A stretch of DNA of 64,000 nt from Xanthomonas hyacinthi (GTDB lineage Bacteria; Pseudomonadota; Gammaproteobacteria; Xanthomonadales; Xanthomonadaceae), in NCBI RefSeq assembly GCF_009769165.1, contig NZ_CP043476.1, positions 1,178,001-1,242,000 on the forward strand. The letters are read 5' to 3'. Positions 1 to 64,000 of this stretch are shown in pieces (within the stretch, counting starts at the first letter, position 1; each line of letters opens with the position of its first letter). The translations under genes were made by a program, and so were the position numbers. Under the pieces are notes generated by a model. That model saw nothing but the letters and a program-made list of their open reading frames with translations, searched no databases and was not told the DNA's origin.

Positions 1-220
1 ACTGCACGCCGAATTCGCTGCTGGTGCCGGTCAGCCGCGCCACGCGCCCGTCCAGCCCGTCCATCAGCGCGGCGACGAACACCGCCACGCTGGCGTGCAC
101 GAACTGGCCGTTGGCAGCGGCGATGATGGCGTAGAAGCCGGAGAACAGGCCGGCGGTGGTGAACAGGTTCGGCAGCAGATAGATGGTGCGCGAACGGGGA
201 GGCGGTCGGGATGGGTCCAT
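1..220 (-). CDS. pssA: CDP-diacylglycerol-serine O-phosphatidyltransferase, N-terminal part (runs off window)
   Basis: Only the first 73 codons are present; the gene continues beyond base 1. It starts at an ATG (complement of 218-220). The translation begins MDPSRPPPRSRTIYLLPNLF, then a hydrophobic segment, then DGLDGRVARLTGTSSEFG, which is the first half of the CDP-alcohol phosphotransferase signature (D-G-x2-A-R-x8-G-x3-D-x3-D). The family condenses CDP-diacylglycerol with serine at the inner membrane as the first committed step to phosphatidylethanolamine. The opening (polar leader, then YLLPNLFT) is typical of the integral-membrane PssA type. Other CDP-alcohol transferases share the signature, so pssA rests on the N-terminal resemblance. 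Confidence 0.85.
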   Translation of the reverse strand, partial: MDPSRPPPRSRTIYLLPNLFTTAGLFSGFYAIIAAANGQFVHASVAVFVAALMDGLDGRVARLTGTSSEFGVQ

Positions 221-300
221 GTGCGGCAGTTTAATCGACTTGCCAGGTCCGACGGCCGGTGCTGCAATCGGCGCTCGCCCCCGTGCCCCTGGAGAACGTG

Positions 301-693
301 ATGCGCGCCCTGACCCGGCTTTGCTGCCTGTGCCTGCTCGCCGCCAGCGGCGTGGCCGGCGCCGCCACCCTGTACCAATGGAAGGATGCGCAGGGCGTCA
401 CCCACTATTCGCAAAGCCCGCCGCCGGGCGGCAAGTACCAGGCGCGGCGGGTCGACGGCCACGGCGGCGCCCCGGCCGAGGCCACCGAAGCCGCCGCGCC
501 GGCGGAGAACGGCAACTGCCTGAGCGCGCGCAAGAACCTGGACATCCTCGCCAAGCCGGGCAAGGTGATGCGCGACCGCGACGGCGACGGCAAGCCGGAC
601 GTGGAGCTGGACGAGGTCCAGCGCGGCGCGCAGAAGGCCCTGGCCGAGGCCGCGATCAAGGCCTATTGCGCGCAACCCGCCGCCGCGGAGTGA
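301..693 (+). CDS. DUF4124 domain-containing exported protein
   Basis: 130 residues. Start taken at the ATG giving [17 protein letters not shown], a clear signal peptide with probable cleavage after VAGA; the frame is open further upstream but that part is not signal-like. The mature start [20 protein letters not shown] is the DUF4124 signature (tryptophan-containing small beta domain, 'Y-x-W-x-D-x-x-G-x-x-x-Y-S-x-x-P-P'). Then comes a short proline/alanine linker and a DRDGDGKPD segment that resembles a calcium-loop-like acidic stretch. The protein is probably periplasmic. The function of DUF4124 is not established. It lies between the divergent pssA start and proS. Confidence 0.75.
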
Positions 694-793
694 GTGCGCA
701 CGGCCGGCGCCGAGGCGGCGCGGGCCGCCCTGCATTCCCGCAGCGCCGGCAATGACTGGCAAAATGGGCGCCCGCCGTCAACGAAGCCCCTCG

Positions 794-2488
794 ATGCGCC
801 TTTCCCAGTTCCACCTGCACACCACCAAGGAAACGCCGGCCGATGCCGAGCTGGTCAGCCACCGGCTGATGCTGCGCGCCGGCATGATCCGCAAGCTCGC
901 CTCCGGCCTGTACACCTGGTCGCCGCTGGGCCTGCGCGTGCTGCGCAAGGTGGAAGCGGTGGTGCGCGAGGAAATGAACCGCGCCGGCGCGGTGGAAGTG
1001 CTGTTCCCGACCATCCAGCCGCGCGAGCTGTGGGAGGCCACCGGGCGCTGGAAGAAGTTCGGCGGCCTGATGCTGCGGATGCAGGACCGCAAGGAGCAGG
1101 ACTACTGCTACAGCCCCACCGCCGAAGAGGCCGCCGCCGACTTCGCGCGCCAGGAGCTGAGCAGCTACAAGCAGCTGCCGGTCAATTTCTACCAGATCCA
1201 GACCAAGTTCCGCGACGAGATCCGCCCGCGCTTCGGGGTGATGCGCGCGCGCGAGTTCCTGATGAAGGACGCCTACTCGTTCCATGTCAGCGACGAGGAC
1301 CTGGCGCGCGAGTACGCGAACATGAAGGCCGCCTACGGCCGTATCTTCACCCGCCTGGGCCTGCAGTTCCGCGCGGTGCAGGCCGATTCCGGCGACATCG
1401 GCGGCGACGCCTCGCAGGAATTCCACGTGCTGGCCGAGTCCGGCGAGGATTCGCTGGCGTTCTCCACCGGCTCGGACTACGCGGCCAACGTCGAGGCCGC
1501 GGTCGCCGCCGATCCGGCGCCGCGTCCGGCAGCGCAAGAGGCGCTGCGCAAGGTCGCCACGCCCACCCAGAAGACCTGCGACGCGGTGGCGCAACTGCTC
1601 GGCATCGCGCTGCAGCGCACGGTCAAGTCGGTCGCGGTGATGGCCGGCGAGGCCTTCGTGCTGGCGCTGGTGCGCGGCGACCACGCGGTGAACGAGATCA
1701 AGCTGGGCAAGGTCGCCGGCCTGGCCGGCTACCGCATGGCCAACGAGGCCGAGATCCGCGCCCACCTCGGCAGCGAACCGGGCTTCCTCGGCCCGCTGCA
1801 CCCGCGCCAGCCGATCCGCGTGGTCGCCGACCGCGACGTGGCGGCGATGGCCGATTTCGTGGTCGGCGCCAACGCGGCCGGCTTCCATCTGGCCGGGGTC
1901 AACTGGGGCCGCGACCTGCCCGAGCCGGACGCCGTGGCCGACCTGCGCAACGTGGTCGAGGGCGAGCGCGCCCACGACGGCGGCGAAATCCGCCTGGCGC
2001 GCGGCATCGAAGTCGGCCACGTGTTCCAGCTCGGGCGCCAGTATGCGCAGGCGCTGGACGCCACCGTGCTGGACGAGAACGGCAAGACCGTGGCGATGGC
2101 GATGGGCTGCTACGGCATCGGCATCTCGCGCATCGTCGCCGCGGCGATCGAGCAGAACCACGACGAGGCCGGCATCCGCTGGCCGCCGCCGATGGCGCCA
2201 TGGCCGGTGGCGATCTGCGTGATCAATCCCAAGCGCGACCCGGCGATCGACGCGGCCGGCGAGGCGCTGCTGGCCGAACTGCAGCAGGCCGGCCTGGACG
2301 CGGTGCTCGACGATCGCGGCCTGCGTGCCGGCGCGATGTTCGCGGATATCGAGTTGATCGGGATTCCGCACCGGGTGGTGGTGTCCGAGCGTGGGCTGAC
2401 GGCCGGCACCTTCGAATACCGCGCGCGCAGCGGCGGCGAGGCGCAGAACCTGGACCGCGCCGCAGTGCTGGCGCGCCTGCAGGGTTAA
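794..2488 (+). CDS. proS: Prolyl-tRNA synthetase (bacterial type, with editing insert)
   Basis: 564 residues, the usual length of bacterial-type ProRS. The start ATG giving [15 protein letters not shown] was chosen because the family aligns from there; an in-frame upstream ATG adds 14 untypical residues. Class II motifs are visible: motif 1 region around [16 protein letters not shown], motif 2 [17 protein letters not shown], motif 3 [17 protein letters not shown], and the C-terminal anticodon-binding domain. Between motifs 2 and 3 lies the YbaK-like editing domain (about residues 230-400), which hydrolyses Ala-tRNAPro. The enzyme charges tRNAPro in the cytoplasm. It is followed directly by an intrinsic terminator. 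Confidence 0.97.
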
Positions 2489-2493
2489 TCGGG

Positions 2494-2522
2494 AAGGCCG
2501 GGAATATATCCCGGCCTTTTTC
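2494..2522 (+). terminator. Intrinsic terminator of proS
   Basis: A perfect 10-bp stem, aaggccggga / tcccggcctt, with a 5-nt loop (atata) is followed by a run of T. It lies 5 bp after the proS stop codon. Confidence 0.9.
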
Positions 2523-2685
2523 CTTGCATGGCCGTCGCGACGACGCGGCCTCGACATTTCCTGTGACAATATCCCGGTCGAATCGGTGCCGTAACGGCGC
2601 CTTGATTTGACAATCTGAATTCGGCGCGTATAAGTGTGAGCCACGCCGATCCAGCGGCGGCCAGCGATCGAAATAACCGGAATGT

Positions 2686-2714
2686 TTGTCAATCCGATAA
2701 AGCGATATTATGAT
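2686..2714 (+). promoter_or_regulatory. Probable sigma-70 promoter of the H-NS-like gene
   Basis: TTGTCA at 2686-2691 and TATGAT at 2709-2714 are separated by 17 bp, a good match to the -35/-10 consensus. The surrounding 150 bases are much richer in A+T than the flanking genes, as expected of a promoter that an H-NS-type protein could bind itself. The predicted transcript would begin about 45-50 bases before the start codon at 2769. Confidence 0.5.
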
Positions 2715-2768
2715 TCCGCCCTAGCCAGGGAATGGCTGTATGCCCATCGTCCATTTTCCGGAGTAAAG

Positions 2769-3242
2769 ATGACCATCGATCTCAGTGGCCTGTCGGCCAA
2801 GCAGTTGGGCGCTCTTATCAAGACGGCCAAGAAGCAACAGACCATCGTCGCCAAGCGCACGCCCATCGCCAAGGTCCGCACCCAGCTGGCACGCCTGGCC
2901 AGGTCCCACGGTTACAGCATCGACGAAGTCTTCGATGGCCCCGCTCCGGCCGAGCGCGGCCGCAAGGCCGCCGGCAAGCCGGGTCCGAAGCCGGGCCGCA
3001 AGCTGGGCAAGGTGCCGCCGAAATACCGCAATCCGGCCGATACGACGCAGACCTGGACCGGTCGCGGCAAGCAGCCGCGCTGGCTGGCCGAGCAGGTGGC
3101 CAAGGGCAAGAAGGCCGACGACTTCCTGATCGCGGGTCCGGCCAAGCCGGCGGGTCCGGCCAAGAAGACCGCGAAGAAGGCGGTGAAGAAAGTCGCCAGG
3201 GTCGCCAAGAAAGCCGGCAAGTCCGCCGCCCCGAAAAACTGA
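2769..3242 (+). CDS. H-NS family histone-like nucleoid protein with lysine/alanine-rich tail
   Basis: 157 residues. The start giving MTIDLSGLSAKQLGALI was chosen because it follows the promoter above and matches the family's N-terminus; the frame is open 29 codons further up. Residues 1-55 form the predicted helical oligomerisation region. Residues 75-110 hold the H-NS DNA-binding core (PPKYRNP...TWTGRGKQPRWL), in which the T-W-x-G-R-G-x-x-P-x-W-L loop enters AT-rich minor grooves. The last 40 residues are a KK/AKKAGK-type low-complexity tail resembling histone H1 or AlgP, which is an extra nonspecific DNA-binding module. It is probably a global repressor of AT-rich, horizontally acquired DNA such as the 60-63 kb region of this window. 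Confidence 0.85.
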   Translation: MTIDLSGLSAKQLGALIKTAKKQQTIVAKRTPIAKVRTQLARLARSHGYSIDEVFDGPAPAERGRKAAGKPGPKPGRKLGKVPPKYRNPADTTQTWTGRGKQPRWLAEQVAKGKKADDFLIAGPAKPAGPAKKTAKKAVKKVARVAKKAGKSAAPKN

Positions 3243-3280
3243 TCCGGGAACCGATCCGGGAACGGCCGATTATCCGAGAA

Positions 3281-3306
3281 ACGCCGGCGCAAGCCGGCGT
3301 TTTTTA
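3281..3306 (+). terminator. Intrinsic terminator of the H-NS-like gene
   Basis: The sequence acgccggc-gcaa-gccggcgt is followed by ttttta: an 8-bp GC-rich stem, a 4-nt loop and a T-tract. It starts 38 bases after the stop codon. The A residues on its left are few, so it should act mainly on the + strand. Confidence 0.88.
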
Positions 3307-3329
3307 TGCCTGCCGCGGGGACGCTACGG

Positions 3330-4589
3330 CTATAGATTCTTCCGCGCCGGCACCAGCAGGTTGCCGAACAGCAGGCCGGCCACCAGCGCCATCACGATAT
3401 TGGTCACCGCCAGCAGCGCCGACTGCCCGCCGGGCACGTCGTGCTGCTGCACCAGCGTGAGCAGCCCGCGCAGGCTGGCGCTGCCGGGCACCAGCATGAT
3501 GATGCCGGGCAGCCGGATCAGCGCGCCCGGCCGTTGCCCCAGCCGGCCGAACAGATTGCCGGCCGCGGTCAGCGACATCGCCGACAGGAAGATGCCGACC
3601 GGGCTGCCCCAGGCCTCGCCGGCGAAGCGCGCGATCGCGTAGCCGGCCACCGAGGCCGCCATCACCCAGGGATAATCGCGGCCGTTGGCCTTGAACAGCA
3701 GCGCGAACGCATACGCCGCCACCAGCAGCGAGGCCCATTCCACCCACACCGCCTGCGGCCGCGACGCGTGCACCAGCGGCTGCAGGCCCAGCAGCTGCGC
3801 CAGGGTCACCGCGATCGCCGCGCCCACGGTGAGCTTGAGGATGGTGGTGACCGCACCGGCGAAGCGCGCCGTGCCGGACACCCAATGCTGGCTGGTCAGT
3901 TCGTTGACCGCATTGGTCAGCGCCATTCCCGGCAGCAGCACCACCAGCGAGGCGATGATCACCGAATTGAGGTTCAGCGGCGCCACGAAGGTCGCCACCA
4001 GTGCGGCGACGACGCCGGCCAGCAGCGCTGCCAGCGCCTCGTTGGCCTCCTTGGCCGCCGCACGCTTGTCGGTGAGCTGGGTCAACGCACCGATCAGCAG
4101 GCCGATCGCGGTGGCGGTGGCGATGTCCAGCCACGGCAGCCGCCACAGTCCGGCCACGCCCATCGCGGCCAGGCCGAAGCCGAGCACCTGCATCGCCTTC
4201 CAGCGCCGCCCGGGCGGGCGGTCCAGCTGGCGCAGCGCGGTATGGCCCTGGGCCACGCTCATGCGGCCGCTGGCGACCGCCTCGGCGATGCTGTCGGCGA
4301 CGCTGAGCTTGTGCAGATCGTTGTCGCCCGGCGCCAGCCGCACCACGCGGGTGATGTCGCTGGAGCCGATCGCCTTGGTCGGATCGCTGAAGCTGAGGAT
4401 CAGCCCGGTCGGGTTGGACCAGGGCTCGCAGTCCAGGTCCAGCTGTTGCGACAGCGCCACCACCGCCGCCTCCAGGCGCTGCGCGGTGGTGCCGTAGGTG
4501 TGCAGGCGGCCGGCGATCTCGGAGACGAAGGCGATCCGTTGCGCATAGGTGGCGGCGGCGGAAGGGTTGGCGATGGGCGCGGCTTGCAT
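3330..4589 (-). CDS. ThrE-type threonine/serine exporter family protein
   Basis: 419 residues in one chain, joining the soluble-plus-membrane ThrE (DUF1212) half to the C-terminal ThrE_2 (DUF3815) half. The N-terminal segment IAGRLHTYGTTAQRLEAAV carries the conserved 'Y-G-T/A-x-x-x-R-x-E' helix seen before the membrane part in this family. About ten hydrophobic segments follow from residue 125 on. LPGMALTNAVNEL and PGSASLRGLLTLV are the conserved loop motifs of the two halves. The start giving MQAAPIANPSAAATY was chosen because the long open frame upstream is antisense to the mla genes and has no family features. Known members export threonine and serine using the proton motive force; the substrate here is inferred. 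Confidence 0.82.
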   Translation of the reverse strand: MQAAPIANPSAAATYAQRIAFVSEIAGRLHTYGTTAQRLEAAVVALSQQLDLDCEPWSNPTGLILSFSDPTKAIGSSDITRVVRLAPGDNDLHKLSVADSIAEAVASGRMSVAQGHTALRQLDRPPGRRWKAMQVLGFGLAAMGVAGLWRLPWLDIATATAIGLLIGALTQLTDKRAAAKEANEALAALLAGVVAALVATFVAPLNLNSVIIASLVVLLPGMALTNAVNELTSQHWVSGTARFAGAVTTILKLTVGAAIAVTLAQLLGLQPLVHASRPQAVWVEWASLLVAAYAFALLFKANGRDYPWVMAASVAGYAIARFAGEAWGSPVGIFLSAMSLTAAGNLFGRLGQRPGALIRLPGIIMLVPGSASLRGLLTLVQQHDVPGGQSALLAVTNIVMALVAGLLFGNLLVPARKNL

Positions 4590-4688
4590 GTCGGCTAGTA
4601 TGGCGCCAACCCCGCGCACAGCCACCCTGTGGCGCACGACGACATTGCGCTGCAGGCGAAACAGGTATGCTCGCGCTCCGGACGCCCC

Positions 4689-5801
4689 ATGATCGAACCG
4701 CAACCGCCAACACTCAGCCAGGACGACCGAGACCCCTCGCGGGTGCGGCTGTCCGGCAGTTGGACCCTGGCCACCGCGCTGGCGTCGTCGGACGTGCTGC
4801 GCGCATTGCCGGCCGGCACCAGCGGCATCGACGCCAGCGGCATCGGCCAGCTGGATTCGGCCGGCGTGCTGCAGCTGATGCGCTACGCCACCCGCAACGG
4901 CATCGCCCACGAGGCGCTGAACTTCCGCCGCGACCACCAGGCGCTGGTCAGCACCATCGAGGACGTCGCCGACGACCGCCCCAAGCGCAAGCGCGACTAC
5001 GGCTTCGCCGCGGCGCTGGAGCGGCTGGGCTACGCGGTGCACCGCAACGGCAAGGAGATCGTCGCGCTGGTCGGCTTCCTCGGCGAGACCCTGGTCAAGG
5101 TGCTGCGCCTGGTGCACGAACCGCGGCGTTTCCGCCTGACCTCCACCGTGCACCACATGGAACAGGTCGGGCTGGACGCGGTGCCGCTGGTCGCCCTGCT
5201 GTCCTACCTGGTCGGCGCGGTGATCGCGTTCCTCGGCTCGACCATCCTGCGCGACTTCGGCGCCGAGATCTACGTGGTGGAGCTGGTCAGCATCGCCTTC
5301 CTGCGCGAATTCGCGGTGCTGCTGACCGCGATCGTGCTGGCCGGGCGCACCGCCAGCGCGTTCACCGCGCAGATCGGCGCGATGAAGGCGCGCGAAGAGG
5401 TCGACGCGATCCAGACCCTGGGCCTGGACCCGATGGATCTGCTGGTGATCCCGCGGCTGGTGGCGCTGCTGGTGATGCTGCCGCTGCTGACCTTCGTGGC
5501 GATGATCGCCGGCCTGGCCGGCGGCGTCACCGTCGGCGCCTTCGACCTGGGCATCCCGCCGCAGATGTACCTGGCGCGCATGCACGACACCATCCAGCTG
5601 CGGCACATGCTGGTGGGCCTGTCGAAGGCGCCGATCTTCGCGATCGTGATCGGCCTGATCGGCTGCCTGGAAGGCCTGCGCGTGGAAGGCACCGCGCAAT
5701 CGGTCGGCGAGCGCACCACCTCCAGCGTGGTGCAGACGATCTCGCTGGTGATCATCATCGACGCGATCGCCGCGCTGTGGTTCATGAACGTGGGGTGGTG
5801 A
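4689..5801 (+). CDS. mlaE: MlaE-family ABC transporter permease with N-terminal STAS domain
   Basis: 370 residues. Residues 1-100 resemble a STAS (MlaB-like) domain with a short beta/alpha pattern around SGIDASGIGQLDSAGVLQL. Residues 150-365 are the MlaE permease: about five membrane segments, with the conserved cytoplasmic helix REEVDAIQTLGLDPMDLLVIPR that couples to the ATPase. In Escherichia coli MlaB is a separate protein; here it is fused to the permease. It is the first gene of an operon with the ATPase, the MCE protein and a lipoprotein. The complex moves phospholipids between the inner membrane and the periplasm. An upstream in-frame start (20 codons earlier) exists but has no family support. 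Confidence 0.9.
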   Translation: MIEPQPPTLSQDDRDPSRVRLSGSWTLATALASSDVLRALPAGTSGIDASGIGQLDSAGVLQLMRYATRNGIAHEALNFRRDHQALVSTIEDVADDRPKRKRDYGFAAALERLGYAVHRNGKEIVALVGFLGETLVKVLRLVHEPRRFRLTSTVHHMEQVGLDAVPLVALLSYLVGAVIAFLGSTILRDFGAEIYVVELVSIAFLREFAVLLTAIVLAGRTASAFTAQIGAMKAREEVDAIQTLGLDPMDLLVIPRLVALLVMLPLLTFVAMIAGLAGGVTVGAFDLGIPPQMYLARMHDTIQLRHMLVGLSKAPIFAIVIGLIGCLEGLRVEGTAQSVGERTTSSVVQTISLVIIIDAIAALWFMNVGW

Positions 5802-5810
5802 TGTGAGGCT

Positions 5811-5917
5811 GGGAATCGGGAATCGGGAATCGGGAATGGGTAGAGCCAACGGCATTGCGGCCTCTGGCCGGGAGTGCACGCTTTGACCAATCCCGAATCC
5901 CCAATCCCGAATCCCGA
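5811..5917. repeat. GGGAATC inverted repeat between mlaE and mlaF
   Basis: Three and a half copies of the 7-mer GGGAATC (5811-5840) are followed about 47 bases later by reverse-complement copies (aatcccgaatccccaatcccg, 5888-5917). The two arms can fold into a long hairpin. The right arm lies inside the coding start of mlaF and supplies the N-P-E-S-P-I-P-N-P residues of that protein. A decayed relative (gggatcggggattc) is seen near 57,095. Confidence 0.8.
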
Positions 5918-6704
5918 AGAAGAACTGGCCATCTCGGTGCGCGGCCTGCTCAACCGCTTCGGCACCCAGACCGTGCACGAAGACCTGGACCTGGACGTGC
6001 GCCGCGGCGAGATCCTCGGCGTGGTCGGCGGCTCGGGCACCGGCAAGTCGGTGCTGATGCGCAGCATCCTCGGCCTGCGCGATCCCGACGCCGGCCACAT
6101 CCGCGTGCTCGGCGTGGACACCGACTCCAGGCGCCGCGAAGACCGCCTGCACGTGGAGCGCAATACCGGGGTGCTGTTCCAGGACGGCGCGCTGTTCTCC
6201 TCGCTGAGCGTGGGCGAGAACGTGCAGGTGCCGCTGAAGGAGCACTTCGGCGAACTGCCCGACAGCTGGCATTACGAACTGGCGCTGCTGAAGGTGAAAC
6301 TGGCCGGACTGCCGGCCGATGCGCTCAACAAGCTGCCCTCGCAGCTGTCCGGCGGCATGCGCAAGCGCGCCGGGCTGGCGCGCGCGCTGGCGCTGGACCC
6401 GCCGCTGCTGTTCCTGGACGAACCCACCGCCGGGCTGGACCCGATCGGCGCGGCCGCCTTCGACCGCCTGATCCGCACCCTGCAGGAAGCGCTGGGGCTG
6501 ACCGTGTTCCTCATCACCCACGACCTGGACACCTTGTACGCTATCTGCGACCGCGTGGCGGTGCTGGCCGACCGCAAGGTCATCGCCACCGCGCCGCTGG
6601 CGCAGATCGAGCAGGTCGACCACCCCTGGATCCAGGATTATTTCCATGGCCCGCGCGCGCGCGCGGCGCGCGCCGCCAAAACCGCCTGGAGCGAGACCCA
6701 CTGA
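5874..6704 (+). CDS. mlaF: MlaF-type ABC transporter ATP-binding protein
   Basis: 276 residues from a GTG start; the true start could be slightly later because the first 17 residues come from the GGGAATC repeat and are not conserved family sequence. All ATPase motifs are present: Walker A GGSGTGKS, Q-loop VLFQDGALF, signature LSGGMRKR, Walker B LLFLDEPTAGLD and the switch histidine in ITHDLD. It drives the MlaE permease and the MlaD-type MCE protein. The 3' end encodes an alanine/arginine tract from an alternating CG run (6651-6665). Only 3 bases separate it from mlaD. Confidence 0.93.
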   Translation: MHALTNPESPIPNPEEELAISVRGLLNRFGTQTVHEDLDLDVRRGEILGVVGGSGTGKSVLMRSILGLRDPDAGHIRVLGVDTDSRRREDRLHVERNTGVLFQDGALFSSLSVGENVQVPLKEHFGELPDSWHYELALLKVKLAGLPADALNKLPSQLSGGMRKRAGLARALALDPPLLFLDEPTAGLDPIGAAAFDRLIRTLQEALGLTVFLITHDLDTLYAICDRVAVLADRKVIATAPLAQIEQVDHPWIQDYFHGPRARAARAAKTAWSETH

Positions 6705-6707
6705 GCC

Positions 6708-7634
6708 ATGGAAACCAAAGCCAACTACGTCCTGATCGGCGCCTTCACCATCGTCGCCGGGCTGGCCCTGCTGCTGTTCGGGCTGTGGGCGGCCAAGTAC
6801 TCCTCGGACCGCACCTGGCAGGAATACCGGGTGGTGTTCCGTGAAGCGGTCACCGGCCTGTCGGTGGGCAGCCCGGTGCAATACAACGGCATCGCGGTCG
6901 GCACGATCACCGAACTGACCCTGGCGCCGAACGATCCGCGCCAAGTGGTGGCACGGGTGCGGCTGAACTCGACCACGCCGATCAAGAGCGACACCCGCGC
7001 CAAGCTGGGGATCAGCAGCCTGACCGGGCCGTCGATCATCCAGCTCTCCGGCGGCACCCCGGAGGCGCCGGCGCTGACCTCGATCGACACCAGCGATGCG
7101 CCGGTCATCCAGACCACGCCGTCGGCGCTGCAGAACATCACCGATACCGCCAACCGCATCGTCGAGCGCCTGGACCAAGTGCTCAGCGACCGCAACGTGG
7201 CCAGCATCACCGCCACCCTGCACAACCTGGAGACGATCAGCGGCTCGCTGGCCAACCGCGACGAGGGCATGCAGTCGCTGATCCTCAGCGCGCGCGATGC
7301 CGCGCGCAATCTCGACGTGACCCTGAAGACCACCAACGGCACCATCCAGCGCCTGGACCAGAACCTGGTGCAGCAGCTGCCGCCGATCCTGGACAAGCTG
7401 GAAACCACGCTGAGCAAGCTCGATTCGGCGTCCGGCAACGCCGACAAGATCCTGGGCGAGAACCGCGCGGCGATCAACAGCTTCGCCAACGACGGCCTGG
7501 GCCAGCTCGGCCCGACCCTGACCGAACTGCGCGGGCTGATCCGCGACCTGCGCCGGGTCAGCGACCGCCTGGACAACAACCCCGCGCGCTACCTGCTCGG
7601 CCGCGACGCCCCGAAGGAGTTCGAACCCAAATGA
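6708..7634 (+). CDS. mlaD: MlaD-family MCE-domain protein
   Basis: 308 residues. A single N-terminal membrane anchor (YVLIGAFTIVAGLALLLFGLW, residues 6-26) precedes the MCE domain (about residues 38-120), which contains the family pattern FREAVTGLSVGSPVQYNGIAVG. The rest (120-300) is a long amphipathic helical region with repeated leucine/asparagine heptads, longer than in E. coli MlaD (183 residues). It resembles longer MCE proteins whose helices bridge the periplasm. It presumably forms the hexameric lipid channel on the MlaE-MlaF complex. Its stop overlaps the next start (ATGA). Confidence 0.92.
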   Translation: METKANYVLIGAFTIVAGLALLLFGLWAAKYSSDRTWQEYRVVFREAVTGLSVGSPVQYNGIAVGTITELTLAPNDPRQVVARVRLNSTTPIKSDTRAKLGISSLTGPSIIQLSGGTPEAPALTSIDTSDAPVIQTTPSALQNITDTANRIVERLDQVLSDRNVASITATLHNLETISGSLANRDEGMQSLILSARDAARNLDVTLKTTNGTIQRLDQNLVQQLPPILDKLETTLSKLDSASGNADKILGENRAAINSFANDGLGQLGPTLTELRGLIRDLRRVSDRLDNNPARYLLGRDAPKEFEPK

Positions 7635-8299
7635 AGCCGATGCGCGCCCTTCTGCTGCTTGCCGTCCCGGCCCTGCTGCTCGCCGGCTGCTCCGCGCTGA
7701 CCGGCGGCAGCAAGCAGCCGGTGACGATCTACGCGCCCGACGTGCGCGTGGCGCCGGACCCGTCCTGGCCGCAGGTGACCTGGCAGCTGGCGATCGCCAA
7801 GCCCAGCGCCGCGCGCGTGGTCGACAGCCCGCGCATCGCGGTGCGCCCCACCCCGGGCGAACTGCAGATCTACAGCGGCGTCAGCTGGGCGCAGCCGGCC
7901 ACCGACATGCTCGAAGACACGCTACTGCGCGCGTTCGAGGATTCCGGGCGCATCCCCGGCGTGGCCCGGCTCGGCACCGGCATCCGCGCCGACTACAAGC
8001 TGGTGCTGGACCTGCGCCGCTTCGAATCCGACTACGCCGGCCGCGAGGTGCCCTCGGCCACGATCGAACTCAACGCCAAGCTGCTGTACACCCCCGACCA
8101 GCGCGTGGTCGCCGCGCGCACCTTCCTCGCCGCGCAACCGGCCGCCAGCACCGCCCAGGCGCAGGTGGCCGACGCCTTCGCGCAGGCGCTGTCGCAGGTG
8201 ACCGGCGATGTGGTCGGCTGGACCCTGCAGCAGGGCCAGGCCGACGCGGCCACGGCGCTGGCGCCGGTGCCGAAGGTCGCACCGCCCCCGCGACGCTGA
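7631..8299 (+). CDS. ABC-type transport auxiliary lipoprotein (PqiC/LPS-assembly-like)
   Basis: 222 residues. The lipobox LLLAGC ends a short signal peptide (residues 1-20), so the mature protein starts at cysteine 20 and is lipidated. The body matches the ABC-transporter auxiliary lipoprotein family (formerly DUF330/PqiC): an early APDVRVAPDPSWPQVTWQL strand, the paired 'R-I-A-V-R-P-T-P' and 'S-G-V-S-W-A-Q-P' segments, and LLRAFEDSGRIPGV. It overlaps mlaD by 4 bases, so it belongs to the lipid transport complex, most likely at the outer membrane. No mlaC (soluble shuttle) gene is present in the operon. Confidence 0.85.
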   Translation: MKPMRALLLLAVPALLLAGCSALTGGSKQPVTIYAPDVRVAPDPSWPQVTWQLAIAKPSAARVVDSPRIAVRPTPGELQIYSGVSWAQPATDMLEDTLLRAFEDSGRIPGVARLGTGIRADYKLVLDLRRFESDYAGREVPSATIELNAKLLYTPDQRVVAARTFLAAQPAASTAQAQVADAFAQALSQVTGDVVGWTLQQGQADAATALAPVPKVAPPPRR

Positions 8300-8304
8300 C
8301 TCGA

Positions 8305-8595
8305 AGCCCCTCTCCCCCCGGGAGAGGGGTTGGGGTGAGGGTACGGCGCGAAGCGTCTCGGAGATTTGGGTGCACCAGGCTGCGCCCGTACCCTCATCCG
8401 CCCCTGCGGGGCACCTTCTCCCGACGGGAGAAGGGACCGTCTAGCCCCTCTCCCGTCGGGAGAGGGGTTGGGGTGAGGGTACGGCGCGAAGCGACTCGCG
8501 GAGTTTGGGTGCACGAGGCTTCGCACGTACCCTCATCCGCCCCTGCGGGGCACCTTCCCCCAAAAAGGGGGCCATGGTCCCGATGGGAGAAGGGA
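8305..8595. repeat. Two tandem copies of a ~135-155-bp Xanthomonas-type intergenic repeat
   Basis: Copy 1 runs 8305-8438 and copy 2 runs 8441-8595. Both begin with a hairpin (cccctctcccg..gggagagggg) followed by ttggggtgagggtacggcgc. Both continue with a variable centre (gtttgggtgcac-like), then gtaccctcatccgcccctgcggggcacctt and end with a second hairpin around ctcccgacgggag/gatgggag. Copy 2 has an 18-base A/G-rich insertion (ccaaaaagggggccatgg) in its last third. There is no coding sign. The pair lies between two stop codons of converging genes and may act as a terminator. Confidence 0.85.
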
Positions 8596-8606
8596 ATCTG
8601 TGGCCG

Positions 8607-9188
8607 CTAACGCGCAGCGATTTTCCGAAACGTCAGGTTGATCCGCTCGCCGACCGGCCTGGCAGTCCGCGGCAAGGCATGCCGGTACAGGCGCTGGGTC
8701 TCCCCGCCCATCAACAGTAAGCCACCGGCGCTCAGTTGCAGCGCCTGGCGCAACGCCGGCTCGCTGCGATGGCGCAGCACGAAGCGGCGCGTGGCGCCCA
8801 GGCTCAGCGAGGCGATCAGCGGACGCGCGCCCAATTCCTTTTCATCGTCGCTGTGCCAGCCCATCGCGTCGCGGCCGTCGCGGTAGCGGTTGGCCAGCAC
8901 GCTGTTGAACGCGACCCCGGTTTCCGCCGCCAGCCGCGCGCGCAGCGGCCGCAGCGCCGACGGCCACGGATGCGGCGCGAAACGGGCGCCGGAATAGCGG
9001 TAGCTCGCCTGCGCATCGCCGATCCAGCAGCTCAGCCGCGGCGAATCGACCATCCGTCCGAACAGGCGGATGCGGTGAACCTCCCAGGCCACCCCGGCCA
9101 GCAAGTGCGCCAACAGCGCCGCCGCCTCGGCCGGGGCGAGCCAGCCGGGCAGCCAGCGGACGTCGGCGCCGGGCAGATCGAGTTGCAT
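8607..9188 (-). CDS. AlkB-like 2-oxoglutarate/Fe(II)-dependent dioxygenase
   Basis: 193 residues, the usual length of short bacterial AlkB homologues. The metal and cofactor residues are visible: the H-x-D pair in GWHSDDEKELG (about residues 116-124), a distal histidine in YRHALPRT, and the 2-oxoglutarate-binding arginines in RINLTFRKI at the C-terminus. RFVLRHR is the usual strand before the distal histidine. Family members remove alkyl groups from DNA or RNA bases. This protein is of the ALKBH2/3-like type and lacks the N-terminal part of E. coli AlkB, so it is not called alkB. It converges on the mla operon across the repeats. Confidence 0.87.
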   Translation of the reverse strand: MQLDLPGADVRWLPGWLAPAEAAALLAHLLAGVAWEVHRIRLFGRMVDSPRLSCWIGDAQASYRYSGARFAPHPWPSALRPLRARLAAETGVAFNSVLANRYRDGRDAMGWHSDDEKELGARPLIASLSLGATRRFVLRHRSEPALRQALQLSAGGLLLMGGETQRLYRHALPRTARPVGERINLTFRKIAAR

Positions 9189-9301
9189 CGCGCCACGCTA
9201 GCATGCCTGCCGGCACCATACGCCAGCGTGCGGAATTTGCCCCGTCACGCACAAAGCCTGAAAATGCAGCCAGCCAGATCGAGCCAACGGGAGCGGAGCA
9301 G

Positions 9302-10945
9302 ATGACGGGATCGGAGGGCGGCGCCAGCGCGCCGGAGCCAGTGCAACGCGACGTCATGGAATACGACGTGGTCACCGTCGGCGCGGGTCCGGCCGGGCTG
9401 GCGTTCGCGATCCGGCTCAAGCAGCTCAACCCGGACATCTCGGTCTGCGTGATCGAGAAGGCCAGCACGGTCGGTGCGCAGATCCTGTCCGGCGCGGTGA
9501 TCGAGCCGGCGCCGCTGGACGCGCTGCTGCCCGGCTGGCGCGACACCCCGCCGCCGATCTGCGTGCCCGCCGGCGAGGACGAGTTCTGGCACCTGAGCAA
9601 GGACGGCGGGCGCAAGTTCCCGATCGTGCCGCCGGGCATGCGCAACCACGGCAACTTCATCGTCAGCCTCGGCGCGTTGTGCGCGTGGCTGGCGCCGCAG
9701 GCCGAAGCACTGGGCGTGGAGATCTATCCCGGCTTCGCCGCCGCCGAGACCCTGCACGCCGACGACGGCACGGTGCTCGGCGTGCGCATCGGCGACATGG
9801 GCGTGGCCAAGGACGGGGCGCACAAGCCCGGCTACACCGCCGGCATCGACATCCGCGCCAAGGTCACGGTGCTGGCCGAAGGCGCGCGCGGGCACCTGAC
9901 CAAGCGCCTGGTCAAGCGCTTCGCGCTGGACGCCGACAGCGACCCGCAGGCCTATTCGATCGGCATCAAGGAACTGTGGCAGCTGCCGGAAGGCCGCGTG
10001 GTGCCCGGCAGGATCGTGCATACCCTGGGCTGGCCGGCCGACAACGCCACCTATGCCGGCAGCTTCCTGTACCACCTGGAGAACAACCAGGTGGCGCTGG
10101 GCTACGTCAGCGGCCTGGACTACCACGACCCCGAGTACCGGCCGTGGGAGGCGTTCCAGCAGTGGAAGAACCACCCGCTGATGAAGCCGCTGCTGGAAGG
10201 CGGCAGCATCCTGTCGGCGGGCGCCCGCGCCATCGCCAGCGGCGGCTGGCAATCGCTGCCGAAGGTGGAGATGCCCGGCGCGCTACTGATCGGCGACAGC
10301 GCCGGCCTGCTCAACGTACCCAAGATCAAGGGCACCCACCAGGCGATCCGCAGCGGCATGCTCGCCGCCGAACACCTGGCCGCCGGCAAGGCGCTGGACC
10401 CGGCCGGCTTCGACGCGCGGCTGCGCGGCTCGGAAGTCATGGCCGAACTGCGCCAGGTGCGCAACATCAAGCCCGGGTTCAAGAAGGGCCTGTGGTTCGG
10501 CATGCTCAACGCAGCCTGGGAGACCCTGGTCAAGGGCGCCTCGCCGTGGACGCTGAAGGTGACCGCCGACTGGTCGTCGCTGGACCGGCTGGGCGAACAC
10601 GAACAGCCCAGGCGCGACTACGTGCAGCGCGACCTGGCACCGCGCGACCGCCTGCAGGGCGTGTACTTCGCCGCCACCGAACACGACGAGGACCAGCCCG
10701 TGCACCTGCAGGTGCTGGATCCGCAGATCTGCGTGACCCGCTGCACCGAGGAATACGACAACCCCTGCACCCGCTTCTGCCCGGCCGCGGTCTACGAGAT
10801 CGTCGACGACGCGGCCGGCAGGCGCCTGCAGATCAACGCCGCCAACTGCGTGCACTGCAAGACCTGCGACATCAAGGACCCCTACGAGATCATCGCCTGG
10901 GTCACGCCGGAAGGCGGCTCCGGCCCGAACTACCAGAACCTGTGA
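9302..10945 (+). CDS. Electron transfer flavoprotein-ubiquinone oxidoreductase
   Basis: 547 residues, matching ETF-QO length. The start at 9302 is preceded by a good ribosome-binding site (gggagcggagcag) and gives MTGSEGGAS; the frame extends upstream without features. The FAD-binding dinucleotide fold is VVTVGAGPAGLAFAIRLKQ. The C-terminus carries the single 4Fe-4S cluster: cysteines in CVTRCTEEYDNPCTRFCP and then CVHCKTCDIKDP, as in the family. The enzyme passes electrons from ETF (etfB and etfA at 22.8-24.6 kb) to ubiquinone at the inner membrane face, supporting fatty-acid and amino-acid oxidation. Confidence 0.96.
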   Translation: MTGSEGGASAPEPVQRDVMEYDVVTVGAGPAGLAFAIRLKQLNPDISVCVIEKASTVGAQILSGAVIEPAPLDALLPGWRDTPPPICVPAGEDEFWHLSKDGGRKFPIVPPGMRNHGNFIVSLGALCAWLAPQAEALGVEIYPGFAAAETLHADDGTVLGVRIGDMGVAKDGAHKPGYTAGIDIRAKVTVLAEGARGHLTKRLVKRFALDADSDPQAYSIGIKELWQLPEGRVVPGRIVHTLGWPADNATYAGSFLYHLENNQVALGYVSGLDYHDPEYRPWEAFQQWKNHPLMKPLLEGGSILSAGARAIASGGWQSLPKVEMPGALLIGDSAGLLNVPKIKGTHQAIRSGMLAAEHLAAGKALDPAGFDARLRGSEVMAELRQVRNIKPGFKKGLWFGMLNAAWETLVKGASPWTLKVTADWSSLDRLGEHEQPRRDYVQRDLAPRDRLQGVYFAATEHDEDQPVHLQVLDPQICVTRCTEEYDNPCTRFCPAAVYEIVDDAAGRRLQINAANCVHCKTCDIKDPYEIIAWVTPEGGSGPNYQNL

Positions 10946-11015
10946 GCCGCTTGCGCGCTTCCGACACGCTGTACGTCCTGCGCCGCGGCAGGGCCCGTCG
11001 CCGCGCGACGCCGCG

Positions 11016-13847
11016 ATGAGCGCAACGTGGCGCAAGGCCAACCTTGCCGTGCGGGCGGCTGTCGAGCGCCACGGCGGCGGTTGGCACGGCGTGCTCGCGG
11101 TCGCCGACCGCGGCTGGAAGGTGCTGCGTGCGCTGGGCCTGTCCGGTTTTCTGCGGCGCCTGCGGCATGCCGGGCACGCGCAGGTATCGGCGCCACCGCC
11201 ATCGGATGTCGTCTTCCCCGCGCCGACTCCGGTCGAACGCGTGCAACTGCGCGTGGGCGTGATGGCCCACGTGTTCTACCCCGACCTCCTGGATGAATTG
11301 GCCCAGGCGCTGGCGGCCATGCCGGTGCCGTACGTGCTGATGGTATCGGTCATGGACGACGCCGCGCAGGCCGCTGCGCGACACCGCCTGTCGTCGCTGC
11401 CGCACCTGCAGGCGGTGCACGTGCGCACGGTCGCCAACCGTGGCCGCGACCTGGCGCCGTTGATCGTGACGTTCCGGGAGGACGTCCTGGCGCTCGACGT
11501 CGTGGCGCATTGGCATACCAAGAAGTCGCTGTACACCGGCAGCGAACGCCAGGATTGGCGCAATTACCTGACCACGTCCTTGTTCGGCTCGACACAGCGT
11601 CTCGGCTGGATCCTGGGCATGTTCCAGGCCGAGCCGAGACTGGGAATCGTCTATCCGGAAAGCTTCGGCGGCGTACCGCTGTGGGCGCACACCTGGCTGA
11701 GCAATCTGCAGGCCTGCCGCGAACTGGGCCAACGTCTTGGTGTCAGCATCGATGCGGCCGCCTACATCGATTTCCCGGCCGGCTCGATGTTCTGGGTGCG
11801 CGTCGAGGCATTGCGGCCGCTCTACGCACTGGGACTGAGCCTGCAGGATTTCCCGGAAGAGCGCGGCCAGATCGACGGCACCTTGCAGCACGCCCTGGAG
11901 CGGATGTTCGTGGCGGTCGTGCGCCAGCAAGGGCTGCTGGCGGGCATCCTGCCAGCGGATGGAAACCTCGCGTTGAGCACGGAGGGCGGCCGCAACTGGA
12001 TGCAGGCCTTCCAGATGCCGCTGGCTACGCGCCTGACCCTGTCGGCGATCGATGCAGACGTGGTGTCGCTGGACGTGTTCGACACGCTGGTGACGCGCCC
12101 CTTCCTGACCCCGGCCGGCGCGCGCGCCTATCTTGCCCATCTGGCCGCCGCAACGCTTGGCGTCGCCGGATTCGCCAGTTTGCGCGAGCGTGCCGAGGCG
12201 CGCGCGCGCACGGCAGCCGGGCGCGATGTCGACCTGGACGCCATCTACGCCGCGATGGCCCAGCTCGCGGAGGCGCAAGACCTTCCCCTGAGCGCATTGC
12301 AGAAGCTCGAACTGGAGACCGAAGCGCGCCTGCTGCAGCCGCGCCGGGCGCTGGTCGCCGCGGCCAATGCGCTCGCCGCCAGCGGACGGCGCCTGGTCGC
12401 CGTGTCGGACATGTACCTCAATAGCGCGGATCTACAGCGGGTCTTGCCATCCGCCGTGCATGCGTTGCCGCGCGCCTGGTATGTGTCGTGCGAAACCGGC
12501 TGGCGCAAGGACGACGGCCAGGCCTGGGAACGGTTGCCGGCACGCGAAGGCGTCGCGGAGCGGCATTGGCTGCACGTCGGCGACAACGAGCAGTCCGATA
12601 TCCAGCGCCCGCAGACGCACGGCTATCTCACGTCGGTGCACGTGCTGCGGCCATCGGCATTGCTCGACGTGGTCCCGGCGCTACGTCCGTTGCGACCCGC
12701 AGCAGGAGCGCACAGCACCTGGCAAGACCAGTTGTGGCTCGGCCTGCTCAGTCGCCACCTGGCGGATCTCGCCGATACCCGGCCGGAGCAGTTCGGCGAC
12801 CGGCTGCACCTGGCATCGCCGACATCGCTCGGCTATCTGGTGCTCGGCCCCTTGGTCGCGGATTACCTGCTCTGGCTGGCGCGCCTGGCGCTATCGCGCG
12901 GCGTCGGCCAGGTCCTGTTCCTGAGCCGCGAAGGCTATCTCTTGCAAAAAGCGTTTGCGCAGCTGCAGGCGGCATGTCCGCCGCTGGCCGCGTTGCGCGG
13001 CAGCTATGTACTGGCCTCGCGCCGCGGCACCGGCGTGCCGACGCTGCGCGAGGCCACCGACCTGGATGCGCTGCTCGGCAGCACCTACACCGGCAACCTG
13101 CACGAACTGCTACAGGCACGGCTCGGCACACCGGCGACAACCGCAATCGCAGCGCAGCTTGGCGCCGCAGAGATGCGCAGCATGGTGCTGCTGCCGGAGA
13201 TGCGCGCCGCGGTGTTGCAGAAACTGGCACCGGCGATGCCGGCACTGCTGGAAGTCGCCGCCGCAGAACGCGAGGGCTATTTGCGCTATTGGCGCGATAT
13301 GGTCGCCGATGCGCCGGCCATGGTCGCGGACCTGGGCTACGCGGGCACCATCCAGGCGCAGTTGGGCAGGTTGACGGGGACCGTGCTGGGCGGGGGCTAC
13401 TTCGCGGTGAACGCCGGCATCGCCCAGGCCGAGGACAATGGCTGGGCCGAGGCCTGCTATTTCGATGGGCGCAACACGGATGCGGAAACCTCGCCGATCC
13501 TGCAACACGACCTGCTGCTGGAAACCTTCTTGACCGCGCCGGATGGCCAGTTCTCGCATTTCACGCAGCGCGACGACGGCAGCATCGAACCGGTCTTCGC
13601 CGACACCGAGCTCGATCCTGCGCACTTCGCCATGGTCGCTGCGGTCCAGCAAGGTGCGCTCGATTTCGTCGCCGACCTGTGTGCGGTCGGCGGAAACGAG
13701 ACCTGGCAGTTCATGTTCGACCGTACGCTGATCCAGACGCCATTGCGCTGCCTGGGCGAAGGCCGTTGGCAGGCCGGCGACTGGGCGCGCGGCCTGGCCG
13801 TCAGCGATGCTTTCACAGGCCGCGGACGGGTGGCCGTGAGCATCTGA
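11016..13847 (+). CDS. RgpF-like polysaccharide protein fused to a HAD-superfamily module (COG5610-like)
   Basis: 943 residues, at least three parts. Residues 70-330 match the rhamnan synthesis F (RgpF) family: VGVMAHVFYPDLLDELAQAL near the start and NRGRDLAPLIV, HWHTKKSLYTG and FPAGSMFWVR after it. Residues 345-560 are a HAD hydrolase: nucleophile loop LDVFDTLVTRP, motif II VSDMYL and motif IV HVGDNEQSD. Residues 600-900 hold a further region (VGQVLFLSREGYLLQKAF) seen in COG5610 proteins. RgpF-type proteins act in rhamnose-containing surface polysaccharide synthesis, so a role in LPS or another glycan is likely, but the reaction is unknown. It is transcribed toward the xanAB side, away from the LPS locus. 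Confidence 0.75.
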   Translation: MSATWRKANLAVRAAVERHGGGWHGVLAVADRGWKVLRALGLSGFLRRLRHAGHAQVSAPPPSDVVFPAPTPVERVQLRVGVMAHVFYPDLLDELAQALAAMPVPYVLMVSVMDDAAQAAARHRLSSLPHLQAVHVRTVANRGRDLAPLIVTFREDVLALDVVAHWHTKKSLYTGSERQDWRNYLTTSLFGSTQRLGWILGMFQAEPRLGIVYPESFGGVPLWAHTWLSNLQACRELGQRLGVSIDAAAYIDFPAGSMFWVRVEALRPLYALGLSLQDFPEERGQIDGTLQHALERMFVAVVRQQGLLAGILPADGNLALSTEGGRNWMQAFQMPLATRLTLSAIDADVVSLDVFDTLVTRPFLTPAGARAYLAHLAAATLGVAGFASLRERAEARARTAAGRDVDLDAIYAAMAQLAEAQDLPLSALQKLELETEARLLQPRRALVAAANALAASGRRLVAVSDMYLNSADLQRVLPSAVHALPRAWYVSCETGWRKDDGQAWERLPAREGVAERHWLHVGDNEQSDIQRPQTHGYLTSVHVLRPSALLDVVPALRPLRPAAGAHSTWQDQLWLGLLSRHLADLADTRPEQFGDRLHLASPTSLGYLVLGPLVADYLLWLARLALSRGVGQVLFLSREGYLLQKAFAQLQAACPPLAALRGSYVLASRRGTGVPTLREATDLDALLGSTYTGNLHELLQARLGTPATTAIAAQLGAAEMRSMVLLPEMRAAVLQKLAPAMPALLEVAAAEREGYLRYWRDMVADAPAMVADLGYAGTIQAQLGRLTGTVLGGGYFAVNAGIAQAEDNGWAEACYFDGRNTDAETSPILQHDLLLETFLTAPDGQFSHFTQRDDGSIEPVFADTELDPAHFAMVAAVQQGALDFVADLCAVGGNETWQFMFDRTLIQTPLRCLGEGRWQAGDWARGLAVSDAFTGRGRVAVSI

Positions 13848-14016
13848 GTCACATCCGCGCAGAGAAGCGGCTGGCGCACGGGAATTCCGGACTCAGCGCC
13901 GCAAAAGGCCGCAATTCTTGTGCTTGCGCTACCCGTACATCGACAGCGCGGTGTGCGGCCGCCCATCGGCCGAGCGGATGCCGCTTCGATCCTATCTCAG
14001 CGTACGAGATAATAAA

Positions 14017-14041
14017 AAGAAGGCGCCGAAGCGCCTTCTTT
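14017..14041 (-). terminator. Bidirectional intrinsic terminator between convergent genes
   Basis: aagaaggcgc-cgaa-gcgccttctt is a perfect 10-bp stem with a 4-nt loop. The left flank is aataaaa, giving a long T-tract on the minus strand; the right flank is short in T. It sits between the RgpF-like gene (+) and the lipoprotein gene (-) and should serve mainly the latter. Confidence 0.85.
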
Positions 14042-14083
14042 AGTGCATAGCGCGGTGCGGCGATGGCCGTGGCATCTGCGTGC

Positions 14084-14623
14084 TTACTTCTTGAGGTGAA
14101 CCGGACCGACTTCGAGCGTGGGCTGGCCAAAGCCCGAAAACCAGCTGACCGACTCCTGGACCAGGTCCACCTTCAGCTTGCGGCCATCGATGCGGGAATC
14201 GGCCGGAATCTGCACAGCAACCGACGCTGCAGCGCCGGGGGCGATTTCGGGCAAGGCGGTGCGCGAGAAATCACGAACCTCGGCACTGCCATCCGGAGCT
14301 TCGATCTGCACGCCAAGATTGACCGGCGGATTACTGGCTCCGGAAAGCGCGACTTTCCCGTTGTTTTCCACCTTGACCGTAAACTCGACGAACCCGGTGG
14401 CCGCGTTTATCTTCGGCTCGGACTCGAGCGTCAACTTGATGCTGACCTGATCGGCCGTCAGCTTGTTGACAGGCGCCTGCGGAGATGCGGCCGGTGCCGG
14501 TGCCGCCGCATCGCGGGGAGAAGTCTGCGCCGGTGCAGGCGCCGCCTGATCGGGGCCTTTGTTGCAACCCGCCACCGCCATCATCACTGCTGTTGCGGTC
14601 AAGAAAACATATCGGGATTTCAT
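14084..14623 (-). CDS. Lipoprotein with a C-terminal beta-sandwich-like 'DLVQESV-WF' domain
   Basis: 179 residues. The signal peptide MKSRYVFLTATAVMMAVAGC ends in a lipobox (V-A-G-C), so cysteine 20 is lipidated. A Pro/Ala/Gln linker (residues 24-52) leads to a domain of about 125 residues rich in alternating hydrophobic residues. Its final strands read KVDLVQESVSWFSGFGQPTLEV. The same order (N-terminal beta strands, an SxVPA-like turn, then D-L-V-Q-E-S-V-x-W-F) is found at the C-terminus of the glycosyltransferase at 32,869-34,638. The function is unknown; a surface-attached glycan-binding role is an inference. It lies downstream of the CoA-transferase genes on the same strand, 100 bases away. 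Confidence 0.7.
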   Translation of the reverse strand: MKSRYVFLTATAVMMAVAGCNKGPDQAAPAPAQTSPRDAAAPAPAASPQAPVNKLTADQVSIKLTLESEPKINAATGFVEFTVKVENNGKVALSGASNPPVNLGVQIEAPDGSAEVRDFSRTALPEIAPGAAASVAVQIPADSRIDGRKLKVDLVQESVSWFSGFGQPTLEVGPVHLKK

Positions 14624-14723
14624 CAGGCACCTCTGATAGGGGGAAGTTTCTGCAGACGTCAAAAATTGAGGGGAGCCGCGCGCAGCTACTGCCCCGCAAG
14701 CCGCTCGCGCATCATACATCGCG

Positions 14724-15377
<654 letters not shown>

Positions 15378-15378
15378 G

Positions 15379-16122
15379 TCAGGCGTCCTTCTGGCGCAGG
15401 GTGCGCTGTTCGATGCGTTTTTCGGGATGCGGGTTGTGCACGATGCGGTCGACGTAGATGCCGGGCAGATGCACCTGGTCCGGATCGATGCTGCCGGTTT
15501 CGACGAGTTGCTCGACCTCGGCGATGCAGACCTTGCCGGCCATCGCGCAGGCCGGGTTGAAGTTGCGCGCGGTCTTGCGGAACACCAGGTTGCCGGCGGC
15601 GTCGGCCTTCCAGGCCTTGACCAGGGCCAGGTCGGCCTGCAGCGCGGTCTCCAGCACGTAGTGCTTGCCGTCGAACGCGCGCGTCTCCTTGCCCTCGGCG
15701 ACGACGGTGCCGTAGCCGGTGGCGGTGAAGAACGCGGGAATGCCCGCGCCGCCGGCGCGCAGCCGTTCGGCCAGGGTGCCCTGCGGATTGAACTCCAGCT
15801 CCAGCTCGCCGGCCAGGTACTGGCGCTCGAACTCCTTGTTCTCGCCGACGTAGGACGAGATCATCTTGCGGATCTGCCGGGTCGCCAGCAGCTGGCCCAG
15901 GCCGAAGCCGTCGACGCCGGCATTGTTGGAGATCACGGTGAGGCCGGTCGCCGCACTGTCGCGCAGCGCGGCGATCAAGGCCTCGGGGATGCCGCACAGG
16001 CCGAAGCCGCCGACCGCCAGGGTCTGGCCGTTGCCCACCACGTCGGCCAGCGCCGTGGCCGCGTCGGGGAAAAGCTTGCCGCGCCGTCCGGTCGCCCGGG
16101 TAGAGGTAGAGGTGTCGCCCAT
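15379..16122 (-). CDS. scoA: 3-oxoacid CoA-transferase subunit A
   Basis: 247 residues. The N-terminal glycine-rich segment [20 protein letters not shown] is the CoA-transferase family I alpha-subunit signature, and the chain continues with [12 protein letters not shown] and [13 protein letters not shown]. The last part ([37 protein letters not shown] in conserved order) is diagnostic of the SCOT type. It pairs with subunit B directly downstream. It is transcribed divergently from xanA, with the promoter region for both in the 138 bases between them. Confidence 0.92.
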
Positions 16123-16260
16123 GTCGCCAGCTCCGCATCGTGAAGGTAGACACGTAGTTTAGCCGGTCGCCGGCCGCGGCCTGCTGCGCACTGCCGCAAT
16201 GACCGATTAAGGGCTGGAACGTTACACTCCAAGTTCCCTCCCCCGCAAGGACCCTCCCCT

Positions 16261-17607
16261 ATGCCGCTTCCCGCATTCAAGGCCTACGACATCCGCGGTC
16301 GCGTTCCCGACGAACTGAATGAGGACCTGGCCCGCCGCATCGGCGTGGCGTTGGCGGGGCAGCTGGAGAACGGACCGGTGGTGGTGGGCCACGACGTCCG
16401 CCTGGCCAGCCAGGGGCTGCAGGACGCGCTGTCCGCCGGCCTGCGCGCCAGCGGCCGCGAGGTCATCGACATCGGCCTGTGCGGCACCGAGGAAGTGTAT
16501 TTCCAGACCGATCACCTGCAGGCGGCCGGCGGGGTGATGGTCACCGCCAGCCACAACCCGATGGACTATAACGGCATGAAGCTGGTGCGCGAGAATGCGC
16601 GCCCGATCAGCTCCGACACCGGCCTGTTCGCGATCCGCGACACCGTGGCCGCCGATACCGCGCCCGCCGCCGCCCCGACCGCGGCCGAGCACAGCCGCGC
16701 GGACAAGTCCGCCTACATCCAGCACCTGCTCAGCTACGTCGACAGCGCCACGCTCAAGCCGCTGAAGCTGGTGGTCAACGCCGGCAACGGCGGCGCCGGC
16801 GCCATCGTCGACCTGCTGGCGCCGCACCTGCCGTTCGACTTCGTGCGCGTGTTCCACGAGCCGGACGGCCATTTCCCCAACGGCATCCCGAACCCGCTGC
16901 TGCCCGAGAACCGCGAAGCCAGCGCCAAGGCGGTGCAGGAACACGGCGCGGACTTCGGCATCGCCTGGGACGGCGACTTCGACCGCTGCTTCTTCTTCGA
17001 CGAGAACGGCCGCTTCATCGAAGGCTATTACCTGGTCGGCCTGCTGGCGCAGGCGATCCTGGCCAAGCAGCCGGGCGGCAAGGTGGTGCACGACCCGCGC
17101 CTGACCTGGAACACGATCGAGATGGTCGAGGATGCCGGCGGCGTGCCGGTGCTGTGCAAGAGCGGCCACGCCTTCATCAAGGAGAAGATGCGCAGCGAAA
17201 ACGCGGTGTACGGCGGCGAGATGAGCGCGCACCACTATTTCCGCGAGTTCGCCTACGCCGACTCGGGCATGATCCCGTGGCTGTTGATCGCCGAGCTGGT
17301 GTCGCAATCGGGCCGCTCGCTGGCCGACCTGGTCGAGGCGCGCATGCAGAAGTTCCCGTGCAGCGGCGAGATCAACTTCAAGGTCGCCGATGCCAAGGCC
17401 GCGGTGGCGCGGGTGATGGAGCACTACGCCGCGCAGTCGCCGGCGCTGGACTACACCGACGGGGTCAGCGCCGAATTCGAACAATGGCGCTTCAACCTGC
17501 GCAGCTCCAATACCGAACCGCTGCTGCGCCTGAACGTGGAAACGCGTGGCGATGCGGCACTGCTGGAAACGCGCACCACTGAAATCTCCGCTCTGTTGAA
17601 CGCATGA
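16261..17607 (+). CDS. xanA: Phosphomannomutase/phosphoglucomutase
   Basis: 448 residues, the length of XanA and AlgC-type enzymes. The four active-site loops are present: phosphoserine loop [11 protein letters not shown], metal-binding loop DGDFDR, sugar-recognition loop [10 protein letters not shown] (G-E-x-S), and phosphate-binding loop RSSNTEP near the end. The enzyme converts mannose-6-P to mannose-1-P and glucose-6-P to glucose-1-P, feeding GDP-mannose (via XanB) and dTDP-rhamnose (via RmlA) synthesis. The start is preceded by a clear aagga ribosome-binding site. XanB follows 55 bases later. Confidence 0.96.
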
Positions 17608-17662
17608 TCGGCTTCACGCCCCCTACCTTCCCCTGCAACGCATCTCTGGAGTTCCCCCGCCC

Positions 17663-19066
17663 ATGAGCGACGTCCTTCCCATCATCCTGTCCGGCGGTTC
17701 CGGCACCCGGCTCTGGCCGCTGTCGCGCGAGTCCTATCCGAAGCAGTTCCTGCCGCTGGTCGGCGAGCACAGCATGCTGCAGGCCACCTGGCTGCGTGCG
17801 GCGCATGTGGCCGGGCATGCGCCGATCGTGGTCGCCAACGAGGAGCACCGCTTCGTGGCCGCCGAGCAATTGCAGCAGATCGGCGTGAAGCCGCAATCGA
17901 TCCTGCTCGAACCCAAGGGCCGCAATACCGCCCCGGCCATCGCCGTGGCGGCGCTGGAAGCCACCCGCAACGGCGCCGATCCGCTGCTGCTGGTATTGCC
18001 CTCCGATCACGTGATCCGCGACGAAGCGGCGTTCCAGGCCGCGGTGCAGGTTGCCGCGGCGGCGGCCGAGCAAGGCAAGCTGGTCACCTTCGGGATCAAG
18101 CCGACCGCGCCGGAAACCGGCTACGGCTACATCAAGGCCGGCGCCGGCACCGGCGCCAGCGCGGTCGAGCGCTTCGTCGAGAAGCCGGACCTGGCCACTG
18201 CACAGGGTTATCTGGCCTCGGGCGAGTACTACTGGAACAGCGGCATGTTCCTGTTCCGCGCCTCGCGCTACCTGGAGGAATTGCGCCGCTTCCAGCCGGC
18301 GATCGCCGACGCCTGCACCAGGGCGTGGAACGCGGCCACCCGCGATGCCGACTTCACCCGCCTGGACAAGGACGCCTTTGCCGCCAGCCCGTCGGACTCG
18401 ATCGACTACGCGGTGATGGAAAAGACCGCCGATGCGGTGGTGGTGCCGCTGGACGCGCACTGGAACGATGTGGGGTCCTGGTCCGCCTTGCTGGACGTCT
18501 CGCCGCAGGACGCGCAGGGCAATGCGCACCACGGCGACGTGATCGAGATCGATTGCCACAACACCTACGCCTACGGTTCGCGGCTGATCGCGATGGTCGG
18601 GCTGCAGGACGTGGTGGTGGTGGAGACCGACGATGCGGTCCTGGTCGGGCACCGCGGGCGCATCCAGGAGGTCAAGGAGATCGTGGCCAGGATCAAGGCC
18701 AGCGGCCGTTCCGAGGCCACCTGGCATCGCAAGGTGTATCGCCCGTGGGGCGCCTACGATTCGATCGACAACGGCCAGCGCTTCCAGGTCAAGCGCATAA
18801 CGGTCAAGCCCGGCGCCACGCTGAGCCTGCAGATGCACCACCACCGCGCCGAGCACTGGACCGTGGTCAGCGGCACCGCCGAGGTCACCCGTGGCGAGGA
18901 AGTGCTGCTGCTCACCGAGAACCAGAGCACCTACATCCCGCTGGGCGTGACCCATCGCCTGAAGAACCCGGGCAAGCTGCCGCTGGAACTGATCGAGGTG
19001 CAGTCCGGCAGCTATCTGGGCGAGGACGACATCGTGCGCTTCGAGGACACTTACGGGCGCACCTGA
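17663..19066 (+). CDS. xanB: Bifunctional mannose-6-P isomerase / mannose-1-P guanylyltransferase
   Basis: 467 residues, the length of XanB. The N-terminal guanylyltransferase domain (1-290) has the nucleotide loop [15 protein letters not shown] and the pyrophosphorylase signature FVEKPD. The C-terminal cupin-type isomerase domain (330-467) has the metal-site motif [10 protein letters not shown] and the GTAEVT turn. Together the two activities make GDP-mannose, the precursor both of xanthan mannose and of GDP-D-rhamnose made by Gmd and Rmd at 30.4-32.3 kb. Confidence 0.96.
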
Positions 19067-19100
19067 TACCTGCGCCATACCTGCACCAAGAAGCAGGAAG

Positions 19101-19122
19101 CGGCGACGGAGTTCCGTCGCCG
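19101..19122. terminator. Hairpin between convergent xanB and rmlD
   Basis: cggcgacgga-gt-tccgtcgccg is a 10-bp perfect stem with a 2-nt loop, placed midway between two convergent stop codons. No T-tract follows on either strand, so termination strength is uncertain. Confidence 0.55.
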
Positions 19123-19141
19123 CCTGCATGATGGGCGGCGA

Positions 19142-20062
19142 TCAGCGGCAGTCCGCTCGATGGACGGCTGAGAGTTCGGACAATACGTGCCTCGCCCCCT
19201 CCTGCCAGGAGGGCGGCCGGATTCCGAAATCCCGGCGCAGCTTGCTTGTATCCAGACACGAATACATCGGCCGTCGCGCCAGGGCAGGATAGTCGGCCGT
19301 GGCGATGGCGGCGACCGAGGGCGCCTGCTGGATCAACCCCATGGCCGCAGCCTGGCGGAATATCTCTTCGGCGAACCCATGCCAGGTGGTCTCACCGGCC
19401 GCAGTCATGTGCCAGACCCCGGTTCGCTGTCCGTCATCCGAACCGATGACCTGGGCTGTGAGGTCGGCAATCAGCGCGGCCGCCGTCGGCGTTCCGACCT
19501 GATCGGCCACGACTCTCAACTGACCGCCATTGGCGCCAACGCGCAGCATGGTGCGAAGGAAATTGTTCCCATGCGCGGCGTGCACCCACGCGGTCCGGAA
19601 AATCAGATGGCGGCCTCCGGCCTCACGAATGGCACGTTCACCCGCCAGCTTGCTCGCACCGTAGACGCTCAGTGGCCTAGTCGGCGCATCCTCCAAATAC
19701 GGCCGGCCGCCTTCTCCATCGAAAACATAGTCGGTCGAGTAATGCACGAGCGGAACGCCGTGCGCGGCACACCAGTGCGCGATGACGCCTGGAGCCTCCG
19801 CATTGGCCAAGAATGCAGCCTCTGGTTCCTGTTCTGCACGATCCACAGCGGTATAGGCGGCCGCGTTCACCACCCATGCCGGACGCAAATGCTCAAGCAA
19901 GGCGACGAGGTCCTGTTGCTGCGCGAAATCCGCCCTCGCGCACGTACTGCCATCTGCAAGGCGACCCGTCCGCGTCGTCGCCACGACCGGCCCAAGCGCG
20001 CCGAGCGCGCGGCGCAATTCCTGCCCCACTTGCCCGTTCCCCCCGAATACCAGCACCGTCAT
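19142..20062 (-). CDS. rmlD: dTDP-4-dehydrorhamnose reductase
   Basis: 306 residues. The Rossmann motif is FGGNGQVGQEL, the SDR catalytic pair is Y-x-x-x-K in YGASKLAGE, and YSTDYVFDG is the family's active-site strand. It performs the NADPH-dependent last step giving dTDP-L-rhamnose. It is the last gene of the rmlBACD operon and overlaps rmlC by 4 bases. Confidence 0.95.
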   Translation of the reverse strand: MTVLVFGGNGQVGQELRRALGALGPVVATTRTGRLADGSTCARADFAQQQDLVALLEHLRPAWVVNAAAYTAVDRAEQEPEAAFLANAEAPGVIAHWCAAHGVPLVHYSTDYVFDGEGGRPYLEDAPTRPLSVYGASKLAGERAIREAGGRHLIFRTAWVHAAHGNNFLRTMLRVGANGGQLRVVADQVGTPTAAALIADLTAQVIGSDDGQRTGVWHMTAAGETTWHGFAEEIFRQAAAMGLIQQAPSVAAIATADYPALARRPMYSCLDTSKLRRDFGIRPPSWQEGARHVLSELSAVHRADCR

Positions 20063-20616
20063 GGCGTGTAGTCGGGCAGGCGATCTCGCGGCACATCCCC
20101 GAACAACGGGGCGGCCCGGTCCTTGTCCGACAGCACCGGCTCGCCAATCGGCCAGTCCACGGCAATCAAGTCATCATTCCAGCGGATAGCGGCATCCGCC
20201 TCCTTCAAGTACACATCGGTGCACAAGTAATGGAAGACCGCACGCTCCGACAAAACAGCGAACCCGTGGGCGAAGCCCTCGGGAATCCAGAGCTGGCGGC
20301 GGTTCTCGCCACTCAGCACGGCCGCGGTCCACCGCCCGAAATGGGGAGAACCGCGCCGGATGTCCACGGCCACGTCGTAGACTTCGCCTTCGAGCACGCT
20401 GACGAGCTTGCCCTGCGGGCGGGGCCACTGGTAATGCAGACCGCGCAGCACCCTGCGGGCCGATGAGGAAAAGTTGCTTTGCACAAACCTCGTGGGCAGC
20501 CCCTTCGCAGCGAAGGGCTCGGCATTCCAGGACTCGAAGAAGAACCCGCGCGCGTCGGAGTGGACGACCGGCTCAATGACCAGACATCCCGGCAACGCGG
20601 TCTCGATCACCTTCAA
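20059..20616 (-). CDS. rmlC: dTDP-4-dehydrorhamnose 3,5-epimerase
   Basis: 185 residues, the length of RmlC. The cupin fold motifs are [17 protein letters not shown], with the catalytic histidine and the RGLH-x-Q strand, [12 protein letters not shown], and [15 protein letters not shown]. It epimerises C3 and C5 of dTDP-4-keto-6-deoxyglucose. The start of rmlC overlaps the end of rmlA by 4 bases (ATGA), and its end overlaps rmlD. Confidence 0.96.
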
Positions 20617-21500
20617 AACACCTTACCTCGCCGCGCCAGTTCGTGGAGATATCGACCGTAGGCATTCTTGGACAATGGCGCCGCGAGCCGCTCGAGGTCT
20701 TCGCGACCGATCCAGCCGTTGCCAAAGGCGATCTCTTCCGGGCAGCACACTTGCAAGCCCTGCCGCGCCTGAATGGTCTCGATGAAATTGGCGGCCTCAT
20801 GCAGCGACTGGTGCGTACCCGTGTCCAGCCAGGCATAACCGCGGCCCAGCGCCTCGAGGTGCAGGGATCCGTCCTCCAGGTAACAGCGGTTGAGGTCCGT
20901 GATCTCCAGCTCGCCGCGGGGAGAAGGCTTCAGAACCGCGGCGTAGTCCACGGCGCGGCCGTCGTAGAAATAAAGCCCCGTGACCGCATAGTTGGAGCGC
21001 GGCCGAGCCGGCTTCTCTTCGATATCGATGACCTTGCCACCGGCGTCGAACTCGGCCACGCCATAGCGCTCGGGATCGTTCACCCAGTATCCGAAGACAG
21101 TGGCCCCATGCCTGCGCTCATCGGCACGGCGCAAGGTCTCGGTCAGGCCGTGGCCGTGGAAGATGTTGTCGCCTAGAACCAGGCAGCTCGGCTGCCCGCC
21201 CACGAAGTCGCGGCCGATCAGGTAGGCCTGCGCCAAGCCGTCCGGATTCTGCTGGACCGCGTACCGGATGTTCATGCCCCACTGCGCGCCATCGCCCAGA
21301 AGGTTCTGGAACAACGCCTGCTCGTGCGGGGTATTGATGATCAGCACATCGCGAATGCCCGCCAGCATCAACACGCTGAGCGGGTAGTAGATCATTGGCT
21401 TGTCGTACACCGGCAGCAGCTGCTTGCTGATGCCTTGGGTGATCGGATACAGCCGGGTTCCGGAACCTCCGGCGAGAATAATGCCCTTGCGCTTGCTCAT
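20613..21500 (-). CDS. rmlA: Glucose-1-phosphate thymidylyltransferase
   Basis: 295 residues. The start giving [19 protein letters not shown] was chosen: the nucleotide-binding loop sits at residues 9-16 as in all RmlA, while the upstream 72 open codons lack family sequence. Other motifs are [16 protein letters not shown] and the pyrophosphorylase signature [10 protein letters not shown]. It makes dTDP-glucose from glucose-1-P (supplied by XanA) and dTTP, and dTDP-rhamnose should inhibit it allosterically. Confidence 0.96.
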
Positions 21501-21516
21501 GTCGCTCGCTCCGTGA

Positions 21517-22572
21517 TCAGGCCATCGTACCGATGCGCTCAAGGCGATAGCTGCCATCGAGCACGCCGCGCACCCAGGCCTGGTTGTCCAGGTACCAATC
21601 CACGGTAAATGCGATGCCCTGCTCGAAGGTACGCTTCGGCTCCCAACCGAGCTCGCTCTTGATCTTGGAAGCGTCGATCGCGTAACGGCGATCGTGGCCA
21701 GGACGGTCGGCGACATGGGTTATCTGGCTGGACCGCGGTCGGCCGTCCTGGCGGGGATGGCGTTCATCGAGCAGCGCGCAGATGGTGCGCACCACTTCGA
21801 TGTTCTGACGCTCGGCATTTCCGCCGATATTGTAGGTTTCGCCCGAGCGGCCCTTCGCCAGCACGGTACGGATGGCCTGGCAGTGGTCGCTAACGAACAG
21901 CCAGTCGCGCACCTGCTTGCCATCGCCGTAAACGGGCAGCGGCTCGCCAGAGAGCGCCTTCGCGATGACGAGGGGAATGAGCTTTTCGGGGAAGTGGTAT
22001 GGGCCGTAATTATTGGAGCAATTGGTGGTCAGCACGGGCAGCCCATAGGTGTGATGAAAGGCGCGCACCAGATGGTCCGACGCCGCCTTGGACGCGGAGT
22101 ACGGCGAATTCGGTGCATAGGCTGTGGTCTCGGTGAATTTGCCGGTTTCACCCAGGGCGCCGTAGACCTCGTCGGTTGAAACATGCAGGAAACGGAAGGT
22201 GTCGCGCTTCTCAGCAGGCAGCGCCTTCCAATAGTCGCGAACAGCCTCGAGCAGGCCCAAGGTACCGACCACGTTGGTCTGGATGAAGGCGCCGGGCCCG
22301 TCGATGGAGCGGTCGACGTGGCTCTCTGCGGCGAAGTTCAGCACGGCATCGGGCCGGTGCTCGGCAAGCAAACGCCCCACCGAGGCGCGATCCCCGATGT
22401 CCCCCTGGACAAAGATGTGATCCGGGTTGTCCTGCAACGCTGCCAAGGTATTGAGGTTGCCGGCATAGGTCAGCGCATCGAGATTGACCACACGGACACC
22501 CTGGGCCACAGCCTCAAGGACAAAGTTGCCACCGATGAAGCCGGCTCCGCCGGTTACCAGCCAAGTTGCCAC
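21517..22572 (-). CDS. rmlB: dTDP-glucose 4,6-dehydratase
   Basis: 351 residues, the standard length. Motifs are [15 protein letters not shown] (NAD-binding), VSTDEVYG with the catalytic Asp-Glu pair, and [15 protein letters not shown] with the catalytic Tyr and Lys. It converts dTDP-glucose to dTDP-4-keto-6-deoxyglucose. It is the first gene of the rmlBACD operon, divergent from etfB across 233 bases that must hold both promoters. Confidence 0.97.
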
Positions 22573-22805
22573 TGACGTCTCCTGAATAAGTTTTCACGTG
22601 CACAGCGCGGTCTATGGTCTACAAGCATAGCGGGTATCGCCCGCCAGCCAAATGCATCTATTCAGCCGCGGTGACAGATTGCTCCGTGGCTGCCGCAGAA
22701 ACCATACGCAATCGCACGAATATGCAAGCCGGGTTAGAATTGCCCCCCTCCCCGGCAGGCTCAGCTGCGACCGGGCCATTCCGCATTCTGAAGGACCATT
22801 CCTCG

Positions 22806-23552
22806 ATGAAGATCCTCGTCGCCTACAAGCGAGTGGTGGACTACAACGTCCGCATCCAGGTCAAGCCGGACGGCTCCGGCGTGGTGACCGACGGCGTCAA
22901 ACTATCGCCCAATCCTTTCGATGAGATCGCGCTGGAGGAGGCGCTGCGCCTGCGCGACAAGGGCATCGTCAGCGAGGTCGTGGTCGTCACGATCGCACCC
23001 GCAGACGCCCAGGCGCATCTGCGCAACGGGCTGGCGATGGGCGCCAACCGTGCCATCCACGTGGTCACCGACGTCGCCATCCAGCCCTTGACCGCGGCCC
23101 GCACCCTGCTGAAGCTGGTGGAGAAGGAGCAACCCGACCTAGTGATCCTCGGCAAGCAGGCCATCGATGACGATGCGAACCAGACCGGGCAGATGCTGGC
23201 GACCTTGTGGGGCCGCCCCCAGGCTACCTTCGCCGGCAAGTTGGAGATCGCCGATGGGAAGGCAACCGTGACTCGCGAGGTGGATGCGGGACTGGAGACC
23301 CTGGAAGTCGAGCTACCGGCCGTGGTCACCACCGATCTGCGCCTGAACGAGCCGCGTTTCATCAAGTTGCCCGACATCATGAAAGCCAAGTCCAAGCCAC
23401 TGCAGAGCGTGCCGTTCGCCGATCTCGGCGTCGACGCACACGACAGCCTGCAGACTACCCACTACGCATCGCCGGCGAAACGCAGCCGCGGCGTGATGGT
23501 CAAGGACGCCGCCGAACTGGTCGCAGCCCTGAAGCAAAAGGGACTGCTGTAA
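22806..23552 (+). CDS. etfB: Electron transfer flavoprotein beta subunit
   Basis: 248 residues. The start giving MKILVAYKRVVDYNVRIQ matches the conserved N-terminus (K-x-x-V-A-x-K-R-V-x-D). The beta-subunit signature VDLRLNEPRYAS-like appears as TTDLRLNEPRFIKLPDIMKAK, and the AMP-binding region is QAIDDDANQTGQ. It forms the soluble flavoprotein with EtfA, carrying electrons from acyl-CoA dehydrogenases to the ETF-QO at 9.3-10.9 kb. A 107-base gap separates it from etfA. Confidence 0.96.
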   Translation: MKILVAYKRVVDYNVRIQVKPDGSGVVTDGVKLSPNPFDEIALEEALRLRDKGIVSEVVVVTIAPADAQAHLRNGLAMGANRAIHVVTDVAIQPLTAARTLLKLVEKEQPDLVILGKQAIDDDANQTGQMLATLWGRPQATFAGKLEIADGKATVTREVDAGLETLEVELPAVVTTDLRLNEPRFIKLPDIMKAKSKPLQSVPFADLGVDAHDSLQTTHYASPAKRSRGVMVKDAAELVAALKQKGLL

Positions 23553-23659
23553 GCCAACTCGCCCGCCCCATTCAGGGAAGCGGGCGAGGCCTGAGGCTTT
23601 CCATTGAAGTCACCGAGTTCCCGCTGCGCGGGGATAGACAAATCCAGGAATCTCCCATC

Positions 23660-24610
23660 ATGTCCACTGTTCTCGTCATTGCCGAGCACCTCAACGGCCA
23701 GCTCAATGCGGCCACCACCAAGGCAGTCGGCGCTGCGCAGGCATTGTCGCCACAGACCATCGACATCGTCGTGTTAGCTGCCGATCCGGCGTCGGTCGCA
23801 GCCCAGGCTGCGCAGATCGACGGCATCGCACGGGTGCTTACGGTCGCCAACCCGGCCAATGCCCAGGCACTCGCTCAGGTACTCGGCCCCCAGATTGCAG
23901 CACTGACCCGAACCAACGGCTACAGCCATGTGTTCGGCCCCTCGACCACATTCGGCAAGGATCTGATGCCGGTGGTTGCTGCACTGCTCGGCGTCAACCA
24001 GGTCTCGGATCTGATGGCCGTCGAGGACAGCCACACCTTCAAACGGCCCATCTACGCCGGCAATGCGATCATCACCGTGAAAGCACCGACAGATCAGGTG
24101 GTCGTCGCGACCGTGCGCAGCGCCTCATGGCCGGAGGCTGCGAAGAGCGGCGGCAGTGCGGCAATCGAGGCTGCGAGCATCGATGTCAACCTACCAACAC
24201 ATACCCGCTTCATTGGTCTGGCCGCTGGCCGGAACGACCGTCCCGACCTGCAGAGCGCCAAGCGCGTAGTGTCAGGGGGCCGCGGCGTCGGCTCGCAGGA
24301 GAACTTCCAGATCATCTACAAGCTGGCCGACAAGCTAGGCGCTGCGGTCGGCGCCTCGCGCGCCGCGGTCGACGCCGGATACGTGCCGAATGAACTCCAG
24401 GTCGGCCAGACCGGCAAGATCATCGCACCCGAGTTGTACGTGGCCATCGGCATCAGCGGTGCGATCCAGCACCTGACTGGCATCAAGGACGCCGGCACGA
24501 TCGTGGCCATCAACAAGGACGCAGACGCACCCATCTTCGAAATCGCAGACATCGGCCTGGTCGGAGACCTTTTCACGATCCTGCCGGAGCTTGAGAAGGA
24601 AGCAGGCTAG
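23660..24610 (+). CDS. etfA: Electron transfer flavoprotein alpha subunit
   Basis: 316 residues. The C-terminal FAD-binding domain (from about residue 190) shows the conserved [44 protein letters not shown] (VGASRAxVD), and [24 protein letters not shown] motifs. The N-terminal part is the adenine-nucleotide-hydrolase-like fold. It forms a heterodimer with EtfB. In Xanthomonas this gene marks the left border of the LPS O-antigen locus. Confidence 0.96.
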
Positions 24611-24776
24611 GACGTGCCCGCGCTGCCAGAGGGAGGATTCCCTCCACGGGCAATCACCGCAGCTGCATTTGCCATAAACTTGCGTACTCTATTCAATCTC
24701 GCATCTGGCATGGGTGACGTGCACTGAGATGCAGCGCCATGCCCGCGCCCCCCGCTCCAGAGGACCCAGCCAGCCT

Positions 24777-25478
24777 ATGATCGTCGGCAGAGGACTGCTC
24801 GCATCAGCTTTCGATGCCCATGCCATCGAGGCATTGGAAACCACGCTGTTCGCGTCAGGCGTTTCGAATTCCAACGAGACCGACCCTTCCGCGTATGCGC
24901 GCGAACAGGCGCTGCTGGAGGAACACCTGGCCGCAGCAACCGGTATGTTCGTCTATTTCAGCACCTGCAGCATCGAAGACCCCGACCGCGGCAATGGGCA
25001 CTATGGACGCCACAAGGTGCGCATGGAGCAGAAGGTCATCGAACGCGGTGGCGACTACCTGGTCCTACGTTTGCCACAAGTTGTGGGACTCACGGGCAAC
25101 CCGCACACCCTAACCAATTTCCTTGCCAACCGCTTGCGCAGTGGCGAACCAATTCCCATGTGGTCGGGCGCCGTCCGCTGCCTGATCGATGTTGAGCACG
25201 TCGCGGCGATCACCATGTCCCTCCTCAGAAGCAGTGGGCTCCGGCAAGTGCTGGCGACGCTTGCCCCGCCGGAAGTGATCACGATGCCCGAGCTGGTGGA
25301 TGCGATGGAGTCCATCATGGGCCTGACCGCACGGCGCGAGATCGTCGAACGCAAGGGTGGTGCGCGGCCCGACGCCGCTCTGATGGTCAAGATGGCCCCA
25401 ACGCTTGGCATCGACGTGAGTCCAGGTTACACCTGGCGCCTTCTACAGAAATATTATGGCCACCACGATGTCCGCTGA
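24777..25478 (+). CDS. Short NAD(P)-dependent epimerase/dehydratase-like (SDR) protein, LPS locus
   Basis: 233 residues. The ATG at 24,777 places the dinucleotide motif at the very N-terminus (IVGRGLLASAF, a G-x-G-x-x-x-x-x pattern); a GTG 63 bases upstream is a possible longer start. The extended-SDR catalytic residues are seen as S62/S65 (FSTCS), Y76 and K80 (YGRHK). Later the LRLPQVVG segment and VEHVAAI match the family. It is about 70 residues shorter than typical sugar-nucleotide epimerases because the first beta-alpha segment is compressed. It overlaps the following GT2 gene by 23 bases, and its base composition is closer to 60% than 68% GC. The substrate is unknown; it probably acts with the FAD enzyme downstream. 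Confidence 0.75.
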   Translation: MIVGRGLLASAFDAHAIEALETTLFASGVSNSNETDPSAYAREQALLEEHLAAATGMFVYFSTCSIEDPDRGNGHYGRHKVRMEQKVIERGGDYLVLRLPQVVGLTGNPHTLTNFLANRLRSGEPIPMWSGAVRCLIDVEHVAAITMSLLRSSGLRQVLATLAPPEVITMPELVDAMESIMGLTARREIVERKGGARPDAALMVKMAPTLGIDVSPGYTWRLLQKYYGHHDVR

Positions 25479-26433
25479 TACCTGCGTGCTGTCCGTCGTC
25501 ATTCCGGTCTATCGGAGCGAATCCATCCTGCCGACGCTCGCAGAAAAGCTTGGCCAGACGCTGCCTGCGATGTTTGGCGATTCGTTCGAGGTCATCTTGG
25601 TCAACGACTGCAGTCCCGACCGTTCGCGGGAAGTGCTCCTCGAGCTGGCGCGCGCGCGCAGTTGGTGGAAGGTGGTCAATCTGCGAAAGAACGCCGGCCA
25701 GCACAACGCCATCATGGCCGGCTTGCGCGTAGCGCGTGGACGGCAGATCGTGACCATGGACGACGACCTGCAGCACAATCCGGAAGATATCCCCCAACTG
25801 CTGGCGGCCCTCGCCGAGGGCTACGATGTCTGTTACGCGAGCTTCCACGCCAAACAACATGCGCTGTGGAAGAAAGCTGGAAGCGCGTTCAACGACCGCA
25901 TGGCCGTCTACCTGCTTGGCAAGGCCCCCGGGCTGTATCTGTCCCCGTTCCGCGCAATGGTATCGGGCATTCGCGACGAGCTCATCAAGTTCACAGGGCC
26001 CAACGTCTATCTGGACGGGCTGATCCTGGCAAACACGGCGAGCATCACCAGCATCAAGATCGACCACCACGCACGCGCCGACGGCCAGTCTGGCTATAGC
26101 CTGCGCAAATCGGTCTCGCTGTGGCTGAAGATGGCCACGAGCTTTTCGGTATTTCCGCTGCGCCTGGCGTCGCTGACCGGGATCGCGGTGTCCATGCTGG
26201 GCTTCCTGTTGGCGCTCCTGTTCATCATCCAGCGCTTCATCTTCAACGCCATGCCGGTCGGCTGGGCTTCCTTGATGGTCTGCACGCTCATCGTCGGCGG
26301 CATCCAGCTGCTGGCGCTCGGCGTGATCGGCGAGTATCTCGGCCGTGCCTTGCGCCATGTCAATGCCACGCCACAGGTGGTGATCGAATCAACCGCCAAC
26401 ATCCCGTCCCCCGGCGAATCGACTACACCATGA
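25456..26433 (+). CDS. GtrB-like family 2 glycosyltransferase (polyprenyl-phosphate type)
   Basis: 325 residues; MSADTC at residue 5 is an alternative start. The GT2 domain (1-220) begins LSVVIPVYRSES, has the nucleotide acid VNDCSPDRS and the metal-binding MDDDLQHNPED motif (a D-x-D variant). The C-terminal 100 residues hold two membrane segments, as in GtrB, ArnC and DPMS-type enzymes that load a sugar onto undecaprenyl phosphate. It directly precedes a GtrA-type flippase (ATGA overlap), which supports the polyprenyl-phosphate-sugar role. The sugar donor cannot be read from the sequence. Confidence 0.88.
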   Translation: MATTMSADTCVLSVVIPVYRSESILPTLAEKLGQTLPAMFGDSFEVILVNDCSPDRSREVLLELARARSWWKVVNLRKNAGQHNAIMAGLRVARGRQIVTMDDDLQHNPEDIPQLLAALAEGYDVCYASFHAKQHALWKKAGSAFNDRMAVYLLGKAPGLYLSPFRAMVSGIRDELIKFTGPNVYLDGLILANTASITSIKIDHHARADGQSGYSLRKSVSLWLKMATSFSVFPLRLASLTGIAVSMLGFLLALLFIIQRFIFNAMPVGWASLMVCTLIVGGIQLLALGVIGEYLGRALRHVNATPQVVIESTANIPSPGESTTP

Positions 26434-26852
26434 AACCATTCCGCGCGGCGCTGGAAGATCCACGCATCCGGCAATTCCTGCTTTACGCGATCTGCGGCGG
26501 CACCGGCGTGTGCCTGGACCTGTGTCTCTATACCGTGCTCATCTGGCTGGACACCAACTACCAGATCGCGAACGCAGCAGGCTATATCGCCGGCACCCTG
26601 GCCAGCTTCACCCTCAATCGCCACTTCACCTTCCAGACATACGACCGCACCCTGCAGCGGCTTGGCCTCTTCCTCGGGACGGCGCTGATCGGCTACCTCG
26701 TTTCTAGCGCCCTGCTGTGGGTACTGGTCTCTATCCTCGGCTGGGGTCCGCTTTGGGCAAAGCTTGCGACATTGGCTGTGGTCCTAGTTCTTCAATTCTC
26801 TCTCAACCGGGCCATCACGTTCCGGGCACCTACGAGCATCTCAAGCAAATGA
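26430..26852 (+). CDS. GtrA family membrane protein (predicted lipid-linked sugar flippase)
   Basis: 140 residues with four predicted membrane segments: the first at LLYAICGGTGVCLDLCLYTVL, then AAGYIAGTLASFTLNRHFTF with the conserved N-R-x-F/Y-x-F motif, and two more ending QFSLNRAITF. The repeated N-R-x-x-x-F motif marks the GtrA/PST family. Its start overlaps the preceding stop (ATGA), as does its stop with the next start, so the operon is translationally coupled. The family is proposed to flip polyprenyl-phosphate-sugars made by GtrB-type enzymes across the inner membrane. Confidence 0.88.
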   Translation: MKPFRAALEDPRIRQFLLYAICGGTGVCLDLCLYTVLIWLDTNYQIANAAGYIAGTLASFTLNRHFTFQTYDRTLQRLGLFLGTALIGYLVSSALLWVLVSILGWGPLWAKLATLAVVLVLQFSLNRAITFRAPTSISSK

Positions 26853-28168
26853 GCAACCAATTCCATACTGTGATCATCGGTGGCGGTTTCGCCGGCCTGT
26901 CTGTTGCCTATGAACTCGCCAAGCAGGGCCGGAAAGTAGTTGTCGTCGAACGCGACCAGGAACTCGGCGGCCTGGCCGGCGGCTTCAAGGTGGGCGACCA
27001 GGTCCTGGAGAAGTTCTACCACCACTGGTTCAACAACGACGTCGAAATCTTCAAGCTGATCGAGGAACTGGGCGCCAACGACAACATCGTGCTGCGCCCC
27101 ACTCGAACCGGCATGTACTTCGCCGACCAGTTCTTCCGCCTTAGCACGCCGATGGACCTGCTGCGATTCAATGCCCTGCCGTTCATCGATCGCATCCGGC
27201 TCGGCATCGCCGTACTGCGTGCCCGCTCCGTCAAGGATTGGAAGAAGCTGGAGAATCTCAGTGCCAAGGAGTGGCTGCTCGATCTGTGCGGAGAGAACGC
27301 GTACAACGTCGTCTGGGATCCGCTGCTGGTCGGCAAGTTCGGCGACGTCGCGGATGACGTTTCCGCAGTCTGGTTCTGGAAGAAGCTGGTTCTACGCGGC
27401 GGTAGCCGCAGTAGTTCAGGCGATGAAGTGCTCGCATACTACCGAGGCGGCTTCGCGGCCCTGGCCGAGAAGCTGGGCGAAGCGATCGTCCGGCTTGGCG
27501 GAGAAATCAGGCTGGGCACGGGGGCTACCTCGGTGATCGCCCGCAATGGAGTCGCAAGCGGCGTTCGACTCGCGGACGGAGACATCCATGCCGACAACGT
27601 GGTGCTGTCCACGGCTTTCCCGATCTCCGCCGATCTCCTGCAGGGCACGGTCGACGACGCATTTCTCCACTCGCTGCGGCGTATCCGCTACCTGGCCAAT
27701 GTCTGCATGGTGTTGTCGCTTGATCGCAGTCTGTCGGAAACCTATTGGCTGAACGTGAACGACCCTGGCTTTCCATACGTCGGCGTGATTGAGCACACGA
27801 ACTTCGAACCGGCCAGCTCCTACGGTGGCCGCCACATCGTGTATCTCTCCAAGTACCTGCCCACCAGCCATCCCATGTATACGATGACGGACCAGGAACT
27901 CGTTGACTTCTCGCTGCCGCATCTGCAGAAGATGTTCCCGGCCTTCGATCGGAGCTGGATCCAGGACGTACACGTATGGCGGGCCGAATACGCGCAGCCG
28001 ATCGCAGAGAAGCACTACTCCACGTTGGTGCCGGGCCGCGAGACCCCGCTTCGCAACGTGTACCTGACCAGCATGGCCCAGGTCTATCCAGAGGATCGGG
28101 GCACGAACTACGCGGTCCGCGAAGGCAGGAACCTCGCCACGGACATCCTGGCATCGGATTCGCGATAA
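26849..28168 (+). CDS. FAD-dependent oxidoreductase (amine-oxidase/UDP-Gal-mutase-like) of the LPS locus
   Basis: 439 residues. The N-terminal FAD motif is VIIGGGFAGLSVAYELAKQG, followed by VVVVERDQELGGLAGGF, the R-x-x-x-G-G-x-x-G signature of the protoporphyrinogen-oxidase/amine-oxidase fold (COG1232-like). The C-terminus carries the second FAD contact around YPEDRGTNYAVREGRNLA. Similar proteins occur in sugar-polymer loci, where the flavin may oxidise or isomerise a sugar or its lipid-linked form. It is coupled by ATGA overlap to the GtrA gene. Substrate unknown; UDP-galactopyranose mutase is a distant alternative, but its key lid residues are not recognisable. Confidence 0.75.
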   Translation: MSNQFHTVIIGGGFAGLSVAYELAKQGRKVVVVERDQELGGLAGGFKVGDQVLEKFYHHWFNNDVEIFKLIEELGANDNIVLRPTRTGMYFADQFFRLSTPMDLLRFNALPFIDRIRLGIAVLRARSVKDWKKLENLSAKEWLLDLCGENAYNVVWDPLLVGKFGDVADDVSAVWFWKKLVLRGGSRSSSGDEVLAYYRGGFAALAEKLGEAIVRLGGEIRLGTGATSVIARNGVASGVRLADGDIHADNVVLSTAFPISADLLQGTVDDAFLHSLRRIRYLANVCMVLSLDRSLSETYWLNVNDPGFPYVGVIEHTNFEPASSYGGRHIVYLSKYLPTSHPMYTMTDQELVDFSLPHLQKMFPAFDRSWIQDVHVWRAEYAQPIAEKHYSTLVPGRETPLRNVYLTSMAQVYPEDRGTNYAVREGRNLATDILASDSR

Positions 28169-30196
28169 ATGGCCACCGAGTACATTGTCCAGGGCACGGA
28201 CGATAAGCGCCGCAACCCCTCCGCGAACCAGCGACGCATCTCCATCGCGGCGCTGTATCTTTGCGCGGGGCTGCTTATTGTCGTGGTGCTGTATCCGATC
28301 CTCTGCAGTTTCCCGAAGGACAGAACGGGCGACGGCTCCGAATACTATGCGATGGAAATGGCCATCAGCATTGAGCATCGGCCGTATGTCCAGGCGGAGA
28401 CGTGGGCTGCCTACGAGCAGCTGCGGGAGTCGGGACAGATCCGCGGGATGCAGCCGGCTGCCGATTTGCAGGCGTTCTATCAGCGCCTGACTTCCAACGG
28501 CGGAACGGATTTCAATCATTTCTGGTTCTATCCGGTAGCCGCGGCCGCGATCGGTCGAGCCGGCGAGTTGATCGGCCTCAGTCACGAGTCGCATGCGCAC
28601 TTCATGCTGCTTCATGCTGTGCTGGTCGCGGGTCTGTTGCTCTTGTGCGCCCATCTGCACGGGTGGCGAGGGACTCTGGCGGCGGCGGCCATCCTCTTTG
28701 CGTCACCGGCCCTCTGGTATTGCAACAAGGTCCACACCGAACTTTTCACGGCGGCGCTCAGCACCGCAGCACTGGCTTGCGCGCTGCGGCAGCGCTGGGC
28801 GTATGCCGGCCTCTTGCTCGCAGTCGTTACCACCCAGAACATCAGCTTCGTGGTTCCGGCGTTTGTCGCCTGCACGATCGCCTTGTTCGCGCATGCGACG
28901 TCGCGCGAGACCAGAATGTCGCTACTCGAGGTCGTGGCACTGACGCTGGCCCCGATGGTCGCCTTGCTGCATCCGTTCTATTACTTCGCGCGATTCGGCA
29001 GCTTTACCCCACAGCTGATCAATGGCGGGGCGCAGGTCTCCGACCTCCATATCCTTTCGTCCCTACGATACATTTTCGACCCGGACATCGGACTCATCCC
29101 GAACTGGCCCCTGGGTCTCGTCATCCTGGCCGTGGGCCTCCACGGGGTGATCGCCAAGCGCTTCCCGCGCCCGACGCCGATCGCAGCGGGCTTCGTGGCC
29201 ATCTATGCCTTGGCTGCGATGACCGCGCAAGCGGCCACGACCAACGTCAACTCCGGCGGCACTTTCGGTCCTGCCCGCTATGGACTGTGGTACATCTGCC
29301 TCTTCTATCCGCTCATCGCCCTGCTCGGACCTCTGAAGCAGTCGCAATGGAGCCGCTGGCTGGGACGCGCGACATGGGCGATCGCCGTGCTCGCGGTGGT
29401 CCTCGGCATGCGCCTTGCGTGGCCGGCGAAGATCGAGTCCTACCTCACTCCCAGTCGAGCGGCCTCGCTCATCTATGGCTACGTCCCCTGGCTCTGGAGC
29501 CCGACCGAGGAAGTCTTCTACGAACGCAATTCGGGCATTGGAGAACTGCGCCCGACGCTTCCTGCGCTGGTGGTGGGACCCAGGTGCCGCAAGGCTCTCT
29601 TCATGCCCGGCCAGGAATCAAGCACGTTGACGGTCTATCCGACCGGGGCATGCGCACTGACTCCGGAGAGCGGCGCCGCATTGATTGCCTCGAACTTCAA
29701 GGAGCGGCCGACCTCGCCCCAGTATTTCAGCATTGACCGCCAAGCCCTACCGAAGGCACCTATCTTTCCGGCAGCGCGCTCCATCAGTGTCGCTGGTTTA
29801 CGCCCCTACCTCAGCGAGGGCTGGTCGGCCGATGAGCCCTCAGGGGTCTGGTCGCTGGGTGACGATTCGAGTCTGCGGCTGCGAATGGAAGAGGCTACGA
29901 CGGAAGGCAGTCGGCTGCTTCTTCAGGTCAACGGCCTGTGGGCGCCAAAACGCCAGTCCATGGCGATCGGCGCGCGCGTCAATGGCGGAGCATGGCAGCA
30001 GACGACCCTGACGGCGTCGGCGCCACAGCCTCAACAGATCAAGATTGCATTGCCGGAACTGCCAGCGGGCGCCGAGGTGCAGGTCGAACTTCATTATGAC
30101 CATCCCGCTTCGCCCGCTCAGCTCGGCATGTCTTTGGACAACCGAGTGCTGGGGATCTATCTAATCTCCCTACAATTGTCGCCGAGCACGCGCTAA
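28169..30196 (+). CDS. Large polytopic membrane protein, GT-C-like (predicted periplasmic glycosyltransferase)
   Basis: 675 residues. About ten membrane segments lie between residues 25 and 430. The first extracytoplasmic loop contains DRTGDGSEYYAMEM (D51, D55), the acidic site expected in GT-C transferases that use polyprenyl-phosphate sugars. The last 200 residues are soluble and beta-rich, presumably periplasmic. It has no close recognised family, but its place directly after GtrB- and GtrA-like genes (its ATG follows the preceding stop with no gap) gives the classic gtrA-gtrB-gtrX arrangement, in which the third protein attaches the sugar to the O-antigen. The assignment is by context, not by homology. 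Confidence 0.65.
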   Translation: MATEYIVQGTDDKRRNPSANQRRISIAALYLCAGLLIVVVLYPILCSFPKDRTGDGSEYYAMEMAISIEHRPYVQAETWAAYEQLRESGQIRGMQPAADLQAFYQRLTSNGGTDFNHFWFYPVAAAAIGRAGELIGLSHESHAHFMLLHAVLVAGLLLLCAHLHGWRGTLAAAAILFASPALWYCNKVHTELFTAALSTAALACALRQRWAYAGLLLAVVTTQNISFVVPAFVACTIALFAHATSRETRMSLLEVVALTLAPMVALLHPFYYFARFGSFTPQLINGGAQVSDLHILSSLRYIFDPDIGLIPNWPLGLVILAVGLHGVIAKRFPRPTPIAAGFVAIYALAAMTAQAATTNVNSGGTFGPARYGLWYICLFYPLIALLGPLKQSQWSRWLGRATWAIAVLAVVLGMRLAWPAKIESYLTPSRAASLIYGYVPWLWSPTEEVFYERNSGIGELRPTLPALVVGPRCRKALFMPGQESSTLTVYPTGACALTPESGAALIASNFKERPTSPQYFSIDRQALPKAPIFPAARSISVAGLRPYLSEGWSADEPSGVWSLGDDSSLRLRMEEATTEGSRLLLQVNGLWAPKRQSMAIGARVNGGAWQQTTLTASAPQPQQIKIALPELPAGAEVQVELHYDHPASPAQLGMSLDNRVLGIYLISLQLSPSTR

Positions 30197-30281
30197 CTGC
30201 GGTCTCGGCCTCGGTCGCGCATCTCTCCGGTGCGCGTGCCGGTCGCTTATTGGGCAGCACTTCACCAAAGATCGTCGCTGC

Positions 30282-30299
30282 GCCCCGGTTCCCCGGGGC
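30282..30299. terminator. GC hairpin between the two converging LPS operons
   Basis: gccccgg-ttcc-ccggggc forms a 7-bp stem with a short loop, in the 157 bases between converging stop codons. There is no T-tract, so it may slow or stop polymerase on both strands but is a weak candidate. Confidence 0.4.
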
Positions 30300-30353
30300 A
30301 CAGTGCCCTGGATGGCCTCGTGCGCCGTGCTGGCGCGAACGACTGACGCCCGA

Positions 30354-32868
<2,515 letters not shown>

Positions 32869-34638
32869 TCATGCCTCGGCTGCCCGGACCCTCACGAAGA
32901 GCCGCGCCGCTGCAAACCCCCTGTTCTTGAACCAACAGACCGACTCTTGAACAAGGTCGATCTCAAGGTGGTAGTCGCCGGGAAAATCCGGCGCGCGCAC
33001 AGTGATTTCCTGGATACCCGAGAAAGAAGGGGCAACCGTCTCCTCGATGAAGTGTCGTGGCTGCTCAGTTGGCTGCGTTGTCGGATCGGAAGAGATCCAG
33101 AAGTGCCCGAGATAAATCCCGAACGGCCTGACCGAATGATCCCTCGGACTCAACCAAGCAAACTGACTATCATTGATCAATTCCACCCGCAAACAGATCC
33201 TGCTGGAAGGTTCGACCACGCCCACATCGTGCTCCACAACAACTGCGCTGCCCTGAAAGGCGCTCTCCGGCAGCGCCTCGCCATAGGGATATGGCCGCGC
33301 CGCGTCGCCCATGATCCGAGCGTGCGAGTCCAGCTCCTGGTCCGCCAGGGCGGCCAGCGCCCGGTCGACCCACCGATCGCCGCGCAGCGTGGCGCGAACG
33401 TCGATCCTATGCAATTCGCTGCATAGCGGGGACTCGACGTCCACCTTCATACTCGAAATGGCATGCGCCACGCGGTCGCGGAAATCGGAAAAGACACAAT
33501 GGCTCCGCAGCATCTCGGCGTACGTTTCGGTCGCGGGAAAGGGATCCAGTGCGGGGTGTCCCGCCTGGTCCACGCACTCTTCCGCCCAGTCGGAAAAAAA
33601 CTGCGAATCACGCACCATGTGCAGCAGCAGGTCCGCCAGCGACCCTGGGCACTCCGTGTCGGGCAATACCTTCTTGACACAGGGAGGGAGTTCGGCGTAC
33701 CAACCGTGATCCGACACGATGACTGGCAGTCCAGCCTGCAAGGCCTTGCACACCACAGCCGACGCTTCTCCCATCGTCGGTTGCCGCAAGGCGATCATCA
33801 GATCGGCACGTTCGAACACCTTCCAGAACTGCTCGTCATCGACATGGCCATGATTGATCAGTCGAACATTGTCCAGCGCCTGAATTGCCTGCAAATGAAC
33901 CAAAACAGCCGGATCCACTTCACCCGCGATCTCCACGATGAGGGGCTCTTCCAGGCCGGTATCGATCGACGAAAGTGCGCTGGCAATCCAGTCGAAACGA
34001 CGGTTCCCCTGCCCCCCCCCCATGAGCGCGATGGTCTTCAATCGCCCCCGGACGCGATGCGGCGCCACCACCGGATACAGTTGGGGTACGACCTTTACCG
34101 GCAGCCAGGGGAAGACCTCGGCGATCCTGTTCGCCGTGTAGTGGGAATGCACTATCACTTCGGTGGCGAACTTCGTGACTACCTCATGTAGCGGATAGTG
34201 CACGACCTCATCACGGTTCCAAATCGGAAATCCGCTGCGCAGCGCAAGGGCCGCGGACCTGACCTGGTCCGGTGATTGCCACTTCGCCAGCAACTCGACA
34301 TAGTCCCCGTTGGTCAGGCGCCCCTCCTTGTCCAGCACGCCCGCAGTCATGTGATGCAACACCAGATCGTGCAGGTGCACGATGCCTGGTACCACGGCCA
34401 TGAGCGGAAGCATCCAGCCATGGAACCCAGGATGATTGCCCATCTGGTAAACCACGGCATCCGCAGAGCGCAGCGTGCCTAGCACGTGCGACACCCCTCT
34501 ACGCTTCATGTCCGTCTGCGTCACCGGATCAACGTGCAGCCCACGATCGCGGAGCATTTCCACGAGGCCGGCCGTATACTCCGCAATCCCCGAACGCTCG
34601 GGAGGTTGCGGTCCAACCATCGCAACTCGAAACGGCAT
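32869..34638 (-). CDS. Glycosyltransferase family 4 protein with C-terminal beta-domain
   Basis: 589 residues; an in-frame TTG six bases earlier could also start it. The N-terminal GT-B part (1-380) begins VAMVGPQPPERSGIAEYTAGLVEML and contains the C-terminal Rossmann segment GEASAVVCKALQAGLPVIVSDHGWY (the E-x7-E-like site with A/V substitutions). A linker (380-460) leads to a domain of about 120 residues ending IDLVQESVCWFKNRGFAAARLF. That end matches the lipoprotein at 14,084-14,623 (D-L-V-Q-E-S-V-x-W-F). The reaction is a transfer of a sugar to the growing O-polysaccharide in the cytoplasm; donor unknown. It is in the operon with the next glycosyltransferase (2-base gap). Confidence 0.82.
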   Translation of the reverse strand: MPFRVAMVGPQPPERSGIAEYTAGLVEMLRDRGLHVDPVTQTDMKRRGVSHVLGTLRSADAVVYQMGNHPGFHGWMLPLMAVVPGIVHLHDLVLHHMTAGVLDKEGRLTNGDYVELLAKWQSPDQVRSAALALRSGFPIWNRDEVVHYPLHEVVTKFATEVIVHSHYTANRIAEVFPWLPVKVVPQLYPVVAPHRVRGRLKTIALMGGGQGNRRFDWIASALSSIDTGLEEPLIVEIAGEVDPAVLVHLQAIQALDNVRLINHGHVDDEQFWKVFERADLMIALRQPTMGEASAVVCKALQAGLPVIVSDHGWYAELPPCVKKVLPDTECPGSLADLLLHMVRDSQFFSDWAEECVDQAGHPALDPFPATETYAEMLRSHCVFSDFRDRVAHAISSMKVDVESPLCSELHRIDVRATLRGDRWVDRALAALADQELDSHARIMGDAARPYPYGEALPESAFQGSAVVVEHDVGVVEPSSRICLRVELINDSQFAWLSPRDHSVRPFGIYLGHFWISSDPTTQPTEQPRHFIEETVAPSFSGIQEITVRAPDFPGDYHLEIDLVQESVCWFKNRGFAAARLFVRVRAAEA

Positions 34639-34640
34639 GC

Positions 34641-35708
34641 TCAAAGCCGGGTCTCCAAGAGATTACGTATCACCCGGTCCCATGTGATGGTTGTGCTGAG
34701 CTGATGCCCTGCGTCTGCCAGCTCCCTAAGTTCTGCCGGTTGTTTGGAATAGCACGCAATCAGGCTCTCGGCGATCGCCTCCGGCGTAGGGCTTGTCACC
34801 CAGCCGCTACCGGTCGACTGGACGATTCGGCCGACTTCGCCGCTGTCGTCGACAGTGATCACGGGCTTGTGTGCCGCGAAGCTTTCCAAAGTCGCGAAAC
34901 CGTAGTCCTCGTCGACGGGAGAGTAGAAGACCGCACGACAGTTGGATATCAACTCAAGCAGCTTCTCATCCTCGACGAAACCCGCGAGTTCCACCCGATC
35001 CTCAACGCCCAGCTGATGCACAAGCGGCGCCAGAGATCGCGCATACTCGCCCGCACCGGTGCCTGCGATGACGACCCTCGCATGAGGCACGTGCTGTACC
35101 GCACGTATCAGCAGATCGGGCCTCTTCATCGACTCGAGTCGACCGATGCACAGCACGTAGTTTCCATAATCGCCCGGCTGGATGAACGGAGCGAGCTTGG
35201 AGGGGGGATACAGCACGTTGGACGCCAGCCCGCAATACTGCTGCAGACGGTCGGTAACGGTCTGGGAGATCGTGTAGCGCGGATCGATCTCCGCCAACAG
35301 TTCTTTATCCGAGGCGCGGACGGCATCACGCAGCGCCATGTCCCTGGCGGTGAGGTGGGGAATGTCGAAGCGCGTCCGTTCCAGGTCATAGAGGACCCGG
35401 TGCTGATGCACGAGCCACAGCGCCTTGTTCGAATGCGCGGCGGCATAAGTCGGAAACTTCGTGCAGATGCACAGGTCGATCTTCTGCCCGTTGCTTTCAT
35501 TCAGATCAAGCAACCGCCACGACAGCATCGAGGACAGGATCTCGGATTCCGGATACCACTTGTAAGGCAGCTGCACCAGCTCTGCGACGACGCTGCGCCC
35601 CTTTCCCCACAGATTGATCTGCCGGACCAACTCCTCATTGAGGAGCTCGGCGCCTCCCCGAACGAACGGCACTTGCGCGCCAAGCACGACGACTCTCTTC
35701 AAGATCAT
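34641..35708 (-). CDS. Glycosyltransferase family 4 protein
   Basis: 355 residues with a GT-B fold. The N-terminus RVVVLGAQVPFVRGGAELLNEELVRQI is the G-G-A-E motif of the family, the central linker contains NYVLCIGRLESMKRPDLLIRAV, and the catalytic end DEDYGFATLESFAAHKPVITVDDSGEVGRIV carries the E-x7-E motif. It is a retaining cytoplasmic transferase for O-chain assembly, with donor likely GDP-D-rhamnose or dTDP-L-rhamnose by context. It begins 48 bases after the WbdD-like gene's stop. Confidence 0.9.
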   Translation of the reverse strand: MILKRVVVLGAQVPFVRGGAELLNEELVRQINLWGKGRSVVAELVQLPYKWYPESEILSSMLSWRLLDLNESNGQKIDLCICTKFPTYAAAHSNKALWLVHQHRVLYDLERTRFDIPHLTARDMALRDAVRASDKELLAEIDPRYTISQTVTDRLQQYCGLASNVLYPPSKLAPFIQPGDYGNYVLCIGRLESMKRPDLLIRAVQHVPHARVVIAGTGAGEYARSLAPLVHQLGVEDRVELAGFVEDEKLLELISNCRAVFYSPVDEDYGFATLESFAAHKPVITVDDSGEVGRIVQSTGSGWVTSPTPEAIAESLIACYSKQPAELRELADAGHQLSTTITWDRVIRNLLETRL

Positions 35709-35756
35709 TCCCTCTTCGATGATGTCCTTACCACTGCAATTATTCTTCGCAAATCG

Positions 35757-38174
35757 TCACCGCGACTTCCTGATCCGACTGCCAAGCTGATCAAGTGCGG
35801 CCAGCCTCTTCTCTAAGGCCGCGTCGGCCGGGGTGGGCAGCCCCGCATCCGCAACGGCGGCATCTCCTCTTGCCCCGATCGGGCGCGACCGAACAAGGGC
35901 CGCTCTAGGGCGCCCGAGCACGGCCGTGGAGAACCACCTCAAGGGCGCGGTGACGCGCCATGAACGACTGTCGTGAATGCTTGCAACCTGCCGCTCGAGG
36001 GCTTCGACGGCAAACTCAAGCTCACGAATGCGATTGCGGGCCGACTCGACGGTGTGGACCCGCTGCGAAAGATTCACATGCAACTCCTCCAGCCGCCGCC
36101 TGTCATGGCTGCGCGAGGTCTCCGACCGTTCGGCCCTTTGCAGGTGCGATGCGATCTTCGCCTGGAGATCTCGTATGGACGCCTCGTGCTGATCCTTCAG
36201 AAGCCGCCCACCAGACGCCGCCACCTGCAGCGCATCGCGCTCCGCCGTCAGACGTTCCACATCTGCAGCAAGCAGTTCGGCCAACTCGCGCGCACGTTGG
36301 TGTTCCTCCAGATCCATTTCAAGTTCCACAATCCGCGCGGACAGACTTACATTGCTCTCTTGCGACTTGTACGCACGGAACTCCAGCGCTCGAGACAATT
36401 CTGCCAATCGCCGACCGCTCTCCTCGAGATCGCGATGGCGGGTGTTGGCCATCTCAAGCTCCAGCTGCATCGCAGCGACCTTTTCCTGGCTTCCAAGCTC
36501 CTCAATCCGCGCGGATAGACCTGCGTTGCTCTCCTGCGTCTCGTACACGCGGGACTCCAGCTCCCGCGACCACTCTACCAGCCGTCGACTGCGCTCCTCG
36601 AGATCGCGATACCGGGTGTTGGCCATCTCAAGCTCGAACTGCAGCGCAGAGACCTGCTCCTGGCTTTCCTGCGCCTTTCTACGGATCTCGTCCAACGAAG
36701 CCGCCCGCGTAACCAACTCGATCCGGTCGTGTTCGCTCTGCGTCTGCAGCAAACCAAGGCGCGAGTTGTAACTGAGCAACGCGCGTTGCAGACGCGTGTA
36801 AATGCCGGCCCATTCCGGAGCGGCCATGGATGCTGGACTCGACTCCGACAAGCAAACCTGGAGCTCGGCGAATGTCCAGCCCCGTTGATTCTGACCGAAC
36901 AGGCGTATGCAGGCGTTTCGATAGCGATCCGGAAGAGTCATGAAATCGAGAGCGGGTTCGCGACCAGGAGTTGACGGCACGATACGACGGTCCACGATTT
37001 CCTTGACCGTGATCAGGAAAGACAGCAAAAGATCACCAAGCCAGGAACAGTCCTCGGGCGCGTCGGAGATCGCTCCGTAATCGATCAGGACGGCACGCCC
37101 ATCTTCGGAAACTAGCACGTTCCAGCAACGCACATCGTTATGGTAAAGACCCGCCCTTTCCAGGATGACCAGCTGCTCCAGCAACTCCGATATAACGCGG
37201 TCGGCACTGTAAGGCGATCCATCGTCGATAAGCTCGGACAACAGCCGCCCTTCCGTCTTCTCCCTGACAAGCCACAGATCCGACGAGTCGTTGAGCGCAT
37301 TAATCAATCTGGGAGCTGGATAGGAGTGCGGCGGATTCTGTAGAAATCCGACCTCGTTGTTGAATTCCTGCAAGTTGATTTCCGCCCTGCCCCCTAAGCC
37401 CAGCGTCATCTTCTTTACGAACACGTCCTTGCCGAAGTAGTAGCGCCTACTGGCCTTGTGTGTCCCGCGGGCATAGGCATGCGAATCAGCCGACCATGTC
37501 TCGAATTCCCCCAAGGCATCTCCTACATACCAGAACCTGTTGCTGGCGTAGTACAGCGGCCGCGAAACCGTCGACAGGTGCGTCGCCTGTCGCGAGAGCA
37601 GCCGAACGAACCCGAAGCTGGCCAATAGCTCAGCGGGATCCTGAGGCAAAGAGGCAGCCCAGTAGAGCGGCTCCTCCCGAAGCGCCATTTCGAAGATGGC
37701 GGCGCAGGTGACGTCCGCCAACTTTCGACACAGCTCATTCACCCGTGCCACGCCCTGGGCATGCACCAGATGATGGAACACACTCAAGCCAAGCACCAGG
37801 TCGTACTCGCCAGCGCCCAACCGCTCAACCACCTCCTCGATCGTGGCGTGCTCGAATACCGCATCGAACTCCGGGTGTTCCCGAGCCAGCCCCTGGCACA
37901 CGGCCACATTACGATCGAGGAAATCCACTCCGCGCACGCCATGACCGTCCGCAGCCAAGCTCAACGAAAAAAAGCCCTGTGCGCACCCCAGGTCCAATAC
38001 CCGAATGGAGCGCCCCAGCACCGACTGGAGCCGACGCGCGCACTCGCGGATCAGCAAGAGCCGATCCTCGCAACCGCGCGAACTGCCCTCTGAAAGTTCT
38101 GGATGCGCGTAGATCGGCTGATATTTCTCTGGCAGCGCGGCCACAAGCCCGGCGATGTTCTGTGACTCGTTCAT
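35757..38174 (-). CDS. WbdD-like methyltransferase-kinase with coiled-coil (O-antigen chain terminator)
   Basis: 805 residues. Residues 50-210 are a SAM-dependent methyltransferase (motif I VLDLGCAQGFFSLSLA, about residues 59-74). Residues 240-430 are a protein-kinase-like domain: ATP lysines in FVKKMTLG, catalytic D347 and N352 in HNDVRCWN, and metal D365 in LIDYGAI. Residues 480-740 are a long coiled coil containing a 58-residue tandem repeat. The C-terminus SWRVTAPLRWFSTAVLG is the amphipathic membrane-association motif common after glycosyltransferases. This order matches WbdD of E. coli O8/O9a, which adds a methyl/phosphate cap to the O-chain end and sets its length. It is next to wzm-wzt, as expected. 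The cap structure here is inferred. Confidence 0.85.
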   Translation of the reverse strand: MNESQNIAGLVAALPEKYQPIYAHPELSEGSSRGCEDRLLLIRECARRLQSVLGRSIRVLDLGCAQGFFSLSLAADGHGVRGVDFLDRNVAVCQGLAREHPEFDAVFEHATIEEVVERLGAGEYDLVLGLSVFHHLVHAQGVARVNELCRKLADVTCAAIFEMALREEPLYWAASLPQDPAELLASFGFVRLLSRQATHLSTVSRPLYYASNRFWYVGDALGEFETWSADSHAYARGTHKASRRYYFGKDVFVKKMTLGLGGRAEINLQEFNNEVGFLQNPPHSYPAPRLINALNDSSDLWLVREKTEGRLLSELIDDGSPYSADRVISELLEQLVILERAGLYHNDVRCWNVLVSEDGRAVLIDYGAISDAPEDCSWLGDLLLSFLITVKEIVDRRIVPSTPGREPALDFMTLPDRYRNACIRLFGQNQRGWTFAELQVCLSESSPASMAAPEWAGIYTRLQRALLSYNSRLGLLQTQSEHDRIELVTRAASLDEIRRKAQESQEQVSALQFELEMANTRYRDLEERSRRLVEWSRELESRVYETQESNAGLSARIEELGSQEKVAAMQLELEMANTRHRDLEESGRRLAELSRALEFRAYKSQESNVSLSARIVELEMDLEEHQRARELAELLAADVERLTAERDALQVAASGGRLLKDQHEASIRDLQAKIASHLQRAERSETSRSHDRRRLEELHVNLSQRVHTVESARNRIRELEFAVEALERQVASIHDSRSWRVTAPLRWFSTAVLGRPRAALVRSRPIGARGDAAVADAGLPTPADAALEKRLAALDQLGSRIRKSR

Positions 38175-38213
38175 GACTCGTCATTCTCTTTGTTCATGGT
38201 GGCGTCCAGGAGG

Positions 38214-39500
38214 CTATAGAAATGCATCCACGACCTCGAAATCGGCCTTCAAGTCCATCATCCCCCAGAACTGCATGCCTCGCGCAACGTCCAGCAAGAC
38301 GGCATCGTATCGACGATCGAGGGGCGTCAACTCCGCCAACGGATCGCCACTCGACACGCCGAACGATACGAGGTAGTTCGCTTCATTGAGATCAAGCGGC
38401 ATGCTGAATTTGCAGACGATCACCTCGCCCGCCTTGGCCGCGATGCCCGCCCTTCCCTCGCTCAGGAGAAACGAATTCGTTCCGTACAGGAACAGACCTT
38501 CCAGCGTCTTCACCAGGAATCCCGGAATGACGCTTTCGAAATCGCCATCGAAGGCAATCTTGACGTAGAACTCCGTTCTGGCGCCACTTTCCACGCGCGA
38601 CGGAAACTCTTGTCCGTCACTGACGACCATGTAATCTACGATGCGGGCGCCGCCCTGGCCCCAACGATGTTCGTTGACGTTGTAGTAGGGACGAGCGTGG
38701 AAGACATCCTCGCTTCCGCTCCCCATGCTGGATGACACGCCCTTTGCATCCGCGTTCAGCGAAGCGCTCTTCTTGCCGAATAGCTCGTCCAGATACAGGT
38801 TGGATACTTCGCGGGCGGGCCCATCCGCATGTACGCCGCCATCCTTGATCAAGATAGCCCGGTCGCAGTGCTTTACGATATCGCCCACCGAGTGACTGAC
38901 GAGAATAAGGGTCGTACCTTGATCCTTGAAGAATTGGATGCGCTTGAAGCATTTTGCCTGGAAATAGGCATCCCCGACCGACAGCGCCTCGTCGACGATC
39001 AGGATGTCGGGACGAAACGCCGTAGCGACCGCGAAGGCGACCCGGACTTGCATGCCACTCGAATAGGTACGGACAGGCTCATCGAAGTACTCGCCGATTT
39101 CGGCGAACTCTTGGATCTCGGGAAGGACGGCCTCGATCCGGTCCAGCGTGTAACCCATGAGGCCCGCGGAATGCCGTGCATTGTCGCGCCCACTCAATTC
39201 TGGGTTGAAGCCCATGCCGAGTTCGAGAATGGCGGCGATGCGTCCGCGCCGGACGATTCGACCTTCGGTGGGCTGGGAAGTACCGGTGATCAACTTGAGC
39301 AGAGTGCTCTTTCCCGCGCCATTGCGCCCCATGATCCCGATCGACTCGCCGGGAGCTATGGAAAATCCGACATTCCGCAGCACCCAATGCTCTTCGCGCG
39401 GCCGGACCTTCATGCCGAACCAGCTTGCGGCACGCAGCCACTCGCTGCCCCATACGCGATACGACTTGCCCAGACCTTCGATCATCAGTACAGCGCTCAC
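38214..39500 (-). CDS. wzt: O-antigen ABC transporter ATP-binding protein with Wzt C-terminal domain
   Basis: 428 residues from a GTG that overlaps the wzm stop (GTGA). Walker A is GRNGAGKST (58-66), signature YSSGMQVRVA, Walker B DILIVDEALSVGD. The last 160 residues (after about 270) form the Wzt-C beta-sandwich, the carbohydrate-binding part that in O8/O9a-type systems recognises the capped chain end. The presence of a Wzt-C domain together with a WbdD-like capping protein next door is the hallmark of a cap-dependent transporter. Upstream open frame sequence is antisense and was ignored. Confidence 0.94.
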   Translation of the reverse strand: MSAVLMIEGLGKSYRVWGSEWLRAASWFGMKVRPREEHWVLRNVGFSIAPGESIGIMGRNGAGKSTLLKLITGTSQPTEGRIVRRGRIAAILELGMGFNPELSGRDNARHSAGLMGYTLDRIEAVLPEIQEFAEIGEYFDEPVRTYSSGMQVRVAFAVATAFRPDILIVDEALSVGDAYFQAKCFKRIQFFKDQGTTLILVSHSVGDIVKHCDRAILIKDGGVHADGPAREVSNLYLDELFGKKSASLNADAKGVSSSMGSGSEDVFHARPYYNVNEHRWGQGGARIVDYMVVSDGQEFPSRVESGARTEFYVKIAFDGDFESVIPGFLVKTLEGLFLYGTNSFLLSEGRAGIAAKAGEVIVCKFSMPLDLNEANYLVSFGVSSGDPLAELTPLDRRYDAVLLDVARGMQFWGMMDLKADFEVVDAFL

Positions 39501-40282
39501 AGCGCGTCCACCATTTCCGCACTTGCACGACGGAAGACGACGAGCGAAGCGGCACCGAGCACCAACGTGGCCGCGATCAGGGGCCACAAGTCCGTCCAGA
39601 CGGGGGGACGGTCGTACAGGAGCACTCCCTGGTAAGCGGTCACGAGGTGAAACAGGGGATTGAGCTTGAACAGATTCTGCACCTGTTCGGGAAGGATGTT
39701 GATGCTGTAGACGACCGGCGTCAGCCAGAACAAAGCCTGGAGCACGACCGGCACGACCTGCCCGATATCGCGCACAAAAACGTTGAAGACGCCCAGCAGC
39801 AAGCCCACCGACATCGCAAATCCCAACGTGAGCAGCATCAGCAGCGGCAACCATGCGACCAGAGGCCCCGGGGAGTGCCCCAGCGCCGCGAACACGAGAA
39901 GGATGGCGACGAACAATAGCAAATTGTTCACAAATACAGTGCCACCGGCCACGAGGGGCAGACAGATGCGCGGGAATGCCTGCTTCTTCATGAGGTTGCC
40001 GTTCTCCACGAACAGCGAGACGCATCTTCCGATGGTCTCGGCAAACATGCTCCAGAACAGCGTCCCCGCCATGAGGTAGAGAGCGTAACCGTATTTGTTA
40101 CTGACACCGGGAAGCTTCGCCGACAACACTTCCGACAGAATCGTGGCGAAGATCACCACCTGCATGAGCGGATGAATGATCATCCACAGGGCCCCCAACT
40201 TGCTTCGGACAAAACGCAACCGTAGATCATTCTTGATCGATGAAAGAATGAAATATCGATAAGCCCATATGGATCTGATCAT
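39497..40282 (-). CDS. wzm: O-antigen ABC transporter permease
   Basis: 261 residues. The ATG giving MIRSIWAYRYFILSSIKND was chosen because the family begins with this R-x-x-x-x-x-Y-F segment; the frame is open 45 codons further up. About six membrane segments follow, with SKLGALWMIIHPLMQVVIF near the start and the conserved FVRDIGQVVPVVLQALFWLTPVVY (W-x-T-P). It pairs with Wzt to carry the finished lipid-linked O-chain across the inner membrane. The next upstream gene ends 110 bases away. Confidence 0.95.
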   Translation of the reverse strand: MIRSIWAYRYFILSSIKNDLRLRFVRSKLGALWMIIHPLMQVVIFATILSEVLSAKLPGVSNKYGYALYLMAGTLFWSMFAETIGRCVSLFVENGNLMKKQAFPRICLPLVAGGTVFVNNLLLFVAILLVFAALGHSPGPLVAWLPLLMLLTLGFAMSVGLLLGVFNVFVRDIGQVVPVVLQALFWLTPVVYSINILPEQVQNLFKLNPLFHLVTAYQGVLLYDRPPVWTDLWPLIAATLVLGAASLVVFRRASAEMVDAL

Positions 40283-40391
40283 GCCCAACACTGCCACCTC
40301 TGCATATTTTTGTCGACGCGGTGCAAGGTCAGGCCCACTCCACGCAACGCGACTGGCGCCGCGGGGCGACTCCACGTAATGTCTTGCGAAT

Positions 40392-41765
40392 TCAATCCGG
40401 CACCGGCTCCAGCTCAACCAATCTTGCCAACAGGCGCTGCGCCGCCCGGTCGGGCGAGAGCTGATCGCGAACCTCCGTACTCGCTACCTCGCCGAGCGCG
40501 CGAGCACGCGCCGGATTGTCAGCGAGCCAACGCATCGCCTCCGCTGCGCTGGCTGTGCTGGCCTCGGCCCAACGCGCTCGGCTCGAATCCGGGTATTGTC
40601 CGTCCACCGGCACCAGTTCGTAGTCGACGAGGCAGGAATTCCCAGCCGTCATGAATTCCATGTTGCCCGACCAGGCGGTGGCGATCACCGGCTTGCCCAG
40701 CGCCATGCATTCTGCCAGACCCAACCCAAAACCCTCGGCACGATGCAGCGAGACATAAGCATCGCAGCAGCGCTGCAAGGCGTGCACATGCGCCCGGTCG
40801 ATCACCTCATCACGCACCAGAATACGAGGATCGCCAGCCGCCGAGGCGAGCAGGTCCCGCATCCCATCCGGATACATGTGGCCATTGCTCGACTTCACCA
40901 GCAGGCATACGTCGCCACGATCGGAAGGAAAGGCCGCCTTGAAGGAGCGCACCACCGCATGGGGGTTTTTCCGTGCCATGAACGAGTGGAAATCGAACGT
41001 GCACAGAAATACGAACCTGTGAGATTCCAATCCGAAATCCGAGCGCTGCAGGCCACTATCCCGCCACTCCGACAGAGGTGGCGGCACCCGCATGATGGGC
41101 TTGCCGGTAACCTGGCGAAAAGCATCCTCCAGGAACTGCGAAGCGACCATGATCTCGTCCACCATGTCGATCGCCTTGAGCCAGCTGGCTGGAACCACTT
41201 CCAGCTCCCAGAACCAGCACGCGATCACGTAGTGGCCCTCCATGCGCGCGCGCCCGACCCGGTCGAAGGCAGCGTCGAGATAATCCGGATTGACGAAAAC
41301 GATGCTGACGCGATGAGGCAGGCGCTCGTCGATGAACTCGTCCATGCTGTGGTCCTGCCACGAATGCGGCAGCCCCAGATCAAGATCGTGCAGCGCCACC
41401 GGGATGCCTGCGTTAATCAGGGCACGCGCATACATCCTGGCGCTCTCGGCCAGCCCGAATTCCCCTCGGATATAACCAATGATGTTGACACCCGGCACTC
41501 GCGCGGCAGAGGGTTCCCAGTTACGTCTCCGCCAGGAAGTCGCGCTGGTGGGCGTCTGCTCCCAGGCGGCTGTCCGCTGGAAACGCGTGTGCATGGTTGC
41601 TCGCGCGGAAAGCGCGGCAGTCACACGATCGCGAACTGCCTGCGGGAAAAACCGATACACCTGTTTCAGGCGAGGCTGTCGGCGAATCCACGCTTGCAGG
41701 CGCAGACCAAACAATCCAGTCCGCAGCGAGGTCAAAATGCCCGAAGGTCGTTGGGAAGCCGTCAT
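40392..41765 (-). CDS. Glycosyltransferase family 4 protein at the metB border of the LPS locus
   Basis: 457 residues. The ATG at 41,765 gives MTASQRPSGILTSLR and overlaps the metB stop by 4 bases (ATGA). The GT-B part starts after a 90-residue N-terminal extension at GVNIIGYIRGEFGLAESARMYARAL, with the acceptor-side motif RAEGFGLGLAECMALGKPVIAT (E-x7-E) near residues 345-365. The N-terminal extension is not in the common family and its role is unknown. It is the first gene after metB and the promoter-distal part of that operon, so it may depend on metB transcription. Confidence 0.87.
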   Translation of the reverse strand: MTASQRPSGILTSLRTGLFGLRLQAWIRRQPRLKQVYRFFPQAVRDRVTAALSARATMHTRFQRTAAWEQTPTSATSWRRRNWEPSAARVPGVNIIGYIRGEFGLAESARMYARALINAGIPVALHDLDLGLPHSWQDHSMDEFIDERLPHRVSIVFVNPDYLDAAFDRVGRARMEGHYVIACWFWELEVVPASWLKAIDMVDEIMVASQFLEDAFRQVTGKPIMRVPPPLSEWRDSGLQRSDFGLESHRFVFLCTFDFHSFMARKNPHAVVRSFKAAFPSDRGDVCLLVKSSNGHMYPDGMRDLLASAAGDPRILVRDEVIDRAHVHALQRCCDAYVSLHRAEGFGLGLAECMALGKPVIATAWSGNMEFMTAGNSCLVDYELVPVDGQYPDSSRARWAEASTASAAEAMRWLADNPARARALGEVASTEVRDQLSPDRAAQRLLARLVELEPVPD

Positions 41766-42961
41766 GTCACCGGCTTCGTCTTGAACGCCCGCTGCAAATC
41801 CACCTGCAAATCCCCCACATCCTCCACCCCAACGCTCAACCGCACCAGCGCATCGCTGATGCCGAGCTGGGCGCGCCGCTGGACCGGGACCGAGGCATGG
41901 GTCATGACCGCAGGATGGTTGACCAGGCTTTCCACGCCGCCCAGCGATTCGGCCAGGGTGAACAGTTCGGTGCGTTCGCAGAAGCGCCTGGCCGCGTCGA
42001 AGCCGCCCTTGAGCACGATCGAGACGATGCCGCCGAAGCCGGACATCTGCCGCTGCGCCAAAGCATGCTGCGGATGCGAGGCCAGGCCGGGGTAGATCAC
42101 CTTGTCGATCGCCGGATGGGTGTCCAGCCATTGCGCCAGCTGCAGCGCATTGGCGCAGTGCGCGCGCATGCGCAGCGGCAGGGTCTTGAGCCCGCGCAGC
42201 GCCAGGAAGCTGTCGAACGGCCCCTGCACGCCGCCCACCGAGTTCTGCAGGAACGCCAGCTGCTCGGCCAGTTCGGCATTGGCGCCGACCACGGCGATGC
42301 CGCCGACCATGTCCGAGTGGCCGTTGAGGTACTTGGTGGCCGAATGCACGACGATGTCCGCGCCCAGTTCCAGCGGGCGCTGCAGCATCGGCGAAGCGAA
42401 GGTGTTGTCCACCACCACCAACAGGCCGTGCTTGCGCGCGATCGCCGCGATCGCGGCAATGTCGACGATCTTCAGCATCGGGTTGGTGGGGGTCTCGATC
42501 CACACCATCCTGGTCTTCGGCCCGATCGCCGCTGCGAACGCGGCCGGATCGGTCAGGTCGACGAAGCTGAACTCCAGGGCGGCGGTGCGCCGGCGCACGC
42601 GCTCGAACAGGCGGTAGCTGCCACCGTACAGGTCGTCCATCGCCACCACGTGGCTGCCGCTGTCCAGCAGTTCCATCACCGTGGAGGTCGCGGCCATGCC
42701 GGAGGCGAACGCGAAGCCGCGGGTGCCGCCTTCCAGCGCGGCGACGCAGCGCTCGTAGGCGAAGCGGGTCGGGTTGTGGGTGCGCGAGTACTCGAAGCCC
42801 TGGTGTTCGCCGGGGCTGGACTGGGCGTAGGTGGAGGTCGCATAGATCGGCGGCATCACCGCGCCCGTGGACGGGTCCGGATGCTGGCCGCCATGGATCG
42901 CCAGGGTCGCCAGCGACAGCGCAGGGCCGTCGCCATTGGGGGTGGAGGCGTTGTCCGTCAT
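41762..42961 (-). CDS. metB: Cystathionine gamma-synthase
   Basis: 399 residues. The PLP lysine is in HSATKYLNGHSD; other signatures are the N-terminal PPIYATSTYAQSSPG, EYSRTHNPTRFAYE, and ASGMAATSTVMELL. It condenses O-succinyl-homoserine (or O-acetyl) with cysteine to give cystathionine in methionine synthesis. Cystathionine beta- or gamma-lyase activity cannot be excluded from motifs alone. It marks the right border of the LPS locus and overlaps the adjacent glycosyltransferase start. Confidence 0.93.
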   Translation of the reverse strand: MTDNASTPNGDGPALSLATLAIHGGQHPDPSTGAVMPPIYATSTYAQSSPGEHQGFEYSRTHNPTRFAYERCVAALEGGTRGFAFASGMAATSTVMELLDSGSHVVAMDDLYGGSYRLFERVRRRTAALEFSFVDLTDPAAFAAAIGPKTRMVWIETPTNPMLKIVDIAAIAAIARKHGLLVVVDNTFASPMLQRPLELGADIVVHSATKYLNGHSDMVGGIAVVGANAELAEQLAFLQNSVGGVQGPFDSFLALRGLKTLPLRMRAHCANALQLAQWLDTHPAIDKVIYPGLASHPQHALAQRQMSGFGGIVSIVLKGGFDAARRFCERTELFTLAESLGGVESLVNHPAVMTHASVPVQRRAQLGISDALVRLSVGVEDVGDLQVDLQRAFKTKPVT

Positions 42962-43042
42962 GAGGGGTTCCCGGAGAAGGGGCGTGATTCTAGCAGCGCG
43001 GTCTGAACGGCCCCATGCAGCGGGGCCGTTCGCGCGGGAGCG

Positions 43043-44413
43043 TCACTGCACGCGGCGGCGCAGGTAGTTGAGCAGGTCGATGCGGGTGATCAGGCCGAGG
43101 AAGGCGCCCTCGTTCATGACGATGGCGACCTGGCCGCGGTCGAACACCGGCAGCAGCGCCTCGATCGGCGATTTGACGTCGAGCCGGTCGAGCTTGCTGA
43201 CCATGGCCGTGGAAACCGGGTCGCGGAACCGCGCCTCGTCGCCATACACGTGCAATAAGACGTCGCTTTCGTCGACGATGCCGGCCAGTTGGTCGCCATC
43301 CATCACCGGCAGCTGCGACACGTCGTACAGCTTCATGCGCTGGTAGGCGGTGGTGAGCAGATCGTTGGGGCCGACCACCACGGTATCGCGCTGGCTGTAC
43401 GGACGCAGGATCAGGTCGCGCAGATCGCCGTGCTGCGGGCGTTCCAGGAAACCGTTGTCCAGCATCCAGTAGTCGTTGTACATCTTCGACAGGTACTTGT
43501 TGCCGGTATCGCAGACGAACACCAGCACCCGCTTGGGCTCGGTCTGCGCGCGACAGTACTTGAGCGCGGCGGCCAGCAGGGTACCGGTCGAGGAACCGCC
43601 GAGGATGCCCTCCTTGGCCAGCAGTTCGCGCGCGGTGTGGAAGCTTTCCGCGTCGCTGATCGAATAGGCGGTCTTGACCCGCGAGAAATCGGAGATGGCG
43701 GGCAGGAAGTCCTCGCCGATGCCCTCCACCAGCCAGCTGCCGGACTTCTCGCTGACCGTGCCGTGCTCGATGTACTCGGTCAGGATCGAGCCAACCGGGT
43801 CGGCCAGCACCAGTTCGGTGTGCGGCGAGGCGGTGGCGAACGCGCGCGACAGGCCGGTCATGGTGCCGGAGCTGCCGCAGCCGAACACGATCGCGTCCAG
43901 CTTGCCGTCCATCTGCCGCAGGATCTCCGGGCCGGTGCCGAACTCGTGCGCGGCCGGGTTGTCGGGGTTGCCGAACTGGTTGACGAAGTAGGCCCCGGGC
44001 GTCTCGGCGGCGAGGCGCGCGGCCAGGTCCTGGTAGTACTCGGGATGGCCCTTGGCCACGTCCGAGCGGGTCAGCACCACGTCGGCGCCCATCGCCTTGA
44101 GGTTGAAGATCTTCTCCCGGCTCATCTTGTCCGGCACCACCAGGATCAACTTGTAGCCCTTCTGCTGGGCGACCAGGGCCAGGCCGATGCCGGTGTTGCC
44201 GGCGGTGCCTTCGACCAGCACCGCGCCGGGCGCCAGTTCGCCGCGGCGCTCGGCCGCCTCGATCATCGACAGGCCGATGCGGTCCTTGATCGAGCCGCCG
44301 GGATTGGCGCTTTCCAGCTTCAGGTACAGCTCGCACACGCCGGTGTCGAGCTTGCTGGCCTTGACGATGGGAGTGTCGCCGATCAGGTCGAGTACGGAAG
44401 AGTGAATGGCCAT
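43043..44413 (-). CDS. cbs: Cystathionine beta-synthase
   Basis: 456 residues (start giving MAIHSSVLDLIGDTPIVKA; an ATG 5 codons earlier is possible). The PLP lysine is in ANPGGSIKDRIG; GTAGNTGIGLALVAQQ and the GCGSSGTMTGLSRAF serine-binding loop follow. The C-terminal third carries two CBS domains (RDTVVVGPNDLL..., MDGDQLAGIVDESD). There is no heme-binding N-terminal domain, as in bacterial and yeast forms. It forms cystathionine from homocysteine and serine, i.e. the reverse direction to MetB; the pair supports both directions of transsulfuration. The gap to metB is 81 bases. Confidence 0.92.
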   Translation of the reverse strand: MAIHSSVLDLIGDTPIVKASKLDTGVCELYLKLESANPGGSIKDRIGLSMIEAAERRGELAPGAVLVEGTAGNTGIGLALVAQQKGYKLILVVPDKMSREKIFNLKAMGADVVLTRSDVAKGHPEYYQDLAARLAAETPGAYFVNQFGNPDNPAAHEFGTGPEILRQMDGKLDAIVFGCGSSGTMTGLSRAFATASPHTELVLADPVGSILTEYIEHGTVSEKSGSWLVEGIGEDFLPAISDFSRVKTAYSISDAESFHTARELLAKEGILGGSSTGTLLAAALKYCRAQTEPKRVLVFVCDTGNKYLSKMYNDYWMLDNGFLERPQHGDLRDLILRPYSQRDTVVVGPNDLLTTAYQRMKLYDVSQLPVMDGDQLAGIVDESDVLLHVYGDEARFRDPVSTAMVSKLDRLDVKSPIEALLPVFDRGQVAIVMNEGAFLGLITRIDLLNYLRRRVQ

Positions 44414-44504
44414 CGCGTCCGGATGCATCGCGCCGTCATAGCGGCTGGACCGGTGATTATCCGCGGTATGCGCCGGAATGTCAGACAAAGCGCGGGACCG
44501 GCAC

Positions 44505-44527
44505 GAAAAAAGCCGCGATCGCGGCTT
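44505..44527 (-). terminator. Intrinsic terminator of the DUF465 gene
   Basis: A perfect 18-base palindrome, aagccgcgatcgcggctt (44,510-44,527), is flanked by a run of A on its left, which gives the T-tract on the minus strand. It lies 87 bases after the DUF465 stop codon. Confidence 0.85.
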
Positions 44528-44613
44528 CGGGAGGAGATGACGCGGACGGTGGCAGGCCGACGAGGAGGCCGGCCACCGCCCGCGACAAGTGAACTGGTCG
44601 TGGGAGTGAGGGA

Positions 44614-44838
44614 TCAGTGGGGCTTTTGCTGCTCGCCGTAGAGCCGCAACAGCTTTTCCTTGGCCGCGAGCTTTTCCCGCTTCATCTGCGACAGGGTGAG
44701 ATCGTCGATCGGCAGCACGCCGAGTTCGGCGTCCATACACTTCTTGTCCAGGGTCTTGTGGCGTTGGTAGAGCTGCTTGAACTCGGGATCGGACTTGATC
44801 AACGCGTCGATTTCGGTCTGCGGTTGCCCTTCGAACAT
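44614..44838 (-). CDS. DUF465 (YdcH family) small protein
   Basis: 74 residues, matching the YdcH/DUF465 length. The body is two helices: FKQLYQRHKTLDKKCMDAELG and LTLSQMKREKLAAKEKLLRLY, the latter holding the conserved L-K-x-E/R-K-L-x-L-K-D-E-I-like pattern. It has a good ribosome-binding site (taggagg). The function of the family is unknown. It has its own terminator and is transcribed alone. Confidence 0.85.
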   Translation of the reverse strand: MFEGQPQTEIDALIKSDPEFKQLYQRHKTLDKKCMDAELGVLPIDDLTLSQMKREKLAAKEKLLRLYGEQQKPH

Positions 44839-45175
44839 AGGAATAGCCTCCTACAGCTGGAAACAAGAACGCCCCGGCCGGAACGGCGCGGGGCGTTGCC
44901 TGGGAGCGGAGTCGCGCGGGCCGCCAACCACTCCACCGCAACGCCCGGGCCTGCTGCCCTTGGAACGTCCCGCTGCGGTGCGTGCCACTGCTTCATCGGC
45001 CCGGCGTCTCCGTGGAACCAGGCGACGGTGTGCCGCCTGGAACATCGACCCTACGCCTCCCCACCGGATCCGGCAAGAGACGCCCGCCGGCTTTTCCGCA
45101 TTCAGTTGCTTGCCGCTCAGGCCCAGAGAAAAACCGCGTTAAACGGGCTGCAGGACCCGCAACGGCCAGCGCCGC
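44839..45175. other. 337-bp intergenic region between OmpA-like gene and DUF465
   Basis: Starts with the ribosome-binding site of the DUF465 gene and the terminator hairpin described at 44,863-44,897. The remainder is GC-rich with no recognised motif or open frame of support. Confidence 0.6.
44863..44897 (-). terminator. Terminator-like hairpin downstream of the OmpA-like gene
   Basis: aacgccccg(gccg gaa cggc)g cggggcgtt forms a 13-bp stem with one bulge, and on the minus strand it is followed by cttgttt. It probably ends transcription of the 46,461-45,176 pair. Confidence 0.65.
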
Positions 45176-46072
45176 TCAGGGCGCGATCACCACCTCAGCG
45201 GCACGCGCCTTGGTCGCCGGCGCCTTCTTGCCGACCGCCTGCAACCGGCTCGCCGCGACGCCGCCAGCGACCAGCGCATCGCGCAGCGCGTCGGCGCGCT
45301 TCTGCGCCATGCCGGCATCGGCGTCGTAGGCCTCGATCCGCACCCGGCCCTTGGCGCCGATCTGCAGATACTGCGCCAGCGCCTTGGCCTGGCCGGCGCC
45401 ATCGGCCGACAGCGCCGCCTTGCCCGCGGCGAAGGCGCCGCCGGCGACGGTGAAGACCTCCCCGCGCGGTTCGAAGCGCGACGCCGGCAGCTTGGCCCCG
45501 GCGACCAGCTCGGCCTCCTCGCGGGCCAGCTTGGCCGACTTCTGCTGCGCGGCGCTGAGCTTGGCGGTCTGCTGCCCGGCCACGTTGGTCAGCGCCTGCT
45601 CGGCATCCTGCCGCGCCAGCTGCTCGGCCTCGGCGGCCTGGCGCAGGCTCTCGGCCTCCTCGGCCTGGATCTGCGCCTGCACCCGCAGCCGCTCGGCTTC
45701 CTGGCGCGCGCGTGCGGCCTCGCGGCGGCTGGCTTCGACCAGCAGGTCGCTGCGGGTGCGCTCCAGTTGATCGACCTGGCGCCGCGCCAGTGCGGCGCGC
45801 GCGGCGGTCTCGGCGATCTCGACGCGGCGCTCGGCGAGATAGCGCGCATCGTCCTGTTCCTTGCGCTTGGCCGCGGCGAACGCGGCGACCGCCTGCTGCG
45901 CCTGCAGCCGCTCGTAGGCGGCCACGTCGGCGCTCAGCGGATCGGCCTGCAGCGCGACCAGGCGCTGGTTCAGCACCGCCAGCTCCGGATCCTCGGCGGC
46001 GAACGCGGCCAGCGGCGCGGCCAGCAACAGCAGCGCGGCCAGGCCGCCGGCCATGCCCAGGCGGCGGCTCAT
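45176..46072 (-). CDS. Exported coiled-coil protein with an OmpA-like C-terminal domain
   Basis: 298 residues. A signal peptide ends near FAAEDPE (residue 26). Residues 60-185 are an Ala/Glu/Arg-rich coiled coil. Residues 200-298 resemble the OmpA C-terminal peptidoglycan-binding domain (GGAFAAGKAALSADGAGQAKALAQYLQ, then KRADALRDALVAGGV) although the exact peptidoglycan-contact residues are degenerate. It overlaps the DUF4398 gene by 4 bases. The pair probably forms a periplasmic envelope component; function unknown. Confidence 0.75.
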   Translation of the reverse strand: MSRRLGMAGGLAALLLLAAPLAAFAAEDPELAVLNQRLVALQADPLSADVAAYERLQAQQAVAAFAAAKRKEQDDARYLAERRVEIAETAARAALARRQVDQLERTRSDLLVEASRREAARARQEAERLRVQAQIQAEEAESLRQAAEAEQLARQDAEQALTNVAGQQTAKLSAAQQKSAKLAREEAELVAGAKLPASRFEPRGEVFTVAGGAFAAGKAALSADGAGQAKALAQYLQIGAKGRVRIEAYDADAGMAQKRADALRDALVAGGVAASRLQAVGKKAPATKARAAEVVIAP

Positions 46073-46461
46073 GGACGGCCCTCCCCGGTGTTCAAGCTGC
46101 GCTGCAGCTCGGCCACCTCGGCCTTGCGCTGCTGCAGTTGCGCGTTGGCCACCGCCTCCTCGCTGCGCGCCCGCGCCAGGTCGGCATCGGCCGCCACGCG
46201 CAGCGCCAGCTGCGGCGCGGTCTTGCGTTGGCGGCGGTCCAGCGCCGCCTGCTGCGCCTGCTCCAGGCCCTGGCGGGCGTTGGCGATCAGGTCAGGGGCG
46301 TACTGGTCGGCGTCGGCCTGGATCGCGCGCTGCACCGCCTGCTGCGCGGTCTGCAGTTCCGGTGGGGCGACCTGGGCAAAGGCCGCGGGCGCGGCAAACA
46401 GCGCCAATGCGCACGCCATCACGTACTGCGGGCAACGGATTTGTGCGAAGCTAGTTTTCAT
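46069..46461 (-). CDS. DUF4398 domain-containing exported protein
   Basis: 130 residues. The start giving MKTSFAQIRCPQYVMACALAL was chosen; the open frame upstream is antisense to pilU. A signal peptide ends near AAFAQ. The mature protein is an amphipathic Q/A-rich helical domain (PELQTAQQAVQRAIQADADQYAP, ARQGLEQAQQAA), the DUF4398 pattern. It is often paired with OmpA-like proteins as here. Function unknown. Confidence 0.8.
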   Translation of the reverse strand: MKTSFAQIRCPQYVMACALALFAAPAAFAQVAPPELQTAQQAVQRAIQADADQYAPDLIANARQGLEQAQQAALDRRQRKTAPQLALRVAADADLARARSEEAVANAQLQQRKAEVAELQRSLNTGEGRP

Positions 46462-46560
46462 CAAGGGGGGCCGTAGGCGGAGACGTCGAGCGCGGCCATT
46501 GTCGGAAGCCTGTGGCGCGCTTGCAACGGGCGGCCGCGGATCGTTGGGGAACCATTGCGC

Positions 46561-47706
46561 ATGGATATCGGCTACTTCCTGAAGCTGATGACCGAAAAGA
46601 ACGCCTCGGACATGTTCCTGACCACGGGAGCACCGGTCTATATCAAGATCGAAGGCAAGCTGTACCCGCTCGGCGCCACCGGCCTGCCGCCGGGCATGGT
46701 CAAGAAGATCGCCTATTCGCTGATGGACGAAGGCCAGGTGCCGCAGTTCGAGCGCGAGCTGGAGCTGAACATGGCCATCGCGCTGCAGGACGCCGGCCGC
46801 TTCCGGGTCAACGTGTTCAAGCAGCGCGGCGAGGTCGGCATGGTGATCCGCGCGATCCGCAGCAAGATCCCCAGCATCGAGGAGCTGCACCTGCCGCAGG
46901 TGCTGAAGGACGTGATCATGACCCCGCGCGGGCTGGTGCTGGTGGTCGGCTCCACCGGTTCGGGCAAGTCCACCTCGCTGGCGTCGATGATCGACCACCG
47001 CAACAGCACCACCACCGGGCACATCCTCACCATCGAGGACCCGATCGAATACCTGCACAAGCACAAGATGTCGATCGTCAACCAGCGCGAGGTCGGCCTG
47101 GACACCCACGCCTTCCACAACGCGCTGAAGAACGCGATGCGCGAGGCGCCGGACGTGATCCTGATCGGCGAGATCCTGGACGCGGAGACGATGGAGGCGG
47201 CGATCGCCTTCGCCGAGACCGGCCACCTGTGCCTGGCCACGCTGCACTCCAACAACGCCGACCAGACCATCGAGCGCATCCTCAACTTCTTCCCGGAAAG
47301 CGCGCACAAGAACGTGCTGATGAACCTGGCGCTGAACCTGCGCGCGGTGGTCTCGCAGCGCCTGGTCAAGGACAAGAACGAGCGCCGTCGCCCGGCCACC
47401 GAGGTGCTGCTGAACACGCCGATGATCCGCGACCTGCTGCGCCGCGGCCAGGTGCACGAGATCAAGCAGGCGATGGAGGAATCGCTGGAGGAAGGCATGG
47501 AAACCTTCGACCAGTGCCTGTTCCGGATGGTCAAGCAGGGCCAGATCGAGCAGGAGGAAGCGCTGCGCGCGGCCGACTCGCGCGACGGCCTGGCGCTGAA
47601 GTTCCGCCTGTCCGAAGGCTCCAGCGGCGAACACGACCCTTATGCCGACTACGACGCCGGCGGCAGCGGCGCCAGCTCGCCGCGGATCACCCACGGCTTC
47701 GTTTGA
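46561..47706 (+). CDS. pilU: Type IV pilus retraction ATPase PilU
   Basis: 381 residues, PilU length. The start giving MDIGYFLKLMTEKNASDMF is the ATG at 46,561; a TTG two codons earlier is possible. Walker A is VGSTGSGKSTSLA, the Asp/His box region is LTIEDPIEYLHKHKMSIVNQ (PilT-class), Walker B is DVILIGEILDAETMEAA, and the C-terminal arginine finger region is ATLHSNNADQTIERI. It helps retract type IV pili at the inner membrane with PilT. PilT is not adjacent here, so this copy lies apart from a pilTU pair. It is followed by a long inverted repeat. Confidence 0.92.
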   Translation: MDIGYFLKLMTEKNASDMFLTTGAPVYIKIEGKLYPLGATGLPPGMVKKIAYSLMDEGQVPQFERELELNMAIALQDAGRFRVNVFKQRGEVGMVIRAIRSKIPSIEELHLPQVLKDVIMTPRGLVLVVGSTGSGKSTSLASMIDHRNSTTTGHILTIEDPIEYLHKHKMSIVNQREVGLDTHAFHNALKNAMREAPDVILIGEILDAETMEAAIAFAETGHLCLATLHSNNADQTIERILNFFPESAHKNVLMNLALNLRAVVSQRLVKDKNERRRPATEVLLNTPMIRDLLRRGQVHEIKQAMEESLEEGMETFDQCLFRMVKQGQIEQEEALRAADSRDGLALKFRLSEGSSGEHDPYADYDAGGSGASSPRITHGFV

Positions 47707-47758
47707 AACCGCTACGCTTCCTGTAGATACAAGCTGTAGGTACAAGGTGCGGCTTTAC

Positions 47759-47825
47759 GTGGCCTCGGGCCATCAGCCGCGACGCTTTACCGGGGAGCCT
47801 GTCGCGGCTGATGGCCCGAGGCCAC
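47759..47825. repeat. 24-bp perfect inverted repeat between pilU and maiA
   Basis: The arms gtggcctcgggccatcagccgcga (47,759-47,782; reverse complement at 47,802-47,825) are identical over 24 bases and separated by 19 bases. The structure is a strong potential hairpin with no T-tract. It sits between convergent stop codons (+ pilU and - maiA), so it may end both transcripts, or it may be a remnant of a short repeated element. Confidence 0.9.
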
Positions 47826-47850
47826 CCGGAGCCGCTCCTCAAGCGAGGTC

Positions 47851-48510
47851 TCAGCCCTGCGCGTCCGGCTGCTGCTCCGGGCGCGCCGCGTCGAACACAG
47901 GCAGCGCCAGGCAGGCCCGCTCGATCCGCGCCAGGGTCGGATACGCCTGCATGTCCACGCCGAAGCGGCGCGCGTTGAACACCTGCGGCACCAGGCAGCA
48001 ATCGGCCATGCCCGGCTGCTCGCCGTGGCAGTAGCTGCCGGTATCAGGCGATTCGGCGAGCAACTGCTCCAGCGCATCGAATCCCAGCACGATCCAGTGC
48101 AGCATCCATTCCTCGCGCTCGGACTGCGGCACGCTCCACACGTGCTCGAAGAATTGGGTCACGCGCAGGTTGTTGAGCGGATGCACGTCGCAGGCGATCA
48201 GCTGCGCGAGTCCGCGCACGCGGGCGCGGTCGATCGCCGCGTCGGGCAGCAGCGGCGGCTCCGGCCAGCGCTCGTCCAGGTATTCCAGGATCGCCAGCGA
48301 CTGGCGGATCGGCTGGCCGTCGTGGCACAGGGTCGGCACCAGCTCCTGCGGATTGAGCCGCGCGTATTCCGGCGAATGCTGCTGGCCGCCGTCGCGCAGC
48401 AGGTGCACCGGCAGCGCCTGGTAGGCCAGCCCCTTCAAATTGAGGCCGATGCGCACGCGATAGGCGGCACTGGAACGCCAGTAGGTGTACAGCTGCAACG
48501 CCTCTTGCAC
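47851..48510 (-). CDS. maiA: Maleylacetoacetate isomerase
   Basis: 219 residues, a GST-fold protein. The glutathione site is the SSAAYRVRIGLNLK motif (S-S-x-A-Y-R), followed by NPQELVPTL and QSLAILEYLDERWP. The C-terminal half contains the MaiA-typical DVHPLNNLRV. It isomerises maleylacetoacetate to fumarylacetoacetate in tyrosine degradation. Its substrate-producing partner is elsewhere; the following enzyme (fumarylacetoacetate hydrolase) is adjacent on the same strand, 89 bases away. Confidence 0.93.
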   Translation of the reverse strand: MQEALQLYTYWRSSAAYRVRIGLNLKGLAYQALPVHLLRDGGQQHSPEYARLNPQELVPTLCHDGQPIRQSLAILEYLDERWPEPPLLPDAAIDRARVRGLAQLIACDVHPLNNLRVTQFFEHVWSVPQSEREEWMLHWIVLGFDALEQLLAESPDTGSYCHGEQPGMADCCLVPQVFNARRFGVDMQAYPTLARIERACLALPVFDAARPEQQPDAQG

Positions 48511-48599
48511 GCTTTCTCTCCCCCGCTCGGACGCTCAAGATACCGGTGGACACCGCCGCAGCGGCGCCGCCGGTCGCCTGCGCGCCGCCGCTGGCCGGG

Positions 48600-49589
48600 T
48601 CAGGGCCGGGAGGCCGGCTCGATGCGCTGCTCGATCGCGCCGAAGATGCTCATTCCGTCACGGTCCAGCATCTCGATCTGCACCACGTCGCCGAACTTCA
48701 TGAACGGCGTGCTCGGCTGACCGTCGCGCAGCGTCTCCACCACGCGCAGTTCGGCGAAGCACGACGCGCCGCGCGTGGTGTCCTGGTTGGCGATGGTGCC
48801 CGAACCGATCACCGCGCCGGCCGCCAGCGGCCGCGTCCTGGCCGCGTGCGCGACCAGTTGGGCGAAGTCGAACTGCATGTCCTCGCCGGCTTCCGGCGCG
48901 CCGAACCAGGCACCGTTGATGTGGGTCCGCAGCGGCAGGTGCAGCTTGTTGTCGCGCCAGGCGTCGCCCAGTTCGTCGGGGGTGACGAACACCGGCGACA
49001 GCGCCGAGCGCGGCTTGGACTGCACGAAGCCGAAGCCCTTGGCCAGTTCGGCCGGGATCAGGTTGCGCAGCGACACGTCGTTGACCAGCCCGACCAGCTG
49101 GATGTGCGCGGCGGCCTGCGCGGCGCTTACCGCCATCGGCACGTCGTCGGTGACCACCACGATCTCCGCTTCCAGGTCGATGCCGTAGTCCTCGCTGACC
49201 ACCTTGACCGCATCGCGCGGGCCGTAGAAGCCGGCGCTGACCGCCTGGTACATCAGCGGATCGGTGTAGAAGCTCTCCGGCACTTCGGCGCCGCGCGCGC
49301 GGCGCACCCGCTCCACGTGCGGCAGGTAGGCGCTGCCGTCGAGGAATTCGTAGGCGCGCGGCAACGGCGCCGCCAGCGCGGCGATGTCCAGGTCGAACTG
49401 GCCGTCGGCGCTGCCGTCGTTGAGCGACTCGGACAGCGCGTTCAGGCGCGGCGCCAGATTGCTCCAGTCCTCCAGCGCGCGCTGCAGGGTCGCGGCGATG
49501 CCGGTGGCGCGCACCGCGCGGGTCAGATCGCGGGAGACGACGATCAGGGTGCCGTCGCGGCCGCCTTCCTTCAGGGAACCTAGCTTCAT
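48600..49589 (-). CDS. Fumarylacetoacetate hydrolase (FAH family)
   Basis: 329 residues. The start giving [22 protein letters not shown] is the typical N-terminus of the ~330-residue bacterial FAH. The metal and catalytic residues are seen in [13 protein letters not shown] (E-x-E...D) and [14 protein letters not shown], with GSGTIANQD in the active-site loop. It hydrolyses fumarylacetoacetate to fumarate and acetoacetate, the last step of tyrosine degradation, following MaiA. The CoA transferase at 15 kb could then activate the acetoacetate. Confidence 0.92.
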
Positions 49590-49966
49590 GTCCGTCCAGT
49601 GCTGGGGAGCCGAGCGGGCGATTGTACGGCCAGACCGGATATTGGTTGCAACTGAAACTGAACTGCCGGCTGTCGGATGGCTCGCTTCGGCTTTTGTGCA
49701 ACGCGCCAATTCAGCGTAGACTGACGAGGTCTGCATGCGGCCGTCCGTTTCCCTTAGGGATCGCCGGCGAGGCCAGGATCGTGATGATCCGCTCGCCCGC
49801 CCCGCCCGACGCCTTTCGTGGTGCCGACAAACCCGGGCGATGTGTGCTCCGGGTTGATCCACACCTCTCGCAGCGCGGTTCACGGGAACGCTCCGAGCCT
49901 CACCTTCACTTGCGTCTGCACGCCGGGCACGTCCCGGCGACGGCGCGTTATCCGGAGCTTTCCTCG
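49590..49966. other. 377-bp region between faa-like gene and rhlE; long leader
   Basis: Contains no supported gene. It must include the promoter of the divergent fumarylacetoacetate hydrolase gene (which starts at 49,589) and of rhlE. A perfect 7-bp hairpin (cgccggg-cacgt-cccggcg, 49,921-49,939) lies 28 bases before the rhlE start codon. A long structured leader is common for cold-inducible DEAD-box helicase genes; that is an inference. Confidence 0.5.
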
Positions 49967-51334
49967 ATGTCATTCGAATCCTTGGGCCTGGCGCCCTTCC
50001 TGCTGCGCGCGTTGGCCGAGCAGGGCTATGAAACCCCCACCCCGATCCAGTTGCAGGCGATCCCGCTGGCGCTGCAGGGCCACGACCTGATGGCCGGCGC
50101 GCAGACCGGCACCGGCAAGACCGCCGCGTTCGGCCTGCCGCTGCTGCAGCACCTGGGCACCTCGCCGCAGCCGGTCGGCAATGGCGCGCGCAAGCCGCGC
50201 GCGCTGATCCTGACCCCGACCCGCGAACTGGCCACCCAGGTGCACGACAGCCTGCGCGGCTACAGCAAGTACCTGCGCATCCCCAGCACCACCATCTACG
50301 GCGGCGTCGGCATGGGCAACCAGCTCGACGCGCTGCGTCGCGGCGTGGACCTGCTGATCGCCTGCCCGGGCCGCCTGCTCGATCACCTCGAGCGCCGCAG
50401 CGTGGACCTGTCGGGCATCGAGATCCTGGTGCTGGACGAGGCCGACCGCATGCTCGACATGGGCTTTTTGCCCTCGATCAAGCGCATCCTCGCAAAGCTG
50501 CCCAAGCAGAACCGGCAGACCCTGCTGTTCTCGGCGACCTTCGAGGAAGGCATCAAGCAGCTGGCCCGCGAGTTCATGCACAACCCGCAGGAAATCCAGG
50601 CCACGCCGAGCAACACCGTCGCCGACACCATCACCCACCGCGTGCACCCGGTCGATGGCGCGCGCAAGCGCGAGCTGCTGCTGCACCTGCTGGCCGCCGA
50701 TTCGCGCATGCAGACCCTGGTGTTCGCGCGCACCAAGCACGGCGCCGACAAGCTGACCATGTTCCTGGACAAGTCCGGGCTGAAGACCGCCGCGATCCAC
50801 GGCAACAAGAGCCAGGGCCAGCGCCTGCGCGCGCTGAGCGACTTCAAGGCCGGCCGCATCACCGTGCTGGTGGCGACCGACATCGCCGCGCGCGGCATCG
50901 ACATCGACCAGCTGCCGAAGGTCATCAACTACGACCTGCCGATGGTCGCCGAGGACTACGTGCACCGCATCGGCCGTACCGGCCGCAACGGCTCGCAGGG
51001 CGAGGCGGTGTCGCTGGTGGCGCAGGACGAGGCCAAGCTGCTGCGCGCGATCGCGCGCATGCTCAAGCGCGACATGGACATCCGCGACGTGCCGGGCTTC
51101 GAGCCGTCCACGCCGATCCGCTGGGGCAACAACAATCCGGCCGACGAGCGTCCGGGCGGCCAGCGTCCGCCGCGCAAGAGCACCCATGCGCGGCGTCCGC
51201 ACGGCGATGCGCCGTCGCATGCGCATGCCGGCCCGAAGAAGCCGGGCGGCAGCCAGCCCAACGGCGGGCGTCGCCAGGGCCAGGAGCGTCGCCAGGGCAA
51301 CGGCGGCAACCGCCAGCCCAGCGCCGCGCGCTGA
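49967..51334 (+). CDS. rhlE: DEAD-box RNA helicase (RhlE type)
   Basis: 455 residues. The start giving [22 protein letters not shown] is the family N-terminus (Q-motif region). Helicase motifs: [12 protein letters not shown], Ia [65 protein letters not shown]. The tail from residue 385 is a low-complexity Gly/Arg/Gln-rich basic extension ([23 protein letters not shown]), as in RhlE. It remodels RNA in ribosome assembly and turnover. It is followed by a strong terminator. Confidence 0.95.
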
Positions 51335-51427
51335 GCCGGTGCGATCCGCCTTGCGCGGATCGCACTGCACAGCAACTCGCAGGGTCGCCACCGCTCGGCC
51401 GCAGGCCTGAGCATCGACGACCCAGGC

Positions 51428-51457
51428 AAAAAGGAGCGCGAAATGCGCTCCTTTTTG
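51428..51457. terminator. Bidirectional intrinsic terminator after rhlE
   Basis: aaaaaggagcgc-gaaat-gcgctccttttt is a 12-bp perfect stem with A on the left and T on the right, so it should terminate both rhlE (+) and the convergent M28 peptidase gene (-). Confidence 0.9.
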
Positions 51458-51602
51458 TTTTGCGGGATTTTATCTTGCGCGATCTTGCCGCGCGCCGCCA
51501 CGCGGACTACGCGTGCGCAGCGCCGTCAGCGGCGGACGTCGCCCGCCAAGCTCGACGTCGCTGGCGGCCGCGCCGAACTGCCATGGGCGGGCATCGCGCC
51601 AG

Positions 51603-53876
51603 CTAGCCTTCGATCAGCGCGGTATTGCGGTCGATCTGCGCGCGGTAGGCATCCAGCACCGCCGCGGTGCGCGCGATGTAGCTGCGCAGGTCGTCCCAGC
51701 GCCGGTCCTCCAGCGCCTCGCGAATGCCGGGCAGGGTCTTGACCTCGTAGCCGGTCGCCAGCCCCGGCGCGTAGATCAGGTTGCGGTACCAGGGACGGCC
51801 CGGTAGCCCTTCGTCGGCCAACAGGCGTTGGTCGATCTGCTGCAACGAGGCATTGAGTTGCCGCCGCACCGAGGCGTCGAGCGCGGCGCTGCGCGCGGCC
51901 AGCGCCGCGTCGTAGCGCAGGCTGCTGGATTGCAGGCGGGCGATCGCCTGGTCCAGCGCGGCGAAGTCGATCGGCGGCACCGCCTGCTTGGGCTGCGGCG
52001 GCTGCAACGGACGGTTCGGATTGTCGGCGGCGCGATACGCGCCGTCGCGCAACAGCGCGGCCTGGGTCTGCGCGGCCTCGCGGTCGTTGTCGACCTGCTG
52101 TTTCACTTCCTTCGCATAGCCGGCCACGGCGTCGGCGAAGTCACCGAAGCGCTGCGGCAGCACCGGCGCATTGGCCACCCTCAGCACGGTGCGGCCGACC
52201 GTCTGCGACAGCAGCGGCAGGTAGTGGAACTCGGGATCGATGAAACGTGCGAAGTAGTCGTAGGAATCGTAGAGGGAGTGGTAGACGCCGTTGCCGCCGC
52301 CCTGCCCGCCATAGCCCAGGTCCAGCGTGGCCAGGCCCAGATGCTGCAGGAACGGGCTGTAGTCGCTGCCCGACCCCAGCGCCTTGAGCGGCAGGTCGGC
52401 GCCCGCCGCCGCTTGCCTGGCGATGTCCTTCTGCGCCGGCTTGGCGCTGGGCGCCAGCGCGTCCAGGCGCGCGCGGGCACGCTGCCGCTCGAGCACGCTG
52501 ACCCCGCTGTCCGGATCGCGCAGGTCGCCGGCCACGCCATTGACCAGCCGCTGCAGCGCATGGCTGCCGCCGGCATTGAGGAAACCGCGGCCGTTGCCGT
52601 CGGTGTTCACGTACAGCACTGCCTTGCGCTGCAGTTCGTCGGCGTGCTGCTCGGCCCATTCGGTGGAGCCGAGCAAGCCGGCCTCCTCGCCATCCCAGCT
52701 GGCGTAGACCAGGGTGCGCTTGGGCCGCTGGCCCTGCCGCGCGAGTTCGCCGATCGCCTTCGCCTCGGCCAACAACGCGGCGGTGCCGGACAGCGGATCG
52801 GCGGCGCCGAACACCCAGCCGTCGCGATGGTTGCCGCGCACCACCCATTGATCGGGGTACTCGCTGCCGCGCAACGTGGCGATGACGTTGTACAGGGTCT
52901 TGCTGCCCCACTCGGCCTGGACCTTCAAGTGAACGCGCGCCGCGCCGTCGCCGCCGATGCGATAGGTGATCGGCAACGCGCCGCGCCAGTCCTCCGGCGC
53001 CACCGGGCCACGCAGCGCCGCCAGCAGCGGTTGCGCATCGCCCCAGCTGATCGGCAGGGTCGGGATCTTCAGCACACTGCGCGCCTGCTCGATCGGCAGG
53101 CGCTTGGCGGCGGCGGTCGCGCCCACGCCCGGGGTCAGCGGATCGCCGGGATAGAGCGCGAAGTTGGCGACCGAGCCGCGCTGCACGCTCCACTGGTTGC
53201 GCGCCGGGCCGTCCGGATACGGCAGATCCTGGAAATACCCGTCGTCGCGCGGATCGGAATAGATGATCGCGCCGATCGCGCCGTGCTCCTGCGCCAGGCG
53301 CGGCTTGAGCCCGCGCCAGCCCTTGCCGTAGCGGGCGATGACGATCTTGCCGCGCACGTCCACGCCATTGCGCGCCAACGCCTCGTAGTCCTCGGCGATG
53401 CCGTAGTTGACGTAGACCAGGTCGGCCGTGACGTCACCGTTGCCGCCGTAGATCACGTACGGCGGCAGCACGTCCCGGGTCTGCGTGGAGGTGCTGTCGC
53501 CGGGCAGCGGCGGCTCCTTCAGCCGGGCCACGTACGGCTGCGCGCCCAGCAATTCCAGCGCCGCGGCCTGCGGCGACGGCCACAGCACCTGGTACTGCTC
53601 GATCTGCGCGTCCCAGCCGTAGCTGCGTAGCCGCGCCTGCAGATCGCGGGCGTTTTCCAGGTTGTGCGGCGCGCCGACCTGGTTGGGACGCGAGGACCAT
53701 TGCTTGAGCCAGCCGCGGTAATCCGCGTCCTGCAGCCCGGCATCGAAGCGCGCCTCCAGCACGCGCTGCGCCGCGGCGGCGGCGGCGTCGTAGCCGGGTA
53801 GCGGTGCCGGCTGCGCGAGCGCGGAGGAAGCGGCGAGGATCAGGACCAGCCCGGCACTGCGGCGGCGTTGCGACAT
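51603..53876 (-). CDS. M28 family metallopeptidase, glutamate carboxypeptidase II-like
   Basis: 757 residues. A signal peptide (MSQRRRSAGLVLILAASSALA) precedes a mature protein with a PA domain (about 130-290: DVRGKIVIARYGKGWRGLKPRLAQ) and the zinc peptidase domain (300-590). Zinc and catalytic residues align with glutamate carboxypeptidase II: H350 and D360 (HRDGWVFGAADPLSG), general base E397 and E398 (DGEEAGLLGSTEW), D426-type NTDG, and H in YHSLYDSYDYF. The C-terminal helical dimerisation domain is present. It removes C-terminal acidic residues from periplasmic peptides. It lies 32 bases after the TonB receptor gene on the same strand, suggesting joint peptide uptake. Confidence 0.88.
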   Translation of the reverse strand: MSQRRRSAGLVLILAASSALAQPAPLPGYDAAAAAAQRVLEARFDAGLQDADYRGWLKQWSSRPNQVGAPHNLENARDLQARLRSYGWDAQIEQYQVLWPSPQAAALELLGAQPYVARLKEPPLPGDSTSTQTRDVLPPYVIYGGNGDVTADLVYVNYGIAEDYEALARNGVDVRGKIVIARYGKGWRGLKPRLAQEHGAIGAIIYSDPRDDGYFQDLPYPDGPARNQWSVQRGSVANFALYPGDPLTPGVGATAAAKRLPIEQARSVLKIPTLPISWGDAQPLLAALRGPVAPEDWRGALPITYRIGGDGAARVHLKVQAEWGSKTLYNVIATLRGSEYPDQWVVRGNHRDGWVFGAADPLSGTAALLAEAKAIGELARQGQRPKRTLVYASWDGEEAGLLGSTEWAEQHADELQRKAVLYVNTDGNGRGFLNAGGSHALQRLVNGVAGDLRDPDSGVSVLERQRARARLDALAPSAKPAQKDIARQAAAGADLPLKALGSGSDYSPFLQHLGLATLDLGYGGQGGGNGVYHSLYDSYDYFARFIDPEFHYLPLLSQTVGRTVLRVANAPVLPQRFGDFADAVAGYAKEVKQQVDNDREAAQTQAALLRDGAYRAADNPNRPLQPPQPKQAVPPIDFAALDQAIARLQSSSLRYDAALAARSAALDASVRRQLNASLQQIDQRLLADEGLPGRPWYRNLIYAPGLATGYEVKTLPGIREALEDRRWDDLRSYIARTAAVLDAYRAQIDRNTALIEG

Positions 53877-53908
53877 GAAGACACTCCTTGGACGTGGCAT
53901 GGGCGGGC

Positions 53909-56545
53909 TCAGAAACGGTAGTCGAAACCGGCGGTGAAATAGCGGCCGCGCAGGTCGTACTGGGTGAAATCGTAGGGCGCGCGGATGCCGGGGAAGGACG
54001 CGTCGTACGGCGGCTTTGCGTCGGCCAGGTTCTCGATCTTGGCGTACAGCGTGAGCGCGTCGATGCCGCGGTAGCCCAGGTACAGATCGAACTGGTCGTA
54101 GTGGTCCACCCGCGACTGCACCGCACTGGCGGCGGCACTGGCCTTCTGCGCGTAGCCGCCGGTGTAGTACCAGGTCAGCGCCGCGGCGACATCGCCCAGC
54201 GACCAGTCCAGGGTGGTGGTCGCCTTGTTGCGCGGCAGCGACGGGCCGAGATTGCTGCCGGCATAGTCTTCGAGCGGCCCGCCCACCACCGTCGGCCGGC
54301 GGTAGTCGCGCACATGGGTGTAGGCGCTGCTCAGGCCGACTTCGCCCAACGCGGCGCTGCGCCAGCGCTGGCGCAGTTCCACGTCGATGCCCGAGGTGCT
54401 CAGCTCGCTGAGGTTCTGGTAGCGGTTGTAGACCGCGACCAGCTTGCCGCGCGCATCGCGCACCACATCGGCCGGAGCGTTGTTCTGCACCAGGGTCGTG
54501 GTGTTGCCGGTACCGATCAGGTGCTCCAGCTCGATCTTGTACCAGTCCACGCTGAGGCTGCTGTCGGCCCATGGCGACAGCACCGCGCCGAGGTTGTAGC
54601 TGTGCGTGCGCTCTGGATCCAGGTCGGTGTTGCCGACGGTGAAGAACGTCGGATTCTGCCGCGAACCGGGCACGTCAGGATCGTAGGGATCCACCACCGA
54701 ACCGTAGGAAATGTTGGTGCTGGCCGCGTTCTCCGACAGCGACGGCGCGCGGAAGCCGCGCGAGGCCGCCGCGCGCAGCAGCAGCGCATCGAGCGGCTGC
54801 CAGCGCAGGCTGGCCTTGGGCGAGAACGCGTCGCCGAAGTCGCTGTAGTGATCGCCGCGCCCGGCCAGCTGCAACTGCAGCGATTGCAGCAGCGGCACAT
54901 TGACCTCGGCATACAGCGCTGACACCTCGCGCTTGCCATCCACCTCGGCGATCGCCGGGCGGATCTGCAGGCCGGCGTCGATCTGCCATGGATTGCGCGA
55001 GACCAGTTGCTCCTGCCGCCACTCGGCGCCGGCAGCGAAGCCGACGCTGCCGGCCGGCAGCTCGAACAGGGTGCCGGACAGCTTGGCATCGACGCCGCGC
55101 AGGGTCGATTGCGCCGGACGCAGCGTGCTCAGGTTGATCGCATCGATCACCGACTGCGGCGTGGCCGCCGGATCGAACAGGTCGTAGCTGCCGTCGGCCA
55201 AGGCCTGGGCCAGGCTCCAGCGATTGGCGAAACCGCCGGACACGCTCTCGTGCTCGCTGCTGCGCGCGGCGAATGCGGCCGCTTCCCACTCCCAGCGCAC
55301 GCTGGATCCACGCACGCCGCCGAGGAAGCGGTAGGACTGCGAGCGATTGGTCTTGATCGACTCGCCGAGGTCGAAGAACGTGTATTCGATCGGCACCGCC
55401 ACGCCGTAGGGGTTGTATGGGCTGGAGGCCGGCAGCAGGTTGGAGACCGGCTCGGCCAGCCCGGTGCTGGCGTTCAACGCGAAGCGGCCGCCTTCCAGCG
55501 TGAAGTACGGGCTGGAACCGAAGATCGACACGCCCTTGACCTCGCTGTAGAGCGCCTCGCCGAACGCTTCGAGCGTGTCGCCAAGCCGGAACCTGGCGTT
55601 GCTGTAGGCCTGGTAGCGCTTGGCCGAGGGAATCAGCGTGGTGTAGGGCGCCTGGTTGAACGCGCAGGTATCGCCGGCCAGCCCGTCGATCGGCGCGCTG
55701 GCGGTCAGCAGCGTGCCCTCAGGGCACTGGCCCTGGGCATCGAGCATGGGCACCGAGCGGCCACCGACCAGATAGCGTGCGCCCTTGGCCGACCAGCCGT
55801 TCCAGCGCCCGCCCGGCAGGTCGGTATAGATGCCCGAGCGGGTCAGCGCGCGCTGGTCCTGGTCCAGCCGGTCGCGGTTGTAGGCGTCGACACTGAACAG
55901 GATGTTGTAGCCGTCGTGGTCCAGATCGCCGATGCCGCCGATGAACTTGGCGCGCTGGGTATCCAGCCCGCCCTGGTCGGCGGTGCCGCCGCTGAGGCCG
56001 AGTTCGGCGCCCTGGAAATCCTGCCGGGTGATGATGTTGACCACCCCGGCGACCGCATCCGACCCGTACACCGCGGACGCGCCGTCCTTCAGCACTTCGA
56101 TGCGCTCCACCGCCACCAACGGCAAGGCGTTGAGGTTGACGAAGGTATCGCCCAGGCCGTTGGCCGGAAAACCGTAGTTGGCCAGGCGCCGGCCATTGAG
56201 CAGCACCAGCGTGTTCTTCTGCGACAGGCCGCGCAGGCCGATGCCGGCCGAGCCGGAGGCCCAGCCGTTGTTGGTGGTCTCGTTGCTGGCGTTGCCGGTG
56301 TTGGCGGAGATCGAACGCAACGCGTCGGCGACGGTGAGCTTGCCGGACTGCTCCAGCTGCTGGCGGCCGATCACCTGCACCGGGTTGGGGCCTTCGCTGT
56401 CGCTGCGTTTGATGTTGGAGCCGGTCACGCTGACCGTCGCCAGGGTCTTTCCGCTGTCGTCGCCGCGCGACTGGGCAGCGGCGACGGGGACGAGCAGGAC
56501 GCTCGCAAGGCTCAACGCGCGCAGGTGGGGCGTGTACGGCTTCAC
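53909..56545 (-). CDS. TonB-dependent outer-membrane receptor
   Basis: 878 residues. A signal peptide (HLRALSLASVLLVPVAAAQ) is followed by the plug domain (45-165): the TonB-box region TLATVSVTGSNIKRSDSEG, NTLVLLNGRRLANYG, and VERIEVLKDGASAVYGSDAVAGVVNIIT, the most conserved plug signature. The beta-barrel ends with the characteristic aromatic residue F (RYFTAGFDYRF). It is a Xanthomonas-type peptide- or other-ligand receptor; the ligand is inferred to be a peptide from the M28 peptidase gene downstream. It is divergent from queD. Confidence 0.93.
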   Translation of the reverse strand: MKPYTPHLRALSLASVLLVPVAAAQSRGDDSGKTLATVSVTGSNIKRSDSEGPNPVQVIGRQQLEQSGKLTVADALRSISANTGNASNETTNNGWASGSAGIGLRGLSQKNTLVLLNGRRLANYGFPANGLGDTFVNLNALPLVAVERIEVLKDGASAVYGSDAVAGVVNIITRQDFQGAELGLSGGTADQGGLDTQRAKFIGGIGDLDHDGYNILFSVDAYNRDRLDQDQRALTRSGIYTDLPGGRWNGWSAKGARYLVGGRSVPMLDAQGQCPEGTLLTASAPIDGLAGDTCAFNQAPYTTLIPSAKRYQAYSNARFRLGDTLEAFGEALYSEVKGVSIFGSSPYFTLEGGRFALNASTGLAEPVSNLLPASSPYNPYGVAVPIEYTFFDLGESIKTNRSQSYRFLGGVRGSSVRWEWEAAAFAARSSEHESVSGGFANRWSLAQALADGSYDLFDPAATPQSVIDAINLSTLRPAQSTLRGVDAKLSGTLFELPAGSVGFAAGAEWRQEQLVSRNPWQIDAGLQIRPAIAEVDGKREVSALYAEVNVPLLQSLQLQLAGRGDHYSDFGDAFSPKASLRWQPLDALLLRAAASRGFRAPSLSENAASTNISYGSVVDPYDPDVPGSRQNPTFFTVGNTDLDPERTHSYNLGAVLSPWADSSLSVDWYKIELEHLIGTGNTTTLVQNNAPADVVRDARGKLVAVYNRYQNLSELSTSGIDVELRQRWRSAALGEVGLSSAYTHVRDYRRPTVVGGPLEDYAGSNLGPSLPRNKATTTLDWSLGDVAAALTWYYTGGYAQKASAAASAVQSRVDHYDQFDLYLGYRGIDALTLYAKIENLADAKPPYDASFPGIRAPYDFTQYDLRGRYFTAGFDYRF

Positions 56546-56705
56546 ATGGACTTCCGTGGACCGGGGCGCACCAGTGAGCCATCGTCGCCGGATTAACGAA
56601 AATTACATAACGGCATACGAATATGGCGTTGCGTGACGTCCACCGACACCGAACCGAAATTCGAGTGCGCCGGCGCCCGCCTTGGCTGCCTTTACAATGC
56701 CGCGC

Positions 56706-57068
56706 ATGGTTATCTTCAAAGTCTTCACCCTCGAGGCGGCGCACCGCCTGCCCAACGTCCCGCCCGGCCACAAGTGCGCGCGGCTGCATGGGCATTCGTT
56801 CCGGGTCGAGCTGCACGTCAGCGGCGAACCCGGCGCGCAGACCGGCTGGGTCATGGACTTCGGCGACATCAAGGCCGCGTTCCGCCCGATCTACGACCAA
56901 CTCGACCACCACTACCTCAACGACATCGAGGGACTGGAGAACCCGACCAGCGAGCGCCTGGCGGTGTGGATCTGGGAGCGGCTCAAGCCGGCATTGCCGC
57001 CGCTGAGCGAGATCGTGGTGCACGAAACCTGCACCTCCGGCTGCCGCTATCGCGGCCCGGGCGCCTGA
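56706..57068 (+). CDS. queD: 6-carboxy-5,6,7,8-tetrahydropterin synthase
   Basis: 120 residues, the length of QueD. The start at 56,706 gives [19 protein letters not shown]. Zinc-binding histidines are AAHRLP and the pair in LHGHSF; the catalytic cysteine is in [21 protein letters not shown] carries the catalytic His-Asp. [11 protein letters not shown] and the C-terminal [12 protein letters not shown] complete the fold. It converts dihydroneopterin triphosphate to CPH4 in queuosine synthesis. It is divergent from the TonB receptor with an A+T-rich stretch in between. Confidence 0.94.
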
Positions 57069-57286
57069 AGCAGGGGGGTTCGAGAGTCGGGATCGGGGAT
57101 TCGCAAGGGCGGCATGACGGCTCCTGACGGATTCCGGGTGGCCGGCTCCCGTTCCGAGGTGCCGGCGTCAGCGCACCCGGCACCTGCCGGGTGCGTCCGC
57201 AGGCCGGCGCAGAGCTAAGCAGCTCGACTCCAACCTATTGATCCGAAAGCCAGTTTGAACGGAGCCTGAGCGACTTCAGAAAATAA

Positions 57287-57327
57287 TGTTGCATTGCAGC
57301 AGAATGCGCGTATGTTGCACTGCAACA
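57287..57327 (+). promoter_or_regulatory. Two PhaR-like palindromes in front of the phasin gene
   Basis: Two TGTTGCAnTGCAnCA boxes: tgttgcattgcagca (57,287-57,301) and tgttgcactgcaaca (57,313-57,327, a perfect 15-base palindrome). Their starts are 26 bases apart, and both lie within 70 bases of the phasin start codon. PhaR of polyhydroxyalkanoate-storing bacteria binds TGC-rich palindromes of this sort in phaP promoters; the identification here is by sequence resemblance. Confidence 0.6.
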
Positions 57328-57352
57328 GCAATCGGCATTCCCTTGGAGTTGC

Positions 57353-57727
57353 ATGATGTCCGCTCAGTTCAACGATCAATTCGGCAGCTACACCCAGCAG
57401 TTCGCCACCGTCGCCTCGCGCGCCAACCGCCTGGCGCTGGAAAGCGCCGAGAGCGTGTTCGGCGTGCAGCTGAAGACCTTCGAGAAGAACGTCGCCGCGA
57501 CCACCGGCTTCCTCGGCGAGCTCACCGAAGCGCGCGACCTCGGCAGCGTGCAGTCGCTGTGGCCGAAGGGCCTGCAGATTGCCCGCGACAACTTCGAGCG
57601 GCTGGCCACGGCCAACCAGGAAGTGTTCGGCCTGGGCCTGAAGACCTCCGAAGCCATCGGCCAGCTCGCCAAGAGCCAGTTCGAGGCGGCCACCGACCAG
57701 GCCGCACCTAAAGCCAAGACCAAATAA
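57353..57727 (+). CDS. Phasin family protein
   Basis: 124 residues. MMSAQFNDQFGSYTQQFATVASRAN begins the phasin domain; FGVQLKTFEKNVAATTGFLGELTEARDLGSVQSLWPKGLQIARDNFERLATANQEVFGLGLKTSEAI is an amphipathic helical body with the phasin pattern of Gln/Asn and Ala on one face. A short AAPKAKTK tail follows. It coats polyhydroxyalkanoate granules and limits their size. No PHA synthase lies in this window. It has its own promoter region with PhaR-like sites and a strong terminator. Confidence 0.85.
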   Translation: MMSAQFNDQFGSYTQQFATVASRANRLALESAESVFGVQLKTFEKNVAATTGFLGELTEARDLGSVQSLWPKGLQIARDNFERLATANQEVFGLGLKTSEAIGQLAKSQFEAATDQAAPKAKTK

Positions 57728-57806
57728 GCAAGACCAAATACGTCCGCTGCGGCACAGCCGCACGACTGACCAGTGGTACGCGCGGGTCCCTCCCCCCGTG
57801 CAGCCC

Positions 57807-57844
57807 AGGCCCGGTAGATCCCTCCCTCTACCGGGCCTTTTTTA
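57807..57844 (+). terminator. Intrinsic terminator of the phasin gene
   Basis: aggcccggtaga (57,807-57,818) pairs with tctaccgggcct (57,827-57,838) in a 12-bp stem with an 8-nt loop, followed by ttttttatt. Confidence 0.92.
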
Positions 57845-57917
57845 TTCACGATGACTCCAGCACCGAAATTCGCCGGACTACGCCACAGCCAGATACAGCA
57901 GGTTTATCGATGGCTTA

Positions 57918-59103
57918 GGGAATGCCTGATCTACCAGCCGTAGCCGAGGTTCCCCTGCTCGCAACACGGAGGCAGGGCAACATCTCGTAGGTTTTACATC
58001 CAATCGCCCGCGTTTTGTCCCGCACCCCGCCTTTGGGCGGTCCGCAGGCGCACCCCTCCTATGCCACCGGCAGCAATGTCCTGCGCGCCCTCCACAGATT
58101 GACCAACGCGAACAGCGTCGTCACCTGCGCCGCGTTCTTGGCCAGGCCCTTGTAGCGCACCTTGACGTAGCCAAACTGCCGCTTGAGTACCCCGAACGGA
58201 TGTTCCACCGCCGCCCGGATCGAAGCCTTGGCCCGTTCCAGTTCCTCGGTGATTGCGCGCATCCCCGGGTGCGCGATCGCCTTCACCTTGCTGCGCTTCT
58301 CTGCAACCCAGAAGGTGCGTCCGTCGGCCGGCGCATACGTCGCCGCCCCCGCATAGCCCGCGTCGGCGAACACATGCTGCTCCTGGCCATGCAGCAGATG
58401 CGCCGTCTGGGTCACGTCGGCCACGTTGGCCGCCGTGCTCACCACGTGGTGCACCAGTCCCGTGCGCTGGTCCACCCCGATGTGCGCCTTCATTCCGAAG
58501 TACCACTGCTTGCCTTTCCGGGTCTGGTGCATCTGCCCATCGCGCGAGCGCGCCTTGTTCTTCGTCGACGGCGCCGCGGCGATGATCGTTGCGTCCACCA
58601 TCGTCCCCGACGACAGCCGCAGGCCGTGCTCGCGCAAGTGAGCATTGATCGCTGCAAACAGCTGTTCGGCCAATCCGTGCTTCTCCAGCAGATGCCGGAA
58701 CTTGCATACTGTCGTCTCGTCCGGCGCCGCTTCGCGCCCCAGGTCGATCCCCACGAACCGCCGCATCGCCGGCACGTCGTACAGCGCCTCTTCCACCGCC
58801 GGATCGCTCAGCGCATACCACTGCTGCAGAAAATGGATCCGCAGCATCCGCTCCAGCCCCACCGGCGGACGGCCGCCGCTCGCTCCTACCTTCGGATAGA
58901 ACGGCGCGATGCACGCGCACAGCGGCGCCCACGGCACCACCTGATCCATCTGCGACAGGAACACGTCGCGCCGCGTCGGCTTGCGGTGCACATCGAAGCT
59001 GGCATCGTGCTGCAGCGACAGGGTCATCTGGGTTCGAGACATGGCAATCACCGGGGGGAGGGGGGAGCTGATGACTTGGACCATCAGCAAAATCAGAGGT
59101 TCC
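57918..59103 (-). mobile_element. IS5-family insertion sequence (about 1186 bp)
   Basis: The transposase gene is flanked by imperfect terminal inverted repeats: left end GGGAATGCCTGAT (57,918 on) and, reading inward from the right end, GGAACCTCTGAT (59,103 back). The flanking bases are TTA on both sides (57,915-57,917 and 59,104-59,106), a plausible 3-bp target duplication as made by IS5-group elements. The ends were found by eye and could be off by one or two bases. It lies between the phasin terminator and the decayed DUF2285 gene, so it may mark the left edge of an island. Confidence 0.75.
58059..59042 (-). CDS. IS5-family transposase
   Basis: 327 residues from the ATG at 59,042 (MSRTQMTLSLQHD). 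The N-terminal helix-turn-helix region contains RPPVGLERMLRIHFLQQWYALSD, the DUF772 segment of IS5 transposases. The DDE catalytic site is in the SGTMVDATIIAAAPST (first D), VFADAGYAGA (second D) and RAAVEHPFGVLKRQFG (E) motifs, with the Y-(2)-R-(3)-E-like spacing around the glutamate. No frameshift is present, so the element could still be active. Confidence 0.92.
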   Translation of the reverse strand: MSRTQMTLSLQHDASFDVHRKPTRRDVFLSQMDQVVPWAPLCACIAPFYPKVGASGGRPPVGLERMLRIHFLQQWYALSDPAVEEALYDVPAMRRFVGIDLGREAAPDETTVCKFRHLLEKHGLAEQLFAAINAHLREHGLRLSSGTMVDATIIAAAPSTKNKARSRDGQMHQTRKGKQWYFGMKAHIGVDQRTGLVHHVVSTAANVADVTQTAHLLHGQEQHVFADAGYAGAATYAPADGRTFWVAEKRSKVKAIAHPGMRAITEELERAKASIRAAVEHPFGVLKRQFGYVKVRYKGLAKNAAQVTTLFALVNLWRARRTLLPVA

Positions 59104-59106
59104 TTA

Positions 59107-59650
59107 GGCGAGTTCCCCGATACCGACGCCGTGGTTCGGCTCTACCCGGATACCGACCCGCCACCCGATACGTTGGCCTTCGCGTTCTGGCGCATTCCTG
59201 GACAAGAAGCAGCTGTTCCACGATGGCAAGCACCTGGTGCTGGCCAGGCGGGTGCCTGCGCTTCGCGCTGGCATCCGCCTGAGCGATGGCAGGCTTACGC
59301 CTATGCCATCCGCGCCTGCGCCGCACCTTGCGTCCGCTACCAGGCACTGGCGGCCGAGCTGGGCAAGCGGGCCGCCGCTGGCGATGCCGTGCCTGTGGCG
59401 ACGGCCCGGCCGCGCCCGCCACCGTCTGCACTGCTGGAGTTGAACACGCTCCAGGCGCTCGACGGCACCCTGGCGGGTGCGTCCTTGCGCGAAGTGGCTG
59501 AAGGGCTGTTCGGCGCCGGTGTGGTCGCGGCCGACTGGTACGCCGATAGCGCCCTGCGTGCCCGCGTGCGACGGCTGGTGCGCCGTGGCGATGCACTGAT
59601 GCGCAGCAGCGGCTACCGCCGCCTGGCGCAGCTTCCGCCATGCGCGTTGC
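59107..59650 (+). pseudogene. DUF2285-domain gene, decayed (two frameshifts, 5' part removed by IS)
   Basis: A reading frame that carries DUF2285 sequence is split in two places. The first part (YPDTDPPPDTLAFAFWRIPG) is followed in a different frame by FLDKKQLFHDGKHLVLARR, and then back in the first frame by ALDGTLAGASLREVAEGLFG and the R-x-R-V-R-R-L-V-R-R-G-D tail (59,455-59,640). The DUF2285 motif D-G-x-L-A-G-A-S/T-x-R-E-I/V-A-x-x-L-F-G is intact. This domain is typical of integrative conjugative elements of the ICE/Tn4371 type. The 5' end is cut off at the IS right end. The frame continues open to the LysR gene and does not indicate a long protein. Confidence 0.75.
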
Positions 59651-59813
59651 GCTGGGGGGGGATGTTTCGCGTCCCCTGCACATCGTCCCTGAGCAAGAAG
59701 CCTTGCTTTCTTGAGACTGCCTCCATCCGGCCGCGTGGTGCGGCCGGGCTTGATGAAGGTACATCCCATGCGACCTGCTCCCTTGCGGCCTGCCGCCGCT
59801 GCTGTCGCTGCGG

Positions 59814-60069
59814 ACGAGCCTCGACCGCACGCTGCAACGCGAGGCCGGCGAAGATGGCCGGGGCAGATCGAACGCTTCAACGAACCGCGGCTGCAACGCC
59901 AGCGCCTGCCGCTGATCGGCCGCCTGCAACGCTTGCAGCGCCTGGGTTTGGCCGACGAGACGCAGCCCGGCACCTGGGCCGTCCATGTGGATGCCGAGAA
60001 AACTTGCGCGCCCTGGGCGAGCGTGGCGACATCAGACATCATCCGCACCATGCAGCGAGCCATACAACC
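59814..60069 (+). pseudogene. Relaxase (DUF3363-type) C-terminal remnant with at least three frameshifts
   Basis: The pieces, in order but in different frames, are TSLDRTLQREAGEDGRG, then GQIERFNEPRLQRQRLPLIG followed by RLQRLQRLGLADETQPGTW, then ENLRALGERGDI, then DIIRTMQRAIQ. These match the DUF3363 region of VirD2/TraI-like relaxases (R-T-L...R-L-Q-R-L-x-x-L-G-L-A...W...L-R-A-L-G-E-R-G-D-I-I-R). The two halves of the final motif are separated by a 7-base duplication (gacatca). The DNA-cutting N-terminal domain is absent. It cannot be functional. Confidence 0.8.
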
Positions 60070-60252
60070 GTGCAAGCTGGCGGTGTTCCCGTCCGCCGAA
60101 CGGATGTTTCCAATGGCTTTAAAATGCCTAATTGGCCGAAAAACACGACTATCGCAGCTGTTGCACGTTATACACAAATTACGGATAACTCCCGCACATC
60201 CCTGGAATCCAGTCCAGATATGGCCTCAAGCAATCGCAATGGAGCAAGCGTA

Positions 60253-61155
60253 ATGGACACATTCAGAAGCCTTAAAGTTTTCCGCGAAGTCGTGGAAATG
60301 AATTCCTTCAACGGTGCGGCAAAGCGAATCGGCATATCAACAGCAATGGTAAGCAAGCATATTGCACATCTGGAAGCAACCCAGCGAACAAGGCTTCTTA
60401 ATCGAACGAGCCGCAGCATTAGTCTGACTGATTCAGGGAGACTGTACTACAAGAGCTGCCGTGAGGCTCTGGATATCCTGGAGGAAGCCGAAGCAATACT
60501 AGGGCACCACAATGGCACAGCCAGTGGAACTCTGCGTGTCACCGCTCCTCAATGGTTCTCCAATCCCGAGTTTGCCCGCCTGCTCATGGATTATCAGGAA
60601 ACTTACCCAAAGGTCGATGTTGAACTTATGCTGGACAATCAGAGGCTGGACTTGGTGACTGGACGCTACGACCTTGCACTTCGCGTCACCGATAAACCAT
60701 CCCCTTCATTAATAGTTCGGCCACTTGCGAACATAAACTTCATACTCGTTGGATCACCCGACTACTTCGCCAAGACCGGGCGCCCCACCTCAACGCAGGA
60801 CTTGAATTCGCACAACCTTATCTTGCCCGTTCTCACCGAAGTAGAAGGTCTCGAAGTGCGTAAAGATCAGGAGGCAGATAACCTAGGTGCCGGTCGGCTG
60901 CTTCGGACTAATGATACTACGTTGATGCTACAGCTAGCCTGGGCTGGTTTCGGAATGGCCTATGTGCCGCATTGGTTGGCAACCCGCGAGTTACAGTCGG
61001 GAAGACTAGAATTAGCCATTGATAATAGTGCGTCGTTCTCTCGAACTCTTTACGTCGTTTACAAAAATCGAAATTTTTTAGCGCCAAAAATTCGTACATT
61101 CATCGATTTTATGGCCGCAAGATTAAGCAACATCGGGTTACCCCGGTCAGCTTGA
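60253..61155 (+). CDS. LysR-type transcriptional regulator (cargo region)
   Basis: 300 residues. The start giving MDTFRSLKVFREVVEMNSFN is the canonical LysR N-terminus; an ATG 11 codons earlier is possible. The winged helix-turn-helix region is NGAAKRIGISTAMVSKHIAHLEATQRTRLLNRTSRSISLTDSG (in parts), and the effector-binding domain follows from residue 90 (GTLRVTAPQWFSNPEFARLL). It resembles the DNA-binding regulators of the AaeR/DsdC group. The gene has near 50% GC, far below its neighbours (about 68%), so it is a recent acquisition. Its target may be the MFS gene at 62,115, 960 bases away. Confidence 0.9.
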   Translation: MDTFRSLKVFREVVEMNSFNGAAKRIGISTAMVSKHIAHLEATQRTRLLNRTSRSISLTDSGRLYYKSCREALDILEEAEAILGHHNGTASGTLRVTAPQWFSNPEFARLLMDYQETYPKVDVELMLDNQRLDLVTGRYDLALRVTDKPSPSLIVRPLANINFILVGSPDYFAKTGRPTSTQDLNSHNLILPVLTEVEGLEVRKDQEADNLGAGRLLRTNDTTLMLQLAWAGFGMAYVPHWLATRELQSGRLELAIDNSASFSRTLYVVYKNRNFLAPKIRTFIDFMAARLSNIGLPRSA

Positions 61156-61725
61156 GGATATTAATGGCACCCGGGCTGTCGGACTGATTTGACTCTAAAT
61201 CATGCTTGGCCCGCCAATGCGCGGAGCGTCGGCGCCATCGAGTGCGGACAGATCCATGGCGCGCACCATGCCACGCTTACGCCTCCTCTACTCACATGGC
61301 TCATACGGCGATGGCGAGATGGACGAACGCTGCCAAACCACACTCCACGCCCGAGCATAGCCAGACGAACTGCTCGGCGCTCTTGGTCCAGCGGCACAAG
61401 TCCGTCGGGGACTGTGACGAGAGCCACTAGGCACCGATTCTCAGCACGTGACGGCGTCCAGCCTTCCATTCCTGAGCAACTGAAGGGGCCAGCGCTCTTG
61501 GACGCAACATTTCCTATCAGTTAACGCACGGTTTCTTTAATGGCTGTTTATTAGATTGAACCTCTCGCCTAGTATGAACATCCTTGAATTCTAGCTTCAT
61601 TTTCTCTTAGAGTGGATTTGTCAAAATCGCTTGATCTTGTCGGAAACAGCCATCTGAAAAAGCAAGAATCTTGCGAGGGTAGTTATTGGATATGCCAGTC
61701 GATGATCAAAAAGTCAGGAATGAAC
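61156..61725. other. 570-bp region between LysR and HAD fragment without a supported gene
   Basis: The first 350 bases are GC-rich with no family signal in any frame; the last 200 are AT-rich (ttaacgcacggtttctttaatggctgtttattagattg) and could hold a promoter for the genes to the right. Its first half may be a remnant of an older insertion; none was recognised. Confidence 0.5.
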
Positions 61726-61947
61726 ATGTCAGATGTGACTCGTAATCCAACTCTTCCGCCAATCGGCCCAGAAGGGCGCAAGGCGGCATTCTTCGACCTC
61801 GATCGTACCATCCTTGATATGCATACGATGATCCTGTTCGCTCGATACTTGCAAAATAAACGAGTCGTCAGCGAAAAAAATATCTGCAATGCTAAGTGCG
61901 GAGAGAAGAGGAACCGGCCGTGCGCACAGCAACAGCATTTTCTTTGA
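61726..61947 (+). pseudogene. HAD-IB-like hydrolase, 5' fragment
   Basis: MSDVTRNPTLPPIGPEGRKAAFFDLDRTILDMHTMILFARYLQNKR-type sequence in one frame carries the HAD nucleophile motif FFDLDRTIL (family D-x-D-x-T). After about 50 residues the family match is lost (from VSEKNICNAKC) and the frame ends at 61,947. A complete HAD-IB protein would be about 220 residues with motifs II-IV, none of which follow. It is therefore a truncated gene, broken at about 61,880. Confidence 0.7.
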
Positions 61948-62232
61948 GATTCCAATCAAGTTTACCGGAGAGTTCACTGGTACTTTCAAGTCAGTTCAAG
62001 GAGAAGGCAGCCAATGGACTACACAGCCATGGATATATACAGACCGACTGGTGGACTTATCGTCGAAAGCTGGCATCTGGAAGACGACTTATCTTTTAAT
62101 GCTCAACTCGCCTTATGCTCAACTCGGTGCTCTCAATGCAAAGCAACAAATCAAACAACTCGCATTTATTTAATGAGTCACGACGCCTGCCCGTATTCGC
62201 GCTCCTGGCTCTCGCGGCCTCCACTTTTATAA
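61937..62232 (+). pseudogene. SnoaL-like (polyketide cyclase/ester-cyclase) C-terminal remnant, frameshifted
   Basis: Frame A (61,937 on) reads IPIKFTGEFTGTFKSVQGEG, and frame B (62,014-62,232) reads DYTAMDIYRPTGGLIVESWHLEDDLSFNAQL. Together they match the last third of the SnoaL-like family (G-x-F-x-G-x-F...A-M-D-I-Y-R...G-x-I-V-E-x-W). The switch between frames is at about 62,005. The 5' half of the gene is missing; it fuses directly to the HAD fragment. The start region of the MFS gene lies inside it, so the MFS gene reads from sequence that was once inside this gene. Confidence 0.7.
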
Positions 62233-63320
62233 CGATCCTAACGGAGACATTACCAGCAGGCTTACTTCTGCGGATTAGCGCTGATCTCAAAATCTCGGAA
62301 GCAATGACTGGGCAGTTGGTTACTGCCTATGCCATCGGCTCCCTTATTGCGGCCATACCATTAAGTGTAGCAACACGCGGCTGGAATCGGCGCCCGCTGC
62401 TTATACTCACGATTGCAGGCTTCGCAGTTATAAATCTAGCTACCGCATGGTCGAGTAACTATTGGTTTACACTATTTGTACGTTTTCTCGCTGGTATGAG
62501 CTCCGGTCTTCTATGGAGTATCGTGGGAGGCTATGCGGCCCGTTTGGTGCCAGACGACCTTAAGGGTCGTGCGATTGCCATCGCGATGGTGGGAACGCCT
62601 CTTGCCCTTTCCCTCGGACTACCTGCCAGTACGTTTCTCGGCGAAATTCTGGATTGGCGAACTGTCTTCGTGGTGATGTCCGTCGCCAGCGTTTTGCTGA
62701 TTGTTTGGATACGCTGGAACATGCCGGATTTGCCTGGGCAAGACGTTCGAACCAAGCTGACATTGGGGCGCGTGTTCGCTTTGCCTGGAATGAAGGCGAT
62801 CCTGCTGACATTGACCGTTTTCATTCTTGCCCACAATATTCTATATACTTATATAGGCCCTTTTGTGGTTCCGTCAGGCCTGGGAGGCGAGTTAAGTAGA
62901 GTATTGCTTATATTTGGCATAACCTCCTTGATTGGCATTGCGATTGTTGGAAGCAACATTGACAGACATCTTCGGCGCCTTATGCTTATTAGTGTCGCCT
63001 TATTTATCGTGGCAGCGTTGGCCCTGGTATTGGGCATCGAGAATCGGTTGATTATTTATTCGGCGGTTGCCGTATGGGGGTTAGGGTACGGAGGCTCCGC
63101 TACGCTTTTTCAGACGGCGACAGCGCATACGTCAGGATCTGACATCGACGTGGCTCAAGCTATGACGGTGGTGGCATGGAACCTTTCGATAAGCGGAGGT
63201 GGCATCGCGGGAGGTCTGCTTCTGGCCTATGGCCCGCGTGCGCTTCCATTTGCTGTCGTCCCCCTCCTCTTGATTGCGCTCGTGACAGTATGGGAGTCCT
63301 CTAGCCACGGCTTCAGGTAG
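62115..63320 (+). CDS. MFS transporter (AraJ/chloramphenicol-efflux-like, 12 TM)
   Basis: 401 residues; an ATG seven codons on (62,136) is a possible start. Twelve predicted membrane segments; the loop 2-3 motif reads VATRGWNRRPLLILT (MFS motif A-like, G-x-x-x-D/N-R-x-G/R-R-R). LLRISADLKISEAMTGQLVTAYAIG is the usual first-half motif of the drug/sugar efflux (DHA1) group. It could export a small hydrophobic or sugar-derived compound; substrate unknown. The gene is about 50% GC. The first LysR gene upstream is likely its regulator, although the two are separated by broken genes. Confidence 0.85.
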   Translation: MLNSVLSMQSNKSNNSHLFNESRRLPVFALLALAASTFITILTETLPAGLLLRISADLKISEAMTGQLVTAYAIGSLIAAIPLSVATRGWNRRPLLILTIAGFAVINLATAWSSNYWFTLFVRFLAGMSSGLLWSIVGGYAARLVPDDLKGRAIAIAMVGTPLALSLGLPASTFLGEILDWRTVFVVMSVASVLLIVWIRWNMPDLPGQDVRTKLTLGRVFALPGMKAILLTLTVFILAHNILYTYIGPFVVPSGLGGELSRVLLIFGITSLIGIAIVGSNIDRHLRRLMLISVALFIVAALALVLGIENRLIIYSAVAVWGLGYGGSATLFQTATAHTSGSDIDVAQAMTVVAWNLSISGGGIAGGLLLAYGPRALPFAVVPLLLIALVTVWESSSHGFR

Positions 63321-63432
63321 CAATATTTTATATGCTGTAGTAACTGCTTTATCTCTCGGCGATTAGCCATGTGAGGTATATGGCTAGCATTATCATCAGT
63401 TCTTCAGCTCAGGCGGAATGCATGAGGGCTCT

Positions 63433-63835
63433 ATGGCATTACGCCATCTTCGGTGCTTTCTGGCTGTGGCTGGAGACCTCCATTTTGCGCGCGCAGCCGA
63501 GCGGCTGCACATCGACCAGTCGCCGCTGTCGCGCTCGATCAAGGAGTTGGAAGAACACTTGGGTTCACCGCTGTTTGCACGCACCACACGAAGCACCCGA
63601 TTGACTCGATCTGGCAAGATTCTTTGGAGCATGTGCCCATATTTTTTTTTCTCTTGCTTGAGCAAGCTCGCGCCAGTGTCGAGGCGGCAGCAACCGGTTA
63701 CCAAGAGCAGCTCCACATCGTCCTGTCCGATGGCATCACAGCGGCGCGCCTTCCCACGTTGATGGCGCGGTGTCGACAGCAAGACCCTGAAATCGCCATC
63801 CACTTCGATGAGGTTCCGCTGGCGCAGCAGATCAA
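63433..63835 (+). pseudogene. LysR-family regulator (TraR-like), frameshifted
   Basis: The N-terminal MALRHLRCFLAVAGDLHFAR and AAERLHIDQSPLSRSIKELE segments are a typical LysR helix-turn-helix, ending TRLTRSGKI. The frame then shifts at about 63,622 and continues as DSLEHVPIFFFLLLEQARAS, TGYQEQLHIVLSDG and FDEVPLAQQIK, the start of the co-inducer domain. The alignment breaks at 63,833. A run of nine T bases lies inside the second part. Its position directly before a TraG fragment matches the LysR gene traR of Tn4371-type ICEs. Confidence 0.75.
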
Positions 63836-63910
63836 GGTCGGGGCGTGCTGTTCGGGCAGATCGCCATGGTGTTCGGCATCGTGATCGCCGGTGTGTGGAG
63901 AGCCAGATAA
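63836..63910 (+). pseudogene. TraG/VirD4 coupling protein, N-terminal fragment
   Basis: The frame GRGVLFGQIAMVFGIVIAG, then VWRAR and a stop codon, resembles the N-terminal membrane segment of VirD4/TraG coupling proteins of the Tn4371 type (family start G-V-L-F-G-Q-I). The fragment begins inside the LysR reading sequence without its own start codon. The final 90 bases of the window (63,911-64,000) show no supported gene; the remainder of TraG, if any, is outside or lost. Confidence 0.65.
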
Positions 63911-64000
63911 TCTGTCCTCGCAACAGGCGTCGGCGAGCACTGGCTCGGCCGTAAGGGTGGACGGTGGGGTGCTGCGCGCCGTGGTGTGATGCTCCACCAC

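What the first reader, a model, noticed from the sequence alone, without database searches (positions are those of the whole stretch)
35757..41765. WbdD-like capping protein beside wzm-wzt and gmd-rmd: a cap-dependent D-rhamnan LPS export system
In the sequence, one protein joins a methyltransferase (VLDLGCAQG), a kinase-like domain (HNDVRCWN, LIDYGAI) and a long coiled coil, directly before Wzt with a Wzt-C domain and Wzm. In E. coli O8/O9a, WbdD has the same domain order and caps and measures the O-chain for Wzt-C recognition; this comes from published work on those strains. gmd and rmd add GDP-D-rhamnose, as in the Pseudomonas A-band. The proposal that this Xanthomonas-type strain makes a D-rhamnan capped by methyl/phosphate is inference. 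I know of few descriptions of a WbdD-type terminator in a plant-associated xanthomonad.
Basis: partly seen in the sequence, partly recalled or inferred. Interest (0 to 1): 0.75.

Follow-up and report, generated by a model that had tools for sequence, protein, structure and literature searches.

The report
Sugar-chain capper with variable-length ruler
This plant-associated bacterium carries a known type of enzyme that caps its surface sugar chains, and in some of its relatives the rod-shaped part thought to measure the chains changes length in steps while the rest of the enzyme stays nearly the same.

Summary

What I did not find in the held library is that the coiled-coil "ruler" is naturally length-variable. 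The window's coil holds a 58-aa tandem duplication and is about twice that of E. coli O9. Two X. campestris alleles (764 and 799 aa) are identical at every aligned residue but for one extra 35-aa (five-heptad) copy; a third (834) has three copies. Of 22 coil indels in related pairs, 11 are multiples of 7. In E. coli all 48 full-cover rows listed share one length. That coil length sets rhamnan length in nature is inference, testable on existing strains.

The parts
35757..38174 (-). wbdD/wxcB-like gene, 805 aa: methyltransferase, kinase, coiled-coil ruler, C-terminal tail
37545..38174 (-). residues 1-210, SAM methyltransferase domain; H134, H135, R205 equal WbdD H132, H133, R203
   Evidence: role of these residues from PMC3482155 passage; domain limits by analogy to WbdD
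36810..37544 (-). residues 211-455, protein-kinase-like domain; D347, N352, D365 kept; WbdD Y230 is H232, D350 is N346, R270 is I266
35970..36809 (-). residues 456-735, coiled-coil ruler, about 281 residues (about 42 nm at 0.15 nm per residue if one continuous helix)
36495..36668 (-). first copy of the 58-aa (174-bp) tandem duplication in the ruler, residues 503-560
   Evidence: 142 of 174 nt and 40 of 58 aa identical to the second copy
36321..36494 (-). second copy of the 58-aa tandem duplication, residues 561-618
35937..35969 (-). residues 736-746, SRSWRVTAPLR motif at the end of the coil, shared in part with E. coli WbdD (SRSWRMT); presumed membrane-proximal helix
   Evidence: membrane role inferred
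38214..39500 (-). wzt, ABC transporter ATPase with C-terminal carbohydrate-binding domain
   Evidence: (2r5o first, E 6.9e-61)
39497..40282 (-). wzm, ABC transporter permease
40392..41765 (-). glycosyltransferase at the place of wxcA
34641..35708 (-). glycosyltransferase at the place of wxcC
32869..34644 (-). glycosyltransferase (591 aa) at the place of wxcD/wxcE
   Evidence: weak Pfam matches, below cut-off
31282..32322 (-). gmd, GDP-mannose 4,6-dehydratase (over NCBIfam equivalog cut-off)
   Evidence: TIGR01472, 457 bits, cut-off 415
30354..31322 (-). rmd, GDP-6-deoxy-D-lyxo-4-hexulose reductase-like (makes GDP-D-rhamnose)
   Evidence: first 4lw8 'putative epimerase', then 6x3b and 2pk3, both named reductases; no NCBIfam equivalog passed

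Best explanation
The block makes and exports a D-rhamnan O-chain by the capped ABC-transporter route. Gmd and Rmd supply GDP-D-rhamnose, the three GTs build the chain on a lipid carrier, the WbdD/WxcB protein phosphorylates and then methylates the growing end, and the Wzt carbohydrate-binding domain admits only capped chains to Wzm-Wzt. The coiled coil holds the capping enzyme at a set distance from the membrane and polymerase, so chains are capped only when long enough. In this lineage the coil is a length-tunable part: it grows and shrinks by in-frame tandem duplication and loss, in steps that mostly suit coiled-coil packing, while the catalytic half changes little. Shown here: homology, predicted fold, key residues, gene order, the duplication, and length alleles with an otherwise identical protein. 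Shown elsewhere for E. coli O9a: cap chemistry, cap-dependent export and ruler (PMC3482155, PMC5082667, passages). Inferred: D-rhamnan with methyl-phosphate in this strain, and that ruler length sets its chain length.
For: Sequence and fold match to WbdD. Phosphate-methylation and kinase residues kept in the window and in 57-59 of 61 aligned loci each. Wzt CBM best hit 2r5o; the only Wzt_C match in the genome. All 13 named Xanthomonas loci fetched have wzm, wzt, gmd and rmd beside the gene; 10 of 13 show the whole order metB-GT-wzm-wzt-wbdD-GT-GT-gmd-rmd. Ruler: 58-aa duplication in the window; X. campestris 764 vs 799 aa, 0 mismatches and one 35-aa insertion, and an 834-aa allele with three copies; X. 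vesicatoria vs X. nasturtii 19 mismatches but 115 residues difference; 24 of 159 proteins have a repeat downstream of the kinase at 15 or more of 28, while none of 159 register-keeping shuffles exceeds 12; 22 coil indels in 19 pairs, 11 multiples of 7 (p 8e-5), 20 of 22 with remainder 0, 3 or 4 (p 4e-6). Contrast: E. coli wbdD, 48 of 48 full-cover rows listed are 2127 bp. PMC4878081: an X. campestris wxcB mutant lacks O-antigen, and PMC3482155: an O9a wbdD mutant cannot export it.
Against: No chemistry of this strain is known. A wxcB mutant of X. euvesicatoria showed little or no LPS change (PMC8042644, PMC4878081, passages), and polar effects of the X. campestris insertion were not excluded. 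In X. campestris, mutants without side branches had more main-chain rhamnose (PMC4878081), so length is not set by the ruler alone. WbdD Y230, needed in vitro, is His here (H232); R270 is Ile. The window's own coil shows no heptad signal above shuffles (1.64 vs a maximum of 1.98 in 100; 6 of the 7 relatives tested do, P0120 does not), and AlphaFold breaks the helix at 561-581 with low confidence, inside the second copy. The 58-aa unit is not a multiple of 7 (remainder 2; it equals 2 x 7 + 4 x 11). The pairs were chosen for differing rulers, so indel counts per domain are biased; two of the 19 pairs come from one lineage (without one: 10 of 21 and 19 of 21).
Confidence: 0.8

Rival explanations
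1. Same terminator, but coil length is selectively neutral here: the coil only oligomerises the enzyme and tethers it to the membrane, chain length is set by polymerase:terminator ratio or by side branching, and tandem duplications drift.
For: Length ranges widely (209-420 residues from the HxD motif to the SxSWR motif in the 67 proteins measured); branch mutants change rhamnose content (PMC4878081); loss of coiled-coil packing would be purged even if length is free, which alone could explain the register-keeping steps.
Against: O9a coil insertions and deletions change modal length (PMC5082667 passage, citing Hagelueken 2015); the E. coli O9-type gene keeps one length in the rows sampled while the coil sequence differs by about 19% between two of its classes.
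Confidence: 0.3
2. The kinase half is inactive or has another acceptor and the protein only methylates the chain end, as the methyltransferase-only O8 WbdD does.
For: Y230 to H232, R270 to I266, D350 to N346.
Against: H132, H133 and R203, which PMC3482155 reports as essential to the O9a methyltransferase and without equivalent in O8, are kept; D347, N352, D365 kept; His at the Y230 place is the commonest state in the loci aligned (39 of 61), so it is not by itself a sign of decay.
Confidence: 0.12
3. The length alleles are assembly or annotation errors.
For: Tandem repeats can collapse or expand in assemblies; for X. campestris I had proteins, not DNA or reads.
Against: The three 799-aa proteins are listed on 13, 2 and 24 contigs and the 834-aa one on a 4.8-Mb contig; the window's two copies differ at 32 of 174 nucleotides, so they are no assembly echo; other periods recur in other lineages.
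Confidence: 0.05

Closest known systems
WbdD of E. coli O9/O9a (K. pneumoniae O3 has the same, per PMC11231755 passage)
   Same: Domain order, 42% identity in the structural alignment, phosphate-methylation and kinase residues, SRSWR motif at the end of the coil, place after wzm-wzt with a CBM-bearing Wzt.
   Different: Coil about 281 vs 133 residues; 58-aa duplication; tail after the motif 69 vs 116 residues; Y230 is His; neighbours are gmd/rmd, not manC/rfbK; the E. coli O9-type coil has one length in the rows sampled, xanthomonad ones vary.
WxcB of the X. campestris wxc cluster
   Same: Same place and gene order (PMC12573098 passage); about 57-60% identity over the whole length.
   Different: Ruler 44 residues longer than in the common 764-aa type (391 vs 347). 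In this genome's own genus 5 of 20 genomes have a relative at E <= 1e-30, and the other four are 49-51% identical over the matched part.
H. pylori FutA/FutB heptad-repeat ruler
   Same: Within-species heptad-repeat number variation in an LPS enzyme described as a molecular ruler (PMC2583950 passages).
   Different: A fucosyltransferase that decorates chains, not a terminator; repeats counted in single heptads; no relation tested or claimed. It is a precedent for how the variation may work.
K. pneumoniae O7 ORF6 and C. youngae O1/O2 ORF5 terminators
   Same: Methyltransferase-kinase with coiled coil; C. youngae has a Rha/Man chain and NMR consistent with a methyl-phosphate end (PMC11231755, PMC11127046 passages).
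   Different: The O7 kinase is reported as quite different and the protein is fused to GTs; C. youngae ORF5 was not compared by sequence here.
P. aeruginosa A-band and P. syringae clusters
   Same: gmd, rmd, wzm, wzt (A-band recalled).
   Different: Not compared by sequence here; a likely wbdD beside wzm/wzt in P. syringae is stated in PMC12608077 (passage).

Membership tests
WbdD (bifunctional, O9a type) | N-terminal SAM methyltransferase and kinase domains of WbdD fold | tested here: met
WbdD (bifunctional, O9a type) | H132, H133, R203 needed by the O9a methyltransferase, no equivalent in O8 | tested here: met
   H134, H135, R205; role from PMC3482155
WbdD (bifunctional, O9a type) | Kinase catalytic residues D351, N356, D369 | tested here: met
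   D347, N352, D365
WbdD (bifunctional, O9a type) | Y230 acceptor residue | tested here: inconclusive
   H232 here; His in 39 of 61 aligned loci, Tyr in 17, so Tyr does not mark the family; effect unknown
WbdD (bifunctional, O9a type) | Long C-terminal coiled coil as ruler, trimeric | tested here: inconclusive
   Long helix predicted 454-560 and 582-735, low-confidence break between; no proline in 281 residues, but no heptad signal above shuffles in this copy; oligomer not tested
WbdD (bifunctional, O9a type) | C-terminal region that recruits the polymerase | tested here: inconclusive
   SRSWR motif shared, tail shorter; the PDB sequence match ends near residue 450-458
WbdD (bifunctional, O9a type) | Beside wzm and a wzt with cap-binding C-terminal domain | tested here: met
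   (domain by homology; cap binding itself not tested)
WbdD (bifunctional, O9a type) | Adds methyl-phosphate to the chain end; export needs it | not testable with these tools
   needs enzyme assay, NMR/MS and a deletion
wxc cluster (wxcB) | Gene order metB-wxcA-wzm-wzt-wxcB-wxcC-wxcD/E-gmd-rmd between metB and etfAB | tested here: met
   order in X. hortorum printed in PMC12573098; etf genes at about 22.8-24.6 kb
D-rhamnan O-antigen cluster | gmd and rmd for GDP-D-rhamnose | tested here: met
   (rmd by PDB homology only)
D-rhamnan O-antigen cluster | Polymer contains D-rhamnose | not testable with these tools
   X. campestris B100 has a rhamnose main chain (PMC4878081); this strain unknown

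The most novel reading that the evidence does not exclude
Xanthomonads tune O-antigen length through a tandem-repeat-variable molecular ruler in the chain terminator. Duplications, most of them in steps that suit coiled-coil packing, lengthen the WbdD/WxcB coil without touching its catalytic half, giving natural strains that differ, in this protein, only by five-heptad steps: comparable to the heptad-repeat ruler of H. pylori fucosyltransferases, but in the terminator itself.
Probability: 0.5. Interest if true: 0.75.

Novelty: new variant of a known kind. Interest (0 to 1): 0.55.

Why it matters
As far as the papers I could read show, the ruler model of O-antigen length in WbdD rests on engineered coils in one E. 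coli serotype. A natural series in which two alleles are identical at all aligned residues except one extra 35-aa repeat would let the model be tested on existing strains by sizing their LPS. O-antigen is a phage and tailocin receptor and is seen by plants, so a repeat-variable ruler would be a simple genetic route to surface variation. It also suggests a function for WxcB, which the xanthomonad literature calls obscure.

Tried and rejected
Idea that His instead of Tyr at the acceptor site marks D-rhamnose (6-deoxy) chains: rejected. With gmd+rmd: 21 His, 5 Tyr; without: 18 His, 12 Tyr, 3 Asn, 1 Arg, 1 gap (61 loci). Idea that the Stenotrophomonas 11-aa repeat type varies in copy number within its species: not answered, since only one S. 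rhizophila protein was among the 120 of 610 rows listed. Idea that the gene is a usual part of this genus: not supported, 5 of 20 genomes at E <= 1e-30, 22 of 395 in the family sample. The block has G+C 0.60 against 0.69 beside it and the closest full-length matches among genomes are in another genus-level group, so lateral gain of the cluster is likely; the donor was not traced. Whether the two Wzy_C-domain proteins elsewhere in the genome are ligase or Wzy was not worked out. Foldseek 'pdb' was not run; the VIA-align list is a second look at Foldseek's ranking. Hagelueken 2015 on the ruler is not held; I know it only from PMC5082667, PMC11231755 and recall, and cannot exclude that it mentions natural length variants. 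Rows left out of counts: 2 of the 63 loci (L093, L094) had no match at the cut-off and are not among the 61; one search left out proteins of 600 aa or less or without a recognised kinase motif; one search used 67 of the 80 reduced proteins, those with a recognised closing motif. The protein searches list 120 of 575, 609 and 610 hits.
Full report

RESIDUES. On the alignment H132, H133 and R203 of WbdD, reported as essential for the O9a methyltransferase and without equivalent in the methyl-only O8 enzyme (PMC3482155, passages read), are H134, H135 and R205. D351, N356 and D369 are D347, N352 and D365. In 61 aligned loci these six places keep the residue in 59, 57, 59, 59, 59 and 59 rows. Three acceptor-side residues differ: Y230 is H232, D350 is N346, R270 is I266. 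Y230F abolished O9a activity in vitro and D350A gave longer chains in vivo (PMC3482155 section 9, read). His is however the commonest residue at that place (39 of 61), so it is a lineage difference, and it does not follow the presence of gmd and rmd.

NEIGHBOURS. wzt (38214-39500, GTG start overlapping the wzm stop) has a C-terminal domain whose best PDB match is 2r5o at 6.9e-61; that 2r5o is the O9a Wzt carbohydrate-binding domain is recalled. It is the only Wzt_C match in the genome. gmd passes the NCBIfam equivalog cut-off; rmd matches a putative epimerase (4lw8) and two solved GDP-6-deoxy-hexulose reductases. The genome also has two Wzy_C-domain and two Glycos_transf_4 proteins elsewhere, not worked out. 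All 13 named Xanthomonas loci fetched have wzm, wzt, gmd and rmd beside the gene, and 10 of 13 show the full order metB, GT, wzm, wzt, wbdD, GT, GT, gmd, rmd (in one of the ten the wbdD frame is split). That is the wxc cluster: the same order is printed for X. hortorum (PMC12573098, one passage). The gene is therefore wxcB.

WHAT WAS KNOWN. [quoted passage not shown] PMC4878081 (passages, with the abstract, and section 5 read) reports that an X. campestris wxcB mutant lacks O-antigen, notes the similarity to WbdD, and calls the function still obscure; polar effects were not excluded. PMC9040725 (passages) finds wzt, wxcB and wxcC important for growth of X. hortorum even in vitro. Against this, an X. 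euvesicatoria wxcB mutant showed little or no LPS change (PMC8042644, PMC4878081, passages); the X. euvesicatoria locus held here is of a distant lineage (L041, 44% identity).

THE RULER. TRF finds one tandem repeat in the gene, 174 bp x 2.0 at 36320-36666: residues 503-560 and 561-618, 40 of 58 aa and 142 of 174 nt identical. I measured the ruler as the distance from the HxD kinase motif to the SxSWR motif that closes the coil. It is 391 in the window, 243 in E. coli O9, and 209-420 in 67 proteins. Subtracting 110 residues for the rest of the kinase gives 281 against 133 residues, or 42 against 20 nm at 0.15 nm per residue; the published O9a distance is about 200 A (PMC5082667, passage).

Three X. 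campestris alleles differ by whole copies of one 35-aa unit (five heptads): 764, 799 and 834 aa. P0015 (799) and P0029 (764) have no mismatch and a single 35-residue gap; P0021 (834) differs from P0015 by 5 residues and one more 35-residue gap. On the tree of the catalytic part P0015 and P0029 are identical over the columns used; of the five rows of the sister group three carry the same 347-residue ruler and two do not (385 and 270), so one copy is probably ancestral. Those two, X. vesicatoria P0018 and X. nasturtii P0068, differ from each other at 19 residues but by 115 in the coil.

This recurs. Among 159 proteins with a recognisable kinase motif and over 600 aa, 24 have a repeat downstream of the kinase of at least 15 identities in 28 (best periods 58, 35, 38, 70, 7, 14, 11, 21, 22, 28, 89, 109, 129), not all independent; one register-keeping shuffle of each of the 159 never exceeded 12. 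In 19 disjoint pairs at 80% or more catalytic identity with different rulers, 9 differences are multiples of 7. Aligned end to end, the pairs have 22 gaps in the coil, 7 in the tail, 2 at the N-terminus and 1 in the catalytic part (biased by the choice of pairs); 11 of the 22 are multiples of 7 and 20 of 22 leave 0, 3 or 4, which keep the heptad or make a stutter (p 8e-5 and 4e-6, counted as independent; 10 and 19 of 21 without one pair of the X. campestris lineage). The stutter rule is recalled general knowledge.

CONTROL. The O9 wbdD gene matches 263 of 5426 complete E. coli genomes, 210 of them over at least 80% of its length. Of 60 rows listed at even steps, 48 cover it wholly and every one spans exactly 2127 bp, down to 89.7% identity; the other 12 match only 8-13% at the 3' end and their rulers were not measured. 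Three fetched proteins are all 708 aa although the coil of one class differs at about 19% of sites. A plasmid-borne type in one E. coli strain has a 2058-bp gene of another lineage. So a WbdD ruler need not vary within a species.

LIMITS. In the window the coil shows no heptad periodicity above 100 shuffles (6 of 7 relatives tested do), and the model breaks the helix at 561-581 with pLDDT under 50, inside the second copy, which most of the relatives aligned lack. For X. campestris I had proteins, not DNA or reads. Side branching also affects rhamnose content in X. campestris (PMC4878081). That ruler length sets chain length in these bacteria is inferred from E. coli. In the held library I found no report of natural length alleles of a WbdD ruler (listings and the passages cited); the 2015 ruler paper is not held. 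The nearest precedent is the heptad-repeat ruler of H. pylori FutA/FutB, whose repeat number varies within a patient and tracks O-chain size (PMC2583950, passages).

ORIGIN. The window's genus-level group has a relative in 5 of 20 genomes at E <= 1e-30, this one included; the other four are 49-51% identical over the matched part. The full-length 59-62% matches lie in another group, whose members include X. arboricola and X. nasturtii judging by coinciding coordinates. With the lower G+C this points to lateral gain, which is inference.

VERDICT. The part worth a second look is the length-variable ruler, which would make an engineered-coil model testable on natural strains.

Noticed in passing
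window 25456-30196 (+): GtrB/DPMS-like GT2, GtrA-family membrane protein, FAD amine-oxidase-family protein and a 675-aa protein without Pfam match, convergent to the wxc block: a candidate three-component module for adding side sugars outside the inner membrane (compare PMC11127046, passages).
   Followed up: partly
window 30354-41768: G+C 0.60 against 0.69 in the flanks, and the closest full-length matches among genomes lie outside the genus-level group: the cluster looks laterally acquired at the metB-etfAB site.
   Followed up: partly
L103 (E. coli ET650 plasmid NZ_CP100939.1, 41485-55555): An O9-type O-antigen cluster (mannose-1-phosphate guanylyltransferase, rfbK, wzm, wzt, wbdD-like gene, GTs) on a 74-kb plasmid between IS26 and IS5-like elements; the wbdD-like gene is 91% identical in DNA to that of Klebsiella oxytoca L058.
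   Followed up: no
L044 (X. arboricola NL_P126) and L085 (X. phaseoli ATCC 49119): The wbdD/wxcB frame is split into two overlapping or adjacent open frames in these two assemblies; left as found.
   Followed up: no
window 58981-61155 (+): One open frame of 724 aa reads a RovC-type DNA-binding domain followed by a LysR regulator; either a fusion or two genes read through.
   Followed up: no
window 60001-63000: G+C falls to 0.49-0.52; an MFS transporter lies at 62115-63320.
   Followed up: no
window 11016-13847 (+): 943-aa protein with an RgpF (rhamnan synthesis protein F) domain, about 17 kb from the O-antigen block.
   Followed up: no
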